This document shows positions 1-64,000 of a stretch of 64,000 nt of DNA, one piece after another. How positions within the stretch are numbered: position 1 is the first letter of the stretch; each line of letters starts with the position of its first letter. A model generated the notes under the pieces. The model had not been told where the DNA came from, made no database searches, and was given only the letters and a program-made list of their open reading frames with translations. The stretch comes from Dictyobacter arantiisoli (GTDB taxonomy: Bacteria; Chloroflexota; Ktedonobacteria; Ktedonobacterales; Ktedonobacteraceae): the NCBI RefSeq assembly GCF_008326305.1, contig NZ_BIXY01000009.1, positions 12,246-76,245 on the forward strand. Direction: 5' to 3'. Both the position numbers and the translations under genes were made by a program.

Positions 1-274
1 CAATGTCATAGAGAATAGCCGAAAGTGTGCTGGTGCTTAATGCTAACGTCCCTAATCCTTTATGCTCCCAAGAGCAGCTAAAAGGGATTGCAGGCAACAA
101 TATCGCCTGTCCACTGGGGAATGATTTTGTAAGCTTTTCTGCGATGAGCTGGGCAATACGTAGGTCAGTATCCACTGGTAAATGTGGCCCATGTTGCTCA
201 CAGCTTCCTATTGGCAATATCACAACTCTTCTGTTTTCCGCATATAAATTTGATGCGGGCTGGTCTACATACAT
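1..274 (-). CDS. Creatininase-family protein, 5' part, runs off the left edge
   Basis: The minus-strand ORF starts at 274 behind a strong GAGGAGG ribosome site and stays open to base 1. The first 91 codons contain the N-terminal creatininase signature: VVILPIGSCEQHGPHLPVDTD at about residues 17-37, where the Glu, His and Asp residues are the usual metal ligands of creatinine amidohydrolase/FAPy deformylase-like enzymes. The family normally has about 240-260 residues, so most of the gene lies outside the window. At base 1 the sequence departs from the second copy (base 472). This suggests that this outer copy is the real, continuing gene. Substrate cannot be inferred from this fragment. Confidence 0.75.
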   Translation of the reverse strand, partial: MYVDQPASNLYAENRRVVILPIGSCEQHGPHLPVDTDLRIAQLIAEKLTKSFPSGQAILLPAIPFSCSWEHKGLGTLALSTSTLSAILYDI

Positions 275-943
275 TTTAGCCTCCTCTAAACTTCATCTTT
301 AGCCCTCTTTTACTATTTTAATTATAGCAGAATGTATAACAATTTCCTATAATGTAAATTGAACGCCAAAAACCATTGACAGGCACCTAATTTCATGGTA
401 AATATAGAGTGTGAACTTCGAAATACATTGTTGAATGCCAAAAGGCAAGAATGAACGCGTTAGCACATTGAAAATGTCATAGAGAATAGCCGAAAGTGTG
501 CTGGTGCTTAATGCTAACGTCCCTAATCCTTTATGCTCCCAAGAGCAGCTAAAAGGGATTGCAGGCAACAATATCGCCTGTCCACTGGGGAATGATTTTG
601 TAAGCTTTTCTGCGATGAGCTGGGCAATACGTAGGTCAGTATCCACTGGTAAATGTGGCCCATGTTGCTCACAGCTTCCTATTGGCAATATCACAACTCT
701 TCTGTTTTCCGCATATAAATTTGATGCGGGCTGGTCTACATACATTTTAGCCTCCTCTAAACTTCATCTTTAGCCCTCTTTTACTATTTTAATTATAGCA
801 GAATGTATAACAATTTCCTATAATGTAAATTGAACGCCAAAAACCATTGACAGGCACCTAATTTCATGGTAAATATAGAGTGTGAACTTCGAAATACATT
901 GTTGAATGCCAAAAGGCAAGAATGAACGCGTTAGCACATTGAA
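2..943. repeat. Perfect tandem duplication, 2 x 471 bp
   Basis: Bases 2-472 and 473-943 match base for base with a period of 471. The match breaks at base 1 (c against a at 472) and at 944 (t against a at 473), so exactly two copies are present. Each unit carries the promoter region and the 5' end of a creatininase-family gene on the minus strand. Absence of any mismatch implies a recent event or gene conversion. A collapsed or mis-joined assembly is an alternative because the repeat lies at the window edge. Confidence 0.93.
347..745 (-). pseudogene. Truncated duplicate of the creatininase-family gene
   Basis: The first 91 codons (745 down to about 473) are identical to those of the outer copy, including promoter and ribosome site. 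After LYDI the frame runs into the promoter region of the outer copy and encodes about 40 unrelated residues before a stop at 347. Metal-site residues encoded further along the family fold are missing, so an active enzyme is not expected. It could still be transcribed from its intact copy of the promoter. Confidence 0.8.
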
Positions 944-1121
944 TTTGAAGGGCTCCCATTCCTAAATGCGTCATTCGGGACGTAAAAAGCCTGAGGAGCG
1001 TTAGCGCACTCCACCAGGCTCATGAAACTTTTAAAACCACTATTCCAAGCGTTGTCAAGTCCTCGGTGTAGCATACTCGCAGAGAGGACTTGGCGTCAAG
1101 CAACCAAAGGAGCAAGATGCC
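944..1121. promoter_or_regulatory. Leader of the element A operon with two inverted repeats
   Basis: This stretch lies between the duplicated fragment and the first element gene. It holds a hairpin at 988-1020 (AGCCTG paired with CAGGCT, inner GGAG with CTCC) without a T-run. A 9-bp inverted repeat follows: CAAGTCCTC at 1056-1064 and GAGGACTTG at 1084-1092, a candidate operator. AGGAG at about 1108-1112 is a ribosome site for the sigma-like gene. I could not pick convincing -35/-10 boxes. The left boundary of the element is probably here, but no attachment repeat was found. Confidence 0.4.
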
Positions 1122-1823
1122 ATGATACACCATCCTCATATCCAGCTTACTCACGAGCAGCAGGATTGTTTAGTAGCACGAGCACGAGCGGGAGAGAAGG
1201 CTGCAAAGGATGATATTATCCTCTCTCTTTTCCCACGCTTGCAAGCAATGGCTTCCAAATTCATCTTTACGCATTTCCACAACAAGCATAGCGTTGAATG
1301 CGGGGACCTCGCCAATCAAGCTAGCATTACGGTGATAGAAATCTTCGATGTCGCATTAACCAAAGAGGACCCCTATGCCTATCTGATGAAAGCGGCAAAG
1401 CGTACCATGATTGAATATTACCTGCATGGCGACGCCGATACGATTAGAACGTGCCATCAGTATCAAGACCCCATTCCCGTCCTTAGCTTAGATACCCAAT
1501 TAGAAGCAAGCGAAACGTTTTGTGCCGCATTGCAAACTGCTGAACTACGCCTGGAGGTTCCACCGACCCCAGAAGAAATCTATGCAGACCTCTACAAGGC
1601 TATTGAAACCCTTCCGGAAAAGCAGCGAGCAATCATTCGTCGATGCTACACCTTGGGTTTAGGTGATACACCCATCACGCTCAACGAAATGAGTCGTCTA
1701 CTTTCTCCGAAATCACCCCGGCCTGCCAATGCCCATTATTACAACAAAACGGCACTGTCCGCACTGCGTACGCTTTTAACTCCTGCCTCTGCTGCCTACT
1801 GTGTTGGAGGTGCCAAGTGCTAG
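1122..1823 (+). CDS. Sigma-70-like regulatory protein
   Basis: This 233-residue protein has the layout of a small sigma factor. A helical N-terminal half (residues about 8-110) includes a region 2-like stretch ending near DPYAYLMKAAKRTMIEYY. A C-terminal segment at about 160-215 begins ALETLPEKQR-like (IETLPEKQRAIIRRCYTLG), the usual entry to the region 4 helix-turn-helix. It is the first gene of an overlapping operon, so it may direct transcription of the element's own promoters. The ATG has AGGAG nine bases upstream. Region 2 is weak by eye, and a non-sigma DNA-binding protein remains possible. Its stop overlaps the next start. Confidence 0.6.
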   Translation: MIHHPHIQLTHEQQDCLVARARAGEKAAKDDIILSLFPRLQAMASKFIFTHFHNKHSVECGDLANQASITVIEIFDVALTKEDPYAYLMKAAKRTMIEYYLHGDADTIRTCHQYQDPIPVLSLDTQLEASETFCAALQTAELRLEVPPTPEEIYADLYKAIETLPEKQRAIIRRCYTLGLGDTPITLNEMSRLLSPKSPRPANAHYYNKTALSALRTLLTPASAAYCVGGAKC

Positions 1824-3514
1824 CGTCTTCTATTGCAGAGCATTCAACGATTCTGTTACGGCCGTATCAGGAAGCATGCATTGATCAAATCATGGCAGCA
1901 TATAAGCGCCAGCCTATTGGTGGCAAGACTTTAGTGGTTCTCGCAACGGGAGGCGGAAAGACGGTGGTGTTTGCTGAAGTGGCCCGACGTCTTGGCCTCA
2001 CCACGTTGATCATTGCCCATCGTCAAGAACTCCTTCAACAAGCTGCTGATAAGTTCCGAATGATTGATCCGACGGCTATTATTGGGCAGGTTGGAGCTGG
2101 ACGCCATGAGTATGGGGCACCGGTAACTGTAGCATCAGTTCAAACAATTAGTCGCCCTGAACACCTCAAGAACTTGAAACTGTTTGGGTACCAGCTGGTC
2201 GTTATTGACGAATGCCACCATAGTGCGGCAAATGGGTATCAAGCAGTTCTAGACGCGCTTCCGGATGCCTTCGTGCTTGGAGTGACTGCAACCCCGGACC
2301 GTCTGGACAAGCAGAATATTGAGAACATCTTTGGTGAGCCCGTTTTTACAGCTTCAATCATCGATATGGTTGAGCAGCACTACCTCTGCGATCTGCGTGC
2401 GATTGCAATCCCGACTACGACATCACTGGATAACGTCCATACGCAAGCTGGGGATTTTAAACTGGATGAATTAGAAGTTGCTGTTGATACAGATGACCGC
2501 AATAATCGTATTGTTGCAGCATATCTCCAGCACTGTGAAGGACGCCAAGCTCTTTGTTTTTCAGTGACTGTGGAGCATGCAATACATCTGGCGGATGCGT
2601 TCAATGCATCTGGCGTGCGTGCGGCCGTTGTGAGTGGTGATACTGCACCAGAGCAACGGAAACGTCTCCTCCATGATTATGAACGCGGTGAGATACAGAT
2701 ACTGTGCAATTGTGGCGTGCTTACCGAGGGGTATGATTCTCCACAAACCTCTTGTATTATCGTCGCACGTCCTACCAAGTCAAGAGCACTCTTTGTCCAA
2801 ATCGTTGGGCGCGGAACCCGCCTTGCCCCTGAAAAAAACGACTGTGTAATCCTGGATATCACGGACAATTGCCTCAAACATCGTATTCAACCTCTGACAT
2901 TAAGCAAGGCATTAGAGTTATCCCTTCTCGACGGCGAGAGTGTGATCGAGGCCAAGAAGCGCGAGATCACAGAAATGGAAGCAGAAGAACACGAAAAAGA
3001 GGAACGGACAACAAAGGTTTCACGGCGCACGCAGGATCTCCTTCTCAATATGTTGGACCGAATGCCTTGGAAACGTCAATCTAACGGCGCATATGTCCTA
3101 GAGGTGGGCGTACACCAGCATAAAATCTACCTGACCCCCTCGGAAGAGAAAGATGGTTACTATTCCGTGTGGGCAAAGCTTGCTCCAGACTTCCAGAAGC
3201 AGCAATGGCTGAAAGACTCCACGTTAGAGTGGGCTCAACAGCATGCAGAAATGAAAGCACGACTTCTTCAATCAAGCGAGAAAAAGTTGGTTCTTGTTGA
3301 TAATAATGCACCCTGGCGTAGTAACCCTGTCACTAAAGGCCAGATCTACATGCTACGTAAATACAACATTGCCTATACTCCAACCATTACATCGGGGGAA
3401 GCCTCTGATCTGATAGGCAGGGCAATAGAGGATGGCGCGAAAGCGAAAGCAGAGACGAAGGCAAAGAAGGCTCAGAAAGTCATTAAGAAGCTCATAAAGG
3501 GGGGCATACGATAA
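1817..3514 (+). CDS. Superfamily 2 DECH-box helicase
   Basis: This 565-residue ATPase is of the DEAD/DEAH 'type III restriction res subunit' type. A Q-like LRPYQ motif lies at 14-18, Walker A ATGGGKT at 43-49, the DECH box at 131-134 and TATPDR at 157-162. A C-terminal helicase lobe contains GRGTRLAPEK, motif VI, at about 330. The last 200 residues are charged and helical, ending in a Lys/Ala-rich tail, and have no recognised domain. The GTG start is preceded by GGAGGTG and overlaps the sigma-like gene by 7 bases. No nuclease or R-M specificity subunit is adjacent, so the likely role is DNA unwinding during element replication or repair. Exact substrate is unknown. Confidence 0.85.
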   Translation: MLASSIAEHSTILLRPYQEACIDQIMAAYKRQPIGGKTLVVLATGGGKTVVFAEVARRLGLTTLIIAHRQELLQQAADKFRMIDPTAIIGQVGAGRHEYGAPVTVASVQTISRPEHLKNLKLFGYQLVVIDECHHSAANGYQAVLDALPDAFVLGVTATPDRLDKQNIENIFGEPVFTASIIDMVEQHYLCDLRAIAIPTTTSLDNVHTQAGDFKLDELEVAVDTDDRNNRIVAAYLQHCEGRQALCFSVTVEHAIHLADAFNASGVRAAVVSGDTAPEQRKRLLHDYERGEIQILCNCGVLTEGYDSPQTSCIIVARPTKSRALFVQIVGRGTRLAPEKNDCVILDITDNCLKHRIQPLTLSKALELSLLDGESVIEAKKREITEMEAEEHEKEERTTKVSRRTQDLLLNMLDRMPWKRQSNGAYVLEVGVHQHKIYLTPSEEKDGYYSVWAKLAPDFQKQQWLKDSTLEWAQQHAEMKARLLQSSEKKLVLVDNNAPWRSNPVTKGQIYMLRKYNIAYTPTITSGEASDLIGRAIEDGAKAKAETKAKKAQKVIKKLIKGGIR

Positions 3515-3882
3515 TGGGACGACATTTGAAAGGAACGCCGAAACGCATGCCCCGTAAAGAGGCTCTTGATACCTTACGTCTGCTGCAAGAGAAATATATC
3601 GATCTCTTGTCGTATGGGCAATTTACGCAAGAGCACGAAAAGGAATTCCGTGCGCAACTGCGTGAAGCATTCGAATCGCTTACTGCAATGGTTTATGGTC
3701 CCCCTAGTTTGTGGCAATATTCCTTCCTTTGTAAAAAATGCCACAAGCGTTATGCAGAGATTGGGTGTACTGCAGAGTATGGGGATGACAGTAGTGGAAG
3801 TTACTACCACTCCTGCTGCAAGGTTTGTTACGACCAACTCAAAACAGAGGGCAAGCTTATCGAAGGTGAGGTGCAATTATGA
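3514..3882 (+). CDS. Hypothetical Cys-rich protein
   Basis: This 122-residue protein is of unknown function. The N-terminal half is helical and charged. The C-terminal half contains CKKCHKRY at about 72-79 and a second cluster, HSCCKVC, at about 100-106, which together look like a zinc-binding site. The TAATG overlap with the helicase and the ATGA overlap with the DUF488 gene show translational coupling at both ends. A zinc-stabilised partner of the neighbouring helicase or methyltransferase is a guess only. Confidence 0.6.
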   Translation: MGRHLKGTPKRMPRKEALDTLRLLQEKYIDLLSYGQFTQEHEKEFRAQLREAFESLTAMVYGPPSLWQYSFLCKKCHKRYAEIGCTAEYGDDSSGSYYHSCCKVCYDQLKTEGKLIEGEVQL

Positions 3883-4364
3883 CACCAGAACGTTTGGCAT
3901 CTCTTCAGGCCTTTCATATGCAGCAAGAATATCCAGTGAATTCGCTTCTGCCAGGCAGAGCACCCGAAGAAGGCGCGCTGACCACGATTGGCTATACAGA
4001 GCAGGATGCAGCATTGCACCTTGCACAGTACTTGGCTCAACCACGTACTGCTCTGATCGATATTCGCTACACGCCCTACTCTCGTTGGCGGCCGGAATGG
4101 AATAGCACCGCACTTCAAGCAGTATATGGACTGCGCTACACGCATATCAAGGCCTTAGGCAACGTCAACTATAAAACTCCTGGATCACCTATTCAGTTGC
4201 TTGATCCGGATCTCTCTGTGGCGAAGCTCGTGCAGTTGCTCCGACAAGGCATCAGTTTGAAGCTGCTCTGTGCCTGCAAAGATTATGAGCGTTGCCATCG
4301 GAAAGTTGTCTTTACCTTGGTCATGGAGGCCCTCGTTGCCTCACAGGGGGAGGTGCACGCATGA
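3879..4364 (+). CDS. DUF488 family protein
   Basis: This 161-residue protein shows the DUF488 hallmarks. The N-terminal strand TTIGYTEQD lies at about 38-46, LIDIRYTPYSRW in the middle and a C-terminal Cys/His site, CACKDYERCHRKVV, at about 131-144. The biochemical role of DUF488 proteins is not established. They are often found in mobile DNA beside DNA-modification genes, as here. The gene starts inside the previous stop (ATGA) and ends inside the start of the helicase-methyltransferase gene, so its product is probably made together with them. Confidence 0.8.
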   Translation: MTPERLASLQAFHMQQEYPVNSLLPGRAPEEGALTTIGYTEQDAALHLAQYLAQPRTALIDIRYTPYSRWRPEWNSTALQAVYGLRYTHIKALGNVNYKTPGSPIQLLDPDLSVAKLVQLLRQGISLKLLCACKDYERCHRKVVFTLVMEALVASQGEVHA

Positions 4365-6625
4365 GCACAAGAGAAACCTATCAGGCATTTTTACAGACGA
4401 AGCAAGTGCGTGTACGGCCCGCCGGGATCGAGATCTCGTGCGCCGAACTGCATCCCAGGCTTTTCCCATTCCAACAAGTAATCGTTCAGTGGGCACTTCA
4501 CCAGGGACAAGCCGCTATCTTTGCTGATTGTGGCCTGGGTAAGACTGGTATGCAACTCATCTGGGCACACGTGATTCACCAACGAACCAACCGTGATGTG
4601 CTCATACTGGCCCCCCTCACAGTCGCACGCCAAACCGTCAAGGAAGGTGGGGAATTTGGCCTATCGGTCCACATCTGTCGGTCACAGGCGGACGTGCAAC
4701 CCGGGATCAACATCACCAACTATGAGATGCTTGCGCACTTTGATCCTGCTCATTTTGTTGGTGTCGTGCTCGACGAGAGCAGTATTCTGAAATCGTACAT
4801 GGGCAAGACGAAACGAGCGTTGGTGGAGGCCTTTGCTGGCACGCCGTATCGTCTCTGCTGCACGGCAACCCCGGCACCCAATGATGTGATGGAGATTGGC
4901 AATCACAGCGAGTTCCTTGGCATTATGCCATCTAGCGAGATGCTCATGCGGTGGTTTATCAATGATACCATGCAGAATGGTCACTATCGCCTGAAAGGGC
5001 ACGCCTCGCACGACTTCTGGCAGTGGATCTCCTCCTGGGCTATCTCGCTACGCAAGCCCTCTGATCTGGGGTGCTCTGATGAAGGATTTACCTTGCCAGA
5101 GCTGCGGATCACGCATCACTACATTGATACCGACATCACTACCGGTATGGAGCAAGGACAACTCTTCCGCGCTCCAGTCCTCTCAGCGACGAACTTGCAT
5201 AAAGAGATGCGCCTCACTGCACCAGACAGAGCGCAGGCCGTTGCCGATTTGGTGAATGGAACTACAGAGACCTGGGCAATTTGGTGCAACACCAATTATG
5301 AAGCCGACGAGCTGGCGAAACGTATTCCGGATGCGGTAGAGGTACGCGGTTCGGATAGTCTCGACGCCAAAGAGCGGACACTCACCGCATTCACAATGGG
5401 TCACGCACGTGTGATCATCACCAAGCCAGGCATTGCTGGATATGGACTCAATTGGCAGCATTGCCATCATACCGCATTCGTTGGGCTATCCTACTCCTTT
5501 GAGGACTTCTATCAAGCGGTTCGGCGTTTCTATCGCTTCGGCCAAATGCATCCCGTCGAGGTGATCATCGTCGCAGCAGAGACCGAAGGCCCACTCGTGA
5601 GTGCCTTAGAGCGGAAGGTACAGGCGCATCTCCAAATGAGCGATGCCATGAACACCCAGACGGCTGCGCTGCCTGCACACGATGCGTTGGATCTTCAACG
5701 GCACGAGACATTCACTGTAGAGCAAGGAGAACAGTGGCAACTCTATCATGGTGATTGTGTGGCGGTCACCCAGCAGCTGCCAGCGGAAAGCGTGCATTTC
5801 AGCATCTTTAGCCCACCCTTTAGTAATCTTTACATCTATTCGGATGCCGTTGAGGACATGGGAAACTCGGCAGGTGATGAGGAGTTCTTCCGCCATTTCG
5901 ATTTCTTGATCCCTGAATTGCTCCGGATCACTCGACCGGGACGCCTGTGCGCAGTGCATTGTAAGGATCTGATCAACTACAAATCTCGCGATGGCGCAGC
6001 TGGCATTCGAGATTTCTCTGGAGAGCTCATTCGGCACTTCAGTACGGCCGGCTGGCAATATCACTCAAAAGTGACCATCTGGAAGGACCCGGTGATCGAG
6101 ATGCAGCGCACCAAAGCGCATGGCTTGCTCTATAAGCAATTGCGTGCGGATAGCACCTTTTCGCGGCAAGGCCTGGCGGAATATCTCTTGATTTTCCGCA
6201 AATGGGCACACACTGAAGAGGAAGAGGCACAGATCGAACCGGTTACTCACACCACAGAGGATTTTCCTCTAGAGATCTGGCAACGCTATGCGTCCCCCGT
6301 CTGGTTTGATATTCGGCAAACACATGTGCTCAACGTTGAGCAGGCACGGGAAAGCCCGGATGAGAAGCATATCTGCCCCTTGCAATTAGATGTGATTGAG
6401 CGCGCGCTTCAGCTCTGGAGCAATCCTGGTGAGACGATCTTCTCTCCCTTCACCGGCATTGGTTCCGAAGGCTATGAGGCACTGCGCTTAGGACGGCACT
6501 TCATTGGGGTTGAACTCAAGGAAAGCTACGTGAAAGCTGCACGGAAGAACCTAGAGCGGATACTTCAGAAGAAAACGCAAAGGACGTTGTTCGATGAGTT
6601 TGCAGAGAGTGAGGTGCTCGCATGA
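4361..6625 (+). CDS. SNF2-like helicase fused to an N4/N6 DNA methyltransferase
   Basis: This 754-residue fusion has a helicase half at residues about 25-430. It shows Walker A GLGKT near 58-62, a DESS box near 137, CTATPAPND near 167 and a C-terminal lobe with NWQHC and QAVRRFYRFGQ, typical of SNF2/ERCC-like proteins. The second half (about 465-754) is a beta-class amino-methyltransferase. Catalytic motif IV is SPPFSNLY (about 484) and lies before the SAM-binding motif FTGIGSEG (about 697) and FIGVELKESY. The enzyme should methylate adenine-N6 or cytosine-N4. The ATG at 4361 overlaps the DUF488 stop; an in-frame upstream ATG at 4292 would overlap that gene and is not preferred. Confidence 0.85.
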   Translation: MSTRETYQAFLQTKQVRVRPAGIEISCAELHPRLFPFQQVIVQWALHQGQAAIFADCGLGKTGMQLIWAHVIHQRTNRDVLILAPLTVARQTVKEGGEFGLSVHICRSQADVQPGINITNYEMLAHFDPAHFVGVVLDESSILKSYMGKTKRALVEAFAGTPYRLCCTATPAPNDVMEIGNHSEFLGIMPSSEMLMRWFINDTMQNGHYRLKGHASHDFWQWISSWAISLRKPSDLGCSDEGFTLPELRITHHYIDTDITTGMEQGQLFRAPVLSATNLHKEMRLTAPDRAQAVADLVNGTTETWAIWCNTNYEADELAKRIPDAVEVRGSDSLDAKERTLTAFTMGHARVIITKPGIAGYGLNWQHCHHTAFVGLSYSFEDFYQAVRRFYRFGQMHPVEVIIVAAETEGPLVSALERKVQAHLQMSDAMNTQTAALPAHDALDLQRHETFTVEQGEQWQLYHGDCVAVTQQLPAESVHFSIFSPPFSNLYIYSDAVEDMGNSAGDEEFFRHFDFLIPELLRITRPGRLCAVHCKDLINYKSRDGAAGIRDFSGELIRHFSTAGWQYHSKVTIWKDPVIEMQRTKAHGLLYKQLRADSTFSRQGLAEYLLIFRKWAHTEEEEAQIEPVTHTTEDFPLEIWQRYASPVWFDIRQTHVLNVEQARESPDEKHICPLQLDVIERALQLWSNPGETIFSPFTGIGSEGYEALRLGRHFIGVELKESYVKAARKNLERILQKKTQRTLFDEFAESEVLA

Positions 6626-8028
6626 CGCTTGATATTACGGTCACTGATATGTTTTGTGGAGCCGGTGGGAGTACCACCGGTGCCATTCAGGCAGGAGCAC
6701 GGGTCAATCTCGCGATTAATCATTGGGCACGGGCTATTGAGACCCACAACACGAATTATCCTGAGGTCACACATGCCTTGACTGACTTGCACATGGCGAA
6801 TCCACGCCGCTTCCCTGGATCGACCATCCTAGAGGGGAGTCCTGAATGTACCGAGCATACCCTCGCCAAAGGGCGAAAACGCACGGGGCAAGGCCAATTA
6901 GAACTGTGGGACACAGGCGCTTCAGATCTGGCAACAGCGGCAGAGGAACGCAGTCGCTGTACTATGTGGACACCATTGGATTGGGCGGAGTGCCACAACT
7001 ACCAAGCCGTTATTCTCGAAAATGTGGTGGATGTCCATCTTTGGAGACCTTTTCAAGCATGGTTACAGGCGTGGCGTAGCCTCGACTACGATTTCGAGGT
7101 GGTGTACCTCAATTCAATGCACGCCCATCCAACGCCTCAGAGTCGAGATCGGATGTACTTTGTAGCCTGGAAACGTGGTAACCGACGCCCGAACCTCAAA
7201 ATCACACCAGCTGCTCATTGTGGCCCATGTGCCAAAGATGTTGCATCCATTCAATGCTGGAAAAATCCAACACGCCGCTATGGCAAATACAAACAGCAAT
7301 ATGTCTATTGTTGCCCACGCTGTGCACAGGAGGTAATACCATACTACTATGCGGCCGCGACGGCAATTGATTGGTCTGTGCCTGCACCGCGCATTGGTGC
7401 TCGAAAAAAACCATTGAAGGAGAAGACACAGAACCGCATCAAGTATGGATTGGAAAAGTTTACGAGAGAGAACCATCCTTTTTTGCTTCAGACCTCTCAT
7501 GGTGTCTGTGGGCATGCAAGTTATGTGACATCGGCCTCTGAGGTCCCCTTTCCTACTCAAACCACGCGACAGGATATGGCCTTGTGTGTGCCTTCACCTT
7601 TTATTCTTGATCATCTGGGGGAATATCGCCCACGAAGTATCACCAGGCCCCTTTCCACTGTGTGTGCAGCTGGAAACCATCACAGCATCATCCTCCCCCC
7701 GCAGGCACAGGCGTACTTGATGACCTACTACAATCATGGACAGCTCCTTCCTGTGCATGAAGCCGCGCCAACGGTGACAACGCTTGAACGGCATGCCCTC
7801 GTTACGACGGAGAATGCGGCCCCAGATATAGAGGATTGTGGCTTTCGGATGCTGATACCCAAAGAGATTCAAGCAGCAATGGCCTTCCCTGAAAACTATG
7901 TTGTGACGGGAACCCATCGTGAGCAGGTCAAGCAACTGGGAAATGCGGTAACACCGCCGGTCATGAAGTTATTAATGGAGCGTGTGCTTGCCTCACTGGC
8001 AGGCGGTGTATCGGGAGGATTACAATGA
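6622..8028 (+). CDS. DNA cytosine-C5 methyltransferase
   Basis: This 468-residue enzyme has the C5-methyltransferase order. Motif I FCGAGGS lies at about 10-16 and motif IV EGSPECTEHT holds the catalytic Cys at about 76. Motif VI ENV follows at about 133, then motif VIII PQSRDRMYFVA and a C-terminal motif X QLGNAVTPPV. Motif IV reads SPEC where most family members have PPC. Between about 199 and 236 sits a four-Cys cluster (CGPC, CCPRC) that looks like a zinc ribbon inside the target-recognition part. No cognate endonuclease is visible. It may act as an orphan enzyme protecting the element from host restriction. ATGA overlaps with both neighbours place it in the operon. Confidence 0.88.
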   Translation: MTLDITVTDMFCGAGGSTTGAIQAGARVNLAINHWARAIETHNTNYPEVTHALTDLHMANPRRFPGSTILEGSPECTEHTLAKGRKRTGQGQLELWDTGASDLATAAEERSRCTMWTPLDWAECHNYQAVILENVVDVHLWRPFQAWLQAWRSLDYDFEVVYLNSMHAHPTPQSRDRMYFVAWKRGNRRPNLKITPAAHCGPCAKDVASIQCWKNPTRRYGKYKQQYVYCCPRCAQEVIPYYYAAATAIDWSVPAPRIGARKKPLKEKTQNRIKYGLEKFTRENHPFLLQTSHGVCGHASYVTSASEVPFPTQTTRQDMALCVPSPFILDHLGEYRPRSITRPLSTVCAAGNHHSIILPPQAQAYLMTYYNHGQLLPVHEAAPTVTTLERHALVTTENAAPDIEDCGFRMLIPKEIQAAMAFPENYVVTGTHREQVKQLGNAVTPPVMKLLMERVLASLAGGVSGGLQ

Positions 8029-10844
8029 CCACTCTAGCATCACCAAACATTTGGACAGAGCCGGTCCCAGTTCAAATTGCGCTTGAAGCGAGTCAACGGC
8101 TTCATTGGTCTATCATCCCTCTCGACGAGGAAAAGCGACCACCCAAAGTCGGGGGATTCCATCAAGATGGTACACCGAAACGGTTGTCTTGGAAGCGATT
8201 CCAGAGTCGATGTGCCTCTCCGCAAGAGATTCTGAATTGGCAAAAAATTTACACGCCTTTTGCTTGGGCTGTTGTCACCGGTGCAATAAGTGGGGTTCTC
8301 CTTCTTGATTTTGATCGGAAGGAGGGCAAAGAGACGTGCCAGCAGCTTGGATTGAATCCGCATGTTCATACCGGGTCCGGTGGCTACCATGTCTACTTCA
8401 AACATCCCGGTTGGCATGTTCCCACCCTCAATAGCATCTCGAAAAAAGAGTTGGGGGACCGCTGGCCCGGTCTAGATATCCGCGCTGATGGGGGCTATGG
8501 CGCATTCTGTGGCGGGAATACCAATGGACCGTATATCTGGGTACGCGAACCGATACTGGAAACGGTAGATATTCTTCCGCATAACCTTCGTACCTTCCTA
8601 GGACTCCTTGCAGCTCCGGAGATGAGGCCACAAGATGAGCCTGTTTCCCCATCGGAACCCCATGGGAATCTCGAAAGGATACTGCTGGAGCGTGCCCTGT
8701 CTGCAATTGCAGCCGGGACCGGTCGCAATGATGCTGGCTTTTGGTTGGCCTGCCAACTGCGAGATAATGCGTTCCCCCTGGAATCCGCGAAGGTGGTTCT
8801 TCAAGACTATGTCCAACGGGTTCCATCGACCAATAGCAAAGGGCATCATGAACCCTATACTCTGGAGGAGGCGCACGCCAGCGTGCGTAGTGCCTTCGCA
8901 GAAAGGGCACGCAGCCCCTGGGAACCATCTGCACCACGAACACAACCTGCCCCCAATGACGGTGGCAGGGGTGGCGCAGACACAGGGACACACGTCGGTG
9001 TAGCTACTCCTGCGCCCCAAGACTTGCCCGATATTATCATTGGTGGTGATCAACTCCGTGATGTGACGAATCAAGCCATTGCAGCCATTTTGCGACAAGA
9101 GCGAAAAAACCCCACGCTCTTCTTACAATCAGCGCGCCTCGTCCGCATCACTTGGAATGAGACGAAGCGTCCCTGGATTGCCCAGATGGGTATCAATGAA
9201 ATCAAAGAAGCACTCACACATTCCGCAAACTACTACCGACTCAAAAAGGTTCCTGGTGCGGAACAGGACTATATCAAAATCGCGGTCTCGCCACCAAAGG
9301 AGGTGGCAGAGCAGATCCTCGCACGACAGACGCAAAAGCCCTATTTGCCGTTCCCCCCGCTCGTTGGGATCGTCGAAACACCGGTCCTGCGTCCGGATGG
9401 CACGATTGTGGATCAGCCTGGCTATGACAAGAAAACCCGACTCTACTATGCTCCACAGGAAGGAATGGAGGCATGCGCGATTCCATCCACACCAACGCTG
9501 GCAGAGCGCGAGGCGGCATTGAAACTGATCTGGGACGCCATTGGTGAATTCTCGTATGTGGGCGATGCTGATAAAGCCAACGCGCTCGGTCTCTATCTGA
9601 CACCCTTGATTCGGCCGGCGGTGAAACGCCACGTTCCGCTCGCGATTATTGACGCTCCCAAGCCGGGCTCTGGCAAAGGCCTGCTCAGCGATGGCGTTTC
9701 GACAATTGCCACGGGAAATAGCGCAGTAATTCTTACGATGTCAGACAGCGCGGAAGAGATGCAAAAAGCAATCACATCACTTCTCATTGAAGGCACGACT
9801 ATTATCACGATTGATAATATTGCTGGTCGTCTCCAATCAAGCCATCTTGAAGCAGTGCTCACCGCCGATATGTGGCGAGGGCGCATTCTAGGACAATCCA
9901 AAATGACAAACGTCCCCCAACGCGCGACGTGGTTGGCAACCGGGAATAATATCAAAATTGGCGGTGATCTAGCACGCCGTTGTTATCGTATCCGCTTGGA
10001 CCCCAAAGTTTCTCGACCATGGATGCGAGTGGGGTTTACACATAGCGATCTCATCACTTGGATTGCAGAGCGCCGCCCGGCTTTGATTTCCGCCCTGCTC
10101 ACGTTGGCGCGTGCCTGGTTTGTGGCAGGGAGCCCCCAGTATGATCATATCCCCGCATTGGGCACCTTTACCGGATGGAGCAAAACCGTGGGCGGGATCT
10201 TAGAGTATGCCGGGGTAACCGGATTCCTTTCTAATCTGGACACCCTCTATGGTGAAGCCGACGAAGACAATGCGCAATGGGAAGGCTTTTTCCAATCGTG
10301 GCTCGAAACCATTGGCGAGGAGTGGGTCACGAGCGCCAATCTTTTCCAGTATATTACCGTTGCGAGGGGTGGTAATGACATTGCAGGGGATGGTGATGAA
10401 AAATGCGACTCTGACCTGGCAGAATCGTTGCCTGCGAACCTCCAAATTGCCCTCAAAGACAAGCCCAATAGCTTCAAAGTACGCCTCGGAAAGGCGCTTG
10501 ATAGGCGGGTTGATGAATGTTTCGGTTCGGAAAATATTCATCTAGAAAAGATGCGCGAGAAACACCGCAATTTGAGTCTGTGGAGAGTTTTGCGAGGGGT
10601 TGCGGAGGTTGTACCAGTCACGTGTGAGAAAAAAAATCTCCTTGAGGAAAATGCGTATACAGACGACAGCTACAACCTCCGCAACCCCTCGCAAATGCCC
10701 ACTCTCAGCGAGGCGAAAAATACGCGAGTTGGCTTTCCAAGCGGGCTTGACCCATCTTCAATGTCACAAGAAAGGGTACAAACGCCCCAAATTGAGGGTC
10801 AACCCCTCGCAAGTGCAACCGAATGGGAGGATATTGAGCTATGA
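8025..10844 (+). CDS. Bifunctional primase-polymerase with C-terminal helicase domain
   Basis: This 939-residue replication protein has a Prim-Pol (archaeo-eukaryotic primase type) N-terminus at residues 1-200. It shows a catalytic DFD near 96 and GGYHVYF near 118. A middle linker is rich in Pro and charged residues (about 295-335). A C-terminal P-loop ATPase follows, with Walker A PGSGKG near 545, Walker B IITIDN near 594 and an arginine-bearing GDLARRCYRIRL segment. Proteins of this type replicate plasmids and integrative elements by priming and unwinding at an iteron origin. The last 150 codons carry iteron-like repeats. Its C-terminal half is homologous to the protein at 24817-26169. ATGA overlaps occur at both ends. 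Confidence 0.85.
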   Translation: MTTLASPNIWTEPVPVQIALEASQRLHWSIIPLDEEKRPPKVGGFHQDGTPKRLSWKRFQSRCASPQEILNWQKIYTPFAWAVVTGAISGVLLLDFDRKEGKETCQQLGLNPHVHTGSGGYHVYFKHPGWHVPTLNSISKKELGDRWPGLDIRADGGYGAFCGGNTNGPYIWVREPILETVDILPHNLRTFLGLLAAPEMRPQDEPVSPSEPHGNLERILLERALSAIAAGTGRNDAGFWLACQLRDNAFPLESAKVVLQDYVQRVPSTNSKGHHEPYTLEEAHASVRSAFAERARSPWEPSAPRTQPAPNDGGRGGADTGTHVGVATPAPQDLPDIIIGGDQLRDVTNQAIAAILRQERKNPTLFLQSARLVRITWNETKRPWIAQMGINEIKEALTHSANYYRLKKVPGAEQDYIKIAVSPPKEVAEQILARQTQKPYLPFPPLVGIVETPVLRPDGTIVDQPGYDKKTRLYYAPQEGMEACAIPSTPTLAEREAALKLIWDAIGEFSYVGDADKANALGLYLTPLIRPAVKRHVPLAIIDAPKPGSGKGLLSDGVSTIATGNSAVILTMSDSAEEMQKAITSLLIEGTTIITIDNIAGRLQSSHLEAVLTADMWRGRILGQSKMTNVPQRATWLATGNNIKIGGDLARRCYRIRLDPKVSRPWMRVGFTHSDLITWIAERRPALISALLTLARAWFVAGSPQYDHIPALGTFTGWSKTVGGILEYAGVTGFLSNLDTLYGEADEDNAQWEGFFQSWLETIGEEWVTSANLFQYITVARGGNDIAGDGDEKCDSDLAESLPANLQIALKDKPNSFKVRLGKALDRRVDECFGSENIHLEKMREKHRNLSLWRVLRGVAEVVPVTCEKKNLLEENAYTDDSYNLRNPSQMPTLSEAKNTRVGFPSGLDPSSMSQERVQTPQIEGQPLASATEWEDIEL
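10359..10812. repeat. Iteron-like repeats in the 3' end of the Prim-Pol gene
   Basis: The core TTGCGAGGGGT occurs at 10360-10370 and 10590-10600 on the plus strand, and inverted at 10681-10692 and 10801-10812. The two middle copies extend to a perfect 25-bp inverted repeat (10589-10613 with 10671-10695). Four copies in 450 bp, in both orientations, next to a replication initiator-like gene fit an origin of replication or an autoregulatory operator. The region encodes a low-complexity, polar tail, so coding constraint there is probably weak. Confidence 0.6.
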
Positions 10845-13042
10845 AAGATATCACAACGTTGGACTTTCTTGCGGAGCTACGACAGAGACGCATCGAGGTG
10901 ACGAGCAGTGAGGGGAAACTGCACATTCATGCCCCAAAGGGCGTTTGTACTCCCGAACTGAAGACACAACTCCAGGAACGGAAAGCCGAGCTGCTCATGA
11001 CATTGGCGCAAGAAGCAAAAGCATCCCTTGCATCCGCGCCAGATACCTGCGCTACCTGTCAGACACCAATCGACGCCGAAGATCGAGATTTTTGTTATAC
11101 TCCGTCGGGTGCATGCTACTGCATACCCTGTTGGGAACGTCAGCTAGATCAGCCACTCACGTCAAGCCAATCCCTTGCGCTGCTTAAACAGTGCTTCCAT
11201 GATCACACAGAGCTTGCGATAGACCTGGAAACTACGGGGTTGAATGCACGTACCTGCAAGGTCGTTAGTATCACAGTTGGGACTCCGGAGAAGACCGTGA
11301 TCATCGACACGCGTCCGTACTATCACTGGTCGGAAATGGAACAATGGACCTATCGGAACGCGCTTCAGCAATTCTTTCATCAGTCCCAGATTTGTTGGAT
11401 CGGGCACAACCTGAAATTTGACTGGCAGTTCCTGGCAGTCCATTTCGGCATCGGCTTGCGCAGTGTCTACGATACGATGCTTGCAGAGCAGCTGCTCGAA
11501 CATCGGGAGATATCTCTCAAAGCGACGGTGGCGCACTACCAGCTAGGAGAGATGCACAAGGAAGAGCGCTCCTGGTTCATCGATCTGGACCGCCGGCCGG
11601 GAGATTGGAGTGCCGCCTTCCCTGCAGGCCAATGCACCTATATGCGGCAAGATGTTGTGCAAGCCTACCACGTGTTTCGAAAACAGCGCGCGTCTATCGA
11701 GGCAGGGCAACTTACACAGGTTGTCGCGTTAGAGAATAGCGCGCTCCCTGCATTGGCAGCAATGGAAGTTCATGGGGCGCTCATCGATGTTGCGCGATGG
11801 AAAAAGGTGCTTCAAGCCAAGCGTGAACGACAGGCAGAGTTAGAGCCTGTGCTGCAAGAGGGACTTATACAGCCTCTGCGAGACGCTCGCGCAGCAACAT
11901 ATCAAGAGTATCAGCAAGCTGTTCGCAACATCTGGAGTTCTCCTTCCAAGGTTCGACCAAGTTGCCCAGTTGATCCTTGGAAACCCATCAACCTTTCATC
12001 TGCGGATGACCTGAAAGAAGCGCTCGCGGTAGCAGGTATCCACGTGGAAAGTACCCGTGAGGAAGCGCTAGAGGTGCACAAAGCCCATGCATCGATCATC
12101 AAACCGTTGCTGGAATGGCGCAAACTGCAACATTTTTGCGATGCATTTGGGGAAAATCTTCTAGCACATATCCAGATAGATGGACGCATTCACGCCGATT
12201 TTCGCCAGATTGGGGCAGTGTCCGGCCGGATAATCTGCAACAAACCCAACTTACAACAGATTCCCAAGAAAGCAGAAGAGGAAAGCGATGATGTGGATCT
12301 CCGCCAATGCTTTGTGGCAGCGCCAGGTAACGTGTTACTCACGGCGGATCTCAGTAACATAGAGTTGCGTATCTTAGCTGATTTTGCACGGGACAAGGCA
12401 ATGCTTCGTTTCTTTGCGGAAGGGAAAGACTTGCACGCGGAGACAGCCAAGCTAATGTTTGGGTTACCAGAGGAGACCAATACCAAGAAACACCTGTACA
12501 AAGGCGTAGCGGTACGCAGTATTGCGAAAACGATCAACTTTGGCCTCGCGTATGGCATGGGGGCATCTGGGCTTGCAGGGCGAACGGGAGTGAGTCTCGA
12601 CGAGGCACGTTCTCTAATGCGCAAGTACTTCGACACCTATGCAGGAGTTGCACGGTTCCTCAAACAATCGGCGGCGAGCGCATTGCGGAAGGGCTATGCG
12701 ACAACAGCATCAGGGCGAAAAAGGTCATTTCCAACGGCATCGATTCAAAGCCAGAGCGAGCGTGGACGCATTGAACGCTCAGCCAAGAACCACCCGATCC
12801 AGGGTACCAATGCGGATGTACTCAAACGTGCTCTCGCATTGCTGTATACCACACTTCCAGAGGTTGTGCATATTACGCTGACAGTGCACGATGAGATTGT
12901 ATTGGAGTGTCCAAGTGATCTCGTCGAAGAGGCAACACGCATCTTACAAGGTGCAATGGTGCAGGCTTGCCGAGACTATCTCCCAGTCGTTCATATTCCG
13001 GAGCCAGATGTATTGATAGATACATGTTGGAGAAAAGAGTAA
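10841..13042 (+). CDS. Family A DNA polymerase with TubC-like N-terminus and 3'-5' exonuclease
   Basis: This 733-residue polymerase begins with a segment of about 50 residues (LAELRQRRIEV, GKLHIHAPKG, LQERKAELL) resembling a TubC_N docking domain. A Cys cluster at about 70-96, probably a zinc finger, follows. The exonuclease domain has DLETTG near 127, GHNLKFDW near 189 and a YMRQD third motif near 267. The polymerase domain has motif A TADLSNIELR near 500, motif B RSIAKTINFGLAYG near 559 and motif C HDEIV near 683. All catalytic acids are present, so an active proofreading replicase is expected. It closes the overlapping operon, and no 5'-3' exonuclease domain is present. Confidence 0.9.
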   Translation: MKDITTLDFLAELRQRRIEVTSSEGKLHIHAPKGVCTPELKTQLQERKAELLMTLAQEAKASLASAPDTCATCQTPIDAEDRDFCYTPSGACYCIPCWERQLDQPLTSSQSLALLKQCFHDHTELAIDLETTGLNARTCKVVSITVGTPEKTVIIDTRPYYHWSEMEQWTYRNALQQFFHQSQICWIGHNLKFDWQFLAVHFGIGLRSVYDTMLAEQLLEHREISLKATVAHYQLGEMHKEERSWFIDLDRRPGDWSAAFPAGQCTYMRQDVVQAYHVFRKQRASIEAGQLTQVVALENSALPALAAMEVHGALIDVARWKKVLQAKRERQAELEPVLQEGLIQPLRDARAATYQEYQQAVRNIWSSPSKVRPSCPVDPWKPINLSSADDLKEALAVAGIHVESTREEALEVHKAHASIIKPLLEWRKLQHFCDAFGENLLAHIQIDGRIHADFRQIGAVSGRIICNKPNLQQIPKKAEEESDDVDLRQCFVAAPGNVLLTADLSNIELRILADFARDKAMLRFFAEGKDLHAETAKLMFGLPEETNTKKHLYKGVAVRSIAKTINFGLAYGMGASGLAGRTGVSLDEARSLMRKYFDTYAGVARFLKQSAASALRKGYATTASGRKRSFPTASIQSQSERGRIERSAKNHPIQGTNADVLKRALALLYTTLPEVVHITLTVHDEIVLECPSDLVEEATRILQGAMVQACRDYLPVVHIPEPDVLIDTCWRKE

Positions 13043-13059
13043 AACGAGAGATGCTGATA

Positions 13060-13083
13060 GCCACCCCTTCTGCATGGGGTGGC
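13060..13083 (+). terminator. Hairpin after the polymerase gene
   Basis: GCCACCCC (13060-13067) pairs with GGGGTGGC (13076-13083) across an 8-base loop, 17 bases after the polymerase stop. No T-run follows, so termination would be weak or factor-dependent. Confidence 0.5.
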
Positions 13084-13099
13084 ATACCTGCGTAAGAAA

Positions 13100-13130
13100 T
13101 TTATGTGCGTATAGAGGTAAATAGTAGAAC
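13100..13130 (+). promoter_or_regulatory. Conserved TTTATGTGC element, copy 1
   Basis: TTTATGTGC followed by TAGAGG at about 13112-13118 lies 85 bases before the next gene and just after a hairpin. Related 31-base stretches occur at 17046 and 22711, also upstream of plus-strand genes and after hairpins. Copies 2 and 3 agree at about 24 of 31 positions by hand alignment, and this copy agrees with copy 3 at about 21. Possible promoter or operator of the element. Confidence 0.4.
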
Positions 13131-13184
13131 CTTTTTTTACTATTTACTAGTGTGATCAAATCTACAAATGAAAGGGACAGCTCG

Positions 13185-13511
13185 ATGGCAGTAACATTAT
13201 TGACCGACGCTGAATACAAAAGCATCAAAGACAACATGTCCACCCTCAAAGCCTTTGCAGACGACAAAGACGCAAGCCCCCGTGCCGCGTCGCATTTTCG
13301 CGCAGTCATCAAAGCACATGCAGACTTCATCGCAGTTGAGGACGGCAAACGTGCCTTGGACAAAGCGAAGAAAGAGCAACGAGCGACTCAAGAACAAGAG
13401 CGCATCCAGCGTCAGCAGGCACGCCTGACCAAACTTCAGGAAAAGATGAAGTCCGGCACTTCTAAAGATGCCCCTGCACACACGCCTGGTAAGTCTGAAA
13501 AATCAGCATAA
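13185..13511 (+). CDS. Hypothetical charged helical protein
   Basis: This 108-residue protein starts at the ATG preceded by AAAGGGA. It is almost entirely alpha-helical and charged. Residues about 55-95 (DKAKKEQRATQEQ, RIQRQQARL) look like a coiled coil, followed by a flexible Lys/Ser/Pro tail. No known domain was recognised. It stands alone between the polymerase operon and a large stem-loop, with its own conserved upstream element, so it is likely transcribed separately. A DNA-associated or structural role is possible but unsupported. Confidence 0.6.
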   Translation: MAVTLLTDAEYKSIKDNMSTLKAFADDKDASPRAASHFRAVIKAHADFIAVEDGKRALDKAKKEQRATQEQERIQRQQARLTKLQEKMKSGTSKDAPAHTPGKSEKSA

Positions 13512-13535
13512 ATTTGCACCTCAAATAATGCGATC

Positions 13536-13620
13536 AAAAAGCGAGCTAAAAACAAAGTAAAATCGTGACAGTCTTCCGACATACCGATGTCACGATCGTA
13601 GGTTTTTAAGCTCGCTTTTC
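13536..13620. other. 85-nt two-storey stem-loop
   Basis: An outer stem of 17 pairs (13537-13553 with 13602-13619, one bulged T) encloses an inner stem, ATCGTGACA (13562-13570) with TGTCACGAT (13588-13596). The arms carry an A-run on the left and a T-run on the right, so it could act as a bidirectional terminator. The extra inner hairpin makes it larger than needed, so a structured RNA or a single-strand origin is an alternative. Confidence 0.6.
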
Positions 13621-13703
13621 TACACCCCCATTACCTGAGTATTACCTGATTTAACCAGCGCGATTTTTACAAATTTACGAGCAAAATTAGGAGTGAAAAC
13701 CCA

Positions 13704-14897
13704 ATGGGATTATTTGATAAAGTCAACCCATTTAAGGGGCGGCAATCTGGAAATAAACAGCAAGTCCAGACTGCAAGCCCGCCTCAGACAAACCAGCCAA
13801 CTACGAGTCAACAGTCCCAGGCAAGTCAACAATCGGCGGCAGCTGGTAACTTAAATAGAGTCCAGGCTGGCAATGTATCGCTGGTAACACACACACCTGA
13901 ACAAGCGCTCCAGCAAGTTGAAGATGAAAGTGCAGATATTCTTTTCGGAGAGTCTCGTCAGCATAAAATCATGGCTACGCTCAATCAGAACTGGGCTTTA
14001 ATTGGTCCTCTTCTGTTTGCGGTCGCGACGGTCATGGAGATATTCCTTGTCTTATGGTCATTTATGCGAGACCATAATGTCTTTTACGCAGCGACGTTGC
14101 TGGCTGTATCGATTATTGCAGAGATGACACTTGTAACGGTCTCTTTCGCCGCTCACATGATCCGCTCACGAGCGGCGAAGCGCAACGGAGGTATGACCCG
14201 TGAGGAGAAGATAAAGCTTGCTACGATCAAGAACGTCTGGTACTTGCTTTCTATCTTCATTGCAACGACGCAAGTGTTCTTTATTGTCACTCAATCCGAT
14301 ACGACGAAAGCATCGATAACCGTGCTTGTGACTATAGCGATAGTGCGAGCAGCAGTATCAATGGTTGCTGATTATTATACCGCCTATATTGCTGATGAAA
14401 GACCGGACGACTCCGAGAGGGCACTAGAGATTAAAGAACAAAAGACTCAGTTTGCAGAGAAGCTTCTGCAAGGGGAGGGAAGAAAAATAACCGTCATCAA
14501 CGCGGAGTCTATCAACGTTCAAGAGCGCGCACAAGCCGCTACGATCAATCAGAAACGAACGGAACAAAAAGCGGCTATGGAAATGGATGTACTACGTACT
14601 GAGCAAGAGTTAGCTCGTCTTGAAAATCAAAACAGGATAGCAAAGGCAAAAGCTCAGTACGAGGGAGAGGCTGAATGGTCGAGGCTACAAGTCGCTTTTA
14701 TGCGCCAGCAACAAGCACAATTAGCGGAGGCGGCAAAAAGCCTCGTTGGCGAGTCTGAGAAGGATAAGGAGGTCAAATCAACACTCCACTACATCTTGAG
14801 CGAAGTTAAATCCCTTAAAGATCGTCCAAACGAGAGTCCAGACACTAGCCCTCTTCGCGTGATTAACGGTCCTATGAGACAAGAGGATGATGTCTAA
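13704..14897 (+). CDS. Membrane protein with long coiled-coil tail
   Basis: This 397-residue protein has three parts. A Gln/Ser/Thr-rich disordered N-terminus spans about 1-75. Four predicted membrane helices follow: WALIGPLLFAVATVMEIFLV near 95-118, a second near 123-150, and two more near 170-225. The charged coiled-coil C-terminus runs from about 235 to 380, rich in Gln/Glu/Ala. AGGAG lies 11 bases before the ATG. Its stop overlaps the start of the next gene (TAATG), so the two proteins are made together. No named family was recognised. A membrane-anchored scaffold of the element, for partition, transfer or host interaction, is conceivable but not shown. Confidence 0.7.
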   Translation: MGLFDKVNPFKGRQSGNKQQVQTASPPQTNQPTTSQQSQASQQSAAAGNLNRVQAGNVSLVTHTPEQALQQVEDESADILFGESRQHKIMATLNQNWALIGPLLFAVATVMEIFLVLWSFMRDHNVFYAATLLAVSIIAEMTLVTVSFAAHMIRSRAAKRNGGMTREEKIKLATIKNVWYLLSIFIATTQVFFIVTQSDTTKASITVLVTIAIVRAAVSMVADYYTAYIADERPDDSERALEIKEQKTQFAEKLLQGEGRKITVINAESINVQERAQAATINQKRTEQKAAMEMDVLRTEQELARLENQNRIAKAKAQYEGEAEWSRLQVAFMRQQQAQLAEAAKSLVGESEKDKEVKSTLHYILSEVKSLKDRPNESPDTSPLRVINGPMRQEDDV

Positions 14898-15622
14898 TGA
14901 CAGAGCGCCCATTTAGTCGATATACACGAGAAAAATCATGGGCAGCACTCTATAGCCAGCACATCAATGCTGGCTATGTGCTTATCCCGCATAGCAGGAC
15001 GAACAATAGCATTGCAGTGATACGTCGCGAGCCAGCCGAAAAAGTACAGGAGATTACCCGTAAGTTGTACGAGCATGCTGATCAATGCGATGCTTTTTTT
15101 AATCAGAGTGATGCGGATGAACCCAACGATCCGGAGGTGGCGGACCTGCTCAAGCGATCGAAGCATGCCGTAGTGCTAGCGCGTTCTTCTGACTACTACC
15201 ACTACCATCTCGACGACAAAGAGGATATGGGAGTTTTCGGTTTAGTGATATGTGGCATCCATGATAGTTATCTCCAGCTACCCGTCTGGGAGCTGAGAAA
15301 CAATAAGCGCTATGCTGCTCGCGAGACAAGCATAGACATCTCCTCTCCTGTTTTTGAGCATGCACGTAAGACGCAAGTAGGGCATTCTATCTTACTTGGA
15401 GCACTCCACAACGGGGATAAGATAGCCAAGGCATTTTTAGAGGCTCTAAAGAAGCGCCAAGAGCGCACATACTGGCGTATCCGTGCTGAAGTGGATGCAA
15501 TGCAAGAGGCTCAATATCGAGGTCGTCACCTGGCATTCATGACCGAGCTTGAGCGCAAAGAAGTGGGAGCCAAAATCAGTCAGGGATTGAAACTCTATTA
15601 TGCAAAACGTCGATCATCATAA
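14897..15622 (+). CDS. Hypothetical protein coupled to the membrane scaffold gene
   Basis: This 241-residue soluble protein has no recognised domain. It contains a His/Tyr/Asp-rich stretch (SSDYYHYHLDD) near 104-114 and a helical, basic C-terminus (AKISQGLKLYYAKRR). The ATG overlaps the stop of the membrane gene, which argues for a shared function. A small ORF follows 12 bases later. No signal peptide or membrane helix is visible. Confidence 0.65.
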   Translation: MTERPFSRYTREKSWAALYSQHINAGYVLIPHSRTNNSIAVIRREPAEKVQEITRKLYEHADQCDAFFNQSDADEPNDPEVADLLKRSKHAVVLARSSDYYHYHLDDKEDMGVFGLVICGIHDSYLQLPVWELRNNKRYAARETSIDISSPVFEHARKTQVGHSILLGALHNGDKIAKAFLEALKKRQERTYWRIRAEVDAMQEAQYRGRHLAFMTELERKEVGAKISQGLKLYYAKRRSS

Positions 15623-15634
15623 AGAGCAGTTCCA

Positions 15635-15808
15635 ATGTCAGAACAGAACTACACACCAGAGCAAGAGAAGGCTCTTGAAAACAAACTGCTCAACGAAGCT
15701 ATAGAGCAGCTCCAATCCGTTGCAACACAAACTCGTATACAAAATGCGGTCGCATCCAGCATGAAGAAGACAATCTGGCAGCGCATCGTGTATGTGTTCA
15801 AACGCTGA
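15635..15808 (+). CDS. Small hypothetical protein, 57 aa
   Basis: This short ORF lies 12 bases after the previous stop. AGAGCAG at 15622-15628 is a modest ribosome site. The product is helical and amphipathic (EQEKALENKLLNEAIEQL) and ends in a basic, aromatic tail (IWQRIVYVFKR), which may associate with the membrane. It forms the third member of the 13704-15808 transcription unit. No family was recognised. Real coding is likely because the spacing and frame fit, but it is too short to be sure. Confidence 0.5.
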   Translation: MSEQNYTPEQEKALENKLLNEAIEQLQSVATQTRIQNAVASSMKKTIWQRIVYVFKR

Positions 15809-15921
15809 GCAGTGTAAACAGTTACCCCAAGTTTAGGTTTGTCGCACGCTAAGCTGAGGTTCCCTTTTCCAGGTGTAGAGAGTGGTGGTCTTTGGGACAC
15901 CTCTCTCTACGTAAAGGCATA

Positions 15922-16797
15922 TCAAACCGTCTTCAATCGAGAAAAGAAGAAGGTTGCACAAACGAATATGCACCCAAAAATAAGCGAAAGCACGATAACA
16001 ACCCCACTAATTACATCAACAAGAATGCCATTTGTGCTAGAGATGCGAGGAGCATACAGGATTACAATTCCAAAAATAATCATTAAAAGAAACAAACACA
16101 GCGCCAGGATAAATGATTTTAGTGTCACGTCTTGGCGATGTTTCTCCATACTGAGCGGTTTCTGAGCGACCAAATCAGATTGAAGTGTCGCCACTTTCAC
16201 CTCTAAATCTTGCGTTTTTGTCTCCACAATAGCAGATAAAGTCTGTTCTTTCCTTGCGAAAACATCTAGCAATGTTTGGTTATGTTTGGATATTTCTTTG
16301 GTTTCCTTTGCGACCAACTTGGATACATCCTCCGTGAGCGCTACGACTCGTGACGCTTCACCTTGAATACGCTGGAACGATTTCTCTACTGTAGATTCAA
16401 TAGCTGTCTGAGCTGTCTGTAACTTTTGCTGGTGCTCCTCCAGATCAGAAAAGAACGTTTCTATACGCTTGTTTAAAAGAAGGTCATTCTCGCTCTGGAG
16501 TGGTGCAATTAAACTACCGTGCCATTCAAGAAAATCAGCCGCATGTGCTTTGCGTGTTAATTCATCTGTAGTGACCATTGGAAGCGATACGGTATCCTTT
16601 CCATCCAGCTTCAAAAAACCCCATTGGTCTGACCTAATCTGTTTGTTGGGATCCGTACGAACATACATCCAGAGTGAATGTGCGGGTGCAAGAGTGGGAT
16701 ATGGATCTCGTACTTTCAACGCAAACATCGATGATCCATCACTACGGACGGAATAAAGACTGTTTTCCGTTTGAATTACTTCACTCAGTTGTGGCAT
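15922..16797 (-). CDS. Coiled-coil membrane protein on the opposite strand
   Basis: This 291-residue protein is one of the two gene-like ORFs on the minus strand of the element (the other is the duplicated fragment at the left edge). Residues 1-95 are soluble. A long coiled coil of about 110-215 (Lys/Glu/Gln/Thr heptads) follows, then two membrane helices near 230-252 (SFILALCLFLLMIIFGIVIL) and 262-285. The topology mirrors the plus-strand membrane protein at 13704: a soluble or coiled-coil body plus a membrane anchor. It is convergent with 15635-15808, and a hairpin-forming stretch lies between them (about 15871-15910). No known family was recognised. Confidence 0.65.
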   Translation of the reverse strand: MPQLSEVIQTENSLYSVRSDGSSMFALKVRDPYPTLAPAHSLWMYVRTDPNKQIRSDQWGFLKLDGKDTVSLPMVTTDELTRKAHAADFLEWHGSLIAPLQSENDLLLNKRIETFFSDLEEHQQKLQTAQTAIESTVEKSFQRIQGEASRVVALTEDVSKLVAKETKEISKHNQTLLDVFARKEQTLSAIVETKTQDLEVKVATLQSDLVAQKPLSMEKHRQDVTLKSFILALCLFLLMIIFGIVILYAPRISSTNGILVDVISGVVIVLSLIFGCIFVCATFFFSRLKTV

Positions 16798-16996
16798 CTA
16801 GTTTACCCTTCCCTGCTCAACATCTATTAGCTTCTTATTACTCAAGACACCGTACAAAGCGCAATACAAGTATATATCATTAGAGTGGCAATATTGTATA
16901 TATTTAAGTATACAGATATACAGCTTGAAGTCAAGAAACAACAAATGACCTTGAAAACGAAAGCTATTGCTCGCAGTATCACGCTAGATACAGGAT

Positions 16997-17044
16997 AAAA
17001 GCATCTTTTCCATTATTCATATTGACTGGGAAAGATGCTTTTTT
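16997..17044 (+). terminator. Hairpin with T-run upstream of the exonuclease-like gene
   Basis: AAAAGCATCTTT (from 16997) pairs with AAAGATGCTTTTTT (to 17044) across a loop of about 20 bases. The A-run and T-run allow it to work on both strands. Since no plus-strand gene ends just before it, it may insulate or attenuate the downstream gene. Confidence 0.6.
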
Positions 17045-17045
17045 A

Positions 17046-17076
17046 TTTATGTGCATATCAAGGGTAATTATGAAGG
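17046..17076 (+). promoter_or_regulatory. Conserved TTTATGTGC element, copy 2
   Basis: TTTATGTGCATAT followed by AGGGTAATTATGAAGG lies directly after a hairpin and 81 bases before the gene at 17127. It is the closest relative of the copy at 22711. Confidence 0.4.
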
Positions 17077-17126
17077 AGTTTATCTACATACGAATACTTA
17101 TAAACAGAAAACTAAAGGAGAAACGC

Positions 17127-17933
17127 ATGGATCTAAACAAAGCTGTAGCAGAAGTGGATAGTATGCTTGATCGAGAGATCTCATATCGAGGTGCGGGTGG
17201 AGTAGAAGAGTTACTGGCATCGTTGAAAGCGCGTGCTCGACTAGATACATGTATTGGAAGCATTGAGGAGACTACCTATAGCCTACGTCGCAAGCAGCGT
17301 CGCCTCTCAGACCTTCCACCACTAGATGTCGTACGCTGGGCACAAACGGTGCTTTGCATGCCCAATCTCGTTTTCTTAGAGCTGGATACAACGGGACTTT
17401 ATCAAGAAGCAAAGATCATCCGAGTGACCGTATTGGACGGCGTCGGCGCATGTCTTCTCGATCTCTTTGCAAGGACCTCTAACCCCATTCCTCAAAATAT
17501 TGAGCGTATCACAGGGATTACGAATCAAGATCTCCAGTCGAAAGGCCAAGATATCATCTCTGTGCTAGGGCAGCTGCAAGAGGTACTCACAGGGAAATAT
17601 GTCTTGTCATACAATCTCGATTTTGATACTGAGAAACTTCAAGAGGCAGCAGCTCGCCTCGAAATTGAGCCAACCCACTTTATTGGGGAAGACTTGATGC
17701 TACAGGCTACGCGCTACTTCGTTACGCAGCGGTATCCACGGTTAGAAACTGTCTGCCAGCAAATTGGAAAGCCATTGCCTGCACAGCCCGGCCAGATATC
17801 GATTGACCGAGCGAAAGGGCAGATTGCACTCATACATGCCATCGCGAATGCGGTCACAACGGCGCAACCGGCAACAACTCCCCCGGTGGATATTGACAAT
17901 AATGATGACGACTTAGATGAGCATCCGTTTTAG
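17127..17933 (+). CDS. DnaQ-like exonuclease-fold protein, catalytic residues altered
   Basis: This 268-residue protein starts at an ATG preceded by AAAGGAG. Residues about 80-245 follow the DEDD exonuclease plan. There is an exo I-like LELDTTGL near 84-91, where family members read D-x-E, and an intact-looking exo II YNLDFDTEKL near 162-171. The exo III region near 230-240 reads DRAKGQ instead of the usual HxxxxD pattern. Key acids and the His are therefore changed, so activity is doubtful. It may be a structural or regulatory relative, such as a polymerase clamp or proofreading decoy. The C-terminal tail is acidic (NNDDDLDEHPF). Confidence 0.65.
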   Translation: MDLNKAVAEVDSMLDREISYRGAGGVEELLASLKARARLDTCIGSIEETTYSLRRKQRRLSDLPPLDVVRWAQTVLCMPNLVFLELDTTGLYQEAKIIRVTVLDGVGACLLDLFARTSNPIPQNIERITGITNQDLQSKGQDIISVLGQLQEVLTGKYVLSYNLDFDTEKLQEAAARLEIEPTHFIGEDLMLQATRYFVTQRYPRLETVCQQIGKPLPAQPGQISIDRAKGQIALIHAIANAVTTAQPATTPPVDIDNNDDDLDEHPF

Positions 17934-17938
17934 CCTCT

Positions 17939-18314
17939 GAAATTTCGGCTATTCGCAAAAGTGCGTGGGAATTATACAAGATGTTCACACGCTAATTTGT
18001 AACGGAGGATACGAAAAATGAACGGAACCTACCAAGTTATCAAGAACGGCAATCAGCCAGTCTATCAACACGGATCGCCATTTGAAGCAATGTCCATTCA
18101 GAAGAAATTACAGCGACATGCACAACGCAATCACAGCGGAGCCAATTATCAAGTATCCCCGCCTGTCTGTCCTGACTGCGAGTGCCCCATCCTTTTCAGC
18201 ATATTCACTGGTTACGTATGCGAGTGCGAACCAGAATAATTGTAGCAAATGTTACGGCGTGATGTGTGAAAGTTTTACACGATTCCACGCACTTTTGCGA
18301 ATAGCCGAAATTTC
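17939..18314. repeat. Inverted-repeat cassette around a small gene
   Basis: A perfect 30-bp inverted repeat, 17939-17968 and 18285-18314, encloses 316 bp. Similarity continues inward for about 35 bp in imperfect form (shared TTCACAC and GTAAC blocks). The enclosed segment contains one small zinc-ribbon gene. No target-site duplication is visible outside (ctct against aaca). It could be a mobile cassette, an invertible segment, or a pair of facing promoters. Confidence 0.7.
18018..18239 (+). CDS. Small zinc-ribbon protein inside the inverted repeat
   Basis: This 73-residue protein is preceded by GGAGGA eight bases before the ATG. The C-terminus carries four Cys: CPDCEC near 52-57 and YVCEC near 67-71. 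Together they fit a zinc ribbon. The N-terminal half is polar. It is the only gene between the 30-bp inverted repeats, so whatever acts on those repeats would move or control it. No known family was recognised. Confidence 0.6.
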   Translation: MNGTYQVIKNGNQPVYQHGSPFEAMSIQKKLQRHAQRNHSGANYQVSPPVCPDCECPILFSIFTGYVCECEPE

Positions 18315-18335
18315 AACAGGATAGGGGTTACGCAT

Positions 18336-18488
18336 TTGGCAACACTGCATAAAACGCAAGGGCGTGGCTTGAGTGAGATAAAACTGAAGCCAGTCCATCC
18401 GGCACAGTTCGCACTGTACTTCATTCTCGTAGTGCTCTGCATCCTGATTACTGCTGTCAGCATTCTTCTGATCACCACGCACATTTAG
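18336..18488 (+). CDS. Small membrane protein, 50 aa, TTG start
   Basis: The TTG start is preceded by AGGATAGGGG, a strong ribosome site 8 bases upstream. The product has a basic N-terminal 25 residues and one hydrophobic helix (FALYFILVVLCILITAVSILLI) at about 26-47. A 27-residue membrane ORF follows 12 bases later, so both may be translated together. No family was recognised. A small membrane regulator or toxin-like peptide is possible. Confidence 0.5.
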   Translation: MATLHKTQGRGLSEIKLKPVHPAQFALYFILVVLCILITAVSILLITTHI

Positions 18489-18500
18489 AAAGAGCTGCAC

Positions 18501-18584
18501 ATGAAATTCTTACTCTTTTGCATCGTCGTCGTGCTTATCGTTGTCGCCATGACCACTCTTATCGTCTTAGCGACGCGCATCTAA
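18501..18584 (+). CDS. Very small hydrophobic protein, 27 aa
   Basis: This tiny ORF encodes a single hydrophobic helix from residue 3 to 24 (KFLLFCIVVVLIVVAMTT and onward) ending in a basic TRI. AGAGCTG lies just before the ATG. Its position between two other small membrane genes supports expression, but length alone cannot prove it. The composition resembles type I toxins or small membrane regulators. Confidence 0.4.
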   Translation: MKFLLFCIVVVLIVVAMTTLIVLATRI

Positions 18585-18652
18585 TTGGATCACATACTAT
18601 CGACAATCATATTGGCAGGCCAAATTTACAGAAACAAGAAGGGGATAATCCT

Positions 18653-18895
18653 ATGAAACAGACATTTCCAAAGAGCACAGTATCCGCTGCTCACAACGCA
18701 TTCGCGCAGACCATGATTGGATTTGAGCACGCCATGTACGCGAACTTCCACCACCTGACCTACTTACCTATTATTCTCTTCCTGATCGCCGGTGGGATTC
18801 TGCTGGCGTCATTCAGCACGAAGCATGGCGGAGCGCGCGCCGCTAGCTATGCCGTGGCTATCCTGCTCGTCGTCGCCTGTGTGTTCATCATCTAA
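18653..18895 (+). CDS. Small membrane protein, 80 aa
   Basis: AAGGGGAT precedes the ATG at 18653. The 80-residue product has two hydrophobic helices, about 38-56 (LTYLPIILFLIAGGILLAS) and 63-80, separated by a short basic loop, and a polar N-terminus. This suggests a hairpin membrane protein with a cytoplasmic or external N-terminal tail. It continues the run of small membrane genes; no family was recognised. Confidence 0.55.
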   Translation: MKQTFPKSTVSAAHNAFAQTMIGFEHAMYANFHHLTYLPIILFLIAGGILLASFSTKHGGARAASYAVAILLVVACVFII

Positions 18896-18915
18896 AAATA
18901 TCAGAAAGGCAACTC

Positions 18916-19098
18916 ATGGAGAAGGATACGCCCATCTATAAAAATTTCGAAGATGCACAAGCTGCACTGGACCGGGGCGAAGAAGTTCGTATTGAAGTTG
19001 AGCCCTTCACGGTACCATTGGATTTGTTAAGACTGGCGCGCCAATTTCAGGATAAAGAACGGTTGAACCAGTGGCGGGCCACTGAAGGGATCAATTAA
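18916..19098 (+). CDS. Small acidic protein, 60 aa
   Basis: This 60-residue soluble protein follows a good ribosome site (AGAAAGGCAA). The N-terminal part (FEDAQAALDRGEEVRIEVE) looks like a beta-alpha-beta unit, and no Cys residues are present. Its TAA stop overlaps the ATG of the interrupted zinc-ribbon gene (TAATG), implying translational coupling. Function is unknown. Confidence 0.5.
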   Translation: MEKDTPIYKNFEDAQAALDRGEEVRIEVEPFTVPLDLLRLARQFQDKERLNQWRATEGIN

Positions 19099-19280
19099 TG
19101 GACAAACAAACGTGTGTTAACTGCTAAGGTTGGCCGCCAACCACCTGCGCCAGCTGCGACTAACCTTTCTGTGGAGAGTGCAATGATGCGCTCAACGAAG
19201 AACAAGGCAAGGAATGAGATGGCATGTGTTGGAAGTGCCGCGAAAAGCACGCTGGCACCTACGACGGCGAGGACAAATAG
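19098..19280 (+). pseudogene. Zinc-ribbon gene interrupted by three in-frame stops
   Basis: From the ATG at 19098, coupled to the previous stop, one frame runs for 60 codons to TAG at 19278-19280. It contains TAA at codons 10 and 22 and TGA at codon 40. In spite of these, four regularly spaced CxxC pairs are kept: CVNC, CASC, CGEC and CWKC, as in a double zinc ribbon. The simplest reading is a young pseudogene with point mutations only and no frameshift. Stop readthrough is an alternative with no direct support. Without readthrough only a 9-residue peptide would be made. Confidence 0.55.
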
Positions 19281-19299
19281 TTTTTGAAAGGATATCGAT

Positions 19300-19536
19300 A
19301 TGGATTATTGCACTTGCGGGGGTCCTCTGGACTTCTCACCAGATGGCGTTCATTGCCTATCATGCTCGGAGGCGGGCTCATTTGTGCAGGTTGACAGCGT
19401 ATCCAGCATGGTTACTGACATGCGTGCTGCTGGCTTCTCTGCTTGGAGCACTGGCGGTGGTTTCGCTACTAATATGACCGATGAAGAGTACAGCACGTTT
19501 ATGACTGCTCGTGGATACGTTCGCGACGACACATAA
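19300..19536 (+). CDS. Small zinc-ribbon protein, 78 aa
   Basis: GAAAGGATATCG precedes the ATG. The first 25 residues form a compact zinc ribbon: CTCGG at 4-8 and CLSCSEAG near 19-26. The remainder (about 30-78) is a soluble alpha/beta stretch with an acidic end. The preceding pseudogene is also a CxxC protein, so the two may be related copies. An overlapping hydrophobic reading frame (19214-19477) lacks a ribosome site and is not preferred. No named family was recognised. Confidence 0.5.
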   Translation: MDYCTCGGPLDFSPDGVHCLSCSEAGSFVQVDSVSSMVTDMRAAGFSAWSTGGGFATNMTDEEYSTFMTARGYVRDDT

Positions 19537-19944
19537 AAAATGGTAGCTCTTGCGAGCCACCACATTGAAACATTCGATGCTTGGCTTAGTTCTAGGCAGT
19601 CCTGGCCGGGCATCTAAAGAAAGAATACCACAAGAGGAACAAGTCACAGAAGTTTCGATTATGGACGCGCGGACCAATCGCCGCGCTGGTCTTCACAATG
19701 GCTATCTACAGTTTCGATCACTATGGTTTTATCGGTGTTATCCAGGGATGTGTTTTTCTCGCGGGGTTGGTTGTATTCTTGCTCATGCTCATCTTGGGAG
19801 CATCGAAATAGTTCTTTTGAGTTAGCGGCGCTAGTTTTCGAGGCGAGCGCCGCCAACGACTACACACGATATGGAGTACCAGGCGTAGCTATGCTTAGTA
19901 TACCATAGCGATGCGACCTGGACTCCTGGTAAAGGAGTACTGGC
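19537..19944 (+). other. Low-coding stretch with fragments and a dyad
   Basis: No confident gene is seen in this 408-bp stretch. A 25-codon ORF (19540-19617) has no ribosome site. A short ORF at 19698-19811 encodes one membrane helix but also lacks one. Upstream of it the same frame is open to a TAG near 19590 without an ATG, as in a decayed gene. At 19888-19909 GCTATG/CATAGC form a dyad; together with ACCAGG and CCTGG around it this may be an operator or terminator for the next gene. Confidence 0.35.
19698..19811 (+). CDS. Possible one-helix membrane peptide, 37 aa
   Basis: The product begins MAIYSFDHYG and continues into a hydrophobic helix (about 12-33) ending GASK. The frame stays open another 35 codons upstream with a plausible hydrophobic stretch (IAALVFT) but no standard start codon. 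It may therefore be the remainder of a longer two-helix membrane gene. There is no visible ribosome site. Low confidence. Confidence 0.25.
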   Translation: MAIYSFDHYGFIGVIQGCVFLAGLVVFLLMLILGASK

Positions 19945-20586
19945 ATGGAAATCAAAGAGAAGGTTGCGACATCTTCTTCAAACTTTGGTCTAGCTTGGAT
20001 TGTTGTTGTGGTCATCCTATGCGTCGTCGCATATAGCATGCTAAATACTACGAAGCCTACTGCGCATCCTGCTCAAGCAGTACAGACATCATCACAGCAG
20101 AATGTTACATCGGCGGGCACAATGTCTATTTACGGATCACCTACTATTAGTACCAGCCAGATCGACAAGATCCTTGCTGCCTACCACTCCCCCGCGGCAG
20201 GTACAGGATCGTATCTCTACAACTCTGCTCTGCAATATGGCATAGACCCCGTTGTCCCGGTAGCCTTCTTCATGCATGAGAGCATTCTAGGGACGCAAGG
20301 TGAGGCCACCGCAACACTAGCATTAGGCAATGAGCGCTGCATCACTGACCGGCCTTGTATTGATCAGAGTAGGGGCGGATACGCACAGTTCACCAGCTGG
20401 CAAGATGGCTATCAGCACTGGTTTGATTTACTGACCGGCCCTGTCTATAAAGGTGCTGGCCTCACGACGATACAGCAGATTATCCCCGTCTATGCGCCTA
20501 CGGCCGATAACAATGATGAGCAAGCGTATATTAACGCCTTGATCTACTCCATTGACGCCTGGAGATCGGGAAAGGTGGTGATCTGA
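19945..20586 (+). CDS. Membrane-anchored lysozyme/glucosaminidase-like protein
   Basis: This 213-residue protein has one N-terminal membrane helix near 16-36 (AWIVVVVILCVVAYSML) and a Ser/Thr/Gln-rich linker to about 70. A globular domain with lysozyme/glucosaminidase-like features follows: YGIDPVVPVAFFMHESILGTQG near 99-120 carries the presumed catalytic Glu. YAQFTSWQDGYQHWFDLL near 150 resembles the substrate-side helix of the family. It would sit outside the membrane and cut peptidoglycan, as cell-wall hydrolases of conjugative elements and phages do. AAGGAG is present upstream. The stop overlaps the next start (TGATG). Confidence 0.65.
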   Translation: MEIKEKVATSSSNFGLAWIVVVVILCVVAYSMLNTTKPTAHPAQAVQTSSQQNVTSAGTMSIYGSPTISTSQIDKILAAYHSPAAGTGSYLYNSALQYGIDPVVPVAFFMHESILGTQGEATATLALGNERCITDRPCIDQSRGGYAQFTSWQDGYQHWFDLLTGPVYKGAGLTTIQQIIPVYAPTADNNDEQAYINALIYSIDAWRSGKVVI

Positions 20587-20774
20587 TGAAACATAAGATC
20601 ACATCTTACCGCCAGGACGAGCTTTACACCACACCGCAAGAATATGAGACCGAGGCCAATACCGACGAGGAGGCATCGGCCAAGATACAGCAACTTCGAC
20701 AATCAGGATACACCATTTCAGGCTGGCTTCAGACAGTAGATCAGACTGCACTGCAACCAAAGAAAGGCAAATAA
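20586..20774 (+). CDS. Small hypothetical protein, 62 aa
   Basis: This 62-residue soluble protein is coupled to the lysozyme-like gene by a TGATG overlap. It is polar, with a central acidic helix (ANTDEEASAKIQQLRQ) followed by GYTISGW, an alpha/beta arrangement. It ends one base before the ASCH gene. Function is unknown; coupling suggests co-production with its neighbours. Confidence 0.55.
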   Translation: MKHKITSYRQDELYTTPQEYETEANTDEEASAKIQQLRQSGYTISGWLQTVDQTALQPKKGK

Positions 20775-20775
20775 C

Positions 20776-21213
20776 ATGCCAACATATAGAGCTTTATCCG
20801 TTCGACAGCCTTATGCAGATTGGATCTGCAATCCTGAAAAACTTCAATCAGTTGAGGTTCCAGTGAAGGATATTGAAAACCGTGACTGGCCTACGTCATA
20901 TCGCGGGCTCGTCCTCATTCACGCATCAAAAACTTTTGAGGACATGGCATTGCCTCATTGGAATTGTGTGTTTCCGCGCTTACACGAAGTCACCGGGCAA
21001 AACAAAGAAGACTACGCCCTGGGCACTCTTGTAGGTGTCGCAAAGCTTACCGACTGTCTTCTGTGGAGTACTGACAAGTGGTTTGTGGGGAATTATGGAT
21101 TTCTCTTCACGAACATCCATGCACTGAAAGAGCCTATCCCTTGCAAGGGTAAGCTCGGGTTCTTTCCTGTCACACTGGATATCGATCTGGAGGATGCAAA
21201 ATATTATGTTTGA
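20776..21213 (+). CDS. ASCH-domain protein
   Basis: This 145-residue protein fits the ASCH (PUA-like) fold. RALSVRQPYADWI lies at 5-17, VKDIENRDWPTSYRGLVLIHASK at about 29-51 with the typical ENR and HASK elements, and a C-terminal GFLFTNIHALKEPIPCKGKLGFF. ASCH proteins are thought to bind RNA or modified nucleotides, and some are amidohydrolases acting on modified cytidines. In this element it could recognise methylated or modified nucleic acid, but that is inference. It follows the 62-residue gene by one base. Confidence 0.75.
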   Translation: MPTYRALSVRQPYADWICNPEKLQSVEVPVKDIENRDWPTSYRGLVLIHASKTFEDMALPHWNCVFPRLHEVTGQNKEDYALGTLVGVAKLTDCLLWSTDKWFVGNYGFLFTNIHALKEPIPCKGKLGFFPVTLDIDLEDAKYYV

Positions 21214-21258
21214 TCAAATCAACCTAGCACAAGGCAGAAAGAAAGGCAAGGACACTCG

Positions 21259-21513
21259 ATGAAAACGACACATCCATTTGACGCTGGCAATATAGCAATC
21301 TATATGGCACGTACTGCCACACAAGAGTATGTCGAAGACCAGGCAGCGCAAGGCAAGCTCTTAGAGGTGGCTAAAGACGAGCAGCGCGCCGTCGCCTATC
21401 TCGCCCATACTTCACTCTCACAGTACATGGCATCGGGTCAGATCAAGGTATCCATGATCGAACGTTGGATCTGCGAGGCGGTGGCCAGTGCATCGCAAGC
21501 TCACCTGCATTAA
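21259..21513 (+). CDS. Hypothetical helical protein, 84 aa
   Basis: This 84-residue soluble, helical protein (ATQEYVEDQAAQGKLL, RAVAYLAHTSLSQYM) has no Cys cluster or membrane helix. AAAGGCAAGGA precedes the ATG by several bases. No family was recognised. It lies at the end of the lysozyme-ASCH group, before a hairpin-containing spacer. Confidence 0.5.
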   Translation: MKTTHPFDAGNIAIYMARTATQEYVEDQAAQGKLLEVAKDEQRAVAYLAHTSLSQYMASGQIKVSMIERWICEAVASASQAHLH

Positions 21514-21605
21514 AGAGTGTCGGTCGTCACTGCACATGGGTCATCCTGTGTGCAGCAGAGGCCCGATAGTCGGACCTGATAAAGAAAGAAAGTGAGATCC
21601 ACCAA
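21514..21605 (+). promoter_or_regulatory. Spacer with hairpin and repeated dyad
   Basis: CTGCACA (21530-21536) can pair with TGTGCAG (21549-21555). A palindrome-like CCCGATAGTCGG lies at 21562-21573 and recurs at 22042-22053, at the end of the next gene. The pair flanks the gene at 21606-22049 and may mark a small regulatory unit. Confidence 0.3.
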
Positions 21606-22049
21606 GTGAAACAGTATCCAGACCCACAAGAGCATTTTAACAATTACCTGGAGCGAGCTGTAAAAACCTATGCGGATGGTTTACAGAAGGCTAATTTAGA
21701 ACCTAGCCCTATCCTTGATCGCGCGATGTCTAGACGCATATCGAAAGGGGCGCGAGAGGACTATGAAGAGCAATCTGCACGAGTGCTTCTCCATAATCTC
21801 AATGAGATCGAGAAGAAATACAAACCGATAGAAGATCAGGTTAGAAGATCGAACGCACGTGCTCGCACTATCATATGTCCATTCGCTATACTCTTCTTCA
21901 TTTGTGCGTCCTGGTATGCATTTGGACATAAAGATAGTACAGGCGTGATTATGGGAACAATTTGCGTTATTTTTGCCCTGATATTTTTTGCAATATGGGT
22001 CACATGGGCACTCATTGACCGACCAGTGGAAATCAAACAATCCCGATAG
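21606..22049 (+). CDS. Membrane protein with helical N-terminus, 147 aa
   Basis: The start is GTG at 21606, with AAAGTGAG upstream. Residues 1-85 are charged and helical, probably cytoplasmic. Two membrane helices follow, near 93-109 (IICPFAILFFICASWYAF) and 115-137. The C-terminus is short and basic. The stop lies within a CCCGATAGTCGG dyad that also occurs just upstream of the gene. The layout is like other membrane proteins of this element, and no family was recognised. Confidence 0.55.
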   Translation: MKQYPDPQEHFNNYLERAVKTYADGLQKANLEPSPILDRAMSRRISKGAREDYEEQSARVLLHNLNEIEKKYKPIEDQVRRSNARARTIICPFAILFFICASWYAFGHKDSTGVIMGTICVIFALIFFAIWVTWALIDRPVEIKQSR

Positions 22050-22154
22050 TCGGTCGATCCAAGAGACTGGTTATATGTTGGTTTTGGATCGGCGCAGATT
22101 TAAACGACGATCATGAATGAGTTCAATAGAATCAGCAGTAGACAAGGAGTTGTA

Positions 22155-22352
22155 ATGTTTTCCCAAATGCTGCCATGGTTGATTATTGCTTGTCTTGTCG
22201 GTGTGATCGCGGGTCTAATTATTGGGACGTATGTTGGTTCATCATTGCTTCAACGACATGAGAAAGCGGCACAACCGCAGCCTTTGACATATCCGCAGGG
22301 TCCTACTCGCTATCTAGATGATGATCACTACGATAGAAGACCTCGACGTTGA
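22155..22352 (+). CDS. Small membrane protein, 65 aa
   Basis: AAGGAG lies 8 bases before the ATG at 22155; an in-frame ATG at 22113 has no such site. The product has one membrane helix near 5-30 (LPWLIIACLVGVIAGLIIGTYVGSSLL). A soluble, Pro/Asp/Arg-rich tail of about 35 residues follows. The arrangement is that of a small bitopic membrane protein with a cytoplasmic tail; no family was recognised. Confidence 0.5.
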   Translation: MFSQMLPWLIIACLVGVIAGLIIGTYVGSSLLQRHEKAAQPQPLTYPQGPTRYLDDDHYDRRPRR

Positions 22353-22422
22353 TAGCTATCATGAAAACATAATCAACCCTTATAGCAGCTGCTGTAGGGA
22401 CTTTTCTTTTGCGAGGTGAACA

Positions 22423-22665
22423 ATGTCTGGTGAAAAAAAAGAGTACAAATGTTACATTTGTGGCAATACGTTGGTTCGTTGGGTAACAACCTGTAGATGT
22501 TGTGGTCAGGCCATTTGTTCTCATCACGTAGGAAACCCAAACGATCTCGCGGGAAACTTTGTTTCCTGTACAAATCCGAGATGCATGGAAGCAGTGAAAA
22601 GAGAGAATCGACGCGCTCTATCCTTGTTTAAAAAGTCTTTGTTTGAAAAGTGGTCGAGAACCTAG
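22423..22665 (+). CDS. Small zinc-finger protein, 80 aa
   Basis: GCGAGGTG precedes the ATG. The protein has eight Cys and two adjacent His in pairs: CYIC near 10-13, CRCC near 25-28, CSHH near 33-36 and CTNPRC near 50-55. They are arranged like a treble-clef or RING-type double zinc site. A basic helical tail (KRENRRALSLFKKSLF) follows. A nucleic-acid or protein adaptor role is likely in general terms. It is the last gene before the xis-int module. Confidence 0.6.
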   Translation: MSGEKKEYKCYICGNTLVRWVTTCRCCGQAICSHHVGNPNDLAGNFVSCTNPRCMEAVKRENRRALSLFKKSLFEKWSRT

Positions 22666-23012
22666 ATAACACCGTCAGCCCTTGTAGCCTTTGCAGAGAG
22701 CTTTCTGTACTTTATGTGCACGTAGAGGGTAGTAGTGAAGGGCTATACACGCTCCTGAAGTGTTCGCAATGATCCATTGTATGCATCACCTTTAGTGAAG
22801 TGTGCTCGTGAGGAGGACATGCATTGAAAGCGCAGTTCGAATTCAAAATCGTAGATTTGTGGGTTGGGGCCTTTTTGAAACGCTCTGACAATATTCTGCA
22901 TATCTGGGTGTGCTTCATTCCTTGCATACCTCTGCATGTGCAAATTATGTCTAGATCTATCAAAGGCAATGAATAATCTTCCAGTACTGAGTTGAAAAGA
23001 GAGGATACAGCC
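22666..23012. promoter_or_regulatory. Non-coding region before the excisionase gene
   Basis: This 347-bp stretch has no convincing gene; the open minus-strand frames lack ribosome sites. It holds the third TTTATGTGC element at 22711-22741, just after a small hairpin. This is the likely control region of the excision/integration genes. GAGAGG upstream of 23013 is the excisionase ribosome site. Confidence 0.4.
22711..22741 (+). promoter_or_regulatory. Conserved TTTATGTGC element, copy 3
   Basis: TTTATGTGCACGTAGAGGG followed by TAGTAGTGAAGG matches the copy at 17046 at about 24 of 31 positions. It lies about 300 bases before the excisionase start. Confidence 0.4.
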
Positions 23013-23258
23013 ATGACGACACGAGAAAAGAAACGAAATCCGTCCAAATTACAAGAGGCAATTACACTCTCACCTTCCGATCTTCAATTATTATCAATCA
23101 CACAGACAATGAAGCTCCTCAACCTCGGCCGCACAAAGGTATATGACCTCATCAATCGCGAGGCACTGCCTACGGCAAAGATCGGGGGCTCAACGCGGAT
23201 ACCCCTTGCGGAACTAAAGACATGGATTGAGCAGCGTAAAACGACAAAAAGAGAGTAA
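23013..23258 (+). CDS. xis: Excisionase-like helix-turn-helix protein (element A)
   Basis: This 81-residue DNA-binding protein is of the MerR-like excisionase type. Residues about 28-75 contain SITQTMKLLNLGRTKVYDLINREALPTAKIGGSTRIP in outline, the winged helix of this family, ending in the wing and a helix LKTWIEQ. The ATG is chosen for its GAGAGG site. It lies upstream of the integrase gene and is separated from it by a hairpin. The protein at 27577 is a close homologue. Expected role: control of the direction of integrase action. Confidence 0.8.
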   Translation: MTTREKKRNPSKLQEAITLSPSDLQLLSITQTMKLLNLGRTKVYDLINREALPTAKIGGSTRIPLAELKTWIEQRKTTKRE

Positions 23259-23277
23259 GAGCGGTTGCACTTTACTG

Positions 23278-23315
23278 AAAAGCCTCGTGTCACCCCTTGC
23301 GGCATGAGGCTTTTG
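23278..23315 (+). terminator. Hairpin between xis and int (element A)
   Basis: AAAAGCCTC (about 23278-23286) pairs with GAGGCTTTT (23306-23314) and the right arm ends in T residues. It lies 20 bases after the xis stop, so xis and int may be controlled separately. Confidence 0.65.
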
Positions 23316-23504
23316 CTTTATCTCTTTTTGAGGCACTGCTATCAATATGCCTATTAACTATCAAATTTACTATTGTAAGCCTCATAGAAGCCCTTAAGTA
23401 ACGTGCAAGTAGTTTTTCCTATGAGAAACGAGAAGAGGCACTTCTTGCACCTCTCCGAACGATACTAAAGTTAGCATTGAGGCTTGAAATAAGGAGAAAC
23501 TACG

Positions 23505-24680
23505 ATGCCACGGCAAAGAAAAAAGGGGATCAAGGGCAATGGCTCCGTCTTCCAGCGTAAAGATGGGCGATGGGTTGCACAATTTCTCGTCGAAGGAACC
23601 GGGAAGACGAAACAACTCTATGCAGCCACAGAGAAAGAGGCCAACGAGAAGCTACAGAAGGCCCTACAAGAGCAGAGGCAAGGCATTCTCGCCACTGGTC
23701 CAAAGCAAAAACTAGGAGATCATCTCAACTATTGGCTCGAAGAGGTCAAACGTCAGAAGCTACGAGAATCCACCTATCAAAGTTACCGAATCATGATAGA
23801 CACGCATATTAATCCCAAACTAGGGAATATCCCTCTGCACAAATTGACCACGCAAACCATCCAAGCTTTCTATAACAACAAGGCAAAAGAGCATCAGAAT
23901 AAGACAAAAGAGCATCCATCTTCCGGGTCGGTTCACATAATGCATACAGTATTACATCAAGCATTAAAATATGCCACCCAAGTCCGCCTAATTGCCTATA
24001 ATCCAAGCGACAACATTGTGCTTCCGAAACGCACGAAGCGGAAGGTGAAACCGTTCACACTTGAGCAGTCAAGACACTTAATCCAGGCGGCTCAAGGAAG
24101 CCACTTAGAAATGTTGATCACATTGGCACTCTTCACAGGTATGAGACATGGTGAGCTTGTGACTTTACGCTGGGAGGATATCAATTTTGAAAATGCCAGT
24201 ATCTATGTTCATCGTACCGGCAGGTATTGGGGAAAGGGCAGGTTTATCGAAGGGGACCCAAAGACTGAGGCAGGAGAGCGTATTATCCCCATTTCGCACA
24301 AACTTTGCGATGAACTCAAGCGGTATCAATCCCGTCAAAAAGAGATGCGATTAAAAGCCAGAGGGGAATGGAATGACATAGGTCTAGTGTGTTGCAATAC
24401 CCGAAACGGAGGGTTTCTTAATCACGCGAATGCCCGAAAATCGTTTTACCTTCTACTCGAAAAAGCCAATCTCCCACGTATCCATATCCATGACCTACGA
24501 CATACTGCCTCAACGCTGATGCGGAGTATGGGTATAGATCTCAAAGTGATACAGGAAATACTAGGGCATAGCAATATGGATATGACTGCTAACGTGTATT
24601 CACATGTCCTTCCTGAGATGCAAACACAAGCCGCCGAAAAGATGAATCGACTCCTGAAAGAGCCACTTTCAGGAGATTAA
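23505..24680 (+). CDS. int: Tyrosine-type integrase (element A)
   Basis: This 391-residue site-specific recombinase has a basic AP2-like arm-binding N-terminus at about 1-60 (GNGSVFQRKDGRWVAQF). A SAM-like core-binding domain spans about 70-170 and the catalytic domain 180-390. The active-site set is complete: R in TGMRHGEL (about 214), HDLRH (about 328-332), GHSNMDM (about 353) and the nucleophile Y in ANVYSHV (about 364). AAGGAGA lies upstream. It is a diverged homologue of the integrase at 27836. The gene end probably lies near the attachment site. Confidence 0.92.
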   Translation: MPRQRKKGIKGNGSVFQRKDGRWVAQFLVEGTGKTKQLYAATEKEANEKLQKALQEQRQGILATGPKQKLGDHLNYWLEEVKRQKLRESTYQSYRIMIDTHINPKLGNIPLHKLTTQTIQAFYNNKAKEHQNKTKEHPSSGSVHIMHTVLHQALKYATQVRLIAYNPSDNIVLPKRTKRKVKPFTLEQSRHLIQAAQGSHLEMLITLALFTGMRHGELVTLRWEDINFENASIYVHRTGRYWGKGRFIEGDPKTEAGERIIPISHKLCDELKRYQSRQKEMRLKARGEWNDIGLVCCNTRNGGFLNHANARKSFYLLLEKANLPRIHIHDLRHTASTLMRSMGIDLKVIQEILGHSNMDMTANVYSHVLPEMQTQAAEKMNRLLKEPLSGD

Positions 24681-24681
24681 A

Positions 24682-24756
24682 CTGTCAAACTAACTGTCAT
24701 TTAGAGGCTTTAGAGGCGTAGATATGGGCTAAAGCCTCTCTATAAGAGGGTTGTGA
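24682..24756. other. Candidate attachment region after integrase A
   Basis: Two direct repeats, CTGTCAA at 24682-24688 and CTGTCAT at 24694-24700, are spaced 12 bases apart. The same arrangement follows the second integrase. An 11-bp inverted repeat, AGAGGCTTTAG (24703-24713) and CTAAAGCCTCT (24729-24739), lies just beyond; it may terminate int or be part of att. Coding similarity to element B helicase begins shortly after, so the element junction is here. Confidence 0.5.
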
Positions 24757-24816
24757 TCTAGACAAAATAGGAGTTACGCTGTACTTTATACACTCACGGA
24801 AACCACCTTAAAGGGC

Positions 24817-26169
24817 ATGCTCGCACGAACTATGAACTTTGTCAAGGTCACAGTCAAAGGCGCGACGCATTGCCCACCACCTGATGCCATGGTAAAAGAC
24901 ATCCTGACCCTGGGCAGTTGGCCGTTCCCACCACTGGATAGCATTGTGGAGTTCCCGGTCATCCGTCCAGATGGAACTCTCATTACCACAGCAGGCTATG
25001 ACGCAATGACACGACTGTACTACGCTCCTGTGCCCACGCTTCAGGTACCACCCATTCCTGAACATCCAACGGATGAAGACATTATTGCAGCCCTTGCCTT
25101 GATCGATGAAGTAATTGGTCAGTTCCCCTATGAGAACCAGGCCAGTCAGGCCAACACGATTGCCCTCTTACTTACCCCGCTCATCCGTCAAGCCATTGAT
25201 GGGCATGTCCCGCTTGCCCTTATCGATGCGACCCGGCCAGGCACTGGCAAAAGCTTATTAGCAGAAACCGTGGCTTTGATTGCAACCGGCCGCAAAGCTA
25301 CGATGATGACGGCTCCCTATGATGATGATGAGTGGCGCAAGCGCATTGCCTCTACCCTGGCAGAAGGGGCAACGATTATCACCATTGATAACATCAAAGC
25401 GCGGCTCCAGGCAGCAAGTCTGGACTCTGCTTTAACATCCCACACCGTCAAGGAGCGTATCCTGGGGGAGAGTCGCAACGGTGTCTATGCGCAGCGGGCT
25501 ACCTGGATGGCAACAGGAAATAATATCCAGGTCGGTGGAGACCTTCCCCGGCGGTGCTACTGGATACGCATGGATGCCCGAACCGCCAAACCCTGGACAC
25601 GTGGCGGTTTCAAGCATGACCTGGAAACATGGGTCCCTGAGCACCGCGGCGCATTAATTGCCGCGCTCCTCACACTCGTGCGCGCCTGGTATGATGCAGG
25701 CCAACCACCAACGAATGTCGCCATCAAGATGGGTAGCTTTCAATCCTGGGTCAATACCATTGGCGGCATTCTAGAGCGCTGCTTTGTCGAAGGCTTCTTA
25801 GAGAATACGCAAGCGTTACAGCAAGATGACGACGCCTTACAGTGGGCGGCCTTCCTTCATGCCTGGCAGGCACACTACAAGAGCAATCAATTATTATCTT
25901 CCCTGCTGGCAAAGGACCTGAAGGCAGGATCAGTGAGCGATGAAGAGGAAAACAATACACTCGCTGATCTCTACAATGCGTTACCAGACGATCTGACAGA
26001 CATCCACAAAGGAGACTTTAAGCGGCGCTTAGGCAAAGCCCTTTCCTATCGGGTTGGAACACAGTTTGATGATACAGGGATTCACCTGGTCAAAGGCGAA
26101 CCTGATAAAAGAAGCGGCGCTGTTTACTGGTCCGTTGCCCTCCCTGAGACTGTTGAAACGGTAATGTAG
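24817..26169 (+). CDS. 5'-truncated replicative helicase (element B)
   Basis: This 450-residue P-loop ATPase is homologous to the C-terminal half of the Prim-Pol protein at 8025. The shared blocks are PFPPL, RPDGT, TRLYYAP, Walker A RPGTGKS near 140, Walker B IITIDN, and ATWMATGNNIQVGGDL followed by RRCYWIRM. The homologous frame extends upstream without a stop to 24757, where the att-like region of element A begins. No start other than ATG 24817 exists, so the gene appears cut at its 5' end by the junction. The missing part would correspond to about 390 N-terminal residues. It may still be expressed as a helicase without a primase domain. Confidence 0.7.
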   Translation: MLARTMNFVKVTVKGATHCPPPDAMVKDILTLGSWPFPPLDSIVEFPVIRPDGTLITTAGYDAMTRLYYAPVPTLQVPPIPEHPTDEDIIAALALIDEVIGQFPYENQASQANTIALLLTPLIRQAIDGHVPLALIDATRPGTGKSLLAETVALIATGRKATMMTAPYDDDEWRKRIASTLAEGATIITIDNIKARLQAASLDSALTSHTVKERILGESRNGVYAQRATWMATGNNIQVGGDLPRRCYWIRMDARTAKPWTRGGFKHDLETWVPEHRGALIAALLTLVRAWYDAGQPPTNVAIKMGSFQSWVNTIGGILERCFVEGFLENTQALQQDDDALQWAAFLHAWQAHYKSNQLLSSLLAKDLKAGSVSDEEENNTLADLYNALPDDLTDIHKGDFKRRLGKALSYRVGTQFDDTGIHLVKGEPDKRSGAVYWSVALPETVETVM

Positions 26170-26281
26170 AAACACACGGACACCTGAAAGGAAAGGCACA
26201 CGCTATCGCGTGATTTTTGAAGGAAAACGATGTGGGTGTGCACAACAATTGTTTTCCTTCTTCCCAAAAAAAGAAAAAAAC

Positions 26282-26440
26282 GCAGGTTTGCAGGTTTCAC
26301 AGGCTTCTATCCCCTAAAAGAAAGAAAAAGTACGAATAAATACCCTCTCCGAGCGCTTGAGAAGCGAAACGAGAGGGTATTTTTTTGGAATATGCAACCT
26401 CACTCTGATCAATTTCAAACCTGCAAACCTGCAAACCTGC
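26282..26440. repeat. GCAGGTTT iterons, left group
   Basis: GCAGGTTT occurs twice in tandem at 26282-26297. Its complement AAACCTGC occurs three times in tandem at 26417-26440. A terminator lies between the two blocks. Four more copies follow downstream of the primase gene. Tandem 8-bp units in both orientations around a replication gene suggest an iteron origin or operator. Confidence 0.65.
26338..26387 (+). terminator. Terminator between helicase and primase genes (element B)
   Basis: ATACCCTCTC (26340-26349) pairs with GAGAGGGTAT (26371-26380), followed by a run of seven T. It has the form of an intrinsic terminator for the truncated helicase gene and lies inside the iteron region. Confidence 0.85.
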
Positions 26441-26473
26441 AACGCATTCACCACAAAGAGAAAGAAGGTAACT

Positions 26474-27424
26474 ATGGCAATCACAACCTACCTCTCCACC
26501 TATATGGATTTGTTTGTGGGCCGTCACGATGACTATGCGATCCAACTGAGTAACGGCCGCTACCGGCGGGCAAAGCAACCCCTGACAAAGCATGATATCC
26601 ATGATCATCTGCTTGGAGTCCGTACTTATGGCACCTATATCATGGATGCTGCAGGCCGCTGTCGCTTTGCCGTGATCGATGCTGATACCGATGATGGTTT
26701 AGACCGACTCTGGAGCATCCAGGAGCAGCTGGCGACACACGGGATTGTCTCCTCTGTGGAACGCTCCAGGCGTGGCGGTCATCTCTGGGTGTTCTTCACT
26801 GATCCGGTTCCGGCCTCACAGGTGCGCGCCTGGCTCTTGCGCTATTGTCCATCCGACATGGAGTTCTACCCGAAACAAGATGAAGGCAAAGGTTACGGCT
26901 CGCTGATCCGGCTCCCCTTAGGTGTGCATCGCAAGAGTGGACAACGCTACCCATTTGTGGAACGTGGTTCAACCGGCCTGGTCGCGTTGACTCTGACGGA
27001 TGAGCAACGGATAGCCTGGTTCTCCTCAATCAAACGGATGGAGGTTCCCCAGCTGGTAACGACACCAGCACCGGCCGCCTCGACATCACACACATTGTTT
27101 TCCTCTCCCCCACAACGAGCGGCACAAGGACCATCACCCATTCGTCAATGGAATGCTGAACAAGATCACTACGAGGTGATTGGTCGCTATGTCTCGCTCA
27201 ATAACAATGGTGTTGGGCAATGTCCTTTTGGTGATCATCACACCAATGGCTCCGATACAAAGGCATCCTTCAAAGTCTACAATCCTGGTGTACCTGGTGG
27301 CTATTGTTGGTACTGCTACACCTGGCAAAAAGGTGGTTCTCTTTTCGACTTTCTACGGTATTACTACCACCTGGACACACAGGAATTATGGGAACGCATT
27401 CGTTCAGAGGAGATCCAATCCTAA
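26474..27424 (+). CDS. Archaeo-eukaryotic-type primase with CHC2 zinc finger (element B)
   Basis: This 316-residue protein starts at an ATG preceded by AAAGAAGG. Residues about 20-190 match the AEP primase plan: catalytic DADTDD near 70, RRGGHLWVFF near 98-107 and a basic GYGSLIRLPLGVHRK segment near 140. A Pro/Ser-rich linker follows (about 190-225). The C-terminus is a CHC2-like zinc finger, CPFGDHH near 249 and CWYC near 278, as in DnaG-type primases. It combines two modules usually found in different primases. Together with the helicase upstream it would replace the fused Prim-Pol/helicase of element A. Similar AEP domains occur in TOTE-type proteins. Confidence 0.75.
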   Translation: MAITTYLSTYMDLFVGRHDDYAIQLSNGRYRRAKQPLTKHDIHDHLLGVRTYGTYIMDAAGRCRFAVIDADTDDGLDRLWSIQEQLATHGIVSSVERSRRGGHLWVFFTDPVPASQVRAWLLRYCPSDMEFYPKQDEGKGYGSLIRLPLGVHRKSGQRYPFVERGSTGLVALTLTDEQRIAWFSSIKRMEVPQLVTTPAPAASTSHTLFSSPPQRAAQGPSPIRQWNAEQDHYEVIGRYVSLNNNGVGQCPFGDHHTNGSDTKASFKVYNPGVPGGYCWYCYTWQKGGSLFDFLRYYYHLDTQELWERIRSEEIQS

Positions 27425-27452
27425 CCAACTATAAAGAAAAAAAGGCCAATTT

Positions 27453-27520
27453 GCAGGTTTCTTGCAGGTTTGCCCTATCTGTGAAGCCGCCTGTGGAGCG
27501 GGTCGCAGGTTTGCAGGTTT
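27453..27520. repeat. GCAGGTTT iterons, right group
   Basis: There are four plus-strand copies of GCAGGTTT, at 27453-27460, 27464-27471, 27505-27512 and 27513-27520. Together with the five copies before the primase gene, nine units flank that gene within about 1.2 kb. Confidence 0.65.
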
Positions 27521-27576
27521 CAAACCGGTCGAACCGAGGAAAAATTATACGTGTTGCAGATAGAGAGGATATGTAT

Positions 27577-27825
27577 ATGCCGCGAAAGAAGAATCAACAA
27601 TTAAAGCAGAATGAGAGTGTTTATACTCCCCTTCTGCAACCTACCGATTTACAACAACTTACAATTACACAAACAATGGCGTTGCTCAGTCTAGGACGTT
27701 CAAAAGTATACGATCTTATTAAAAGAGAAGGGCTACCAACAACGAAAATTGGCAGTTCAACACGCATTCCTCTACTGGACTTGAAAAATTGGATTGAACA
27801 GCATAAGACGACAAAATTAGCATAG
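27577..27825 (+). CDS. xis: Excisionase-like helix-turn-helix protein (element B)
   Basis: This 82-residue protein is closely similar to the excisionase at 23013 across the whole helix-turn-helix and wing (TITQTMALLSLGRSKVYDLI, GLPTTKIGSSTRIP, LKNWIEQ). The ATG at 27577 has AGAGAGGA seven bases upstream; the in-frame ATG at 27571 is too close to that site. It lies 10 bases before the integrase gene with no hairpin between, so here xis and int should be one transcript, unlike in element A. Confidence 0.8.
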   Translation: MPRKKNQQLKQNESVYTPLLQPTDLQQLTITQTMALLSLGRSKVYDLIKREGLPTTKIGSSTRIPLLDLKNWIEQHKTTKLA

Positions 27826-27835
27826 TGAAAGTGAG

Positions 27836-29008
27836 ATGATCATGGTAGAGAAAAAGAAAGCAAGAGCAAAGCACCGCGGGATACGTGGTGCTGGCTCTGT
27901 CTACCGTAGGGATGATGGCAGATGGGTAGGCAGCTTTATTGTAGAGGAGACTGGTAAGCGTAAATATCTGTATGGCAAGACACAGCAAGAGGCATATGAG
28001 AAGCTGCAGAATGCGCTACAAGATCAGAAACAAGGGATGTTGGCGACTGGTGCTAAAGAGAAAGTAGGCGATTATCTAACCAGATGGTTGGATGTTCATA
28101 AGGTAACGCTTCGCATAAGCACTTACAAAAGATATCAGGTTGTTCTTGATAAAAATCTTATCCCTGCTTTAGGGCATCTATCATTGCAGAAGCTGGCAGC
28201 CCAACACATTCAAACCTTCTATGCCAAATTGGTAAAAGAAGGTATTTCACCTCGAACTATCAAAATGGTACATGCAGTACTCCGTAAAGCTCTTAACCAG
28301 GCCGTACGCTGGAAACTTATACCTCGCAATGTTTGTGCAGATGTATCTATTCCTCGTTACAGCAAACACAATATTCATCCTCTTACGATGGCACAAGCAA
28401 AAAGACTGATGGAGGTATCTAAAGGGAGTCAATTAGAAGTTTTTATCACGCTGGCTTTAATGACGGGAATGAGGCGAGGTGAGTTGTTAGCTCTAAGGTG
28501 GGCGCATGTAGACTTTGCGACCGGATGTTTAAATATTCATCGTAACGTTGCCTATGTGACTGGATATGGCTATGTTGAAGATGATCCTAAAACTTCTTCT
28601 GGGAATAGAGCAATACCACTTCCTCAGCTGGTTATTGACTTACTCAAGCAGCATCGGTCAAAGCAGTTAGAAGTACGTTTGAAAGCTGGGTCTAAATGGC
28701 AAGATAATGACCTGGTATTCAGTAACAAGCATGGAAATTACTTCAGCCTTACTGTGATGTATAAGGTTTTTAACCAGGTCCTCATAGAGGCAGAGATACC
28801 ACATATGCGCTTTCACGATTTGCGGCATAGTGCTGCAACTATTTTGCTTGCATTGGGAATACATCCAAAGGTAGTGCAGGAGCGTTTAGGGCATAGTCAG
28901 ATCAGTATGACAATGGATACTTATTCTCATGTTCTACCATCAATGCAGCAAGAAGCAACGGACAAGTTAGATATCCTCTTTAGGGAGCAAGAAAGGGAGC
29001 AAGAATAG
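27836..29008 (+). CDS. int: Tyrosine-type integrase (element B)
   Basis: This 390-residue recombinase has the same domain order as integrase A: arm-binding (GAGSVYRRDDGRWVGSF), core-binding and catalytic domains. The catalytic residues are intact: R in TGMRRGEL near 212, HDLRH near 327, GHSQISM near 352 and the nucleophile Y in DTYSHV near 361. An ATG at 27842 is an alternative start. Codon use is more AT-rich in places than integrase A, in line with separate origins. Both integrases therefore appear functional. Confidence 0.92.
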   Translation: MIMVEKKKARAKHRGIRGAGSVYRRDDGRWVGSFIVEETGKRKYLYGKTQQEAYEKLQNALQDQKQGMLATGAKEKVGDYLTRWLDVHKVTLRISTYKRYQVVLDKNLIPALGHLSLQKLAAQHIQTFYAKLVKEGISPRTIKMVHAVLRKALNQAVRWKLIPRNVCADVSIPRYSKHNIHPLTMAQAKRLMEVSKGSQLEVFITLALMTGMRRGELLALRWAHVDFATGCLNIHRNVAYVTGYGYVEDDPKTSSGNRAIPLPQLVIDLLKQHRSKQLEVRLKAGSKWQDNDLVFSNKHGNYFSLTVMYKVFNQVLIEAEIPHMRFHDLRHSAATILLALGIHPKVVQERLGHSQISMTMDTYSHVLPSMQQEATDKLDILFREQEREQE

Positions 29009-29016
29009 CCCTTATG

Positions 29017-29035
29017 CTGTCAATCATGCTGTCAA
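29017..29035. other. Candidate attachment repeats after integrase B
   Basis: CTGTCAA occurs at 29017-29023 and again at 29029-29035, spaced 12 bases, just after the integrase stop. The same spacing and sequence follow integrase A. They are probably integrase or excisionase binding sites at the right end of element B. Confidence 0.5.
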
Positions 29036-29123
29036 TGGTGGTTGCGTCCAATAGAGAATGGTGGTTAAATGTGGGTGTGTACTGCCTTTATCATGCGAGG
29101 TAAAATGTACTTAAGAAACAAAC

Positions 29124-29197
29124 CTAGTATACCATATCTGCTTCGTGGCAATAGTGGCGTCACTACAGACAAGAAGGGGGTAGTAATGGTATACTAG
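29124..29197. promoter_or_regulatory. Inverted repeat upstream of the CPBP gene
   Basis: CTAGTATACCAT at 29124-29135 and its exact complement ATGGTATACTAG at 29186-29197 are separated by 50 bases. The pair lies just before the ribosome site of the CPBP gene and could be a two-site operator. It may also lie at the edge of element B. Confidence 0.45.
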
Positions 29198-29222
29198 GAG
29201 ATGAAAAATTTGGAGTAACCTC

Positions 29223-29993
29223 TTGCTTAAACAGAAGTTTGATAGCGTTCCATGGACCATCAAGCAAACTTTTAATGGAGTATTTTTTACTCTGGTCCCC
29301 TGGATTGCTTTCATTGTTGTGAATTCGCTTTTTACTACCAGTACCAATCCTGCTTCAGCTAAACCACTGAGCCCCCAGGTCGATGTGACAAATGCCATCA
29401 CTTCACTGATTTTCTCGCTTGTAATCTATTGTATCTTTTTGATTGCTCCGTTCCTCTACGCACGCCGCTCGCAACGGGCTCCCATCTCTGATTCGCGTTC
29501 GGTCTGGCAATTATTAGGCTTCAGACGTTTTAATGTTGGTTTCTCTGTTTTATTGGTACTGGCTGCTCTGGTGGTTATTATCGTCCTTAATCAGAGTTAT
29601 GCTTTTTTGATTCAAACCTTTCATTTACATTTGCAAACCAATGATCAGGTTATTTTGCAAAATGCAAAAATTGCACCTATTACAACTTATGTATCCCTTT
29701 TTGTGGCAGTTTTGATTGCTCCTTTTTGCGAAGAAATTTTCTTCCGTAGCTTTACTTTTATGGGATTAAAAAACGGCATGCGCTTAGGGGTAGCAGTTGT
29801 AATGAGCGCGTTGATCTTTGCTGTTGCACACGGTGATCCTGGATCATTTCCTATCCTGGTCTGTATTGGTCTGGCTCTGGCTGGTCTTCGTCTTGTAACT
29901 GGTTCTTATTGGCCCGGTTTTATGCTCCATCTGTTGAATAATGGTTTGAGTGCTGTGCTGGTGATTCTGGCTATCCACGGTATCACTATTTAG
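29223..29993 (+). CDS. CPBP-family intramembrane protease
   Basis: This 256-residue membrane protein is of the CAAX protease/bacteriocin-processing (Abi) family. Its motifs are intact: CEEIFFRSF (E-E-x-x-x-R) near 164-172, FAVAHGD (F-x-x-x-H) near 197-203 and HLLNN near 238. About seven hydrophobic helices are visible. The start is TTG with GGAG upstream. It is the first chromosomal gene to the right of the element. Members process prenylated or signal-like membrane substrates; the target here is unknown. Confidence 0.85.
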   Translation: MLKQKFDSVPWTIKQTFNGVFFTLVPWIAFIVVNSLFTTSTNPASAKPLSPQVDVTNAITSLIFSLVIYCIFLIAPFLYARRSQRAPISDSRSVWQLLGFRRFNVGFSVLLVLAALVVIIVLNQSYAFLIQTFHLHLQTNDQVILQNAKIAPITTYVSLFVAVLIAPFCEEIFFRSFTFMGLKNGMRLGVAVVMSALIFAVAHGDPGSFPILVCIGLALAGLRLVTGSYWPGFMLHLLNNGLSAVLVILAIHGITI

Positions 29994-30062
29994 TCATGAC
30001 AGCGGTGCTTAAGCCTGCGCAGGCATGGGCAAGTACGCAACAGTACGCGGCATTTCCCATGC

Positions 30063-30875
30063 TTACGCTTGCGGTTGTGTATGTCGCTCTGCTTGTAATA
30101 TGCGCACCGTTCCTAAGAAGATGCAGAGGAAAAAGATCTGGAAGAAGAATACAGTCGCCTCGCTATTGATTGCTCCGACTTTATTTAAGAGCAAAAGGAT
30201 AATAGGAGCCAGGCCAAACAAAGAAGCTGGTCCAGGTTGTTCTCTCCAGCATTGAGGGCGGAACCACCAGATGATAATGGTTAGATAGATGGTGAGGGAG
30301 GCAATTTTCCCTTCGATCAGAAGCAAAGATCGTGTATCCACGGGTGCTTTAAGATAGCTATATCCCAGATAGGCACAAAATGCGACCGGGAGTATCCAGA
30401 GTAGCCATGTATCCCAACGGCGTAGTTGTATACGGCCTACTGAGAGGCAGAGAGAGCTTGCGAGCATGGCACTATTGCTAGCAGCCTGTAACTGGGTCAT
30501 ACTGGAGACCTGCGTATTTATAGCATGTGGTCCTGTCCAGTACTGTGCAATGGTGAAAAGTGCCCATAGACAGCCAAATAGAGCACCGAGACGTATCCAG
30601 GCAGCGTGTGCTTTGGTGGTCACAATCAGCCATATCCCCAGCAATACAATCCCATACACCATCCCAATGTGATTAACCGAATACAGATGGCCATTGAACC
30701 AGATATGTGTCACCAGACTGGCAATACTTAATCCAGCGCCCAACAGTGTTGCGAAGAGCAGCATGAATGCCGGAGTCCAAATGATCCTGGTGCTGTCTTC
30801 CATTGGATCAATCCGATCTATCTGAATTTCAGATGTCATGCTTATTTCTGAAATATCTCTAGTTGTATCTGACAC
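30063..30875 (-). CDS. Multi-pass membrane protein of unknown function
   Basis: This 270-residue protein has about eight hydrophobic helices after a 30-residue polar N-terminus. Examples are AFMLLFATLLGAGLSIASL near 36-54 and IGMVYGIVLLGIWLIV near 70-85. No conserved catalytic motif or family signature was recognised. It is convergent with the CPBP gene; between them GCATGGG (30023-30029) pairs with CCCATGC (30056-30062), a probable shared terminator overlapping the 3' end. Confidence 0.7.
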   Translation of the reverse strand: MSDTTRDISEISMTSEIQIDRIDPMEDSTRIIWTPAFMLLFATLLGAGLSIASLVTHIWFNGHLYSVNHIGMVYGIVLLGIWLIVTTKAHAAWIRLGALFGCLWALFTIAQYWTGPHAINTQVSSMTQLQAASNSAMLASSLCLSVGRIQLRRWDTWLLWILPVAFCAYLGYSYLKAPVDTRSLLLIEGKIASLTIYLTIIIWWFRPQCWREQPGPASLFGLAPIILLLLNKVGAINSEATVFFFQIFFLCIFLGTVRILQAERHTQPQA

Positions 30876-31026
30876 AAAAATCGCCCTATCTCTAAATTTT
30901 TCGTTCCCGATTGTTCTAACGAAGCATGTCCGCTATCGGGCACATTTATCCTGTAACTACTACCAAATTTCCTATAGTTATCTTGTACTCGAATCGAAAC
31001 AACTTTGAGGTTCCATGGAAATGTGG

Positions 31027-32433
31027 TTAAGGTTGATCTTCGTGGGTACGTCCCAACTGTTGATGGGTAGCTTTCTTGCGCAGTGCTTGCAGTTCTGCAC
31101 TGAAATGGACAGGATAAGGCTCTGTTGCTGTGAGTTGACGATAGCGTTCTGGTAAGAGCGTCAGATTATACTGTGCCAGCTCGCGGATTTCTGTCAGGGG
31201 AGGCAAGCTACCAGGGATAATCTCTCCGTTGCGCATGACTGGCTTAAGGAGCCGATGATAGCTATCCGGGCGTGGCTCACTGGCAAGTTGCACAATATCT
31301 TTACTCCATTCTGGATGGCGATAAATCTCTTTTTTGCCCGGCCAGGTGCTCTTTTCTCCTGCGATCTTAATCTTTGGATGTTCGTTCCCCTCTTCGTCAA
31401 CATACCATGTTTCTTTGTAGACGGTTCCGAGTGAGCCACCTTCTATTCCACGCTCAACCGAGCCAGCTCCACTGCCGAGGGTTGTTCCCACGCCAAAAGA
31501 ATCGATGGCGGCGCCCGCCTCCAGAATCTCCTGGATTTTCCATTCATCCAGATCGCCACTGGCTAAGATGCGTACATAGTGTAATCCAGCTTGATCCAAT
31601 TGTTCACGGATATAGTTGGAATCGGCTACCAGGTCCCCACTATCCAGGCGTACTGCGGCCAATGTATGGCCTAATGATTCTTGTGAGCGCAGGCCCACTT
31701 CGATGGCCGTATGGATAGCGCGTCGCACATCATAGGTATCGAGTAGCAGGGTATAGCGATTATAGGCTTGAGCGACGGCCTCAAAGGCCTCTTTCTCTGT
31801 AGCATACATTTCTATCAATGCGTGAGGAACCGTACCAGTTGCAGGCAGGCGATATTCGTAGGCGGCGTTCAATAAAGAAGTGCTGGAACAGCCTCCAATA
31901 TATGAGGCTCTGGCAACTGTCATGGGTTCCTGGGCGCGTCGGAAGGCAAATTCAGAAACGCGGCGTTGTTGGCCCTGATTGGCTGCATAAACGATGCGTG
32001 AGGCTTTCGTGGCAATTAATGTCGAGAGTCCTATGGCTTGCAGAAGACCAGCCTCAAGCAGGATTGCCTCACGAAATGGGGCTGTAACGCGCAAAATAGG
32101 CTCATTGGGAAAAACTATACTTCCCTCGGGGACCGCTAAGATTTCGCCAGTAAAACGTAAATTTGCGAGTTCATCAAGAAATGCTGAATCATAATCACGG
32201 ATATGGGCCAGGAAATTCAACTCTTCCGCAGTATAATGAAAGGTGTTTGCGAATTCCAGAGCGGACTCGAGACCGGCCACGAGTAGATATGCACCACCAA
32301 AGGGGGCTTTTCTCGTATAAAGATCAAATGTCGTAAGCCCGTTTTGTCCAGTTCGCCATGAAACATATGCTGAGTCTGGATGGTACATATCTGTCATTAA
32401 CCCTGGGTGCAAGCTAGGGGTTCGGCGGTACAT
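31027..32433 (-). CDS. pncB: Nicotinate phosphoribosyltransferase
   Basis: This 468-residue enzyme of NAD salvage makes nicotinate mononucleotide from nicotinate and PRPP with ATP hydrolysis. It carries family features: MTDMYHPDSAYVSW at the N-terminus, RRVSEFAFRRAQEP in the middle and LDSGDLVADSNYIREQLD. The phosphate-binding end includes FGVGTTLGSG. Length fits bacterial forms. It stands alone on the minus strand, divergent from the CrtI-like gene. Confidence 0.92.
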   Translation of the reverse strand: MYRRTPSLHPGLMTDMYHPDSAYVSWRTGQNGLTTFDLYTRKAPFGGAYLLVAGLESALEFANTFHYTAEELNFLAHIRDYDSAFLDELANLRFTGEILAVPEGSIVFPNEPILRVTAPFREAILLEAGLLQAIGLSTLIATKASRIVYAANQGQQRRVSEFAFRRAQEPMTVARASYIGGCSSTSLLNAAYEYRLPATGTVPHALIEMYATEKEAFEAVAQAYNRYTLLLDTYDVRRAIHTAIEVGLRSQESLGHTLAAVRLDSGDLVADSNYIREQLDQAGLHYVRILASGDLDEWKIQEILEAGAAIDSFGVGTTLGSGAGSVERGIEGGSLGTVYKETWYVDEEGNEHPKIKIAGEKSTWPGKKEIYRHPEWSKDIVQLASEPRPDSYHRLLKPVMRNGEIIPGSLPPLTEIRELAQYNLTLLPERYRQLTATEPYPVHFSAELQALRKKATHQQLGRTHEDQP

Positions 32434-32885
32434 ACAATCTCCCTTTTGTCAGTAGCGCTCCACTCTGACTTAGTGTATTTATTACAATATCTCTAGATGT
32501 GTATCATTGTACCATACGGCGCAAGGTATAGTAGGATTGGTAGTGCGCACTATTGTGCTGTTCTTGAGCAAATTTGTTGGTCAATCCATTAAGTATATAC
32601 TATCTGTCAGTGTCATTTTTTCACCTTAAAACGTTGCTGTCCCGCGTACCCTCTTAAGAGTCTGAGGGCGTCTGTATAGTGTACTTATCGATGAGATGGA
32701 ACGTTTCATATCGGACGCATATACAATATACATGTGTTACGTTGCTACCTGGAAGTGTCCGGGCAGGTGCCGCAAGTGTTGTTTTCTTATAACATGATAC
32801 AGTCAACAATTTTTGTCTGTGAAAACTACAGTTTATAGCTTCCATGCAGGGGCAGGGCTATATTTATAATTATTTGAGGTGAATA
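32434..32885. promoter_or_regulatory. Divergent promoter region between pncB and the CrtI-like gene
   Basis: This 452-bp AT-rich region contains no gene I can support; a 63-codon minus-strand frame has no ribosome site. Promoters for both flanking genes should lie here. TTGAGGTG before 32886 is the ribosome site of the desaturase gene. Confidence 0.4.
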
Positions 32886-34403
32886 ATGGATATCGTTGTT
32901 ATTGGAAGTGGTTTCGGTGGGTTGACTGCGGCGATTCGTTTACAGGCGCAGGGACATCATGTGACGTTACTTGAGAAGCGTGATAAGCCGGGCGGTCGGG
33001 CCTATGTCTATGAGCAGGATGGTTTTGTTTTTGATGGTGGTCCAACAATCATTACAGCTCCCTGGTTGATTCATGATCTTTTTGCGTTGTGTGGCAAAAA
33101 GACAGAGGATTACGTGAAACTTGTTCCGGTTGATCCTTTCTATAATATTCGTTTTGAGGATGGTTCTATCTTTCATTATAATGCGGACCGCGAGAACGTG
33201 CTGCGACAGATTCGCGAGTTCAGTCCGGATTCTAAGGATGTGGATGGCTATTTACGTTTTGCCCATGCCGTCGAGGAGATTTATAAAGTTGGTTTTGAGT
33301 TGATTGATCAGCCATTTACAACCTTTGCTTCTATGGCGAAGTTCTTACCAGATCTTGTGCGTTTGCAGGCTCAGAAATCGGTAGCCAGCTTTGTCAATCA
33401 ATATATTAAAGAGGAGCGTTTACGACAGGTCTTCAGCTTCCATGCGCTCTTAATTGGTGGAAATCCTTATCAAAGTACTTCGATATATGCTTTAATTCAT
33501 CATCTGGAACAGCGTTTTGGTGTCTGGTTTGCCATGGGTGGAACTGGCGCACTGGTGCGCGCACTGGCACAGTTATTTGAGGATATGGGTGGACGCCTCC
33601 TGCTCAATCAAGAGGTGTCGGAAATTGTGATTAATGAGCAAACGAAGCGTGCTGAGGGAGTCCGTGTCGGTGATGGCACATTTTATCTGGCGCGAACGGT
33701 AGTCAGTAATGCGGACGTTGCGTATACGTATTTGAATATGGTTCCAGCGTGTTTTCGTCAGAAAAGCACAGATCGTAAAATTAAGAGTAAGCAATATTCT
33801 ATGTCGCTTTTTGTACTCTACTTTGGAACTGATCGTAAGTATGAAAATATTGCGCACCACGAGATTCTGATGGGATCGCGTTATAAAGAGCTGTTAAATG
33901 ATATCTTCAAGCGTAAAGTGCTGGCAAAAGACTTTTCGTTGTATCTTCACCGTCCCACGGCAACCGATCCATCTCTGGCTCCGGCGGGCCATGATGCGTG
34001 GTATGTGCTTTCACCTGTTCCTCATCTGGGAAGTGGGACGGATTGGCGGACGATGGCGAAACCATATCGCGATTCTATTGTGAAGTATCTCGAAGAGCGT
34101 TATATGCCCGATCTCTCTAAACACATTGTGACTGAGCATTCCATTGATCCACTCCACTTCCAGGGGACCTTGAATAGCTATCTGGGGAGTGCATTCTCGG
34201 TTGAACCCATTTTGACGCAGTCTGCCTGGTTCCGACCACATAATGTCAGTGAAGATATTTCCAACTTATATTTCGCGGGAGCTGGAACTCATCCCGGTGC
34301 GGGTTTACCCGGGGTCATGAGTTCAGGTAAAATAGTAGCAGATATGATTGGAGGGGATCCTTCCAGCAGCAAGGTACAAAATATGTCCATGACAGAAATT
34401 TAA
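32886..34403 (+). CDS. CrtI-like phytoene desaturase family oxidoreductase
   Basis: This 505-residue FAD enzyme has the N-terminal dinucleotide fold VIGSGFGGLTAAIRL at about 4-18, followed by EKRDKPGGRAY. Near the C-terminus LYFAGAGTHPGAGLPGVMSSG, split here only for description, is the classic CrtI signature. Enzymes of this family desaturate phytoene or oxidise carotenoids, and distant members act on other polyenes. No crtB or other carotenoid gene is adjacent, so the exact substrate is open. Confidence 0.85.
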   Translation: MDIVVIGSGFGGLTAAIRLQAQGHHVTLLEKRDKPGGRAYVYEQDGFVFDGGPTIITAPWLIHDLFALCGKKTEDYVKLVPVDPFYNIRFEDGSIFHYNADRENVLRQIREFSPDSKDVDGYLRFAHAVEEIYKVGFELIDQPFTTFASMAKFLPDLVRLQAQKSVASFVNQYIKEERLRQVFSFHALLIGGNPYQSTSIYALIHHLEQRFGVWFAMGGTGALVRALAQLFEDMGGRLLLNQEVSEIVINEQTKRAEGVRVGDGTFYLARTVVSNADVAYTYLNMVPACFRQKSTDRKIKSKQYSMSLFVLYFGTDRKYENIAHHEILMGSRYKELLNDIFKRKVLAKDFSLYLHRPTATDPSLAPAGHDAWYVLSPVPHLGSGTDWRTMAKPYRDSIVKYLEERYMPDLSKHIVTEHSIDPLHFQGTLNSYLGSAFSVEPILTQSAWFRPHNVSEDISNLYFAGAGTHPGAGLPGVMSSGKIVADMIGGDPSSSKVQNMSMTEI

Positions 34404-34615
34404 CCGTGAGCAGTTAGAAACGTAGATGTTTTTAGAATGACCTGTACTGTTGTGTATATTGGGTCAGCGCCTGATATTTCTGTCGTGAAGTTAAAGGTAT
34501 CTGTTCAGTTTGTAGACCATTGCTTTTAGCTTCGCCACACATCCTTCTGTTTGGTCGGCAATCGTATGGTGGTCGGTGATCCAGCGCGTTTTTCACCTGA
34601 AAGGAGTTGATTGCT

Positions 34616-35671
34616 ATGGCTGGGCAACATCGCTGGGCTGTCGGTATCGCAACAAGTACAGCAAGTATTCTGGGACTTACGGTCACAAGTGGTCTGGCTC
34701 TTGTAGCGCATTTCTTTGTTGAGGAGTTCTCTCGTCCGCATATGGTATTACCTGACTCTGATCTGGAATGGGGTATGCCTCAGATGTTATCAGATGATCC
34801 ACCTCTGCTAGCACAACGTCCTTTGTTGTTTAAGACGGTGGATGGCACCCTGCTCTGTGGTGACTTCTGGGCACAACCTGTACCAGCGCCAACGATCATC
34901 CTCTGTCATGGGTATCGTATTACCCGCTCACATTTGCGACCTGTAGCACAACTAGAGTATGCCTGTGGCTATAATGTGCTCTTTTTCGACTTTCGCGGAC
35001 ATGGGGATAGCGAGAGTGTTATGACAACTGCTGGCAATGCTGAAGTGCGTGATATGGAGGCGGCCATTTTTGTGGCTGGACATCAACCAGAAACCTTGCC
35101 AGGTAAGATCATCATTCATGGCTTTTCAATGGGTGCTGCTGTGGCTTTATTAACGCCCCCGCATCCCGATGTGCTGGCCATTATTGCGGATAGTCCATAC
35201 GCACGTTCGGACGATATTCTGCGCCGTCTGGTGGCTTTCCGTCTGGTAGAGGAGTGGGCTGGTCGCTATCCCCATATTCTGTTGCCTCAAGTTCTTGTGA
35301 CAATAGCATCCTGGTTTATTGTTGCGATCAGTCGCATTGATTTTCGTATCCGCTATGGCTTTACGGTCATTGCTCGCCCTGATACCAGCTTTAAGCGTTG
35401 GAAGCAACGCTCTAAAAAAATATTACAGCAACATTCTATTCCCATTTTATTAATTCACTCTTCAGGTGATAATCTGATCCCGTTTGCGCACGCTCAACAT
35501 CTGGCTGCTGAAGCAGCAGCCCAGGGAGCGCCATTAGAGACATACTTTGTCGACACAAATATTCATTGTGGTGCTTATGGTTGGAATCCTCTCCAATATG
35601 ATCATGTAATTCAAACATTTATGGCCAAACATCTGCAAGACGCTCTTCCTCAACGTCATCAAGCTCGCTAG
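34616..35671 (+). CDS. Alpha/beta hydrolase, membrane-anchored
   Basis: This 351-residue protein starts at an ATG with AAGGAG nine bases upstream. An N-terminal hydrophobic helix (about 10-35) is followed by an alpha/beta hydrolase domain. The domain has the HGYRI oxyanion segment near 99, DFRGHGDS near 125, nucleophile Ser in HGFSMGAA near 169, Asp in SGDNLIP near 288 and His in NIHCGAYG near 322. The Bem46/YqkD-like layout suggests a serine esterase or peptidase of unknown substrate. Confidence 0.85.
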   Translation: MAGQHRWAVGIATSTASILGLTVTSGLALVAHFFVEEFSRPHMVLPDSDLEWGMPQMLSDDPPLLAQRPLLFKTVDGTLLCGDFWAQPVPAPTIILCHGYRITRSHLRPVAQLEYACGYNVLFFDFRGHGDSESVMTTAGNAEVRDMEAAIFVAGHQPETLPGKIIIHGFSMGAAVALLTPPHPDVLAIIADSPYARSDDILRRLVAFRLVEEWAGRYPHILLPQVLVTIASWFIVAISRIDFRIRYGFTVIARPDTSFKRWKQRSKKILQQHSIPILLIHSSGDNLIPFAHAQHLAAEAAAQGAPLETYFVDTNIHCGAYGWNPLQYDHVIQTFMAKHLQDALPQRHQAR

Positions 35672-35988
35672 TGTGAATCTGTTCTGGTTGTACTGGATGC
35701 AAATGTCCTTTGCGAGAGAAATCGGTCTGTCTCTTTCTGTCTTTAATAAGAGGAACATTTGCATTCCTGTTGTTGCTACATTTGTTCTAATACTCATCGC
35801 TTGCTGCAGAATCTTCAATTGGCAATGCTGCATTTAAGCCACTTTGTACTATCTTTTGTAATACAAGCCCTTGAATAATTGCGAACGACCGTGCATAATC
35901 TATTACAAGCAGCATTCAATAATGTAGTTGCATTCTATGTACAATCATCTAATCGTTTTTGCTGCTCATGATGGAGGTAAAAGGTACG
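35672..35988. other. Intergenic region without supported gene
   Basis: This AT-rich spacer of 317 bp holds no supported ORF and no clear hairpin. It should contain the promoter of the coiled-coil protein gene; GGAGGT at 35974-35979 is its ribosome site. Confidence 0.4.
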
Positions 35989-37086
35989 ATGTTCTCACCT
36001 GAAGAGGTTTCACAAACGACGGAGGAGCTTGGAGCAATTCTCCAAACCACCGAGGTGCTGAAAGTGATTTCACAAACAACGGAAACGTTAGAAGCAGGTC
36101 CCCAAACCACCGAGGCTCTGGAAGTGATTTCACAAACAACAGAGGCGCTGGAACGGCTTCCCCATACATTTGAATACCATAGTGCTTCAAATGAACATCA
36201 GCAGCAAATTGTGCAACAGACACAGAAAGATGTCTTACTTTCCCTGGGCGGTGAATCCACAACTGATACATTGGCCTGGCGGCAAATAGACTTGTTGCGT
36301 GAGGGAAATCGTCATTTACTGGCAGCAGTAGATGAGTTGCGCGTGGAATTGCAACAGCTCCATACTGAAAAGAGCACCTTGCAGTCGGGTTTTGATAATG
36401 ATGTGGCTATTATTCATCGTGGTCATCAGCAAGAGATTGCGCATTATCAAGCTCATCTGCTCGAGCTGATGGAGGAGCGCAACCATCTTCAGGAGGAGTA
36501 TGTGTCCCTGGAGCAGAGGTATCAAGCTTTCTCACAGAGCTTTACCGCGCGCGTGGATATGGAAGTACAACGGCAGTTGTGTGAATTGGCAACTATTACT
36601 GATCTATCCTCAACAGAGATACCTGCGCCGCTTCAGATATTTGTGAAAGCGGTTGAAGTCAAGGCTAAGGCCGAAGGGGACCGCTTCCTGGCTGAGGCGT
36701 TGCGCTTGAAACGGGAAGTGGGTCGTATGGCGGAAATTCTGGGCCATGAGCGCCAACAATTAGATGAGGAGCGGCAACGCCTGATGAAGTTCCAACAGAG
36801 CGTGAGCGATCAGGCGGCATTGCGACAGAAAGTGCTTGAAACGCGTTCCCGTTCGCGCTGGCAGACCATAACCGTTCTTACCTCAGTTGGTTTATTAGCC
36901 CTGCTGGTCATATTACAGTTTGCATGTCTGGGATTGTTTCACGCCTCGCTTGCCGCGCCTGTTACTCTGGCGATCCTGGCTCCTATTGTGTTCTGTGTCC
37001 TCATCGCATTGATATTGGCCAGCCCACCATTCCAGTTTGCGAGACATGTGAAGGAAAGTGCTCCCCGTAAAAAGAAAATCCGCTAG
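35989..37086 (+). CDS. Coiled-coil membrane protein with decapeptide repeats
   Basis: This 365-residue protein begins with five imperfect 10-residue repeats of the form QTTExLxxxx at about 8-56. A charged, coiled-coil region of about 85-280 follows (Glu/Gln/Leu heptads). Two C-terminal membrane helices are near 295-315 and 320-345, and the tail is basic. The ATG at 35989 is chosen for GGAGG upstream. No named family was recognised. The shape suggests a membrane-anchored filament or tether in the cytoplasm. Confidence 0.7.
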   Translation: MFSPEEVSQTTEELGAILQTTEVLKVISQTTETLEAGPQTTEALEVISQTTEALERLPHTFEYHSASNEHQQQIVQQTQKDVLLSLGGESTTDTLAWRQIDLLREGNRHLLAAVDELRVELQQLHTEKSTLQSGFDNDVAIIHRGHQQEIAHYQAHLLELMEERNHLQEEYVSLEQRYQAFSQSFTARVDMEVQRQLCELATITDLSSTEIPAPLQIFVKAVEVKAKAEGDRFLAEALRLKREVGRMAEILGHERQQLDEERQRLMKFQQSVSDQAALRQKVLETRSRSRWQTITVLTSVGLLALLVILQFACLGLFHASLAAPVTLAILAPIVFCVLIALILASPPFQFARHVKESAPRKKKIR

Positions 37087-37289
37087 CTGTGATTGATGAA
37101 CTGAGGGGTGTCCAATAAAGGATACCCTTTCTCTTTGCTTATTTGATGTGAGCGCGAGGAATGATGATGGATGTATCGCTTATATCTTGCCTGTTTCTCT
37201 GATTACTTGAAAAAGTGTCCAAGAGTAGTCTGGTTGCTGCGTATATATCATAGAGGCGATTTAGCAAAATCTGATTAGGAGCAATGTTT

Positions 37290-38870
37290 ATGACTCAACA
37301 AGCGGAAATACAGAATGCCCATAAATTGAAGAAGCATATTATCTGGCAAGATGGGCGCACACCTGATCCGTGTGTGATTGTTTTGTTTGGAGCCACAGGT
37401 GACCTGGCGCAACGGAAGATTTTACCAACGTTAGCACATCTTATTCATGATCATCCCCAACCTGAAAAGATATGCATTGTTGCTTTTGCACGTCGTCCCC
37501 TGGATGATGATGCCTGGCGCTCTATGGTTCTTACCTCACTTGATAAATATATGCCAGCCGATGATAAGTTGGATGATGCCGGTAAGACAGCCTTTGCACA
37601 ACACCTCTTTTATTGTCAGTCGAATTTTGATGACAGTGAAGGATATAAACGTCTGGGCCAGTTCCTTGCTAAATTAGATCAAGAGCAAGGCACAAGTGGT
37701 AATCGGCTCTTTTATCTGGCGACGCCTCCCGATACTGACTTAGAGATTATCGCTCATATGGGTGAGGCTGGTCTGGCTAAACCAATGCCAGCCGATGCCA
37801 ATGGCAAACAGCACTGGGTTCGCCTTATTACGGAGAAACCCTTTGGACACGATTTGGAGTCTGCCCAGAAATTGAATCAAGAGATTGCCCGGGTGTTCCA
37901 TGAGGGGCAAGTCTTCCGTATCGATCATTACATGGGTAAAGAGACGGTGCAAAATATTATTGCGTTCCGTTTTGCCAATGGTATTTTTGAGCCGCTCTGG
38001 AATCAAAAATATATTGATCATGTGCAGATAGTGGTGGCTGAAAGTCTGGGTATCGAAAGCCGTGCCGAGTATTATGAAACCGCCGGGGCAATTAAGGATA
38101 TTGTACAGAACCATGTGATGCAGATCCTTTCTCTGATTGCGATGGAATCACCCGCGGAATATTCTGCTGATGATATTCGCGATGAGAAAGTGAAAGTGTT
38201 GCGCGCTATTCGTCCGCTGACACCTGAGCAGGTTGCAAAGCAGACGGTACGTGGTCAATATACCGCTGGTATGCAGGATGGTAAGCCAGTCGTGGGCTAT
38301 AAAGATGAAAAAGGTGTAAGCCCAACCTCGACGACAGAAACCTATGTGGCGTTGAAGCTGTTTATTGAGAACTGGCGCTGGGCTGACGTGCCATTCTATA
38401 TTCGGACCGGTAAGCATCTTCCTGTACGTAGTACTGAGGTAACAATTCAATTCAAACGCGTACCTCATCAACTCTATACGCCATCTGAGATAACCTCTCT
38501 GACACCAAATACACTCATATTACGTATTCAGCCGGATGAAGGCATTTCCCTCAAGATCGGGGCCAAGGTGCCAGGTGCATCGAATCAACTGACTACAATT
38601 GATCTGGCGGCCTCTTACAACAGCGCTTTTGATATTGAGTTGCCAGATGCCTATGAACGCTTGATTGCTGACTGTATTATTGGTGATTCTACCTTGTTTA
38701 TTCGCCGTGATGAGATTGAATGTTCCTGGCGTATCATTGATAGTATTACCTCTGCCTGGAAGCAAATGGGATCTGAGACGGTGTATCCCTATGCTGCTGG
38801 AACGTGGGGACCCAGGGAAGCTGAAACCTTAATTACTGAAGATGGTCGTAAATGGTTAAATCCAGCCTGA
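37290..38870 (+). CDS. zwf: Glucose-6-phosphate dehydrogenase
   Basis: This 526-residue enzyme performs the first step of the oxidative pentose phosphate pathway, making 6-phosphogluconolactone and NADPH. It has the N-terminal nucleotide site LFGATGDLAQRKI near 33-45, the active-site RIDHYMGKE near 211-219 with the catalytic His, and IRTGKHLP near 372. AGGAG lies eight bases before ATG 37290; the ATG at 37284 is too close to it. A strong terminator follows. Confidence 0.95.
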   Translation: MTQQAEIQNAHKLKKHIIWQDGRTPDPCVIVLFGATGDLAQRKILPTLAHLIHDHPQPEKICIVAFARRPLDDDAWRSMVLTSLDKYMPADDKLDDAGKTAFAQHLFYCQSNFDDSEGYKRLGQFLAKLDQEQGTSGNRLFYLATPPDTDLEIIAHMGEAGLAKPMPADANGKQHWVRLITEKPFGHDLESAQKLNQEIARVFHEGQVFRIDHYMGKETVQNIIAFRFANGIFEPLWNQKYIDHVQIVVAESLGIESRAEYYETAGAIKDIVQNHVMQILSLIAMESPAEYSADDIRDEKVKVLRAIRPLTPEQVAKQTVRGQYTAGMQDGKPVVGYKDEKGVSPTSTTETYVALKLFIENWRWADVPFYIRTGKHLPVRSTEVTIQFKRVPHQLYTPSEITSLTPNTLILRIQPDEGISLKIGAKVPGASNQLTTIDLAASYNSAFDIELPDAYERLIADCIIGDSTLFIRRDEIECSWRIIDSITSAWKQMGSETVYPYAAGTWGPREAETLITEDGRKWLNPA

Positions 38871-38883
38871 CAATCTTCTGCCA

Positions 38884-38930
38884 GACAAAGAGAAACGCAA
38901 CCACTCAAAATGGTTGCGTTTCTCTTTGTC
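38884..38930. terminator. Bidirectional terminator between zwf and the CsbD gene
   Basis: A perfect 20-bp stem (38884-38903 with 38911-38930) has a 7-base loop and A/T-rich arms, placed between convergent genes. Confidence 0.85.
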
Positions 38931-38971
38931 TTCGTGTCTCCGAAGTTCGGGTCCTTGGCCGATATGGACGG

Positions 38972-39202
38972 TTAGGGTTTTTCTGGATCAAGAGCGTTGT
39001 CGATCTTGCGCTCAGTATGACCGACTGTCTTCTGCGTTTTTCCTTCAACCTGCCTGGCATCGCCCTTGCCTTCGATCTTGGGATTGTCTGTTGCTTTACC
39101 GAGGGCACTCTGTATCTTACCTGCTGCCTCTTTTGCCTTGCCTTTTAAAGTATTCTCATCACCTTTGGTTCCAAGGTCTTTGTTCTCATACTCATTGCTC
39201 AT
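38972..39202 (-). CDS. CsbD-family stress protein
   Basis: This 76-residue hydrophilic protein has the CsbD pattern: NTLKGKAKEAAGKIQSALGK at about 18-37 and QVEGKTQKTVGHTE at about 51-64. CsbD proteins are abundant, flexible general-stress proteins of unknown activity; in Bacillus the gene is controlled by sigma-B. Length is typical. AGGAG lies upstream of the start on the minus strand. Confidence 0.85.
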   Translation of the reverse strand: MSNEYENKDLGTKGDENTLKGKAKEAAGKIQSALGKATDNPKIEGKGDARQVEGKTQKTVGHTERKIDNALDPEKP

Positions 39203-39398
39203 ATTTTAATCTCCTTTGACTGAAGGTAATTCGTATTGTACAGCTAGGAAGCGCTCTTCAGCGCCACCCCCTCTTTTAATACTCTTGAGAGCTAAAAAAG
39301 GATACATATAGCGTCAAACGCCCTGGTGGATGACGAGATTAGCAGTTTGTGAAATGAAGCAGGGAGAAATGATCGGTTGAGCTGTCGTCGTAGAGGAA

Positions 39399-39439
39399 AA
39401 TAGAGAGCATACAATCAGCCAGATTGTATGCTCTCTATT
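39399..39439 (-). terminator. Terminator of pepF
   Basis: An 18-bp perfect stem (39399-39416 with 39422-39439) has a 5-base loop, followed on the minus strand by TTTTCC. It lies 14 bases beyond the pepF stop. Confidence 0.85.
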
Positions 39440-39452
39440 GGAAAGGAACAAG

Positions 39453-41249
39453 TTAGCCCAGAAGTTGTTCTAACTGATCGAGGTGGGCTTCAAAGAGTTT
39501 GAAGGCTTGATGTACTGGTTCTGGTGTCGTCATATCTACACCAGCTTTTTTCAACAATTCAATGCTATAGTCTGATGAGCCAGAGCTGAGGAATTTCAGA
39601 TAGCGCTCGACTGCTGGTTGTCCTTCAGTCAGAATCTGCTGGGCCAACGCTGCGGAGGCAGAGATACCTGTGGCGTACTGATAGACATAGAAGTTGTAGT
39701 AGAAGTGAGGGATACGAGCCCACTCAATCCCAATCAGATCGTCGATGACAGCCTCGCCGCCATAATACTTTTTGTTGAGTGTCGTATACATCTCTGTCAG
39801 GGTATCGGCCGTTAAGGACTCTCCGTGTTCGGCATTACTATGAATCTGTTGCTCAAACTCGGCAAACATTGTCTGTCTGAAGAGGGTCGCACGAATATCT
39901 TCCAACGAATGATTCAGGATAGCGATTTGTACCGCTTTATCGTTAGTATTTTTAAGTAGATATTCGGTGAGCAGATTTTCATTGAGTGTGGATGCTACTT
40001 CAGCCACAAAAATGGTGTAATCGCCATATTGATAGGGCTGGTTGGTGCGCGTGAAATAGGAATGCATCGAATGTCCTAACTCATGTGCCAGGGTGAACAT
40101 GCTGTCGCGTTTCTCCTGGAAGTTGAGCAGGATAAAAGGTTGTGTTCCATAGGCACCACCACTGTAAGCACCACTGCGCTTCCCAGGTGTCTCGTAGACA
40201 TCGATCCAACGTTGTTCAAAGCCTTGCTTGAGAATTGAGAGATAGTTTTCTCCCAGGGGAGCCAGGGCCTCTAAGACAGTGTTACGAGCCTGCTCATACG
40301 TCACAGTGTCATTGATTTCTTCGACAATGGGCGTATAGAGATCATACATATGCAGTTCATCGAGCTTCAGCATGCGCTTGCGCAATTTCATATAGCGATT
40401 GAGTAGCGGAATATTCTCAGCAACTGCGATGATCAGATTGTCATAGACGCTTTCTGGAATATTATTGCCTGACAGAGCGCTCTGACGACTTGAGCTATAC
40501 TTGCGCTGACGCGCATAGAAGATGTGTGATTTTACCTGTGAAGCAAGCGTTGCTGCCAGCGTATTTCGTTGCTTAAAGAAGGTATTGTGCAAGCCCTCAA
40601 AAGCTTCCTGACGTACGCGGCGATCAGCGCTACGCAGATAGGTGGTATAGTTGCCCGGTGTGAGCTCTACTTGTTTGCCTTCTTCATTACTAATGGAAGG
40701 CAATTTGAGATCGGCATTATCGATCATGGAGAAAATCGCATCTGGTGCGCTTGCCAGTTCACCAGCCGCAGCCAGAACCGCTTCAACTTCCGAGGAACGG
40801 ACGTGTGGTCGCTTGCGATTGAGATCCTGTAGCTGAATATTATAGAGCTCTAAGCCAGGTGTTTGCTGGATATATTGATCCAGTGTTTCCTGTGAGAGGG
40901 CCAGAATTTCCGGTTCGATGAAGGATGCCGCTGTCGACGTGCGTACAAATAATTGCGTCGCGCGATCTTCAAAGGCGAGATACTTACTATTCGTAGTATC
41001 TTCATCTTTGCGCATCGATGAATAGACATAAACCTTTTCGAGTATTTCGTAAATTTCATCCCGTGTTTGCAGGACTTTTAGCAAGGCTGATCCGCCATTG
41101 GCGATCGTTCCTTTGAGTCCTTCAAACTCGGGTAGGCGTTGTTGCACCGCTTGAAAATCCCGCTCCCAGTCGTTGTTTGTGGGATAGATGCTTTCAAGGT
41201 TCCAGGTGTAGGGAGTTGAAATTTCTTCACGTTTCTTATACGTTTGCAA
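39453..41249 (-). CDS. pepF: Oligoendopeptidase F
   Basis: This 598-residue cytoplasmic zinc peptidase of family M3 has the metal site LAHELGHSMH (HExxH) near 386-395 and a downstream Glu in VAEVASTLNE near 420. Length fits PepF. It trims medium-size peptides. The start is TTG with AAAGG about 13 bases upstream; no better start is near. It has its own terminator and is separated by 476 bp from the next gene. Confidence 0.93.
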   Translation of the reverse strand: MQTYKKREEISTPYTWNLESIYPTNNDWERDFQAVQQRLPEFEGLKGTIANGGSALLKVLQTRDEIYEILEKVYVYSSMRKDEDTTNSKYLAFEDRATQLFVRTSTAASFIEPEILALSQETLDQYIQQTPGLELYNIQLQDLNRKRPHVRSSEVEAVLAAAGELASAPDAIFSMIDNADLKLPSISNEEGKQVELTPGNYTTYLRSADRRVRQEAFEGLHNTFFKQRNTLAATLASQVKSHIFYARQRKYSSSRQSALSGNNIPESVYDNLIIAVAENIPLLNRYMKLRKRMLKLDELHMYDLYTPIVEEINDTVTYEQARNTVLEALAPLGENYLSILKQGFEQRWIDVYETPGKRSGAYSGGAYGTQPFILLNFQEKRDSMFTLAHELGHSMHSYFTRTNQPYQYGDYTIFVAEVASTLNENLLTEYLLKNTNDKAVQIAILNHSLEDIRATLFRQTMFAEFEQQIHSNAEHGESLTADTLTEMYTTLNKKYYGGEAVIDDLIGIEWARIPHFYYNFYVYQYATGISASAALAQQILTEGQPAVERYLKFLSSGSSDYSIELLKKAGVDMTTPEPVHQAFKLFEAHLDQLEQLLG

Positions 41250-41725
41250 TGTCGATACGACCTTTCTTCATGGTTGTGAAAATGGGCCTGTTTCTGGATG
41301 TACTCACATAATATCATATGCCTCTAGCCGGCGAAGGAATGTTGTCTCTAAGATAGAACAATGGAATTTGTTTGATTTGCGAATGTTTTGTAAGAAGGAT
41401 TAGGATTTGTCTGGAGTTGCCTTCAAAAGGTTGTCTGGCTATACGGCGGCAGGATGAAATGTTCTGAAAGGGTGGTCTGTTTCAACGCAGACAAGTATCA
41501 GGCTTGTAGAATTTAGTAAAGCGTAAAAATATGTATTCATGTGCATATATAGCATCAGCTTTGTTGGAATGACTTCCCTGGAATACGTGGCAGAGATCCC
41601 AAAGATTTGGGACGTAGAAGAAAAGCTGTATGGGTTGTACCTGGAATGAGAGAATAAAAAGGGAGCGAATATATGTTATTCGCTCCCAGCAGTTTCAGCA
41701 GCTCAACAAGTTTTGACGAGAGCAG
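41250..41725. other. Intergenic region between pepF and the glycosyltransferase gene
   Basis: No gene is supported here. It carries the pepF promoter region on the right of its start and the glycosyltransferase terminator, GGGAGCGAATA (41661-41671) with TATTCGCTCCC (41677-41687), followed on the minus strand by TTTTTATTC. Confidence 0.5.
41655..41687 (-). terminator. Terminator of the glycosyltransferase gene
   Basis: This perfect 11-bp stem with a 5-base loop and a T-run on the minus strand lies 39 bases beyond the stop codon at 41726. Confidence 0.85.
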
Positions 41726-42718
41726 TTATTCTTCATCCTCGTCGTCATCTTCATCTTCCTCATCTTCGTCGTATTCACCGAGTAAGAGATCGTCACGGTC
41801 TCCCCATTTTGAGAGATACCGATAAAAATTCCGTTTGGTGATCCGAGTATGTTCGGCGTCAGAGAGGCCGGCATAGATCGAAGCGGGATGGAAGATGATA
41901 GGGAGATCAGGGACGCGAAGCACATTGAGCTCAGCATCGCGAATTGCAAAGCTAAAGTCAACATCCATGAAATCAGGATAGCGGTATCCTTCATCGAGCA
42001 AACCGGCTTTTTTCAGCAAGGCGCGCGGAAAGGCCATACAGCGCCCATCAATCACCTCGGCCTCATCTTCAGTTGTCTCCTCGAAGTGGCGCATATCCTC
42101 GGTGCGTAAGCCACGAGGACCTGCCAGCCCCACCTCTGGATCTGAGAGCACCTGTTCAAGTGCTGTAAAGATGTCGCCTGTCAGCTCGGCATTTGTATCG
42201 AGCAGGAGAATATAATGCCCACGGCTTTGTTGGAAGCCGAGATTATATGCTTCAGCCATACCTACCTTGCGCGTGGTACTCACCACATGAACTCGGGCAT
42301 CGCGCTCATGGAGCCTTTCTGCCCAGCTATCAAATCCATCTTGTGATGAGTTATCGATGAGCATGATCTCTAGCGAGGTTGTGCCCGCAAACTGTAGGAC
42401 GCTCTCGACACAGCGGCGTGCCTGCTCATTCCCATTCTGTGCCAGAATATTGATCGAAAAGGTGCAGAGATCTGGCTCATTGAGTAATGAGGGCAACTGA
42501 CGTGCGGTGCGATATTGGGTTCCATCCACCAGGATACTTGGAAGAATAACCAGGTGAGCGCCATGAGGATTATCTTTTACCGCGTAGCCAGCCTCCTCAA
42601 GTTGTTGTTTGAGAATATCGGCACGGTCATATTGTCCTTTGCGTCGCAGGAGATCACGTTCATGAGAAAGTGCGAGAATCTCCTCGGGGATACCTTGACG
42701 ATATGGACGGGTAGTCAT
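41726..42718 (-). CDS. Family 2 glycosyltransferase with CysRS-like N-terminus
   Basis: This 330-residue protein has three parts. Residues about 12-58 (LSHERDLLRRKGQYDRADIL, then LEEAGYAVKDNPHGAHLV) resemble the C-terminal helical piece of cysteinyl-tRNA synthetase. Residues about 88-300 form a GT2 domain with IDNSSQDGFDSW near 141 and LLLDTNAEL near 191, where many relatives have DxD. The last 15 residues are almost all Asp and Glu. It probably transfers a sugar to a cell-surface or protein acceptor; the fused N-terminus has no known role. Confidence 0.8.
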   Translation of the reverse strand: MTTRPYRQGIPEEILALSHERDLLRRKGQYDRADILKQQLEEAGYAVKDNPHGAHLVILPSILVDGTQYRTARQLPSLLNEPDLCTFSINILAQNGNEQARRCVESVLQFAGTTSLEIMLIDNSSQDGFDSWAERLHERDARVHVVSTTRKVGMAEAYNLGFQQSRGHYILLLDTNAELTGDIFTALEQVLSDPEVGLAGPRGLRTEDMRHFEETTEDEAEVIDGRCMAFPRALLKKAGLLDEGYRYPDFMDVDFSFAIRDAELNVLRVPDLPIIFHPASIYAGLSDAEHTRITKRNFYRYLSKWGDRDDLLLGEYDEDEEDEDDDEDEE

Positions 42719-43526
42719 ATTTTTTCCTTCCTTGCTACGTTACATTCTATCCACAAACATTCCTACCTGCCCGATGTAGTTCCACGGGTTGGCAGCCCAC
42801 TGAAAATAGCTCTGTTGGTATTGATGACATTTGTATCTGTTTGATCCCATTCCATCCTCCCATTGAACAGTGCGAACAGGGGTGACAATGAAGCGTCAGC
42901 ATATGAATACGTGGACGCGTTTGCTTGTAATCAAAGCGGGCGTTGCTGAAGCGTTTTCTCCCCCGTACATAGTCGGGTATCATCTGCTGTCTTAACGGGA
43001 CATGCCTGCTGTGTTACTGTTCTGTCGCTGTGACCAGTTGGACGTAGCGCACAAAGTCTATCATAGTAATCTATGATTGTATATGTATGTTGCTACAATC
43101 TGCATGGTGTAGCCTCTATAGCTATCCGCTTCTAGTTGTTTCTTGATGAGATAGCCTTCTAGAAGACGAACAGATCCCGGATCATTCGTTATACATCCGG
43201 AGCTCCAATCGGCTGCAGGCTTTTGTCCGCTTTTGAGGGGGAATTGTGTAAATGGCATGTTGCGCGTTATTGCACAATGTATAGTTGGAGATCATCATGG
43301 CAAACTCCCTTCCTGACGAGTCACTACCAATCTGTCAACAATTATAGCATATGCTTTGTTTCTGAGTATGCTTGAGGTTTTTGGAATGTTTGTGTTTGTA
43401 TAAGGAACATGACAATTGCAATTTCAAGACACAGAAATAGCCAGGGATCTTCATTTCATTTCTCTGTTCCTGAAATGAAATGAAGATCCCTGGCTATTTC
43501 TGGGGACGAAAAAGAGTGATAGTGCA
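42719..43526. other. Long intergenic region with a 31-bp perfect hairpin
   Basis: No confident gene lies in these 808 bp. A 65-codon minus-strand frame (43061-43258) has no ribosome site. A very long hairpin at 43432-43502 ends the guanylyltransferase transcript. The rest appears to hold promoter sequence for the glycosyltransferase gene near 42719-42800. Confidence 0.4.
43432..43502 (-). terminator. Perfect 31-bp hairpin after the guanylyltransferase gene
   Basis: Bases 43432-43462 are exactly complementary to 43472-43502, with a 9-base loop. It lies 25 bases after the stop codon at 43527. No long T-run follows, so it may act by its great stability or give a double-stranded RNA. Confidence 0.75.
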
Positions 43527-44582
43527 TCAGGCCTTTTTATGATGTTGTTCAGCTAATTCTTTGACACGTTGAACATGTGTTTTGTGGCAGATGACGGTCA
43601 TATCTTCCATCTCTACAACAATTACATCTTCTATTCCAATCGTATAAATGCGTCGCGCGGTATTATTATAGACAATCACATTTTGACTTCCCAGACCGAT
43701 ATGTGCTCCAACGGCGCGAATGCCCTGTTCGTCAGCAGGGAAGAGTGCTCCATATTGTTCCCAGTTGCCAACATCGTTCCAACCAAGCTGAGCAGGTATC
43801 ACGACCAGATTCTGGGTCTTCTCTAGAATGCCATAATCAATTGATATTGATTGTAAGGAAGGCCAACGCTCCTGTAGTGTCTTCTCATCGGGGCCTGCAC
43901 TTACAATATCCTGGATATGTTTCACCATTTCAGGCAAATGATCGCGGAATTCGGCCAGAATAGCTTTTACGCTCCAAATAAAAATACCCGCATTCCATAC
44001 ATAATGGCCATCCTGGATATAGTTTTGTGCGGTCTCTAAATTGGGTTTTTCAACAAAACGTTCTACCTGGAATGCTGTATAGCCATAGTCCTGGCTGAAC
44101 TCTTCCGCATAGCGAATGTAGCCATAACCTGTCTCCGGCTTTGTGGGCTGGATGCCAATTGTCACAAGTTTCCCTTGCTCGGCTAGTTGATAGGCCAGTT
44201 GAAGTGTTTGCCTGAGATTCTCCACTTCTAAAATAACGGCATCAGCACTAAAAATAGCCATAACTGCATCGGGATCTTGTCTGGCAATGGTTTCGGCTGC
44301 CCAGACAATGGCAGGAGCAGAGTTACGTCCCAGCGGTTCGCGCAGAATATGAGTTTCGGGGATGGTTGGCAAATGTTCATGTACGAGGCCCGCCATGTTT
44401 GCCCCTGTAACTACCCAGGATTGCTGGGGGGTTACGAGTGGAGCTACACGTTCCAAGGTTTCTTGTATCATACTTTGACCACTCGGAAGTGGCAGAAATT
44501 GTTTTGGAAAGCTCGGTGTACTCAAGGGCCATAAGCGCGTGCCACTACCACCCGCTAAAATGACGGCGTTAAGATGCTTCAT
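43527..44582 (-). CDS. manC: Mannose-1-phosphate guanylyltransferase
   Basis: This 351-residue nucleotidyltransferase has the signature ILAGGSGTRLWPLS at 8-21 with the activating Arg. PKQFLPL follows near 26 and FVEKP near 168. It makes GDP-mannose from GTP and mannose-1-phosphate for polysaccharide and glycoprotein synthesis. The ATG at 44582 is used because the homologous sequence starts there and GAGGAGG lies upstream; an in-frame start 25 codons earlier is unlikely. There is no isomerase domain. Confidence 0.9.
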   Translation of the reverse strand: MKHLNAVILAGGSGTRLWPLSTPSFPKQFLPLPSGQSMIQETLERVAPLVTPQQSWVVTGANMAGLVHEHLPTIPETHILREPLGRNSAPAIVWAAETIARQDPDAVMAIFSADAVILEVENLRQTLQLAYQLAEQGKLVTIGIQPTKPETGYGYIRYAEEFSQDYGYTAFQVERFVEKPNLETAQNYIQDGHYVWNAGIFIWSVKAILAEFRDHLPEMVKHIQDIVSAGPDEKTLQERWPSLQSISIDYGILEKTQNLVVIPAQLGWNDVGNWEQYGALFPADEQGIRAVGAHIGLGSQNVIVYNNTARRIYTIGIEDVIVVEMEDMTVICHKTHVQRVKELAEQHHKKA

Positions 44583-45090
44583 AATGAAAAATGACGCCTC
44601 CTCACAGCAAATCCTGTGTCTTTCTCTGACTGCTAGCGGAATACCCTTGTTCCGCATGTAGTGTATGGTCGGATTGTATAGGTGTTTTCCGATTGTGTCA
44701 AATTGTAGAACTAACTACCTACCAGGTACTGATTGTATTGATATCGCCCGATGCCCATGTTTGCCTCTGCCATTCCAGACGAACCAGAAGGACTGAAAAT
44801 ATCATAATTTTGACGTATTTCAAATGTATCACTATAATCTCCTGTATTCAGAGTGCCGCGCCGTGTATTCCTGGGAAGAATGAGACATCTGTCAGGGGAG
44901 AGACTCCGCCTGTCACAGGTTTTCTGCTCGGGTTGAAGGGCGACTGCTTCTTGTGTGAAGCGCAAGTACCATTCGTCGATTCCTCTAGTCAGAAGTTAGG
45001 TCCGTATGGTATGCTTGACGCACAATACTAGACAGAAATGTAATTAGACTGAGTTGTTGTACTCGTCGCGATTTATCGATAGAGAAGAAC
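44583..45090. promoter_or_regulatory. Divergent region between manC and murJ
   Basis: This 508-bp region should contain both promoters. An open frame at 44693-45031 encodes no recognisable protein and has no ribosome site. No strong hairpin was seen. Confidence 0.4.
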
Positions 45091-47448
45091 ATGGAAAACG
45101 AAGGACAACAAGGGTCTCTGCCTGATCGGGGGCCATCAGAACAGCAAGGATATTACGGCTGGCAGTATGACCAGGATGCAACAGAAGTGAGGCCACCGTC
45201 TCCTTCTGGTACTCCTCCGCGGTCGTTCTCCTCTCCGCCAGGGTCCCAGTCAAATCGCTTGCCACCAAGAGCTCAGAATCCTCAGTCACCGCAGGATAAG
45301 GGCTCTTCTAAATATCAGCAACACTATCAACAGAAGTCGCAACAGCCTATACAAGATATGGGTATGACGCTGGGTTTTGGTCAGGGAACAGAATATCAAT
45401 ATTTTGAGGTTCCACAGCCTTCTCAGCCGATGGCACAACTACGGCAGGAGCGTTTACAGCAATTACGCGAGGAACGTATGCGTCGACAACAGCGCCGTAT
45501 CCGTGGTGGAGATGTGACGGCGATGTTTCCCTGGAAGGATGGCAAGCCTGATACTCAGCCACCCACTCCACAGGGGAGTGTACGTTCTGGAAGTCAAGAG
45601 GCCCCGATGGCGCCTTTTAGTCCTTCCTCACCGCCGCAATTTTCGCCCCGTATCTCATTGCCCGGACAACCTATAGATGAAGCGAAGGAAATCGTGCCGG
45701 TCCGCTCATCGACCATGCGCCCTCAGGGGTTGCAACTGCCAAAGCGTGAGGTTGCAACAGGAGCGGCTTTACAGCCTGCGGCCGCGTCGGCACAAGATAC
45801 TGGCATGTTGCAAAAAGTCCGTGTAGGACGGGCTATGTCCATCCTGACGATTGCCTTTGTCGCCAGTCGCGTGCTCGGTATTCTTCGTTCCTCGATGTTT
45901 GCCATTGTCTTTGGCACCAGTAACATCTCGGATGCCTATCTGCAGGCCTTTCTTGTTCCTGACTTGATTTTTAACATTGTGTCAGGTGGTGCGCTAAGCT
46001 CAGCTTTTATTCCAGTCTTTACCAACTATATGGTCAGTGAAAATGATCAAAGTAAAGCCTGGCGTATTGCTAGTTCCGCATTGAACCTGGCAATTGCCAT
46101 GATGACGATATTTGCTGCCCTGGGTATCATTTTCGCGCGTCAACTGGTTCCCTTATATAATGCGGGCGCAACATCTGCACAGCTGGATTTGATCGCTTCA
46201 TTGACACGCATCATGTTATTGCAATCAGTGATTCTGGGTAGTGGCGTGATTGTTACTTCGATTCTGAATGCGCAACAGGATTTCAAGCTTTCGGCGATTG
46301 GATCTGTACTCTACAATGTTGGATTGATCGGTGGCTTGCTTCCAGGTTTGTTCTTTTACCTGACCGGACAGAATAATACGATCTTTGCGGTCTATGCAGC
46401 GACCTGGGGTGTGGTTATTGGCGCGTTAGTGCAGGTTGGCGTGCAAGTTCCAGGTATGTTTAAAGTTGGCATGAAATATACCCGTTCGTTCGATTGGAAA
46501 GATCCAGGCATTATTCAGATTGCGAAACAGATGGGGCCGCGCATTGGAAATTCGGCCATGGTGTATTTATCCACCTTTGTGGATCGTGATTTGATTATGC
46601 TGGTGGTGGGTACTGCGGGTGGTGGTGTGACGCAGTATTATCAGGCTTTCCAATTGGTTCTGTTGCCTTATGGTATTTTTGGTTTGTCGCCAGCTACCGC
46701 GGTTTTCCCTACTCTGGCTGAGAATATTTCGAAAGGTCGCTTTGACCGGGTTCGCAGCACTATTTTGGATACGCTGCGTAGCATTTTGTATACTACCATT
46801 CCGTCAAGTATCGGGTTGATCATTCTTGGTTTGCCTGTAATTCAAGTACTTTTGCAGCATGGTCACTATAATTTCGAGAGTGCTCAGTCCACGTATTTTC
46901 CACTGGCAGCTTTTTCGATTGGTCTGGCTGGATTGTGCGTTGTGGAACTTTTGACCCGTTCATTCTACGCCATGCGTGATACGAAGACGCCGGTTATTGT
47001 GAGTATTGCTCAATTCATTTTTAAGATCGCGTTGAGCTTGATCCTGGTGAATGCGGCTGTATGGGGAACACGGTGGGGACTGGCTGGCCTGGCCTTCTCA
47101 ACTTCGGCTGCTAATATTCTAGAGGCGGTCGTCCTGTTCTGGCTATTGGATCAGCGCATTGGTGATATGCAACCAAAAGCATTATTAGTGTTTATTGGGC
47201 GCGTGTTGCTGGCATCGCTGGTGATGGCTGTGGCTGTGTTTGTGGTCCGTGAAGTATTGGATTTTGTGTTGAATACCACTAACAGACAATCTACAGGTGT
47301 CCTGGGAACGATTGAGGTTATCATTAAACTGGGTATTGAGGTTTTTGTGGCCCTGTTCGTGTACATACGTGTTTCACGGCGTATAGGGGTTCAAGAGCTA
47401 GGATCGTTTAAGCGCATTCTGGATCGTCTTAAATTATCATGGATATAG
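45091..47448 (+). CDS. murJ: Lipid II flippase MurJ with long disordered N-terminus
   Basis: This 785-residue membrane protein flips lipid II across the membrane for peptidoglycan synthesis. The first 245 residues are Pro/Gln/Ser-rich and low in complexity. The MurJ/MviN core starts near 250 with VASRVLGILRSSMFA and continues with about 14 hydrophobic helices. ISDAYLQAFLVPDLIFNIVSG and LPYGIFGLSPATAVFPTL are typical. AGAGAAGAAC precedes the ATG. The extension is absent in most MurJ proteins and may bind cytoplasmic division or cell-wall partners. Confidence 0.9.
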   Translation: MENEGQQGSLPDRGPSEQQGYYGWQYDQDATEVRPPSPSGTPPRSFSSPPGSQSNRLPPRAQNPQSPQDKGSSKYQQHYQQKSQQPIQDMGMTLGFGQGTEYQYFEVPQPSQPMAQLRQERLQQLREERMRRQQRRIRGGDVTAMFPWKDGKPDTQPPTPQGSVRSGSQEAPMAPFSPSSPPQFSPRISLPGQPIDEAKEIVPVRSSTMRPQGLQLPKREVATGAALQPAAASAQDTGMLQKVRVGRAMSILTIAFVASRVLGILRSSMFAIVFGTSNISDAYLQAFLVPDLIFNIVSGGALSSAFIPVFTNYMVSENDQSKAWRIASSALNLAIAMMTIFAALGIIFARQLVPLYNAGATSAQLDLIASLTRIMLLQSVILGSGVIVTSILNAQQDFKLSAIGSVLYNVGLIGGLLPGLFFYLTGQNNTIFAVYAATWGVVIGALVQVGVQVPGMFKVGMKYTRSFDWKDPGIIQIAKQMGPRIGNSAMVYLSTFVDRDLIMLVVGTAGGGVTQYYQAFQLVLLPYGIFGLSPATAVFPTLAENISKGRFDRVRSTILDTLRSILYTTIPSSIGLIILGLPVIQVLLQHGHYNFESAQSTYFPLAAFSIGLAGLCVVELLTRSFYAMRDTKTPVIVSIAQFIFKIALSLILVNAAVWGTRWGLAGLAFSTSAANILEAVVLFWLLDQRIGDMQPKALLVFIGRVLLASLVMAVAVFVVREVLDFVLNTTNRQSTGVLGTIEVIIKLGIEVFVALFVYIRVSRRIGVQELGSFKRILDRLKLSWI

Positions 47449-47461
47449 GTGGTTGTTGCAG

Positions 47462-48505
47462 ATGAAACATATACGTCTTTCAATTATTGGCTTTGGGGTG
47501 GTTGGTCAGGGTCTGGCCGAGCTGATCCATACCAAACGTGAAATATTGCGTCAAGATTTCGCGCTCGATATTTCGCTCGTAAGTGTCGCGAATGGACGCC
47601 ATGGCTTTATCTATCGCGCTGAAGGATTGGATATACCGACACTACTCTCTTTAGCGGAGCAGCGCCAGCCGTTGACGTTGCATCCCGATGTACAGCATTG
47701 GCAGAGTCCTCTGGAGGGTTTGCAGGCCACCGGCGCAGATATATTGGCTGAGGCTACATGGACGAATTTGCGGGATGCTGAACCAGGTATCAGCCACATC
47801 CGTACTGCGCTCTCCCATGGTATGCATGTAGTAACGGCAAACAAAGGTCCAGCTGCTCTGGCCGCTCATGAGTTGTTTGTGTTAGCGCAACAGCATGGCG
47901 TGCAATTGCGCATGGAATCAACAGTGATGGCCGGGACGCCTGTGGTGAGTACGGTACGCGAGGGAATGGCAGGCGTGACGATACACGCTGTACGTGGCAT
48001 CTTGAATGGAACAACAAATTATATCCTGAGTGCGATGGCTCAGGGACGAGACTATGCCGAGGTGCTGGCAGAGGCGCAGGCGCAGGGATATGCGGAGGTA
48101 GATCCTACCGCTGATGTCGAAGGCTATGATGTGGTTGCTAAAACCGTCATTCTGGCAGCCCTGGTTTTTGGCGTGACATTGAAACCAGATGAGGTCTATC
48201 GACAAGGTATTTCTGGGATTACTAAAGCTCAGGTACACCAGGCCTTACAGAAGGATCAGCGCATCAAACTGGTGGCTTCATTGACGCGCACAGCGGATAA
48301 TACCTCTGCTCCTCTGCTTGCTCGCGTGGAGCCTATAGCTTTACCTTTGACGGATGCATTAGCCAGGGTTGATGGCGTGATGAATGCGATTACATTTGAG
48401 GGTGACTCGCTCCCCTCAGTGACGATCAGTGGTCCCGGTGCCGGTCGTTTGCAGACGGGCCAAGGATTGCTCGCAGACTTGATTGCAATTGCACGTACAT
48501 GCTAA
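47462..48505 (+). CDS. hom: Homoserine dehydrogenase
   Basis: This 347-residue enzyme of threonine and methionine synthesis reduces aspartate semialdehyde to homoserine. The N-terminal Rossmann motif GFGVVGQG is at 9-16. MVVTANKGPAAL-like HVVTANKGPAALA is near 123, and the catalytic region GILNGTTNYILS near 181 continues to EVDPTADVEGYDVVAK. There is no C-terminal ACT domain, so feedback control by threonine may be absent. The ATG at 47462 has GGTGG eight bases upstream. It follows murJ by 13 bases. Confidence 0.9.
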   Translation: MKHIRLSIIGFGVVGQGLAELIHTKREILRQDFALDISLVSVANGRHGFIYRAEGLDIPTLLSLAEQRQPLTLHPDVQHWQSPLEGLQATGADILAEATWTNLRDAEPGISHIRTALSHGMHVVTANKGPAALAAHELFVLAQQHGVQLRMESTVMAGTPVVSTVREGMAGVTIHAVRGILNGTTNYILSAMAQGRDYAEVLAEAQAQGYAEVDPTADVEGYDVVAKTVILAALVFGVTLKPDEVYRQGISGITKAQVHQALQKDQRIKLVASLTRTADNTSAPLLARVEPIALPLTDALARVDGVMNAITFEGDSLPSVTISGPGAGRLQTGQGLLADLIAIARTC

Positions 48506-48530
48506 ATATAATACTGAATCTATTCAAACG

Positions 48531-48561
48531 AGGCGGGGTGCACAAGCACACCCGCCTTTGT
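48531..48561. terminator. Terminator between hom and the ferritin-like gene
   Basis: AGGCGGG (48531-48537) pairs with CCCGCCT (48551-48557), followed by TTTGTC, between convergent genes. Confidence 0.75.
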
Positions 48562-48564
48562 CAT

Positions 48565-48897
48565 TTAATCTAGTTTCTCTTCCTCTTCCTCACCTTTTTC
48601 CGCATTGTCCACAATATCCCCGTCATGAAATAGAATATTTTTGGCTGCTACACGCCATTTTGGCGTACGACGCAAGAGAAATTCTAGATCCATTGAGAAA
48701 TGCAGGAATTCCTCTTCCTGTGCATGGGCCATGATCTTTTTCGCATCAGGATCTAGTTCAATTGAAATACGTTGCTGATACCAGTTAATCGCCTCGCATT
48801 CTTCTTGAAGAGAGGTGATGATGCGAGCAAAAGTGCGTGTCTCGGTTGAAAGTTCTTCGGCCGGTTCATGATATTGATTGGTACCCATTGAATGCAT
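48565..48897 (-). CDS. EncFtn-like encapsulated ferritin
   Basis: This 110-residue protein is of the encapsulated-ferritin type. It has two helices with the pattern LQEECEAINWYQQRI near 30-44 and ILARKE-like HAQEEEFLHFSMDLEFLLRR near 57-76. These supply the Glu, Trp/Tyr, Glu and His residues used for the iron site formed between two subunits. AAAGGA lies five bases before the ATG at 48897. The C-terminus is a Glu-rich tail. No encapsulin shell gene is in the window, so its shell, if any, is elsewhere. Confidence 0.75.
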   Translation of the reverse strand: MHSMGTNQYHEPAEELSTETRTFARIITSLQEECEAINWYQQRISIELDPDAKKIMAHAQEEEFLHFSMDLEFLLRRTPKWRVAAKNILFHDGDIVDNAEKGEEEEEKLD

Positions 48898-49381
48898 TGT
48901 ATCCTTTCCACAATTGGATCGCCTATTCAGTCAGGCTTGGTATTTTTTTCATGCGAGCTACTATTAGCACGATATAGCAGGATTTTCAGATGCTCGTTTC
49001 CACATTTTTTTACTTCTACTAACAGCTAGCCAGGTGGCTATCTCCGTTTTTTACTGGCTGGTAGCCTATTTGTGCTACATGTTATGGTGATCCAAGTTGT
49101 TTCAAGTTCATCCATGTTAATATATTCACAACAATAAATATACAAAAAGCCTTCCTCTTTTTGTAAAAAGATTCAGAAACTGTTGGTCTTATCTGGCAAC
49201 GTAAAAGATCACGATATGTTCTGAACTACATTATTGTTGCCAAATTTCCTGTTGCGCAATTGACTTCAGCTCGCTATCGCTAGATTGTCATCAGCTTGTT
49301 ATCAATGTATTACAGCGGAATTGGCCTTATTTAACCTCTGTTGAACATGTTAACATGTCAAGTTAACGTAAGGACAACTGG
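48898..49381. promoter_or_regulatory. Intergenic region upstream of the sedolisin gene
   Basis: This 484-bp AT-rich spacer has no supported gene. Close to the protease start two GTTAAC units (about 49349 and 49363) form a dyad around ATGTCAA, a possible operator. AAGGACAACTGG precedes the ATG. Confidence 0.4.
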
Positions 49382-50587
49382 ATGAATAGTTATGGTATGC
49401 ATAGTATTTCCTCGCATGTAAATGGCAGTGTAGCTATGGGAGAAAGTACTGAACGGAATTACAAGCGCTCAAACGGCATCTTTATCGGGTCTATCATACT
49501 TACTTTCGTACTTCTTACTACAGCTTTTATTTCAGCAACTGGTGCAAATCCTCACGTACTTAATGGTCCGGCCCGTCTGGTGCCACTGAGAACGCACATC
49601 ACACATACCCATGCTGCGGCCAAGCCTGGTGCTATTTCTGGTCTCACGCCACAAGATTTATGGAAAATGTATAATTTACCGGGCATTAATGGAGGTGCCG
49701 GGCAAACAATTGCAGAGGTTATTGATGGTGGTATTCCATCGATGGAATCAGATTTGAATGCCTATAGCCAGCGGTTTGGTTTGCCAGCATGTAATGTTGC
49801 CAGTGGTTGTTTGACCATCAAGTATCAGGGCGGCAAAAAGATTGCTAAAGGCTATGATCCTGCTGAAGGTATTCTAGATGTTGAGCTTATGCATGCTGTT
49901 GCTCCACAGGCAAAAATCTTGCTCTACATTATGAACTCTGATAACACCTCAATCGCCAGGGGCCCTGCCGATATCATGCAAACTCCTGGATTGAAATCAA
50001 TCAATATGAGTTATGGTTTTGATGGAACTGGCAAGCAATTTGAATCCTTGTATGCCAATAATCCCAATCATGTGGCTCTCTTTGCGGCCTCGGGTGATGA
50101 TGGTTCTGGTCAGATTACCCCACCCTCCATTTATCCAGAGGTGATTGCGGTTGGTGGTACCGTGGTGAGTGGTTCAACAGAATCAGCCTGGAGTGGTTCT
50201 GGCGGTGGACGTAGCTCTCTGTATGCAGAGCCTGACTATCAAAAGACATATAATATTCCTCAATCGCACGGGCTACGTGGTAATCCCGATGTGGCAGCGG
50301 TGGCAGGCACTGAGGTCGTTACCTATGAAATGGGCAAATGGGCCAGTGAAACTGGCACAAGTGTTGCTGCTCCTATCTGGACTGGTATTGCGGCGCTGGT
50401 AAACAAGCCAATCACCGATGATTTGCTCTATACCCTGGCCAAGAGTCAGCCTGACTCTTTCAATGACATTACCTCTGGCTCCAATGGCTCCTGTGGGTTT
50501 GTATGCACCGCGCATCCCGGTTATGACTATGTCACCGGCCTGGGTACTCCCAAGAACTTTGTAGCCAATGTCAACGCCATGAAATAG
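49382..50587 (+). CDS. Sedolisin-type (S53) serine-carboxyl peptidase, short form
   Basis: This 401-residue secreted protease has a membrane helix/signal near 33-54. A short linker follows, then a catalytic domain from about 85. The S53 set is present: Glu and Asp in EGILD near 163-167, Asp in ASGDDGSG near 240 and nucleophile Ser in GTSVAAP near 324. The C-terminal calcium site residues are DITSGS near 360 and GYDYVTGLG near 380. The usual large inhibitory prodomain is missing. It probably digests protein outside the cell under acid conditions. Confidence 0.85.
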   Translation: MNSYGMHSISSHVNGSVAMGESTERNYKRSNGIFIGSIILTFVLLTTAFISATGANPHVLNGPARLVPLRTHITHTHAAAKPGAISGLTPQDLWKMYNLPGINGGAGQTIAEVIDGGIPSMESDLNAYSQRFGLPACNVASGCLTIKYQGGKKIAKGYDPAEGILDVELMHAVAPQAKILLYIMNSDNTSIARGPADIMQTPGLKSINMSYGFDGTGKQFESLYANNPNHVALFAASGDDGSGQITPPSIYPEVIAVGGTVVSGSTESAWSGSGGGRSSLYAEPDYQKTYNIPQSHGLRGNPDVAAVAGTEVVTYEMGKWASETGTSVAAPIWTGIAALVNKPITDDLLYTLAKSQPDSFNDITSGSNGSCGFVCTAHPGYDYVTGLGTPKNFVANVNAMK

Positions 50588-50608
50588 CCTCTCTGAGAGT
50601 GAATATGA

Positions 50609-50632
50609 ACGGGCTAGAGCATTCTAGCCCGT
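50609..50632 (+). terminator. Terminator of the sedolisin gene
   Basis: ACGGGCTAGA (50609-50618) pairs with TCTAGCCCGT (50623-50632), with a 4-base loop, followed by a T-rich stretch. Confidence 0.85.
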
Positions 50633-50714
50633 CATTTCGTTTTATGAGAGGATCGATATTTCATCGGAGTAGAGGTAGGAAGAGTCAGAAAGAGTCAGGA
50701 GTATAAAGATTAAA

Positions 50715-50766
50715 GAAGGGTAGCAATTGAAACTTTCTATTATGAATGTCTCAATTGCTACCCTTC
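50715..50766 (-). terminator. Terminator of the LCP gene
   Basis: GAAGGGTAGCAATTGA (50715-50730) pairs perfectly with 50751-50766 across a 20-base loop, 46 bases beyond the LCP stop. Confidence 0.8.
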
Positions 50767-50811
50767 GATATTCAGATCGAGCGTAACAATTGCTCGGCCT
50801 GAATAGACTAC

Positions 50812-52200
50812 TTAGTTGTAGAGCTTGCTCTGAATATATTCAGAAATGAGGGGCCAGTTTTCTCCTTTGGGAATGACAATCGACTCACCATCGCTGGCGG
50901 TTGAGATATCCATGACATTACTGGTACTCAGGCCAATATGTGCGGTTTTGGGATCATTCAGATCCATTTTTTGTGAGAAGAGTCCCAGATCGGCAAATGA
51001 CATATTGGTATAAATCGTTTTTTGCAACGCGTTCATGGCATTGATCAAGCTCGGCCAGGTAGTAATATTGCGTATTTTTCCCAGGGCGGCTTTGATAATC
51101 AATTGTTGACGGGCGGAACGGCCAAAATCGGTCAATTCTGCCTGATTGATGGAGGTGCCCATGCCGCAAACCTCTACTGGTTCGCGAGCACGTGCATATT
51201 CAATGGCGGTTGCTCCATCCATATGTTGTGTGCCCTTATTAAATTGAACTTTGATCCAACTGGCATCTTTGTTCGCATCATCATTTTTTGGATAGCAAGC
51301 ATTGAAGGAATCGGGAACGTAGACATCAACGCCACCGATAGAATCAATGAAACTTTTAAAACCATTGAAGTCGATGAGCATCCAATTCTTCACGTTCATG
51401 CCCGTTACCAGCGAGACTTTTGTAGCCATGGCATCGCCACCCGCGACGCGATTCTGACTATTGTTTGAGGCTGTTTGATAGACTTCATTGATCTTCGTAT
51501 AGGCATTGGAATTGGGTGGATTTCGTACCCAGAGGTCACGCGGCACGGAGACTAACGAGGTGTGCTGGGAGGATGGAATCATACTGACGACGACGATAGA
51601 GTCTGTGAGATTCGCGCCATCGTGGCTTCCACCACCATAGCCTAAAATCAACAAATTCGTGCGGTCACTGGTACTCATATAACCGGTTGTTGTTGTGAGC
51701 GGTCCCTGGGTAGAGATGGCTGAGCCAAAGGCTAGCACGCGCTGTATGGTGGTAAATCCAATCACTGCCAGCACGATAAAGATGACCAGTACACTCAGGC
51801 AGCCAATTTTGCGCTTGTTACGTTTCTTACGCGGTTTGGCTGATCGTGGGCCCTGATTGCCCGGCCCCGGCTGATGCTGTCCTGGTTGATGCGAGGGATA
51901 TCCCGCAGGCGTCTCTGTCGGTGGCGTATATGCCCGTTGATTCGCATTGTATGCTGGCCCGGGATTTTGATATGGTGGCTGCACTGGCGACTGTTGTGGA
52001 TACGACTGCCGCGCATTGGGTGTTGGTGGATATGGCGGTCGCCCACCTCCCTGAGGAGGTGCAGGCTGCCTGGGTGCCCGGGGCGGTTGTGGTTGATGAA
52101 AGCTGCCAAGAACTAATTTTCCTTGCGGCCCTTGTTCCTGTGGTGGATAGGGAGGAGGTGCATCCGCAGATTCATCTGGCCGATAATAATTATCTGACAT
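50812..52200 (-). CDS. LytR-CpsA-Psr (LCP) family protein
   Basis: This 462-residue membrane protein has a Pro/Gln-rich disordered N-terminus (1-120), a basic stretch (KPRKKRNKRK) and one membrane helix near 134-155. The extracellular LCP domain runs from about 175, with SVPRDLWV near 219, GGVDVYVPD near 290 and ATAIEYARAREP near 332. LCP enzymes attach glycopolymers to peptidoglycan or other wall acceptors from lipid carriers. The gene stands near murJ and manC, in line with cell-envelope work. Confidence 0.9.
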   Translation of the reverse strand: MSDNYYRPDESADAPPPYPPQEQGPQGKLVLGSFHQPQPPRAPRQPAPPQGGGRPPYPPTPNARQSYPQQSPVQPPYQNPGPAYNANQRAYTPPTETPAGYPSHQPGQHQPGPGNQGPRSAKPRKKRNKRKIGCLSVLVIFIVLAVIGFTTIQRVLAFGSAISTQGPLTTTTGYMSTSDRTNLLILGYGGGSHDGANLTDSIVVVSMIPSSQHTSLVSVPRDLWVRNPPNSNAYTKINEVYQTASNNSQNRVAGGDAMATKVSLVTGMNVKNWMLIDFNGFKSFIDSIGGVDVYVPDSFNACYPKNDDANKDASWIKVQFNKGTQHMDGATAIEYARAREPVEVCGMGTSINQAELTDFGRSARQQLIIKAALGKIRNITTWPSLINAMNALQKTIYTNMSFADLGLFSQKMDLNDPKTAHIGLSTSNVMDISTASDGESIVIPKGENWPLISEYIQSKLYN

Positions 52201-52484
52201 CTTTTATCCTTTACTTTGAATTTATAAGTTATATGATGGCATGTCGTTCCTCTGCAGTCAGAAAACCTCGCTCCCACAATGAGCGGACGGGCTTTAAAGA
52301 CCTACATAGCATCCAATTGATGAAAATACTATGTACTATGCTTGTTTACAGGGAATATATGCTGAAAAAAAGTTATTGCCTCTTACATAAAGACGAATGA
52401 AGCAGAGAGAAGTTTCATCGACTTGATCGTGGTCATAGTGTATCCCATTGAAGTACTAATTGGATTAAATTTACTGTATGCTGG
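52201..52484. other. Intergenic region between the LCP gene and the XdhC gene
   Basis: This 284-bp AT-rich spacer contains no supported gene and no clear hairpin. It marks the end of the cox locus and the start region of the LCP gene. Confidence 0.35.
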
Positions 52485-53231
52485 TTAGATTTTGCCATGC
52501 CGTTGAGCGACAATCTCTGCCATAATGGACAGAGCGATCTCTTCAGGCGTTCTGGCTCCAATATCCAGGCCAATCGGGCCGTGGATGCATTTGATCTGCT
52601 CCTCCGTGAGTCCCTGTTGAAGCAGGCGCTCCGCTCGCTCCGCGCTGGTTTTGCGACTGCCAATTGCCCCAACATATCCCACACGCCGGGTTAGAATAAC
52701 TTTTAAGGTTGGCTCGTCAAATTTGGGATCGTGTGTCAATACTGCTACCGATGTGGATGGATAGAGAGTTCTTTGTTGCAGCACTTCATCCGGCCAGGCA
52801 ACAATCAATTCATTGGCGTGTGGAAAGCGTTCAGGGGTCGCAAAAGCGGAGCGGGCATCAATGATCACTACGCGGTAGTTGAGCGCCCTGGCGAAGGTTG
52901 TGAGTGGAATAGCGATATGTCCGGCCCCTACGATGATCAATTCTGGTGGCGGTGGGAAGCCTTCAATAAAAACGTCTATCTGTTCCTGTGCCATTGCTGT
53001 GTTCTCAAGCGTATAGCTATGGATTGCTGCCTTGCCACTCCAGATTGCTTGTTCAGCATCGCTGCTCACGCGTTGATCCAGTTCTGGATCACCAAGCGTG
53101 CCATGGGTTACCGCATCTGGATAGATGAGCAATTTGGCCCCTACATGGTCTGTACCACGTAGCAGGGTTGCTATGGCGATTGCTTGCTCTTGATTCAGGG
53201 CTGTACGTAATTCTTCATAGAGTCCGCTCAT
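52485..53231 (-). CDS. XdhC/CoxI family maturation protein, Rossmann part
   Basis: This 248-residue protein has a short variable N-terminal domain and an XdhC C-terminal Rossmann domain. LIIVGAGHIAIPLTTFAR lies at about 98-115. DARSAFATPERFP and VAVLTHDPKFDEPTL follow, then YVGAIGSRKTSAERAERL and GLDIGARTPEEIALSIMAEI near the end. XdhC-type proteins bind and deliver sulfurated molybdenum cofactor to xanthine/CO dehydrogenase family enzymes. It is the last gene of the cox locus and follows a separate XdhC N-terminal protein by 51 bases. Confidence 0.88.
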   Translation of the reverse strand: MSGLYEELRTALNQEQAIAIATLLRGTDHVGAKLLIYPDAVTHGTLGDPELDQRVSSDAEQAIWSGKAAIHSYTLENTAMAQEQIDVFIEGFPPPPELIIVGAGHIAIPLTTFARALNYRVVIIDARSAFATPERFPHANELIVAWPDEVLQQRTLYPSTSVAVLTHDPKFDEPTLKVILTRRVGYVGAIGSRKTSAERAERLLQQGLTEEQIKCIHGPIGLDIGARTPEEIALSIMAEIVAQRHGKI

Positions 53232-53282
53232 GATCCACTCTCCTCTTTCGTAGCGCCTATGAATATTGACATCCTGTCTTGA

Positions 53283-53600
53283 TTACCAGTCCAGGCGCTC
53301 CACGAATACATGGATAGTGCCTCCACAGGCCAGGCCGATTTTTTCAATATTTTCAGCCTCGCTGATACCAAACTCAAGCATCTGAGGCCGCCCATGTTTG
53401 ATAACTTCTAGAGCTGTTTGGACGACGGCTGGTTCAACGCATCCTCCACTGACAGAGCCCGCTAGCTCGCCCTTTTCGCTAACCGCGAGTTTGGCTCCTG
53501 GCTGGCGTGGGGCCGATCCTTGCATACTCACAACCGTGGCGATAGCTATCTTTTCGCCACGCGTGCGCCACTTTTCGATATCGGGTAATATGTCTCGCAT
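53283..53600 (-). CDS. XdhC/CoxI family protein, N-terminal domain only
   Basis: This 105-residue protein matches the XdhC N-terminal domain: ATVVSMQGSAPRQPGAKL at about 21-38, AGSVSGGCVEPAVVQTAL near 47-64 and GLACGGTIHVFVE at the end. The conserved Cys of SGGC and ACGG are present and are thought to handle cofactor sulfur. The start with AGAGGAAAGAG upstream is preferred to an in-frame start 29 codons earlier. The usual Rossmann domain is supplied by the next gene. Confidence 0.85.
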   Translation of the reverse strand: MRDILPDIEKWRTRGEKIAIATVVSMQGSAPRQPGAKLAVSEKGELAGSVSGGCVEPAVVQTALEVIKHGRPQMLEFGISEAENIEKIGLACGGTIHVFVERLDW

Positions 53601-53689
53601 AGTCTCTTTCCTCTTCCTCAACAACAGAACAGGGATTGTTACTTTGTTGGATGCGAACGCACCTGTAGCATAAAGCATCCAGGGCAATT

Positions 53690-55048
53690 CTAATAACGTC
53701 GTACAGTTGTTTTACTCCAGTTTTTAATTGCTTTGCGGCGTGTCGCTTCGCTGCGATCTGGTCGACTATCGTCAATGGCTGCCAGGAGATAGCCAAGGCT
53801 AAGCAGGCTATCCAGATTATGAGATGGCAGGAAGTCGTCAATAAACGGCAGCGATGTTTTCATGCCTACCGTAAGTGGTCGATAGTCGGGTGAGCCCAGC
53901 AATGGATTAAGCCAGATGAGGCGGTGACAACTGCGCTGTAGACGCCCCATCTCTTCCTGCAGGATGCCTGCCTCTCCACGATCCCAGCCGTCGCTGATGA
54001 TCAGCACGACCGCACCATGACCCAGGACACGACGGGCCCAGTGATAATTGAAGTAGTGGAGCGCATCACCAATACGCGTGCCACCAGACCAATCCTGTAC
54101 TGTTTTCGAGACATCGTGTATCGCATCATCCACATCGCGCCGTCTGAGTTGTCGTGTGACGCGTGTGAGCCGTGTCCCGAAGACAAAGGCCTCGACATTT
54201 AGCAAACCGTTAGATATGGTATGGATAAAGTGGAGCAGCAGACGCGAATACAGGCTCATAGAGCCGCTGATATCACAGATAATGACCAGGGGGCGTGGTT
54301 TTTGTTTTGTCTTGCGCCAGGTCAATTCTATCATCTCCGCGCCATACTTCAGATTACGTCTAATAATGCGACGCATATCAGGATACGCACCATGGGATGC
54401 TGGTGCCTTGCGCCGTGTCATTTTCTGGCCCAGATTCCAATGCATTTCGGCCATCAAACGTTTGGCTTCCTGAAGCTCTTCCCAGCTATAGTTTTCAAAG
54501 TCTTTCTTGCGTAGCTGTTCAAGCGCGCTATAGGCCATTTCCATGGGAGCGCCTGTATCGTTTTGAGGATCGTCTTGATCGTCTTGCAAGGCTTTACTGC
54601 GTTCGGGTGCTTGCTTTTCTCCATGGAACTCTTGATGTGTCTCGCTCATTTGCAAATGCTCGGCCAGACGTTTGCGCTCGGAGGGTGGCAAACGCAATGG
54701 CTTCCCTTTTTGTTTGAGTCCAGTATTTGCTGTTTGCTCTGTCTGATTGTTCAATTGCGCGCGCGTGAACCAATAATACTGAAATATCTGCTCGAAGATG
54801 GGTTCCTGTTCATGGCGGGTGAGCAGGCTGCATTTGAGCGCGGCATGAAAATCATCTTTATTGGTCACATCGATGATGTTAAGCGTCTCTGCCAGATCGA
54901 TAATCTGATGTGGTCCGACATTGAGTCCTGATTCCCAGAGCAAGCGGCCAAACTCGGTCAGGCGATAGAGCAAACGTTCACCATGCTCAATCTCAGGTTT
55001 GGTCTGTGGTAACGCTGTCTGTTCATCTGCTGGTAGAGGATTATTCAT
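53690..55048 (-). CDS. coxE: VWA-domain protein CoxE
   Basis: This 452-residue protein has an N-terminal helical region and a charged middle (about 125-190). The C-terminal von Willebrand A domain starts near 250 and has the metal site DISGSMS (DxSxS) near 257-263. CoxE works with the AAA ATPase CoxD in maturing the copper-molybdenum site of CO dehydrogenase in Oligotropha; in form II systems its role is less clear. It overlaps coxD by one base (the ATG lies within TGATG), so translation is coupled. Confidence 0.88.
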   Translation of the reverse strand: MNNPLPADEQTALPQTKPEIEHGERLLYRLTEFGRLLWESGLNVGPHQIIDLAETLNIIDVTNKDDFHAALKCSLLTRHEQEPIFEQIFQYYWFTRAQLNNQTEQTANTGLKQKGKPLRLPPSERKRLAEHLQMSETHQEFHGEKQAPERSKALQDDQDDPQNDTGAPMEMAYSALEQLRKKDFENYSWEELQEAKRLMAEMHWNLGQKMTRRKAPASHGAYPDMRRIIRRNLKYGAEMIELTWRKTKQKPRPLVIICDISGSMSLYSRLLLHFIHTISNGLLNVEAFVFGTRLTRVTRQLRRRDVDDAIHDVSKTVQDWSGGTRIGDALHYFNYHWARRVLGHGAVVLIISDGWDRGEAGILQEEMGRLQRSCHRLIWLNPLLGSPDYRPLTVGMKTSLPFIDDFLPSHNLDSLLSLGYLLAAIDDSRPDRSEATRRKAIKNWSKTTVRRY

Positions 55049-55983
55049 CAGGAGACACCTCGGAGTTTTTGAATGATTTTTCCGATATCGAGTCCTCCGA
55101 CCTTCAGAATGTCATCTTGATATTTAAGCAATGCGCCCAGTGAATCGCGTACAGCTCCTTCAGTCAGTTCTTGTTGATCGAGGGCGAGCAACGAACTCAT
55201 CCAATCCAATGTTTCTGAGATACCAGGGGCTTTATACAATTCCTGATTGCGTAGTTCATGAACAAAATGAGTGACCTGTCTGGCTAAATGCTCAGGAGCC
55301 CCTGGCATGCGCGTCAGGATAATTTGATATTCTTTTTCCAGGCCTGGAAAATCGATCCAATAGTAGAGGCAACGGCGGCGAAGCGCGTCGTGTATTTCGC
55401 GGGTGCGATTTGAGGTAATAATGACAAATGGTGGTTCCTTGGCTTGAATAGTGCCAATTTCAGGAATAGTGATCTGGAAGTCGGAGAGCAATTCAAGCAG
55501 ATAAGCTTCAAATTCCTCGTCGCTCCGATCTAGCTCATCGATGAGTAGTACCGGCGCTGTGGGATTGGTTGGATCAATGGCCTGGAGGAGGGGACGCTGC
55601 ATAAGAAACTCAGGGCCAAAGATATCATGCATGGCATCTTGTGGTTTGCCTGCCGTGGTTTCCAGGAGGCGAATGTGTAGCATCTGACGGGTATAGTTCC
55701 ACTCATAGACGGCGGTATTGATATCGATGCCTTCATAGCATTGCAGGCGAATTAAACGGGTATTAAGAAGGGTTGCCAACACTTTGGCAATCTCTGTTTT
55801 GCCAACTCCTGGCTCCCCCTCTAACAGGAGAGGCTTACGTCGTTTGAGCGCGAGATAGATCGTTGTTGCCAGACTGCGGTCGGCAATATATTGTTGCGCT
55901 AACAGTGAGCGTTGGACATCTTCAATCGTGGCTAAACTGCTGAGATTGTTCAGATGAATATTCCTTGATGCTGTTTGCTCCAA
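55048..55983 (-). CDS. coxD: MoxR-type AAA+ ATPase CoxD
   Basis: This 311-residue ATPase has Walker A GEPGVGKTE near 56-64, Walker B LLIDELDRSDEEF near 142-154, sensor region ITSNRTREIHDALRRRCLYYW near 195 and a C-terminal lid. The MoxR group acts as chaperones for metal-centre assembly. Together with CoxE it is expected to activate the molybdenum enzyme encoded further upstream. Translationally coupled to coxE. Confidence 0.9.
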   Translation of the reverse strand: MEQTASRNIHLNNLSSLATIEDVQRSLLAQQYIADRSLATTIYLALKRRKPLLLEGEPGVGKTEIAKVLATLLNTRLIRLQCYEGIDINTAVYEWNYTRQMLHIRLLETTAGKPQDAMHDIFGPEFLMQRPLLQAIDPTNPTAPVLLIDELDRSDEEFEAYLLELLSDFQITIPEIGTIQAKEPPFVIITSNRTREIHDALRRRCLYYWIDFPGLEKEYQIILTRMPGAPEHLARQVTHFVHELRNQELYKAPGISETLDWMSSLLALDQQELTEGAVRDSLGALLKYQDDILKVGGLDIGKIIQKLRGVS

Positions 55984-56079
55984 CGTAAGCCTCCCTATGG
56001 CTAGATAGTTAATCTATACAAAAGGTGTTTTTTAAAAATAACACATCTTCATTGGGCATTTCATGCGGCGTTTTATCGA

Positions 56080-57183
56080 TTATATCAGAATGGCTCCGTC
56101 TTTGAGGAAGAGGGTATCATCAATCCATACTTCACCGTTGGTACGTAGATCACAGATCATATCCCAGTGCAGTGCGGAATGATTGATGCCACCGGTTTCC
56201 GGATAGCTTTCTCCCAGAGCCATATGTACTGTGCCACCCATTTTCTCATCAAAGAGGATCTGTTTAGTGGGATGGATCACTCCCTTGTTATTTCCAAATG
56301 CAAATTCACCGAGATAGCGCGACCCGGCATCCAGATTCAGCATCTGATGCAGATAATCTTCTCCCTGGCGAGCAGTGGCTTCGACAACCTTGCCTTCTTT
56401 GAATACGAGGCGAACACCTTCTACCGAGCGACCATCGTAGATGGCGGGAATATCAAATTGGACCACTCCATTGGCACTATTTTCGACCGGGCCTGTAAAG
56501 AATTCACCACTCGGGAAGTTGCGTTTGCCATCGCTATTGATAAAGATACGATCTTCAATGGAAAGTGTCAGATCAGTACCTGTGCCCAGCACATGCACTT
56601 TTTTCTTACCAACCAGCCAATCGACATAGTGTTGTTGCTTGCGGGCTAATTCTTTCCAACTGGCAATTGGATCTTCATCGTTGAGGAAGCAGACATTAAA
56701 GACAAATTCCTCAAACTCTTTCAACGACATGTTGGCATCCTGGGCATAGCCAGTCGTGGGATAAAGTGTCCCGCACCAACGGAAATCTCCGGCCTGCTCG
56801 CGCTGGCGAAAACGTGTCGCAATGGCATGATTGGCCTGACGGCGTTTGGCTCCCTGAGATGGTGGAACAGTGCTGAGCGCTTTCGGATTGCTGCTGGACT
56901 GAATGCTCAGGCGTGCATTGGCCTTTTCGGCTAATGTCAGGGCGAGCGGTGATGGTGTCATCAACTGGCTATCATTTCCCTCACGTAACAGGATTTCATT
57001 GAGACCCTCCAGTTCAATCAATGGAACTGGATGTGCCCCGACATGCAGCGCTTCGCGGTATACCGCCTCGATTAACGGGGCAGCCAGCGGCGTCGCCTGG
57101 ATGGAGAGAATATCTCCTGGTTTGAGGTACAGACAGTAGTGAACCAATGTGTGAGCCCAGCGCTCAATACGAATATCCTTCAT
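56080..57183 (-). CDS. Family M29 aminopeptidase
   Basis: This 367-residue metallopeptidase of the thermophilic aminopeptidase T/AmpS family has metal-binding residues in recognisable places: GEFFTGPVENSANG near 228-241, YDGRSVEGVRLVFKEGKV near 250, and HSALHWDMICDL near 343-354. It releases N-terminal residues from peptides. It lies inside the cox locus between coxM and coxD on the same strand, about 100 to 200 bp from each. It may simply be co-transcribed; a role in enzyme maturation is unproven. Confidence 0.88.
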   Translation of the reverse strand: MKDIRIERWAHTLVHYCLYLKPGDILSIQATPLAAPLIEAVYREALHVGAHPVPLIELEGLNEILLREGNDSQLMTPSPLALTLAEKANARLSIQSSSNPKALSTVPPSQGAKRRQANHAIATRFRQREQAGDFRWCGTLYPTTGYAQDANMSLKEFEEFVFNVCFLNDEDPIASWKELARKQQHYVDWLVGKKKVHVLGTGTDLTLSIEDRIFINSDGKRNFPSGEFFTGPVENSANGVVQFDIPAIYDGRSVEGVRLVFKEGKVVEATARQGEDYLHQMLNLDAGSRYLGEFAFGNNKGVIHPTKQILFDEKMGGTVHMALGESYPETGGINHSALHWDMICDLRTNGEVWIDDTLFLKDGAILI

Positions 57184-57388
57184 GCTCGTTCTATCTTTCT
57201 AGTTGTGGGTAGGTCGGGTCGCGAACCATCCCTGTCGTTAAAGGTTCCTTTTATCGATTGTATATGCAACTCTATTTTTGTTTGTACTATCGATTTTACC
57301 TTCTATTATACATAGTTTTGGTTGCAAAAGGGAAAAGGTGAGGGCCTGCTATCGTTCTTCTATCCCTTTTCCCTTTTCAATCACCAGA

Positions 57389-58255
57389 TCAGGCGCGCTC
57401 AAGGGCGTGCATGATAACCCTTCTGGTGATAACGGCGGCCATCTGCTGACGATATTCTGCTGAGCCATGAATATCGGAGATAAGGTCTGCATTCGCGACT
57501 GCATGGCTGCTGGCGCTCGTAATCGTTGCGTCGTCGAGTTTTTTACTGATAAGGGCTGCTTCGACTTCACTGGCACGTATGATGCGCGTACTGGCTCCGG
57601 TGATTGCGATACTGGCGCTTGTACAAAGACCTTTTTTGTTGATGGTCAGCACTGCTGCGCAGCCAGCGATGGCATAATGAGAGGCTTTATTGGAGATCTT
57701 CGCATAGGCTGAGCCTGTATGAGGTGCTGGAAGAGGCAGACGGATTGCTGTGACAATTTCATCCTGTTCCAGAGCGGTCAGAAAAGTATCCACAAAAAAG
57801 TCATCGGCAGCAATGGTACGCGTTCCATTGGCTCCCTGGACAACCAATTGTGCTTTCAGGGCTAGCACAATGCCAGGCATATCGCCAGCGGGATCTGAAT
57901 GGGCCACACTTCCGCCGATGGTACCGCGATTGCGTACCTGTTGATCCCCAATCAGGGCGGTGCCTTCAGGCAAGATGGGATAGTATTTATGCAGGATTTC
58001 TGATTGCTCAATCTGTTTGTAGCGGGTTAGCGTGCCCAGCACGATGGCATCTTTTTCTTTCCGAATATAAGCCAGGTTGGGAATGGGTCCAATATCGATA
58101 AGATGTTCGGGTTGAGTCAGACGCAACTTCATGGCTGGCAGCAGGCTATGCCCGCCTGCCAATATTTTTGCCTCGTCACCGTATAGCTGCAAGAGCGCAA
58201 TCGCCTCGTCCACCGATTGGACCGGATGATAATCAAAGACTGCTGGTACAGACAT
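57389..58255 (-). CDS. coxM: CoxM-type FAD-binding subunit
   Basis: This 288-residue subunit of a molybdenum hydroxylase carries the two FAD motifs: AGGHSLLP near 32-39 and TIGGSVAHSDPAGD near 110-123. It passes electrons from the 2Fe-2S clusters to the quinone pool or another acceptor. The ATG at 58255, with AGAGG upstream, is chosen because family similarity starts there. It follows coxL by 43 bases. Confidence 0.92.
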   Translation of the reverse strand: MSVPAVFDYHPVQSVDEAIALLQLYGDEAKILAGGHSLLPAMKLRLTQPEHLIDIGPIPNLAYIRKEKDAIVLGTLTRYKQIEQSEILHKYYPILPEGTALIGDQQVRNRGTIGGSVAHSDPAGDMPGIVLALKAQLVVQGANGTRTIAADDFFVDTFLTALEQDEIVTAIRLPLPAPHTGSAYAKISNKASHYAIAGCAAVLTINKKGLCTSASIAITGASTRIIRASEVEAALISKKLDDATITSASSHAVANADLISDIHGSAEYRQQMAAVITRRVIMHALERA

Positions 58256-58298
58256 GCTGCATTCCTCTTTTCTGCTTCTGTCCCGCGTGCAAAGCGGT

Positions 58299-60635
58299 TT
58301 ATTGGTGATGGATGATTCTCCACAATTTTTCAGCTTTGAGGGGCATATCGATATGCGCAACACCCAGGGCATCGGCCACAGCTGCCACTACAGCGGGCGT
58401 AGAGCCAATAGTGCCAGCTTCACCTACTCCTTTTACTCCCAACGGATTGACCAGCGTTGGCGTCACTGTATGCTCAAGTTCCAATGCTGGCAAGTAGGGA
58501 GCGATAGGCATGGCATAATCCATAAAGGTAGTTGTCAGGAGCTGGCCTTCCTCATTATAAACCACCTCTTCATACAGTGCCTGTCCAATCCCTTGTACTA
58601 TCCCTCCATGGATCTGGCCTGCGACCAGGAGAGGATTGATCTGCTTGCCACAATCGTCAACTGCGATATAGCGTGTAATCTCGACCTCACCAGTATCTGG
58701 ATCAACTTCAACGGCGCAGATATGGGTACCGAAGGGAAAGGTACATGCTTCGGGTTCAAAAAAGACGGTCGTTTCCAGGCCGGGTTCAATATCCATTGGC
58801 AAGGTATTCGAGGTATTGGCCGCCGCTGCCACCTGTGCGAAAGAGACTGATTTCTGAGGTGTTCCCGCCACTGAAAATTTGCCATCCTCCAGCGACACAT
58901 CTGAAGGATTCGCCTCAAGCATGGCCGCTGCAATCGTCTTCATCTTCTCTTTCAGGCGCAGCGAGCCCTGATAGACTGCCGTCCCACCTACCGCCGTGGT
59001 ACGACTGCCATAGGTCCCACGTCCCTCCGGTGTTGAATTCGTATCGCCATGCAAGATTAATACATCCTCGATGGGAATGCCAAACTCGTTGGAGATAAGC
59101 TGGGCGAATGTTGTTTCCTCTCCCTGCCCATGTGGTGATGTGCCTGTATAAACTATCACGGTGCCTGTTTGTTCAATACGTACCCGTGCGCTTTCGTAGA
59201 GTCCAAACGGTGCGACCCCCTTGGGTCCAATACCACATATCTCGACATAGGAGGAAATGCCAATCCCTACCAATTTTCCCCGGGCTCGTTTTTGGTGCTG
59301 TTCCGCGCGCAGTTTATCGTATTCAATCAGATCCAACGCCTTTTCCAGTGCTGCCGCATAGTTGCCACTATCATAGAGTGCGCCCGTCGCCATCGTATGG
59401 GGAAATTGTTCTGGTTGTACAAAGTTGAGCAGGCGTACCTCAGCGGGATCGCGTTTGACAGCACGTGCAATCAGATCCAGTGCACGCTCTACCATATAGG
59501 TTGCTTCGGGCCTTCCTGCGCCTCGATAAGCATCGGTAGGGGCCTTATTGGTGAAGACAATATCACAACGACTATAGACATGAGGGACAGCATAGCTGCC
59601 ACTCAGCATTGGTAGAGTGAAGGCAATGGCGATCACGTCGGTGAAAAATTGGAGATATGAGCCGAGGTCTGAGATGACATGGAATTTTAATGCTGTAACC
59701 CTGCCCTCTTTTGTGGCAGCAGCCTCTACATAGTTTACCTGATCGCGGCCATGAATGGTAGCGGCAAGATTCTCATCGCGATCTTCTATCCATTTGACCG
59801 GACGTCCGGTCTGCATAGCTGCAAAAGCCGCCAGCGCCTCTTCGGGATAGATATTGAGCTTGCTGCCAAAACCGCCACCGACCTCTGGTACAATCACCCG
59901 GACCTGATGTTGCAACAGGCCGAGCTGTTCCGCCAGATAGTTGCGTAAGAGATGAGGAATCTGCGAGGAACTCCACAGGTTGAGCGTAGAGTCCGATTTG
60001 CGGAACTCAGCGATGACACCACGTGTCTCCATGGCAGAAGGTGCCAGTCTTTGATTGACGATGCGTTCTTTGATGATAACCCCACCATTGGCAATCGTTT
60101 CGGCGAAGATGTTGTCGATTGCTTCGCTGGATGGATGCATTGAAACCGCTACATTTGTGCCAAATTCTGGATAAAGCAAGGGCGCATCTGGCTGCATCGC
60201 TTTCTCAACGTCGCTAACGACCGGGAGGGGCTCATAATCAATCTCGATGAGATCCAGGGCGTCGCGAGCGACATAGCGATTCTCAGCTACTACAATGGCA
60301 ACTGGATCGCCATAAAAGCGTACTTTGCCATCTGCCAGCGGGAGACGGCGTCCCATACCTCTGGTAATGTGGGGAGGGAGGGGAGCGGCAACTGGTATAT
60401 TGCCAACCTTATTTTTCAAATCTTGAGCAGTAATGACTGCGACCACACCCGGCAATTGACTGGCTGCATCGGTATTGATACTGGAGATTTGTGCGTGACC
60501 GTAGGTACTGCGGAGCACGGTCATATGCAACATACCCAGGAGCTTCATATCATCAACGTAGGTAGCCTGACCGGTAATCAAACGTGGGTCCTCACGCCTT
60601 TTAATTGGCGCACCAAGCATAGCTGCAATACCCAT
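58299..60635 (-). CDS. coxL: CoxL-type molybdenum-binding large subunit, form II
   Basis: This 778-residue catalytic subunit of the xanthine oxidase family has GGGFGSKLNIYPEE near 262 and AYRGAGR near 369-375. In CO dehydrogenase nomenclature AYRGAGR defines form II, whereas true CO-oxidising form I enzymes have AYxCSFR. GVGEAGTIGSTPAVV near the C-terminus holds the catalytic Glu. Form II substrates are uncertain; some members may oxidise CO slowly, others act on aldehydes or aromatic compounds. The S-L-M gene order also fits form II. Confidence 0.93.
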   Translation of the reverse strand: MGIAAMLGAPIKRREDPRLITGQATYVDDMKLLGMLHMTVLRSTYGHAQISSINTDAASQLPGVVAVITAQDLKNKVGNIPVAAPLPPHITRGMGRRLPLADGKVRFYGDPVAIVVAENRYVARDALDLIEIDYEPLPVVSDVEKAMQPDAPLLYPEFGTNVAVSMHPSSEAIDNIFAETIANGGVIIKERIVNQRLAPSAMETRGVIAEFRKSDSTLNLWSSSQIPHLLRNYLAEQLGLLQHQVRVIVPEVGGGFGSKLNIYPEEALAAFAAMQTGRPVKWIEDRDENLAATIHGRDQVNYVEAAATKEGRVTALKFHVISDLGSYLQFFTDVIAIAFTLPMLSGSYAVPHVYSRCDIVFTNKAPTDAYRGAGRPEATYMVERALDLIARAVKRDPAEVRLLNFVQPEQFPHTMATGALYDSGNYAAALEKALDLIEYDKLRAEQHQKRARGKLVGIGISSYVEICGIGPKGVAPFGLYESARVRIEQTGTVIVYTGTSPHGQGEETTFAQLISNEFGIPIEDVLILHGDTNSTPEGRGTYGSRTTAVGGTAVYQGSLRLKEKMKTIAAAMLEANPSDVSLEDGKFSVAGTPQKSVSFAQVAAAANTSNTLPMDIEPGLETTVFFEPEACTFPFGTHICAVEVDPDTGEVEITRYIAVDDCGKQINPLLVAGQIHGGIVQGIGQALYEEVVYNEEGQLLTTTFMDYAMPIAPYLPALELEHTVTPTLVNPLGVKGVGEAGTIGSTPAVVAAVADALGVAHIDMPLKAEKLWRIIHHQ

Positions 60636-60725
60636 GAGTGTATTTATCCTTTCTCAAGCGCTGAGAAACGAAACAAAGGTTGATACAACACTGGTTTGAG
60701 CATCCTTGCGCGCAGGATCAGGGTA

Positions 60726-61232
60726 CTAATTTTGGGTTGACACTGGTATAGATGTCTCTGTACTCATATGCTCCGCTGCATCCTGAACGGCTCGTACAAT
60801 ATTTTGGTAGCCGGTGCAACGGCAAATATTGCCTTCCAGTCCCTTGCAGATCTCATCCTCTGTAGGATGGGGATTATCTTTAAGCAGTTGATATGAGGAC
60901 ATAATCATGCCAGGTGTGCAGAAGCCGCATTGCAGGCCATGTTTTTCCCAGAAGCCTGTTTGAATAGGATGGAGCTCACCCGCAGGAGCCAGACCTTCAA
61001 TCGTGGTTATCTCACAACCATGTGCTTGCATCGCCAGTACTGTACAGGCTTTCACAGCCTCTCCATTCAGCAGAACGACGCAGGCACCACATTGAGAGGT
61101 GTTGCAACCAATGTGTGTTCCCGTCAGATCTAAAATTTCTCGCAGATAATGTACCAGCAGCATTCTAGGCTCAATCTCCGATTGATGTTGTTGCCCATTC
61201 ACAGTGATAGTAATTGAACGCTTCGTTGCCAT
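60726..61232 (-). CDS. coxS: CoxS-type 2Fe-2S subunit
   Basis: This 168-residue iron-sulfur subunit has Cys ligands in the two typical groups: C43, C48, C51 and C63 (plant-type ferredoxin cluster), and C102, C105, C137 and C139 (helical cluster next to the molybdenum cofactor). It transfers electrons from CoxL to CoxM. It is the first gene of the cox locus, so the promoter should lie just above 61232; no specific operator was identified. Confidence 0.93.
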
Positions 61233-61578
61233 TGTTCATACCTTTACTTCTGCTAACAGTAAGCCCTTCCCCGGCCCATAGGCAAAGAACTACGCTATCC
61301 TCATGCCAGATATTGTGTGACTGGTTCAAACAGATACCATAGTAAGCGGTTGAGAAAATATCTGTACACGGTGTACTTAGCTTTAGTGTACCTGGTTGCT
61401 CTAAATTTGTTGATCCCTTTCTCCTCAGAGCAAAGTCAAAGGAGGAAGGATTTGAAGGATCTTGTTAACATCAAGAACGTAGCACACGTATGGTTCGCTT
61501 GTCAACGAAAGAAAGACAACCTGCATCGAACAATGCAGGTTGTCTTTCTTTCGTTTTGGCCGGTATTATTTGTTCAGT
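61233..61578. promoter_or_regulatory. Region upstream of coxS with a 23-bp hairpin
   Basis: This 346-bp spacer contains the cox promoter (not resolved by eye) and, at 61504-61555, the terminator of the lipoprotein gene. No gene is supported; an open plus-strand frame (61317-61619) has no ribosome site. Confidence 0.4.
61504..61555 (-). terminator. Terminator of the lipoprotein gene
   Basis: A perfect 23-bp stem (61504-61526 with 61533-61555) has a 6-base loop, 24 bases beyond the lipoprotein stop. Confidence 0.85.
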
Positions 61579-62232
61579 TTAATGTTTATTGCCACGTCCA
61601 AACCCATTTCCAGGATTGAATGTTTTTGTTGGAGTTGCGCCTGTATTTCCAGGATTGAATGTTTTTGTTGGAGTTGAGGGTGCACCTGTAACCAGGACGA
61701 ATGAAGCTGGTCGGTCGCTTCCAACTGAACACGATTTATCACCTGACTGGAAGGTTGCAGTGACCAGGGACAGATGATTAATCGCCCCCGCATGCCCTCC
61801 CATTGGGATGTAAGCTACTGCCAGTCCATCAGACGACGTTGTTGCAGGATAGGGTGATGATGAGTAATCTCCCCAGGCAACATTGAATGTCACCGTTGCA
61901 CCAGGAATGCCGCTGAAATTACCATTAACGTTGTTGCCAAAATTGCCGTAAATAGGGATTACCCCACCACCACTGTAAGCTGGCGACTCATTAGTAATCC
62001 AGGCACCACAAAATTGCGGTGCTAAGGTCGGGGTGGGAGAAAGATGTGCTTTATTAAAACTGATGGTGGCTGTCGATTTAGGTGCAGTATCTGTGGTAGC
62101 CATGGTGGTGGTATTTGATCCACAGGCCACAACAATGATGCTGAGTGTTAAAAGAAGGAGAATAGCTCCACATTTTAAAGAGAGAGAAACGGAAGAAGTA
62201 TTCTTTTTATGTTTTTTTATGTTATGTTGCAT
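61579..62232 (-). CDS. Secreted lipoprotein with C-terminal repeats
   Basis: This 217-residue protein has a basic N-terminus, a hydrophobic stretch and a lipobox ending IVVAC (Cys at about 37), so it should be anchored by lipid outside the membrane. A Thr-rich linker is followed by a domain of about 110 residues of beta-sheet character (VTFNVAWGDYSSSPYPAT). The C-terminus holds two copies of TPTKTFNPGN, encoded by a direct DNA repeat at about 61612-61675. No family was recognised. Confidence 0.7.
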   Translation of the reverse strand: MQHNIKKHKKNTSSVSLSLKCGAILLLLTLSIIVVACGSNTTTMATTDTAPKSTATISFNKAHLSPTPTLAPQFCGAWITNESPAYSGGGVIPIYGNFGNNVNGNFSGIPGATVTFNVAWGDYSSSPYPATTSSDGLAVAYIPMGGHAGAINHLSLVTATFQSGDKSCSVGSDRPASFVLVTGAPSTPTKTFNPGNTGATPTKTFNPGNGFGRGNKH

Positions 62233-62391
62233 ATGCCTACTATTACCCTCTTGAATTACAATACTGCTGGGTAGTATAGCATATCATGTGTTTGGGGCCG
62301 TATATTTGTGCACTATCTGCCAAGAAAGTACTATGATTCTTGCCAGTCAGGCTAACAATTTGTGAAGTATCTCTGGAAGATGAATAAAGCT

Positions 62392-62450
62392 CTATTCTAT
62401 GCAGAGAGTGCAGATAGATGTTACAGATCGGTACTCTCTACATAGAATAG
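62392..62450 (-). terminator. Terminator of the cupredoxin-like gene
   Basis: CTATTCTATG (62392-62401) with CATAGAATAG (62441-62450) and inner AGAGAGT with ACTCTCT form a long stem with a one-base mismatch, 20 bases beyond the stop. Confidence 0.7.
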
Positions 62451-62469
62451 ATAAAGGGGAAAATCGGAT

Positions 62470-62853
62470 TTATTTGACCACAATAGTAAGCTTCATACCG
62501 CCGTGGATGGTGCAGTAAATCTTAAATGTGCCTGCCTGGTTGAATGGTCCAATTGTTGATCGGTCACCACCAGTGAAATTCAGGTTAACACTGGGCGCGC
62601 CCGCTTCCTGAGTGGTATCCGGGGTTGAACTATTCCAGGTACCATTTTTAATGGTGTGTGGTACGGCTACATCATCGACGAGATCGAGTTTTTGACCCTT
62701 TTGAATATCTATTTCTGGTAGCAGGAATTGAGCTGAGCCCATATGTGCGGCTGGATTTTTGGGTATTGTATCCGCATCGATAACGCGGCATGCTGAGAGT
62801 AAAATGGTCATAAGGGTAAGAGCTAAAAGACCAAATAGGATCTTTCTATTCAT
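62470..62853 (-). CDS. Cupredoxin-like lipoprotein
   Basis: This 127-residue exported protein has a signal with lipobox LLSAC (Cys near 21). The mature part is a plastocyanin-type domain. The His of VPHTIKNG near 66 and the YCTIHGGM segment near 114-121 (Cys, His, Met) fit a type I copper site. It may carry electrons outside the membrane. The ATG at 62853 has AAGGAGG upstream; upstream in-frame starts lack a signal. The cox locus nearby could in principle use such a carrier, but this is speculation. Confidence 0.78.
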   Translation of the reverse strand: MNRKILFGLLALTLMTILLSACRVIDADTIPKNPAAHMGSAQFLLPEIDIQKGQKLDLVDDVAVPHTIKNGTWNSSTPDTTQEAGAPSVNLNFTGGDRSTIGPFNQAGTFKIYCTIHGGMKLTIVVK

Positions 62854-63261
62854 AATGGATGTGGATGCCTCCTTGAGAATTATGTGATTGCTCTGTGATT
62901 GTGATAATGACAGGGTTGTCTTTTTTTGGACACTCCTACTATAGCAAAATGTCGCGAATATGGCAAAGAAATCGGCTGCCGTTTTATTCAATTTCTTACT
63001 GCCTGCATGCATGGATAACGGATGGCCTTACTTGCCGCGATACAAAATCGGTATTCTCTTCTTCTTAAGAGTTTCTACTATTCTTGTTCCACCTCTGGCT
63101 GTGTCTATTTCTAGATATCTTATTCATATCTATAGCAAAAATTTGTTCTTTTGACAAAGAGCCAGCAGTAACAGGTTACTCTTTTTGCTTACTGTGTGGA
63201 AATGGGATAGCGTGAAGATAAGTAAGGACGGGTACGTGGGTGATGGGATGAGAGGCAACAA
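62854..63261. other. Intergenic region upstream of the cupredoxin gene
   Basis: This stretch of 408 bp contains no supported gene. AT-rich sequence near 62880-62945 is the likely promoter of the cupredoxin-like gene. Confidence 0.4.
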
Positions 63262-63300
63262 AAAAGCAGTCCAGAGAAACAAAATCTCTGGACTGCTTTT
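63262..63300 (-). terminator. Terminator of tRNA-Glu
   Basis: AAAAGCAGTCCAGAGA (63262-63277) pairs perfectly with 63285-63300, followed on the minus strand by a T-run. It lies 7 bases beyond the tRNA 3' end. Confidence 0.9.
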
Positions 63301-63306
63301 ATTGGA

Positions 63307-63380
63307 TAGCGCATACGGGATTCGAACCCGTGATCTCCGCCTTGAGAGGGCGATGTCCTGGACCGCTAGACGAATGCGCC
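63307..63380 (-). tRNA. tRNA-Glu (anticodon CTC)
   Basis: The minus-strand sequence folds into a 74-nt cloverleaf. The acceptor stem GGCGCAT pairs with ATGCGCT, the anticodon loop CTCTCAA gives CTC (codon GAG), and the T-arm holds GGTTCGAATCC. G1 pairs with U72 as a wobble. The 3' CCA is not encoded. The cloverleaf and its own terminator suggest a functional gene. No mobile element is inserted at its 3' end. Confidence 0.95.
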
Positions 63381-63548
63381 TCAGATGTTTCAGCACTTTG
63401 TGCTTTGGGAGTGCTTACCACGCGGTCTATAATAACCCGTCTTTGTTTTTCTGTCAAGGGGCAGTAGCTGGCAATCAGGGAATGGTCAGAGGGAAGGGTA
63501 GTGTTTTTCTCGCCTTTCCCTCTACCTTTCTAGCCAATGTAGAGTCGG

Positions 63549-64000
63549 TTAACGGTGCAGGTCAATGCTGACCGATGTGCCTTTCTGTTTAAACTGGAAT
63601 GCAACACGCTGCCAATTCGCAGGCCAATGTGGGTTCGTCGTATAGCCATCTGATGTGACGCGTAGACCAGCAAAGCCAAAGACGACGGCTTGCCAGACGG
63701 CTCCTGCACAGGCCGCATGTATGCCTTCGGGTGTATTGCCGCGCAGATTCTCCAGGTCTACCAGCGCACCCTTCATGAACATGTGATAGGATTCCTCGGT
63801 ATGTCCTAACTCGCTTCCCAAAATGGCATGGAGTGCAGGGGTTAATGAAGATCCGTAGTCGTGATCGGTAATCGGGAAGTAATAATCCCAATTAACTTGC
63901 TTTGTATGAAGATCGAACTCCTGGCGCAGCATGGTCAACATCATTAACGTATCAGCCTGCTTGACGATTTGATACTTTTGTATCTCTTCGACACCCAGAA
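63549..64000 (-). CDS. Glycoside hydrolase family 65 phosphorylase, C-terminal part
   Basis: The frame is open from the right edge to the stop at 63549 and encodes the last 150 residues. The sequence resembles the C-terminal part of maltose/kojibiose/trehalose phosphorylases: QKYQIVKQADTLMML, YFPITDHDYGSSLTPALHAI and GNTPEGIHAACAGAVWQAVV with a G-F-AGLR stretch. These enzymes split alpha-glucosides with phosphate. The N-terminal and catalytic parts lie outside the window, so the exact substrate cannot be given. A hairpin-like AGAGGGAAGG/CCTTTCCCTCT near 63488-63523 may be its terminator. Confidence 0.85.
   Translation of the reverse strand, partial: LGVEEIQKYQIVKQADTLMMLTMLRQEFDLHTKQVNWDYYFPITDHDYGSSLTPALHAILGSELGHTEESYHMFMKGALVDLENLRGNTPEGIHAACAGAVWQAVVFGFAGLRVTSDGYTTNPHWPANWQRVAFQFKQKGTSVSIDLHR

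Follow-up and report, generated by a model that had tools for sequence, protein, structure and literature searches.

An eight-gene operon of Dictyobacter arantiisoli as a probable replication module with DNA-modification cargo from a Ktedonobacteria integrative element

Eight overlapping genes in the soil bacterium Dictyobacter arantiisoli bring together a sigma-like factor, helicases, DNA methyltransferases, a Prim-Pol and a DNA polymerase, which raises the question of whether they form one fixed system or belong to a larger mobile element. The window, that is, the whole stretch of 64,000 nucleotides that was analysed, corresponds to positions 12246-76245 of the contig (C9); coordinates preceded by C9 follow the contig numbering, and all others that of the window (Table 1). 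Sequence comparisons indicate that the operon is probably a replication module with built-in DNA-modification cargo, from a family of Ktedonobacteria integrative elements.

Gene content and junctions of the operon

According to the ORF list of the window, eight same-strand ORFs occupy positions 1122-13042 (+) and overlap at all seven of their junctions, which confirms the initial annotation. Its wording "fully overlapping" holds for the number of junctions and not for their extent, as the overlaps are limited to 1-7 nt at the gene ends (7 nt at the single GTG-type junction, with one TAATG and five ATGA junctions). Such overlaps suggest co-transcription and perhaps translational coupling. The further proposal, that the products are made in fixed proportion, is unsupported, since every gene of the operon has its own Shine-Dalgarno sequence (4-6 of 6 matches to GGAGGT), and since the core junctions of three relatives (G031, G033 and G034) lie 12 to 178 nt apart; overlapping junctions recur in Dictyobacter aurantiacus and are absent from these three. 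Predicted promoters were no more numerous than in shuffled sequence, terminator counts fell within one s.d. of the shuffles, and an Rfam search of positions 1-30000 returned no match.

Table 1. Features of the operon and of the surrounding insert (window numbering unless preceded by C9)
Feature	Position	Strand	Basis or remark
Sigma-70-like factor, 233 aa	1122..1823	+	subthreshold HMMs, D. aurantiacus orthologue, fold matches
Superfamily II (ResIII/RadD-like) helicase, core gene	1817..3514	+	PF04851 E 1e-29; phrog_16 E 3e-98
122-aa protein with CxxC pairs	3514..3882	+	no family match
DUF488 protein, cargo	3879..4364	+	PF04343 E 2e-11; other positions in G036, G030, G031
SNF2 helicase fused to N4/N6 DNA methyltransferase, phage type	4361..6625	+	SNF2-rel, Helicase_C, N6_N4_Mtase (Pfam)
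C5 cytosine DNA methyltransferase	6622..8028	+	PF00145 E 4e-22
Prim-Pol with C-terminal helicase-type ATPase, core gene	8025..10844	+	PF09250 E 2e-18; phrog_29234/10537/19930; motifs
Family A DNA polymerase (PolA), 3'-5' exonuclease and N-terminal TubC_N, core gene	10841..13042	+	Pfam, motifs
Junction 1	1817		AAGTGCTAG, 7 nt overlap, GTG start
Junction 2	3514		ATAATG, 1 nt overlap
Junctions 3-7	3879, 4361, 6622, 8025, 10841		ATGA
Downstream conserved pair: membrane/coiled-coil protein (397 aa) and 241-aa protein	13704..15622	+	kept in relatives
DEDDh-type exonuclease, DNA polymerase exonuclease subunit-like	17127..17933	+	phrog_192 E 4e-12; RNase_T weak
Small HTH/excisionase-like protein, ahead of integrase	22992..23258	+	sequence read by eye only
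Tyrosine integrase 1	23505..24680	+	PF00589 E 1e-28
Direct repeat AACTGTCAAACTAACTGTCA, putative integrase arm site of element 1	24680..24699	+	
Second-element helicase, N-terminal residues missing	24790..26169	+	family homology from ~24790
Second-element primase (AEP-TOTE and CHC2 zinc finger)	26486..27424	+	PF22548 E 3e-25
Tyrosine integrase 2	27836..29008	+	PF00589 E 2e-30
TGCTGTCAATCATGCTGTCA, putative integrase 2 arm site	29015..29034	+	partner just inside left end, C9:8219
Right attachment repeat ACCTAGTATACCATA	29122..29136	+	exact 15-bp copy at C9:8088, outside window; empty-site alignment

The labels of two DNA methyltransferases, a Prim-Pol and a proofreading polymerase agree with the Pfam domains and with the catalytic motifs: those for exonuclease, polymerase, primase, Walker A/B and both methyltransferases are all intact across the five large enzymes; the C5 methyltransferase carries its catalytic cysteine in SPEC, instead of the usual PPC. 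Both of the helicases first annotated were found, the gene at 1817..3514 matching ResIII/Helicase_C in Pfam. Their number is probably three motors and not two, because the Walker A/B motifs of a helicase-type ATPase are also present in the Prim-Pol protein. The Prim-Pol sequence had no match among solved structures, and the 122-aa protein had none in Pfam, PHROG or further HMM family searches. The TubC_N domain recurs on the PolA orthologues of G023, G033 and G036.

The sigma-like factor is the weakest call of the set. Its own matches to Pfam sigma region 4 and to TIGR02937 (sigma70-ECF, E 5e-7) are below cut-off, but the D. aurantiacus orthologue, 53% identical, scores above the Sigma70_r2 cut-off, and the Foldseek matches of the predicted model are sigma factors (best E 7e-4), the model being of low confidence (pLDDT 53) with an N-terminal helical part that reaches pLDDT 90. 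Despite the subthreshold scores, the orthologue's match and the predicted fold thus support a sigma-like product. Moreover, G036 has a complete sigma factor (regions 1.2, 2, 3 and 4) after its cluster-7 gene, where other relatives have the sigma-like gene.

Core and cargo among relatives

Gene order in relatives had been set beforehand as the check that could overturn the eight-gene combination as a fixed system, and the combination is not conserved: only helicase, Prim-Pol and PolA are kept. These three retain order and strand in G023, G031, G033, G034 and G036, with a decayed copy in G032, and the helicase is kept upstream of Prim-Pol in six relatives; a sigma-type gene often lies upstream of this core in Ktedonobacteria relatives. 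Several copies are damaged, as the polymerase of G031 is split in two ORFs, and stop codons break the Prim-Pol match in G034 and both the PolA and Prim-Pol matches in G032. Across 400 genomes sampled from the phylum, only members of this Ktedonobacteria element family give a Prim-Pol alignment that starts in the N-terminal domain, and the matches outside the family cover the C-terminal part.

What surrounds the core changes from one relative to another, the set comprising C5 methylase, SNF2-methylase, Dam, D12, PAPS-reductase-like and DUF488 genes. In this genome the 122-aa protein, DUF488, SNF2-methylase and C5 methylase separate helicase and Prim-Pol; in their place G023 has a PAPS-reductase-like gene and G036 a Dam methylase, and G031, G033 and G034 have no intervening gene at all. 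DUF488 and C5 methylase are both found upstream of the helicase in G036 and downstream of PolA in G030, and singly at far downstream positions in G033 (C5 methylase) and G031 (DUF488). The fused SNF2-methylase has a homologue in G030, which alone holds SNF2-methylase, C5 methylase, DUF488, Prim-Pol and PolA together, spread over two contigs. As relatives of C5 methylase and DUF488 also occur near helicases of a second type in G024 and G023, the cargo seems to move between kinds of element.

Two further variants were observed. At G039:C29:6352-9987, the TubC_N form is replaced by a 1211-aa family A polymerase whose fused N-terminal half is primase-like and matches Toprim weakly. In addition, a 332-aa protein of the G036 element and a 361-aa protein of the G030 element are related to each other and have no match in Pfam or PHROG; by eye they look TGT/DpdA-like, a resemblance that would point to 7-deazaguanine modification of DNA.

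The surrounding insert

The operon sits in a composite insert of ~33 kb, from C9:8088 to window position 29122, bounded by a 15-bp direct repeat that was found by aligning the empty sites of relatives. Four relatives (G023, G025, G026 and G043) have such an empty site: in them, genes for an M16 peptidase, TPR, roadblock and ndk closely adjoin the genes that start here at window position 29223, and in this genome ~34 kb part the two groups. Together with the downstream excisionase-like and integrase genes, the insert, its repeat and the four empty sites lend good support to the earlier proposal of a replicon module of an integrative element. Paired CTGTCA motifs lie just inside both insert ends, and a related element in G026 has the same pair after its integrase. 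Since the sequence after the left repeat (C9:8088) resembles the native right flank, a copy of the target may be part of the element. The attachment region (29122-29200 and C9:8088-8166) forms an imperfect inverted repeat, TAGTATACCATA ... TAATGGTATAAT; ~64 bp separate its arms, and it lies near the start of the right-flank gene.

The left end was joined by scaffolding, given the 99-N gap immediately before the window. Around this gap there is a 471-bp tandem unit (window 2-942 and C9:12024-12245), made of the 5' end of a creatininase-like gene with the region upstream of it, and present as two exact copies and a third cut by the gap; this repeat may have caused the break in the assembly.

Element 1, from the sigma-like gene to integrase 1, joins the helicase gene of a second element at ~24790, within coding sequence. 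Positions 24790-29008 form a remnant of that second element (helicase, separate AEP-TOTE primase and integrase), with longer relatives in G026, G023, G024 and G034. A nested insertion of element 1 into this helicase gene was considered and rejected, as the missing N-terminal piece is not left of the operon; a genome search for the piece, which had no positive control, found nothing. The cluster-7 gene (270-276 aa), found to the left of the sigma region in G023, G033, G034 and G036, also had no match in this copy. Given the fusion at ~24790 and these two absences, the copy is a mosaic and may be defective. At the ends of element 1 itself, a search for an attachment site found no direct repeat of at least 11 nt shared by 470-1130 and 22000-30100, local alignments gave short matches only, and the element ends in G036 and G031 yielded no convincing direct repeats.

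Within element 1, perfect 31-bp inverted repeats at 17938-18315 surround 316 bp with a 73-aa ORF, as a single copy in the genome, and a site close to the helicase gene in the G024 element is similar to one of the arms (82% over 44 nt); the segment is possibly invertible or origin-like. The predicted structure of the 241-aa protein was of too low confidence to use.

Proposed role and relation to known systems

As the replication module of an integrative element, the operon would come into play once Xis/Int had excised the element. The sigma-like factor could then steer host RNA polymerase to the element genes, the helicase and the Prim-Pol/helicase would open and prime the circular DNA, the proofreading PolA would copy it, and the methyltransferases and other modification genes could mark the element DNA against host restriction. 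Homologues of the core genes occur in phages and plasmids, and a replication origin was not identified. There are documented cases of plasmids shielded from restriction by methylases that they encode (PMC11602122), and the swappable modification slot probably serves anti-restriction; no restriction partner for the methyltransferases was recognised here. An epigenetic role is possible, anti-restriction being the simpler reading. That the set could work with little host help is an overstatement, because the sigma-like factor needs host RNA polymerase and neither a single-strand binding protein, a ligase, a clamp nor a topoisomerase was recognised.

The proteins might also form a lineage-specific replisome, with the PolA TubC_N domain docking onto the acidic C-terminal tail of Prim-Pol and with enzymes of the same operon marking new copies during synthesis, a speculation that we consider doubtful. 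Acidic tails are present in this genome (G000, ...LASATEWEDIEL), in G023 (...LASTEEWEEFDL) and in G030 (...SASDDESEEFTL), and are absent or different in G031, G033, G034 and G036. Moreover, the conservation of the tail may have another cause, because its codons here also contain the PolA Shine-Dalgarno sequence. Should it work in this way, the docking-type domain would give a mobile-element PolA a simple means of recruitment.

Could the element instead be conjugative, moving double-stranded DNA through an FtsK-type translocator in the manner of AICEs? We regard this as a minority possibility. The AICE survey describes Prim-Pol elements, among them Fdat2245 with a Prim-Pol and a DNA_pol_A protein, and a C5 methylase, as in our operon, on some Frankia elements (PMC3218068). 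A tyrosine integrase beside an excisionase-like gene and Prim-Pol-based replication are common to AICEs and to this element, which has two PF00589 integrase genes and a PF09250 replication protein. Among relatives, an FtsK_SpoIIIE ATPase that scores above cut-off is encoded in G030, with a membrane protein gene next after it, and G036 has a weakly matching HerA-like ATPase. However, AICEs have an FtsK/SpoIIIE-type Tra protein, whereas no capsid, relaxase or FtsK gene (PF01580) was found among the scanned window ORFs of this copy, and no element ends were delimited in G030. AICEs are also reported as confined to Actinomycetales (PMC3218068), to which this host, of the same genus as D. aurantiacus and thus of a different phylum, does not belong. 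Compared with AICEs, the element adds the sigma-like factor, a helicase, TubC_N on PolA and the modification gene set.

We think it somewhat less likely still that the operon represents a prophage early region, the prophage being decayed or satellite-like and its structural genes lost or supplied by a helper phage. Phage homologues of the helicase, PolA and SNF2-methylase do number hundreds to thousands, and the SNF2-methylase is a common phage protein, matched by 304 phage records over at least 80% of its length. The archaeal virus Caudoviricetes sp. vir525 (BK063673) has, close together and in the same order, an SNF2-methylase homologue (49% identical over 99% of the query) and a Prim-Pol-like one, the latter matching only Prim-Pol residues 335-856; it is a virus with a terminase, and no family A polymerase is annotated in the genome parts examined. 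Synechococcus phage S-CBS3 has the same two-domain SNF2 helicase-methylase (gp40, 48% identity over 98%) and encodes a sigma factor in that part of its genome, with no Prim-Pol or PolA annotated beside gp40 in the region examined. Nevertheless, no terminase, portal or capsid match was obtained by Pfam or PHROGs among the scanned window ORFs, relatives gave just one weak terminase-like PHROG match (to the FtsK/HerA-like ATPase of G030), and phage and viral-contig collections were without a close relative of the Prim-Pol. A 213-aa protein had weak tail/endolysin-like matches (E 4e-4).

It is improbable that SNF2-methylase, C5 methylase and DUF488 make up an anti-phage system, of restriction-modification or DISARM-like type, carried by the element: PADLOC matched MTase_II, DrmMII and, for DUF488, phage-defence-candidate families, but among the best 25 matches per operon protein only the methylase-type DrmMII pointed to DISARM, with neither DrmA, DrmB nor a recognised restriction nuclease domain, the helicase matches were generic, and the three genes separate and move independently in relatives.

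The replication module of an integrative element therefore remains our preferred reading, and defines a testable element family in Ktedonobacteria. A replication core that exchanges modification genes moreover lends itself to the question of whether mobile elements match their modification enzymes to host restriction. No description of this lineage was found in the literature searched, and no named system is known to have the exact combination, as first noted, although its parts have precedents in AICEs, AEP elements and phage SNF2-methylases. Cryptic integrated mobile elements that encode archaeo-eukaryotic primases are documented as class iii (PMC5862659), and share with this one direct repeats, an integrase, an AEP primase and no recognised conjugation or phage structural genes (here by Pfam and PHROGs, over scanned ORFs of mostly at least ~119 aa). 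That survey covers the PrimPol-PV1 supergroup; the likeness drawn here is one of element features, and the present element has an extra family A polymerase and methylases. Most parts are thus known from phages and other mobile elements, and their combination is a new variation on these precedents.
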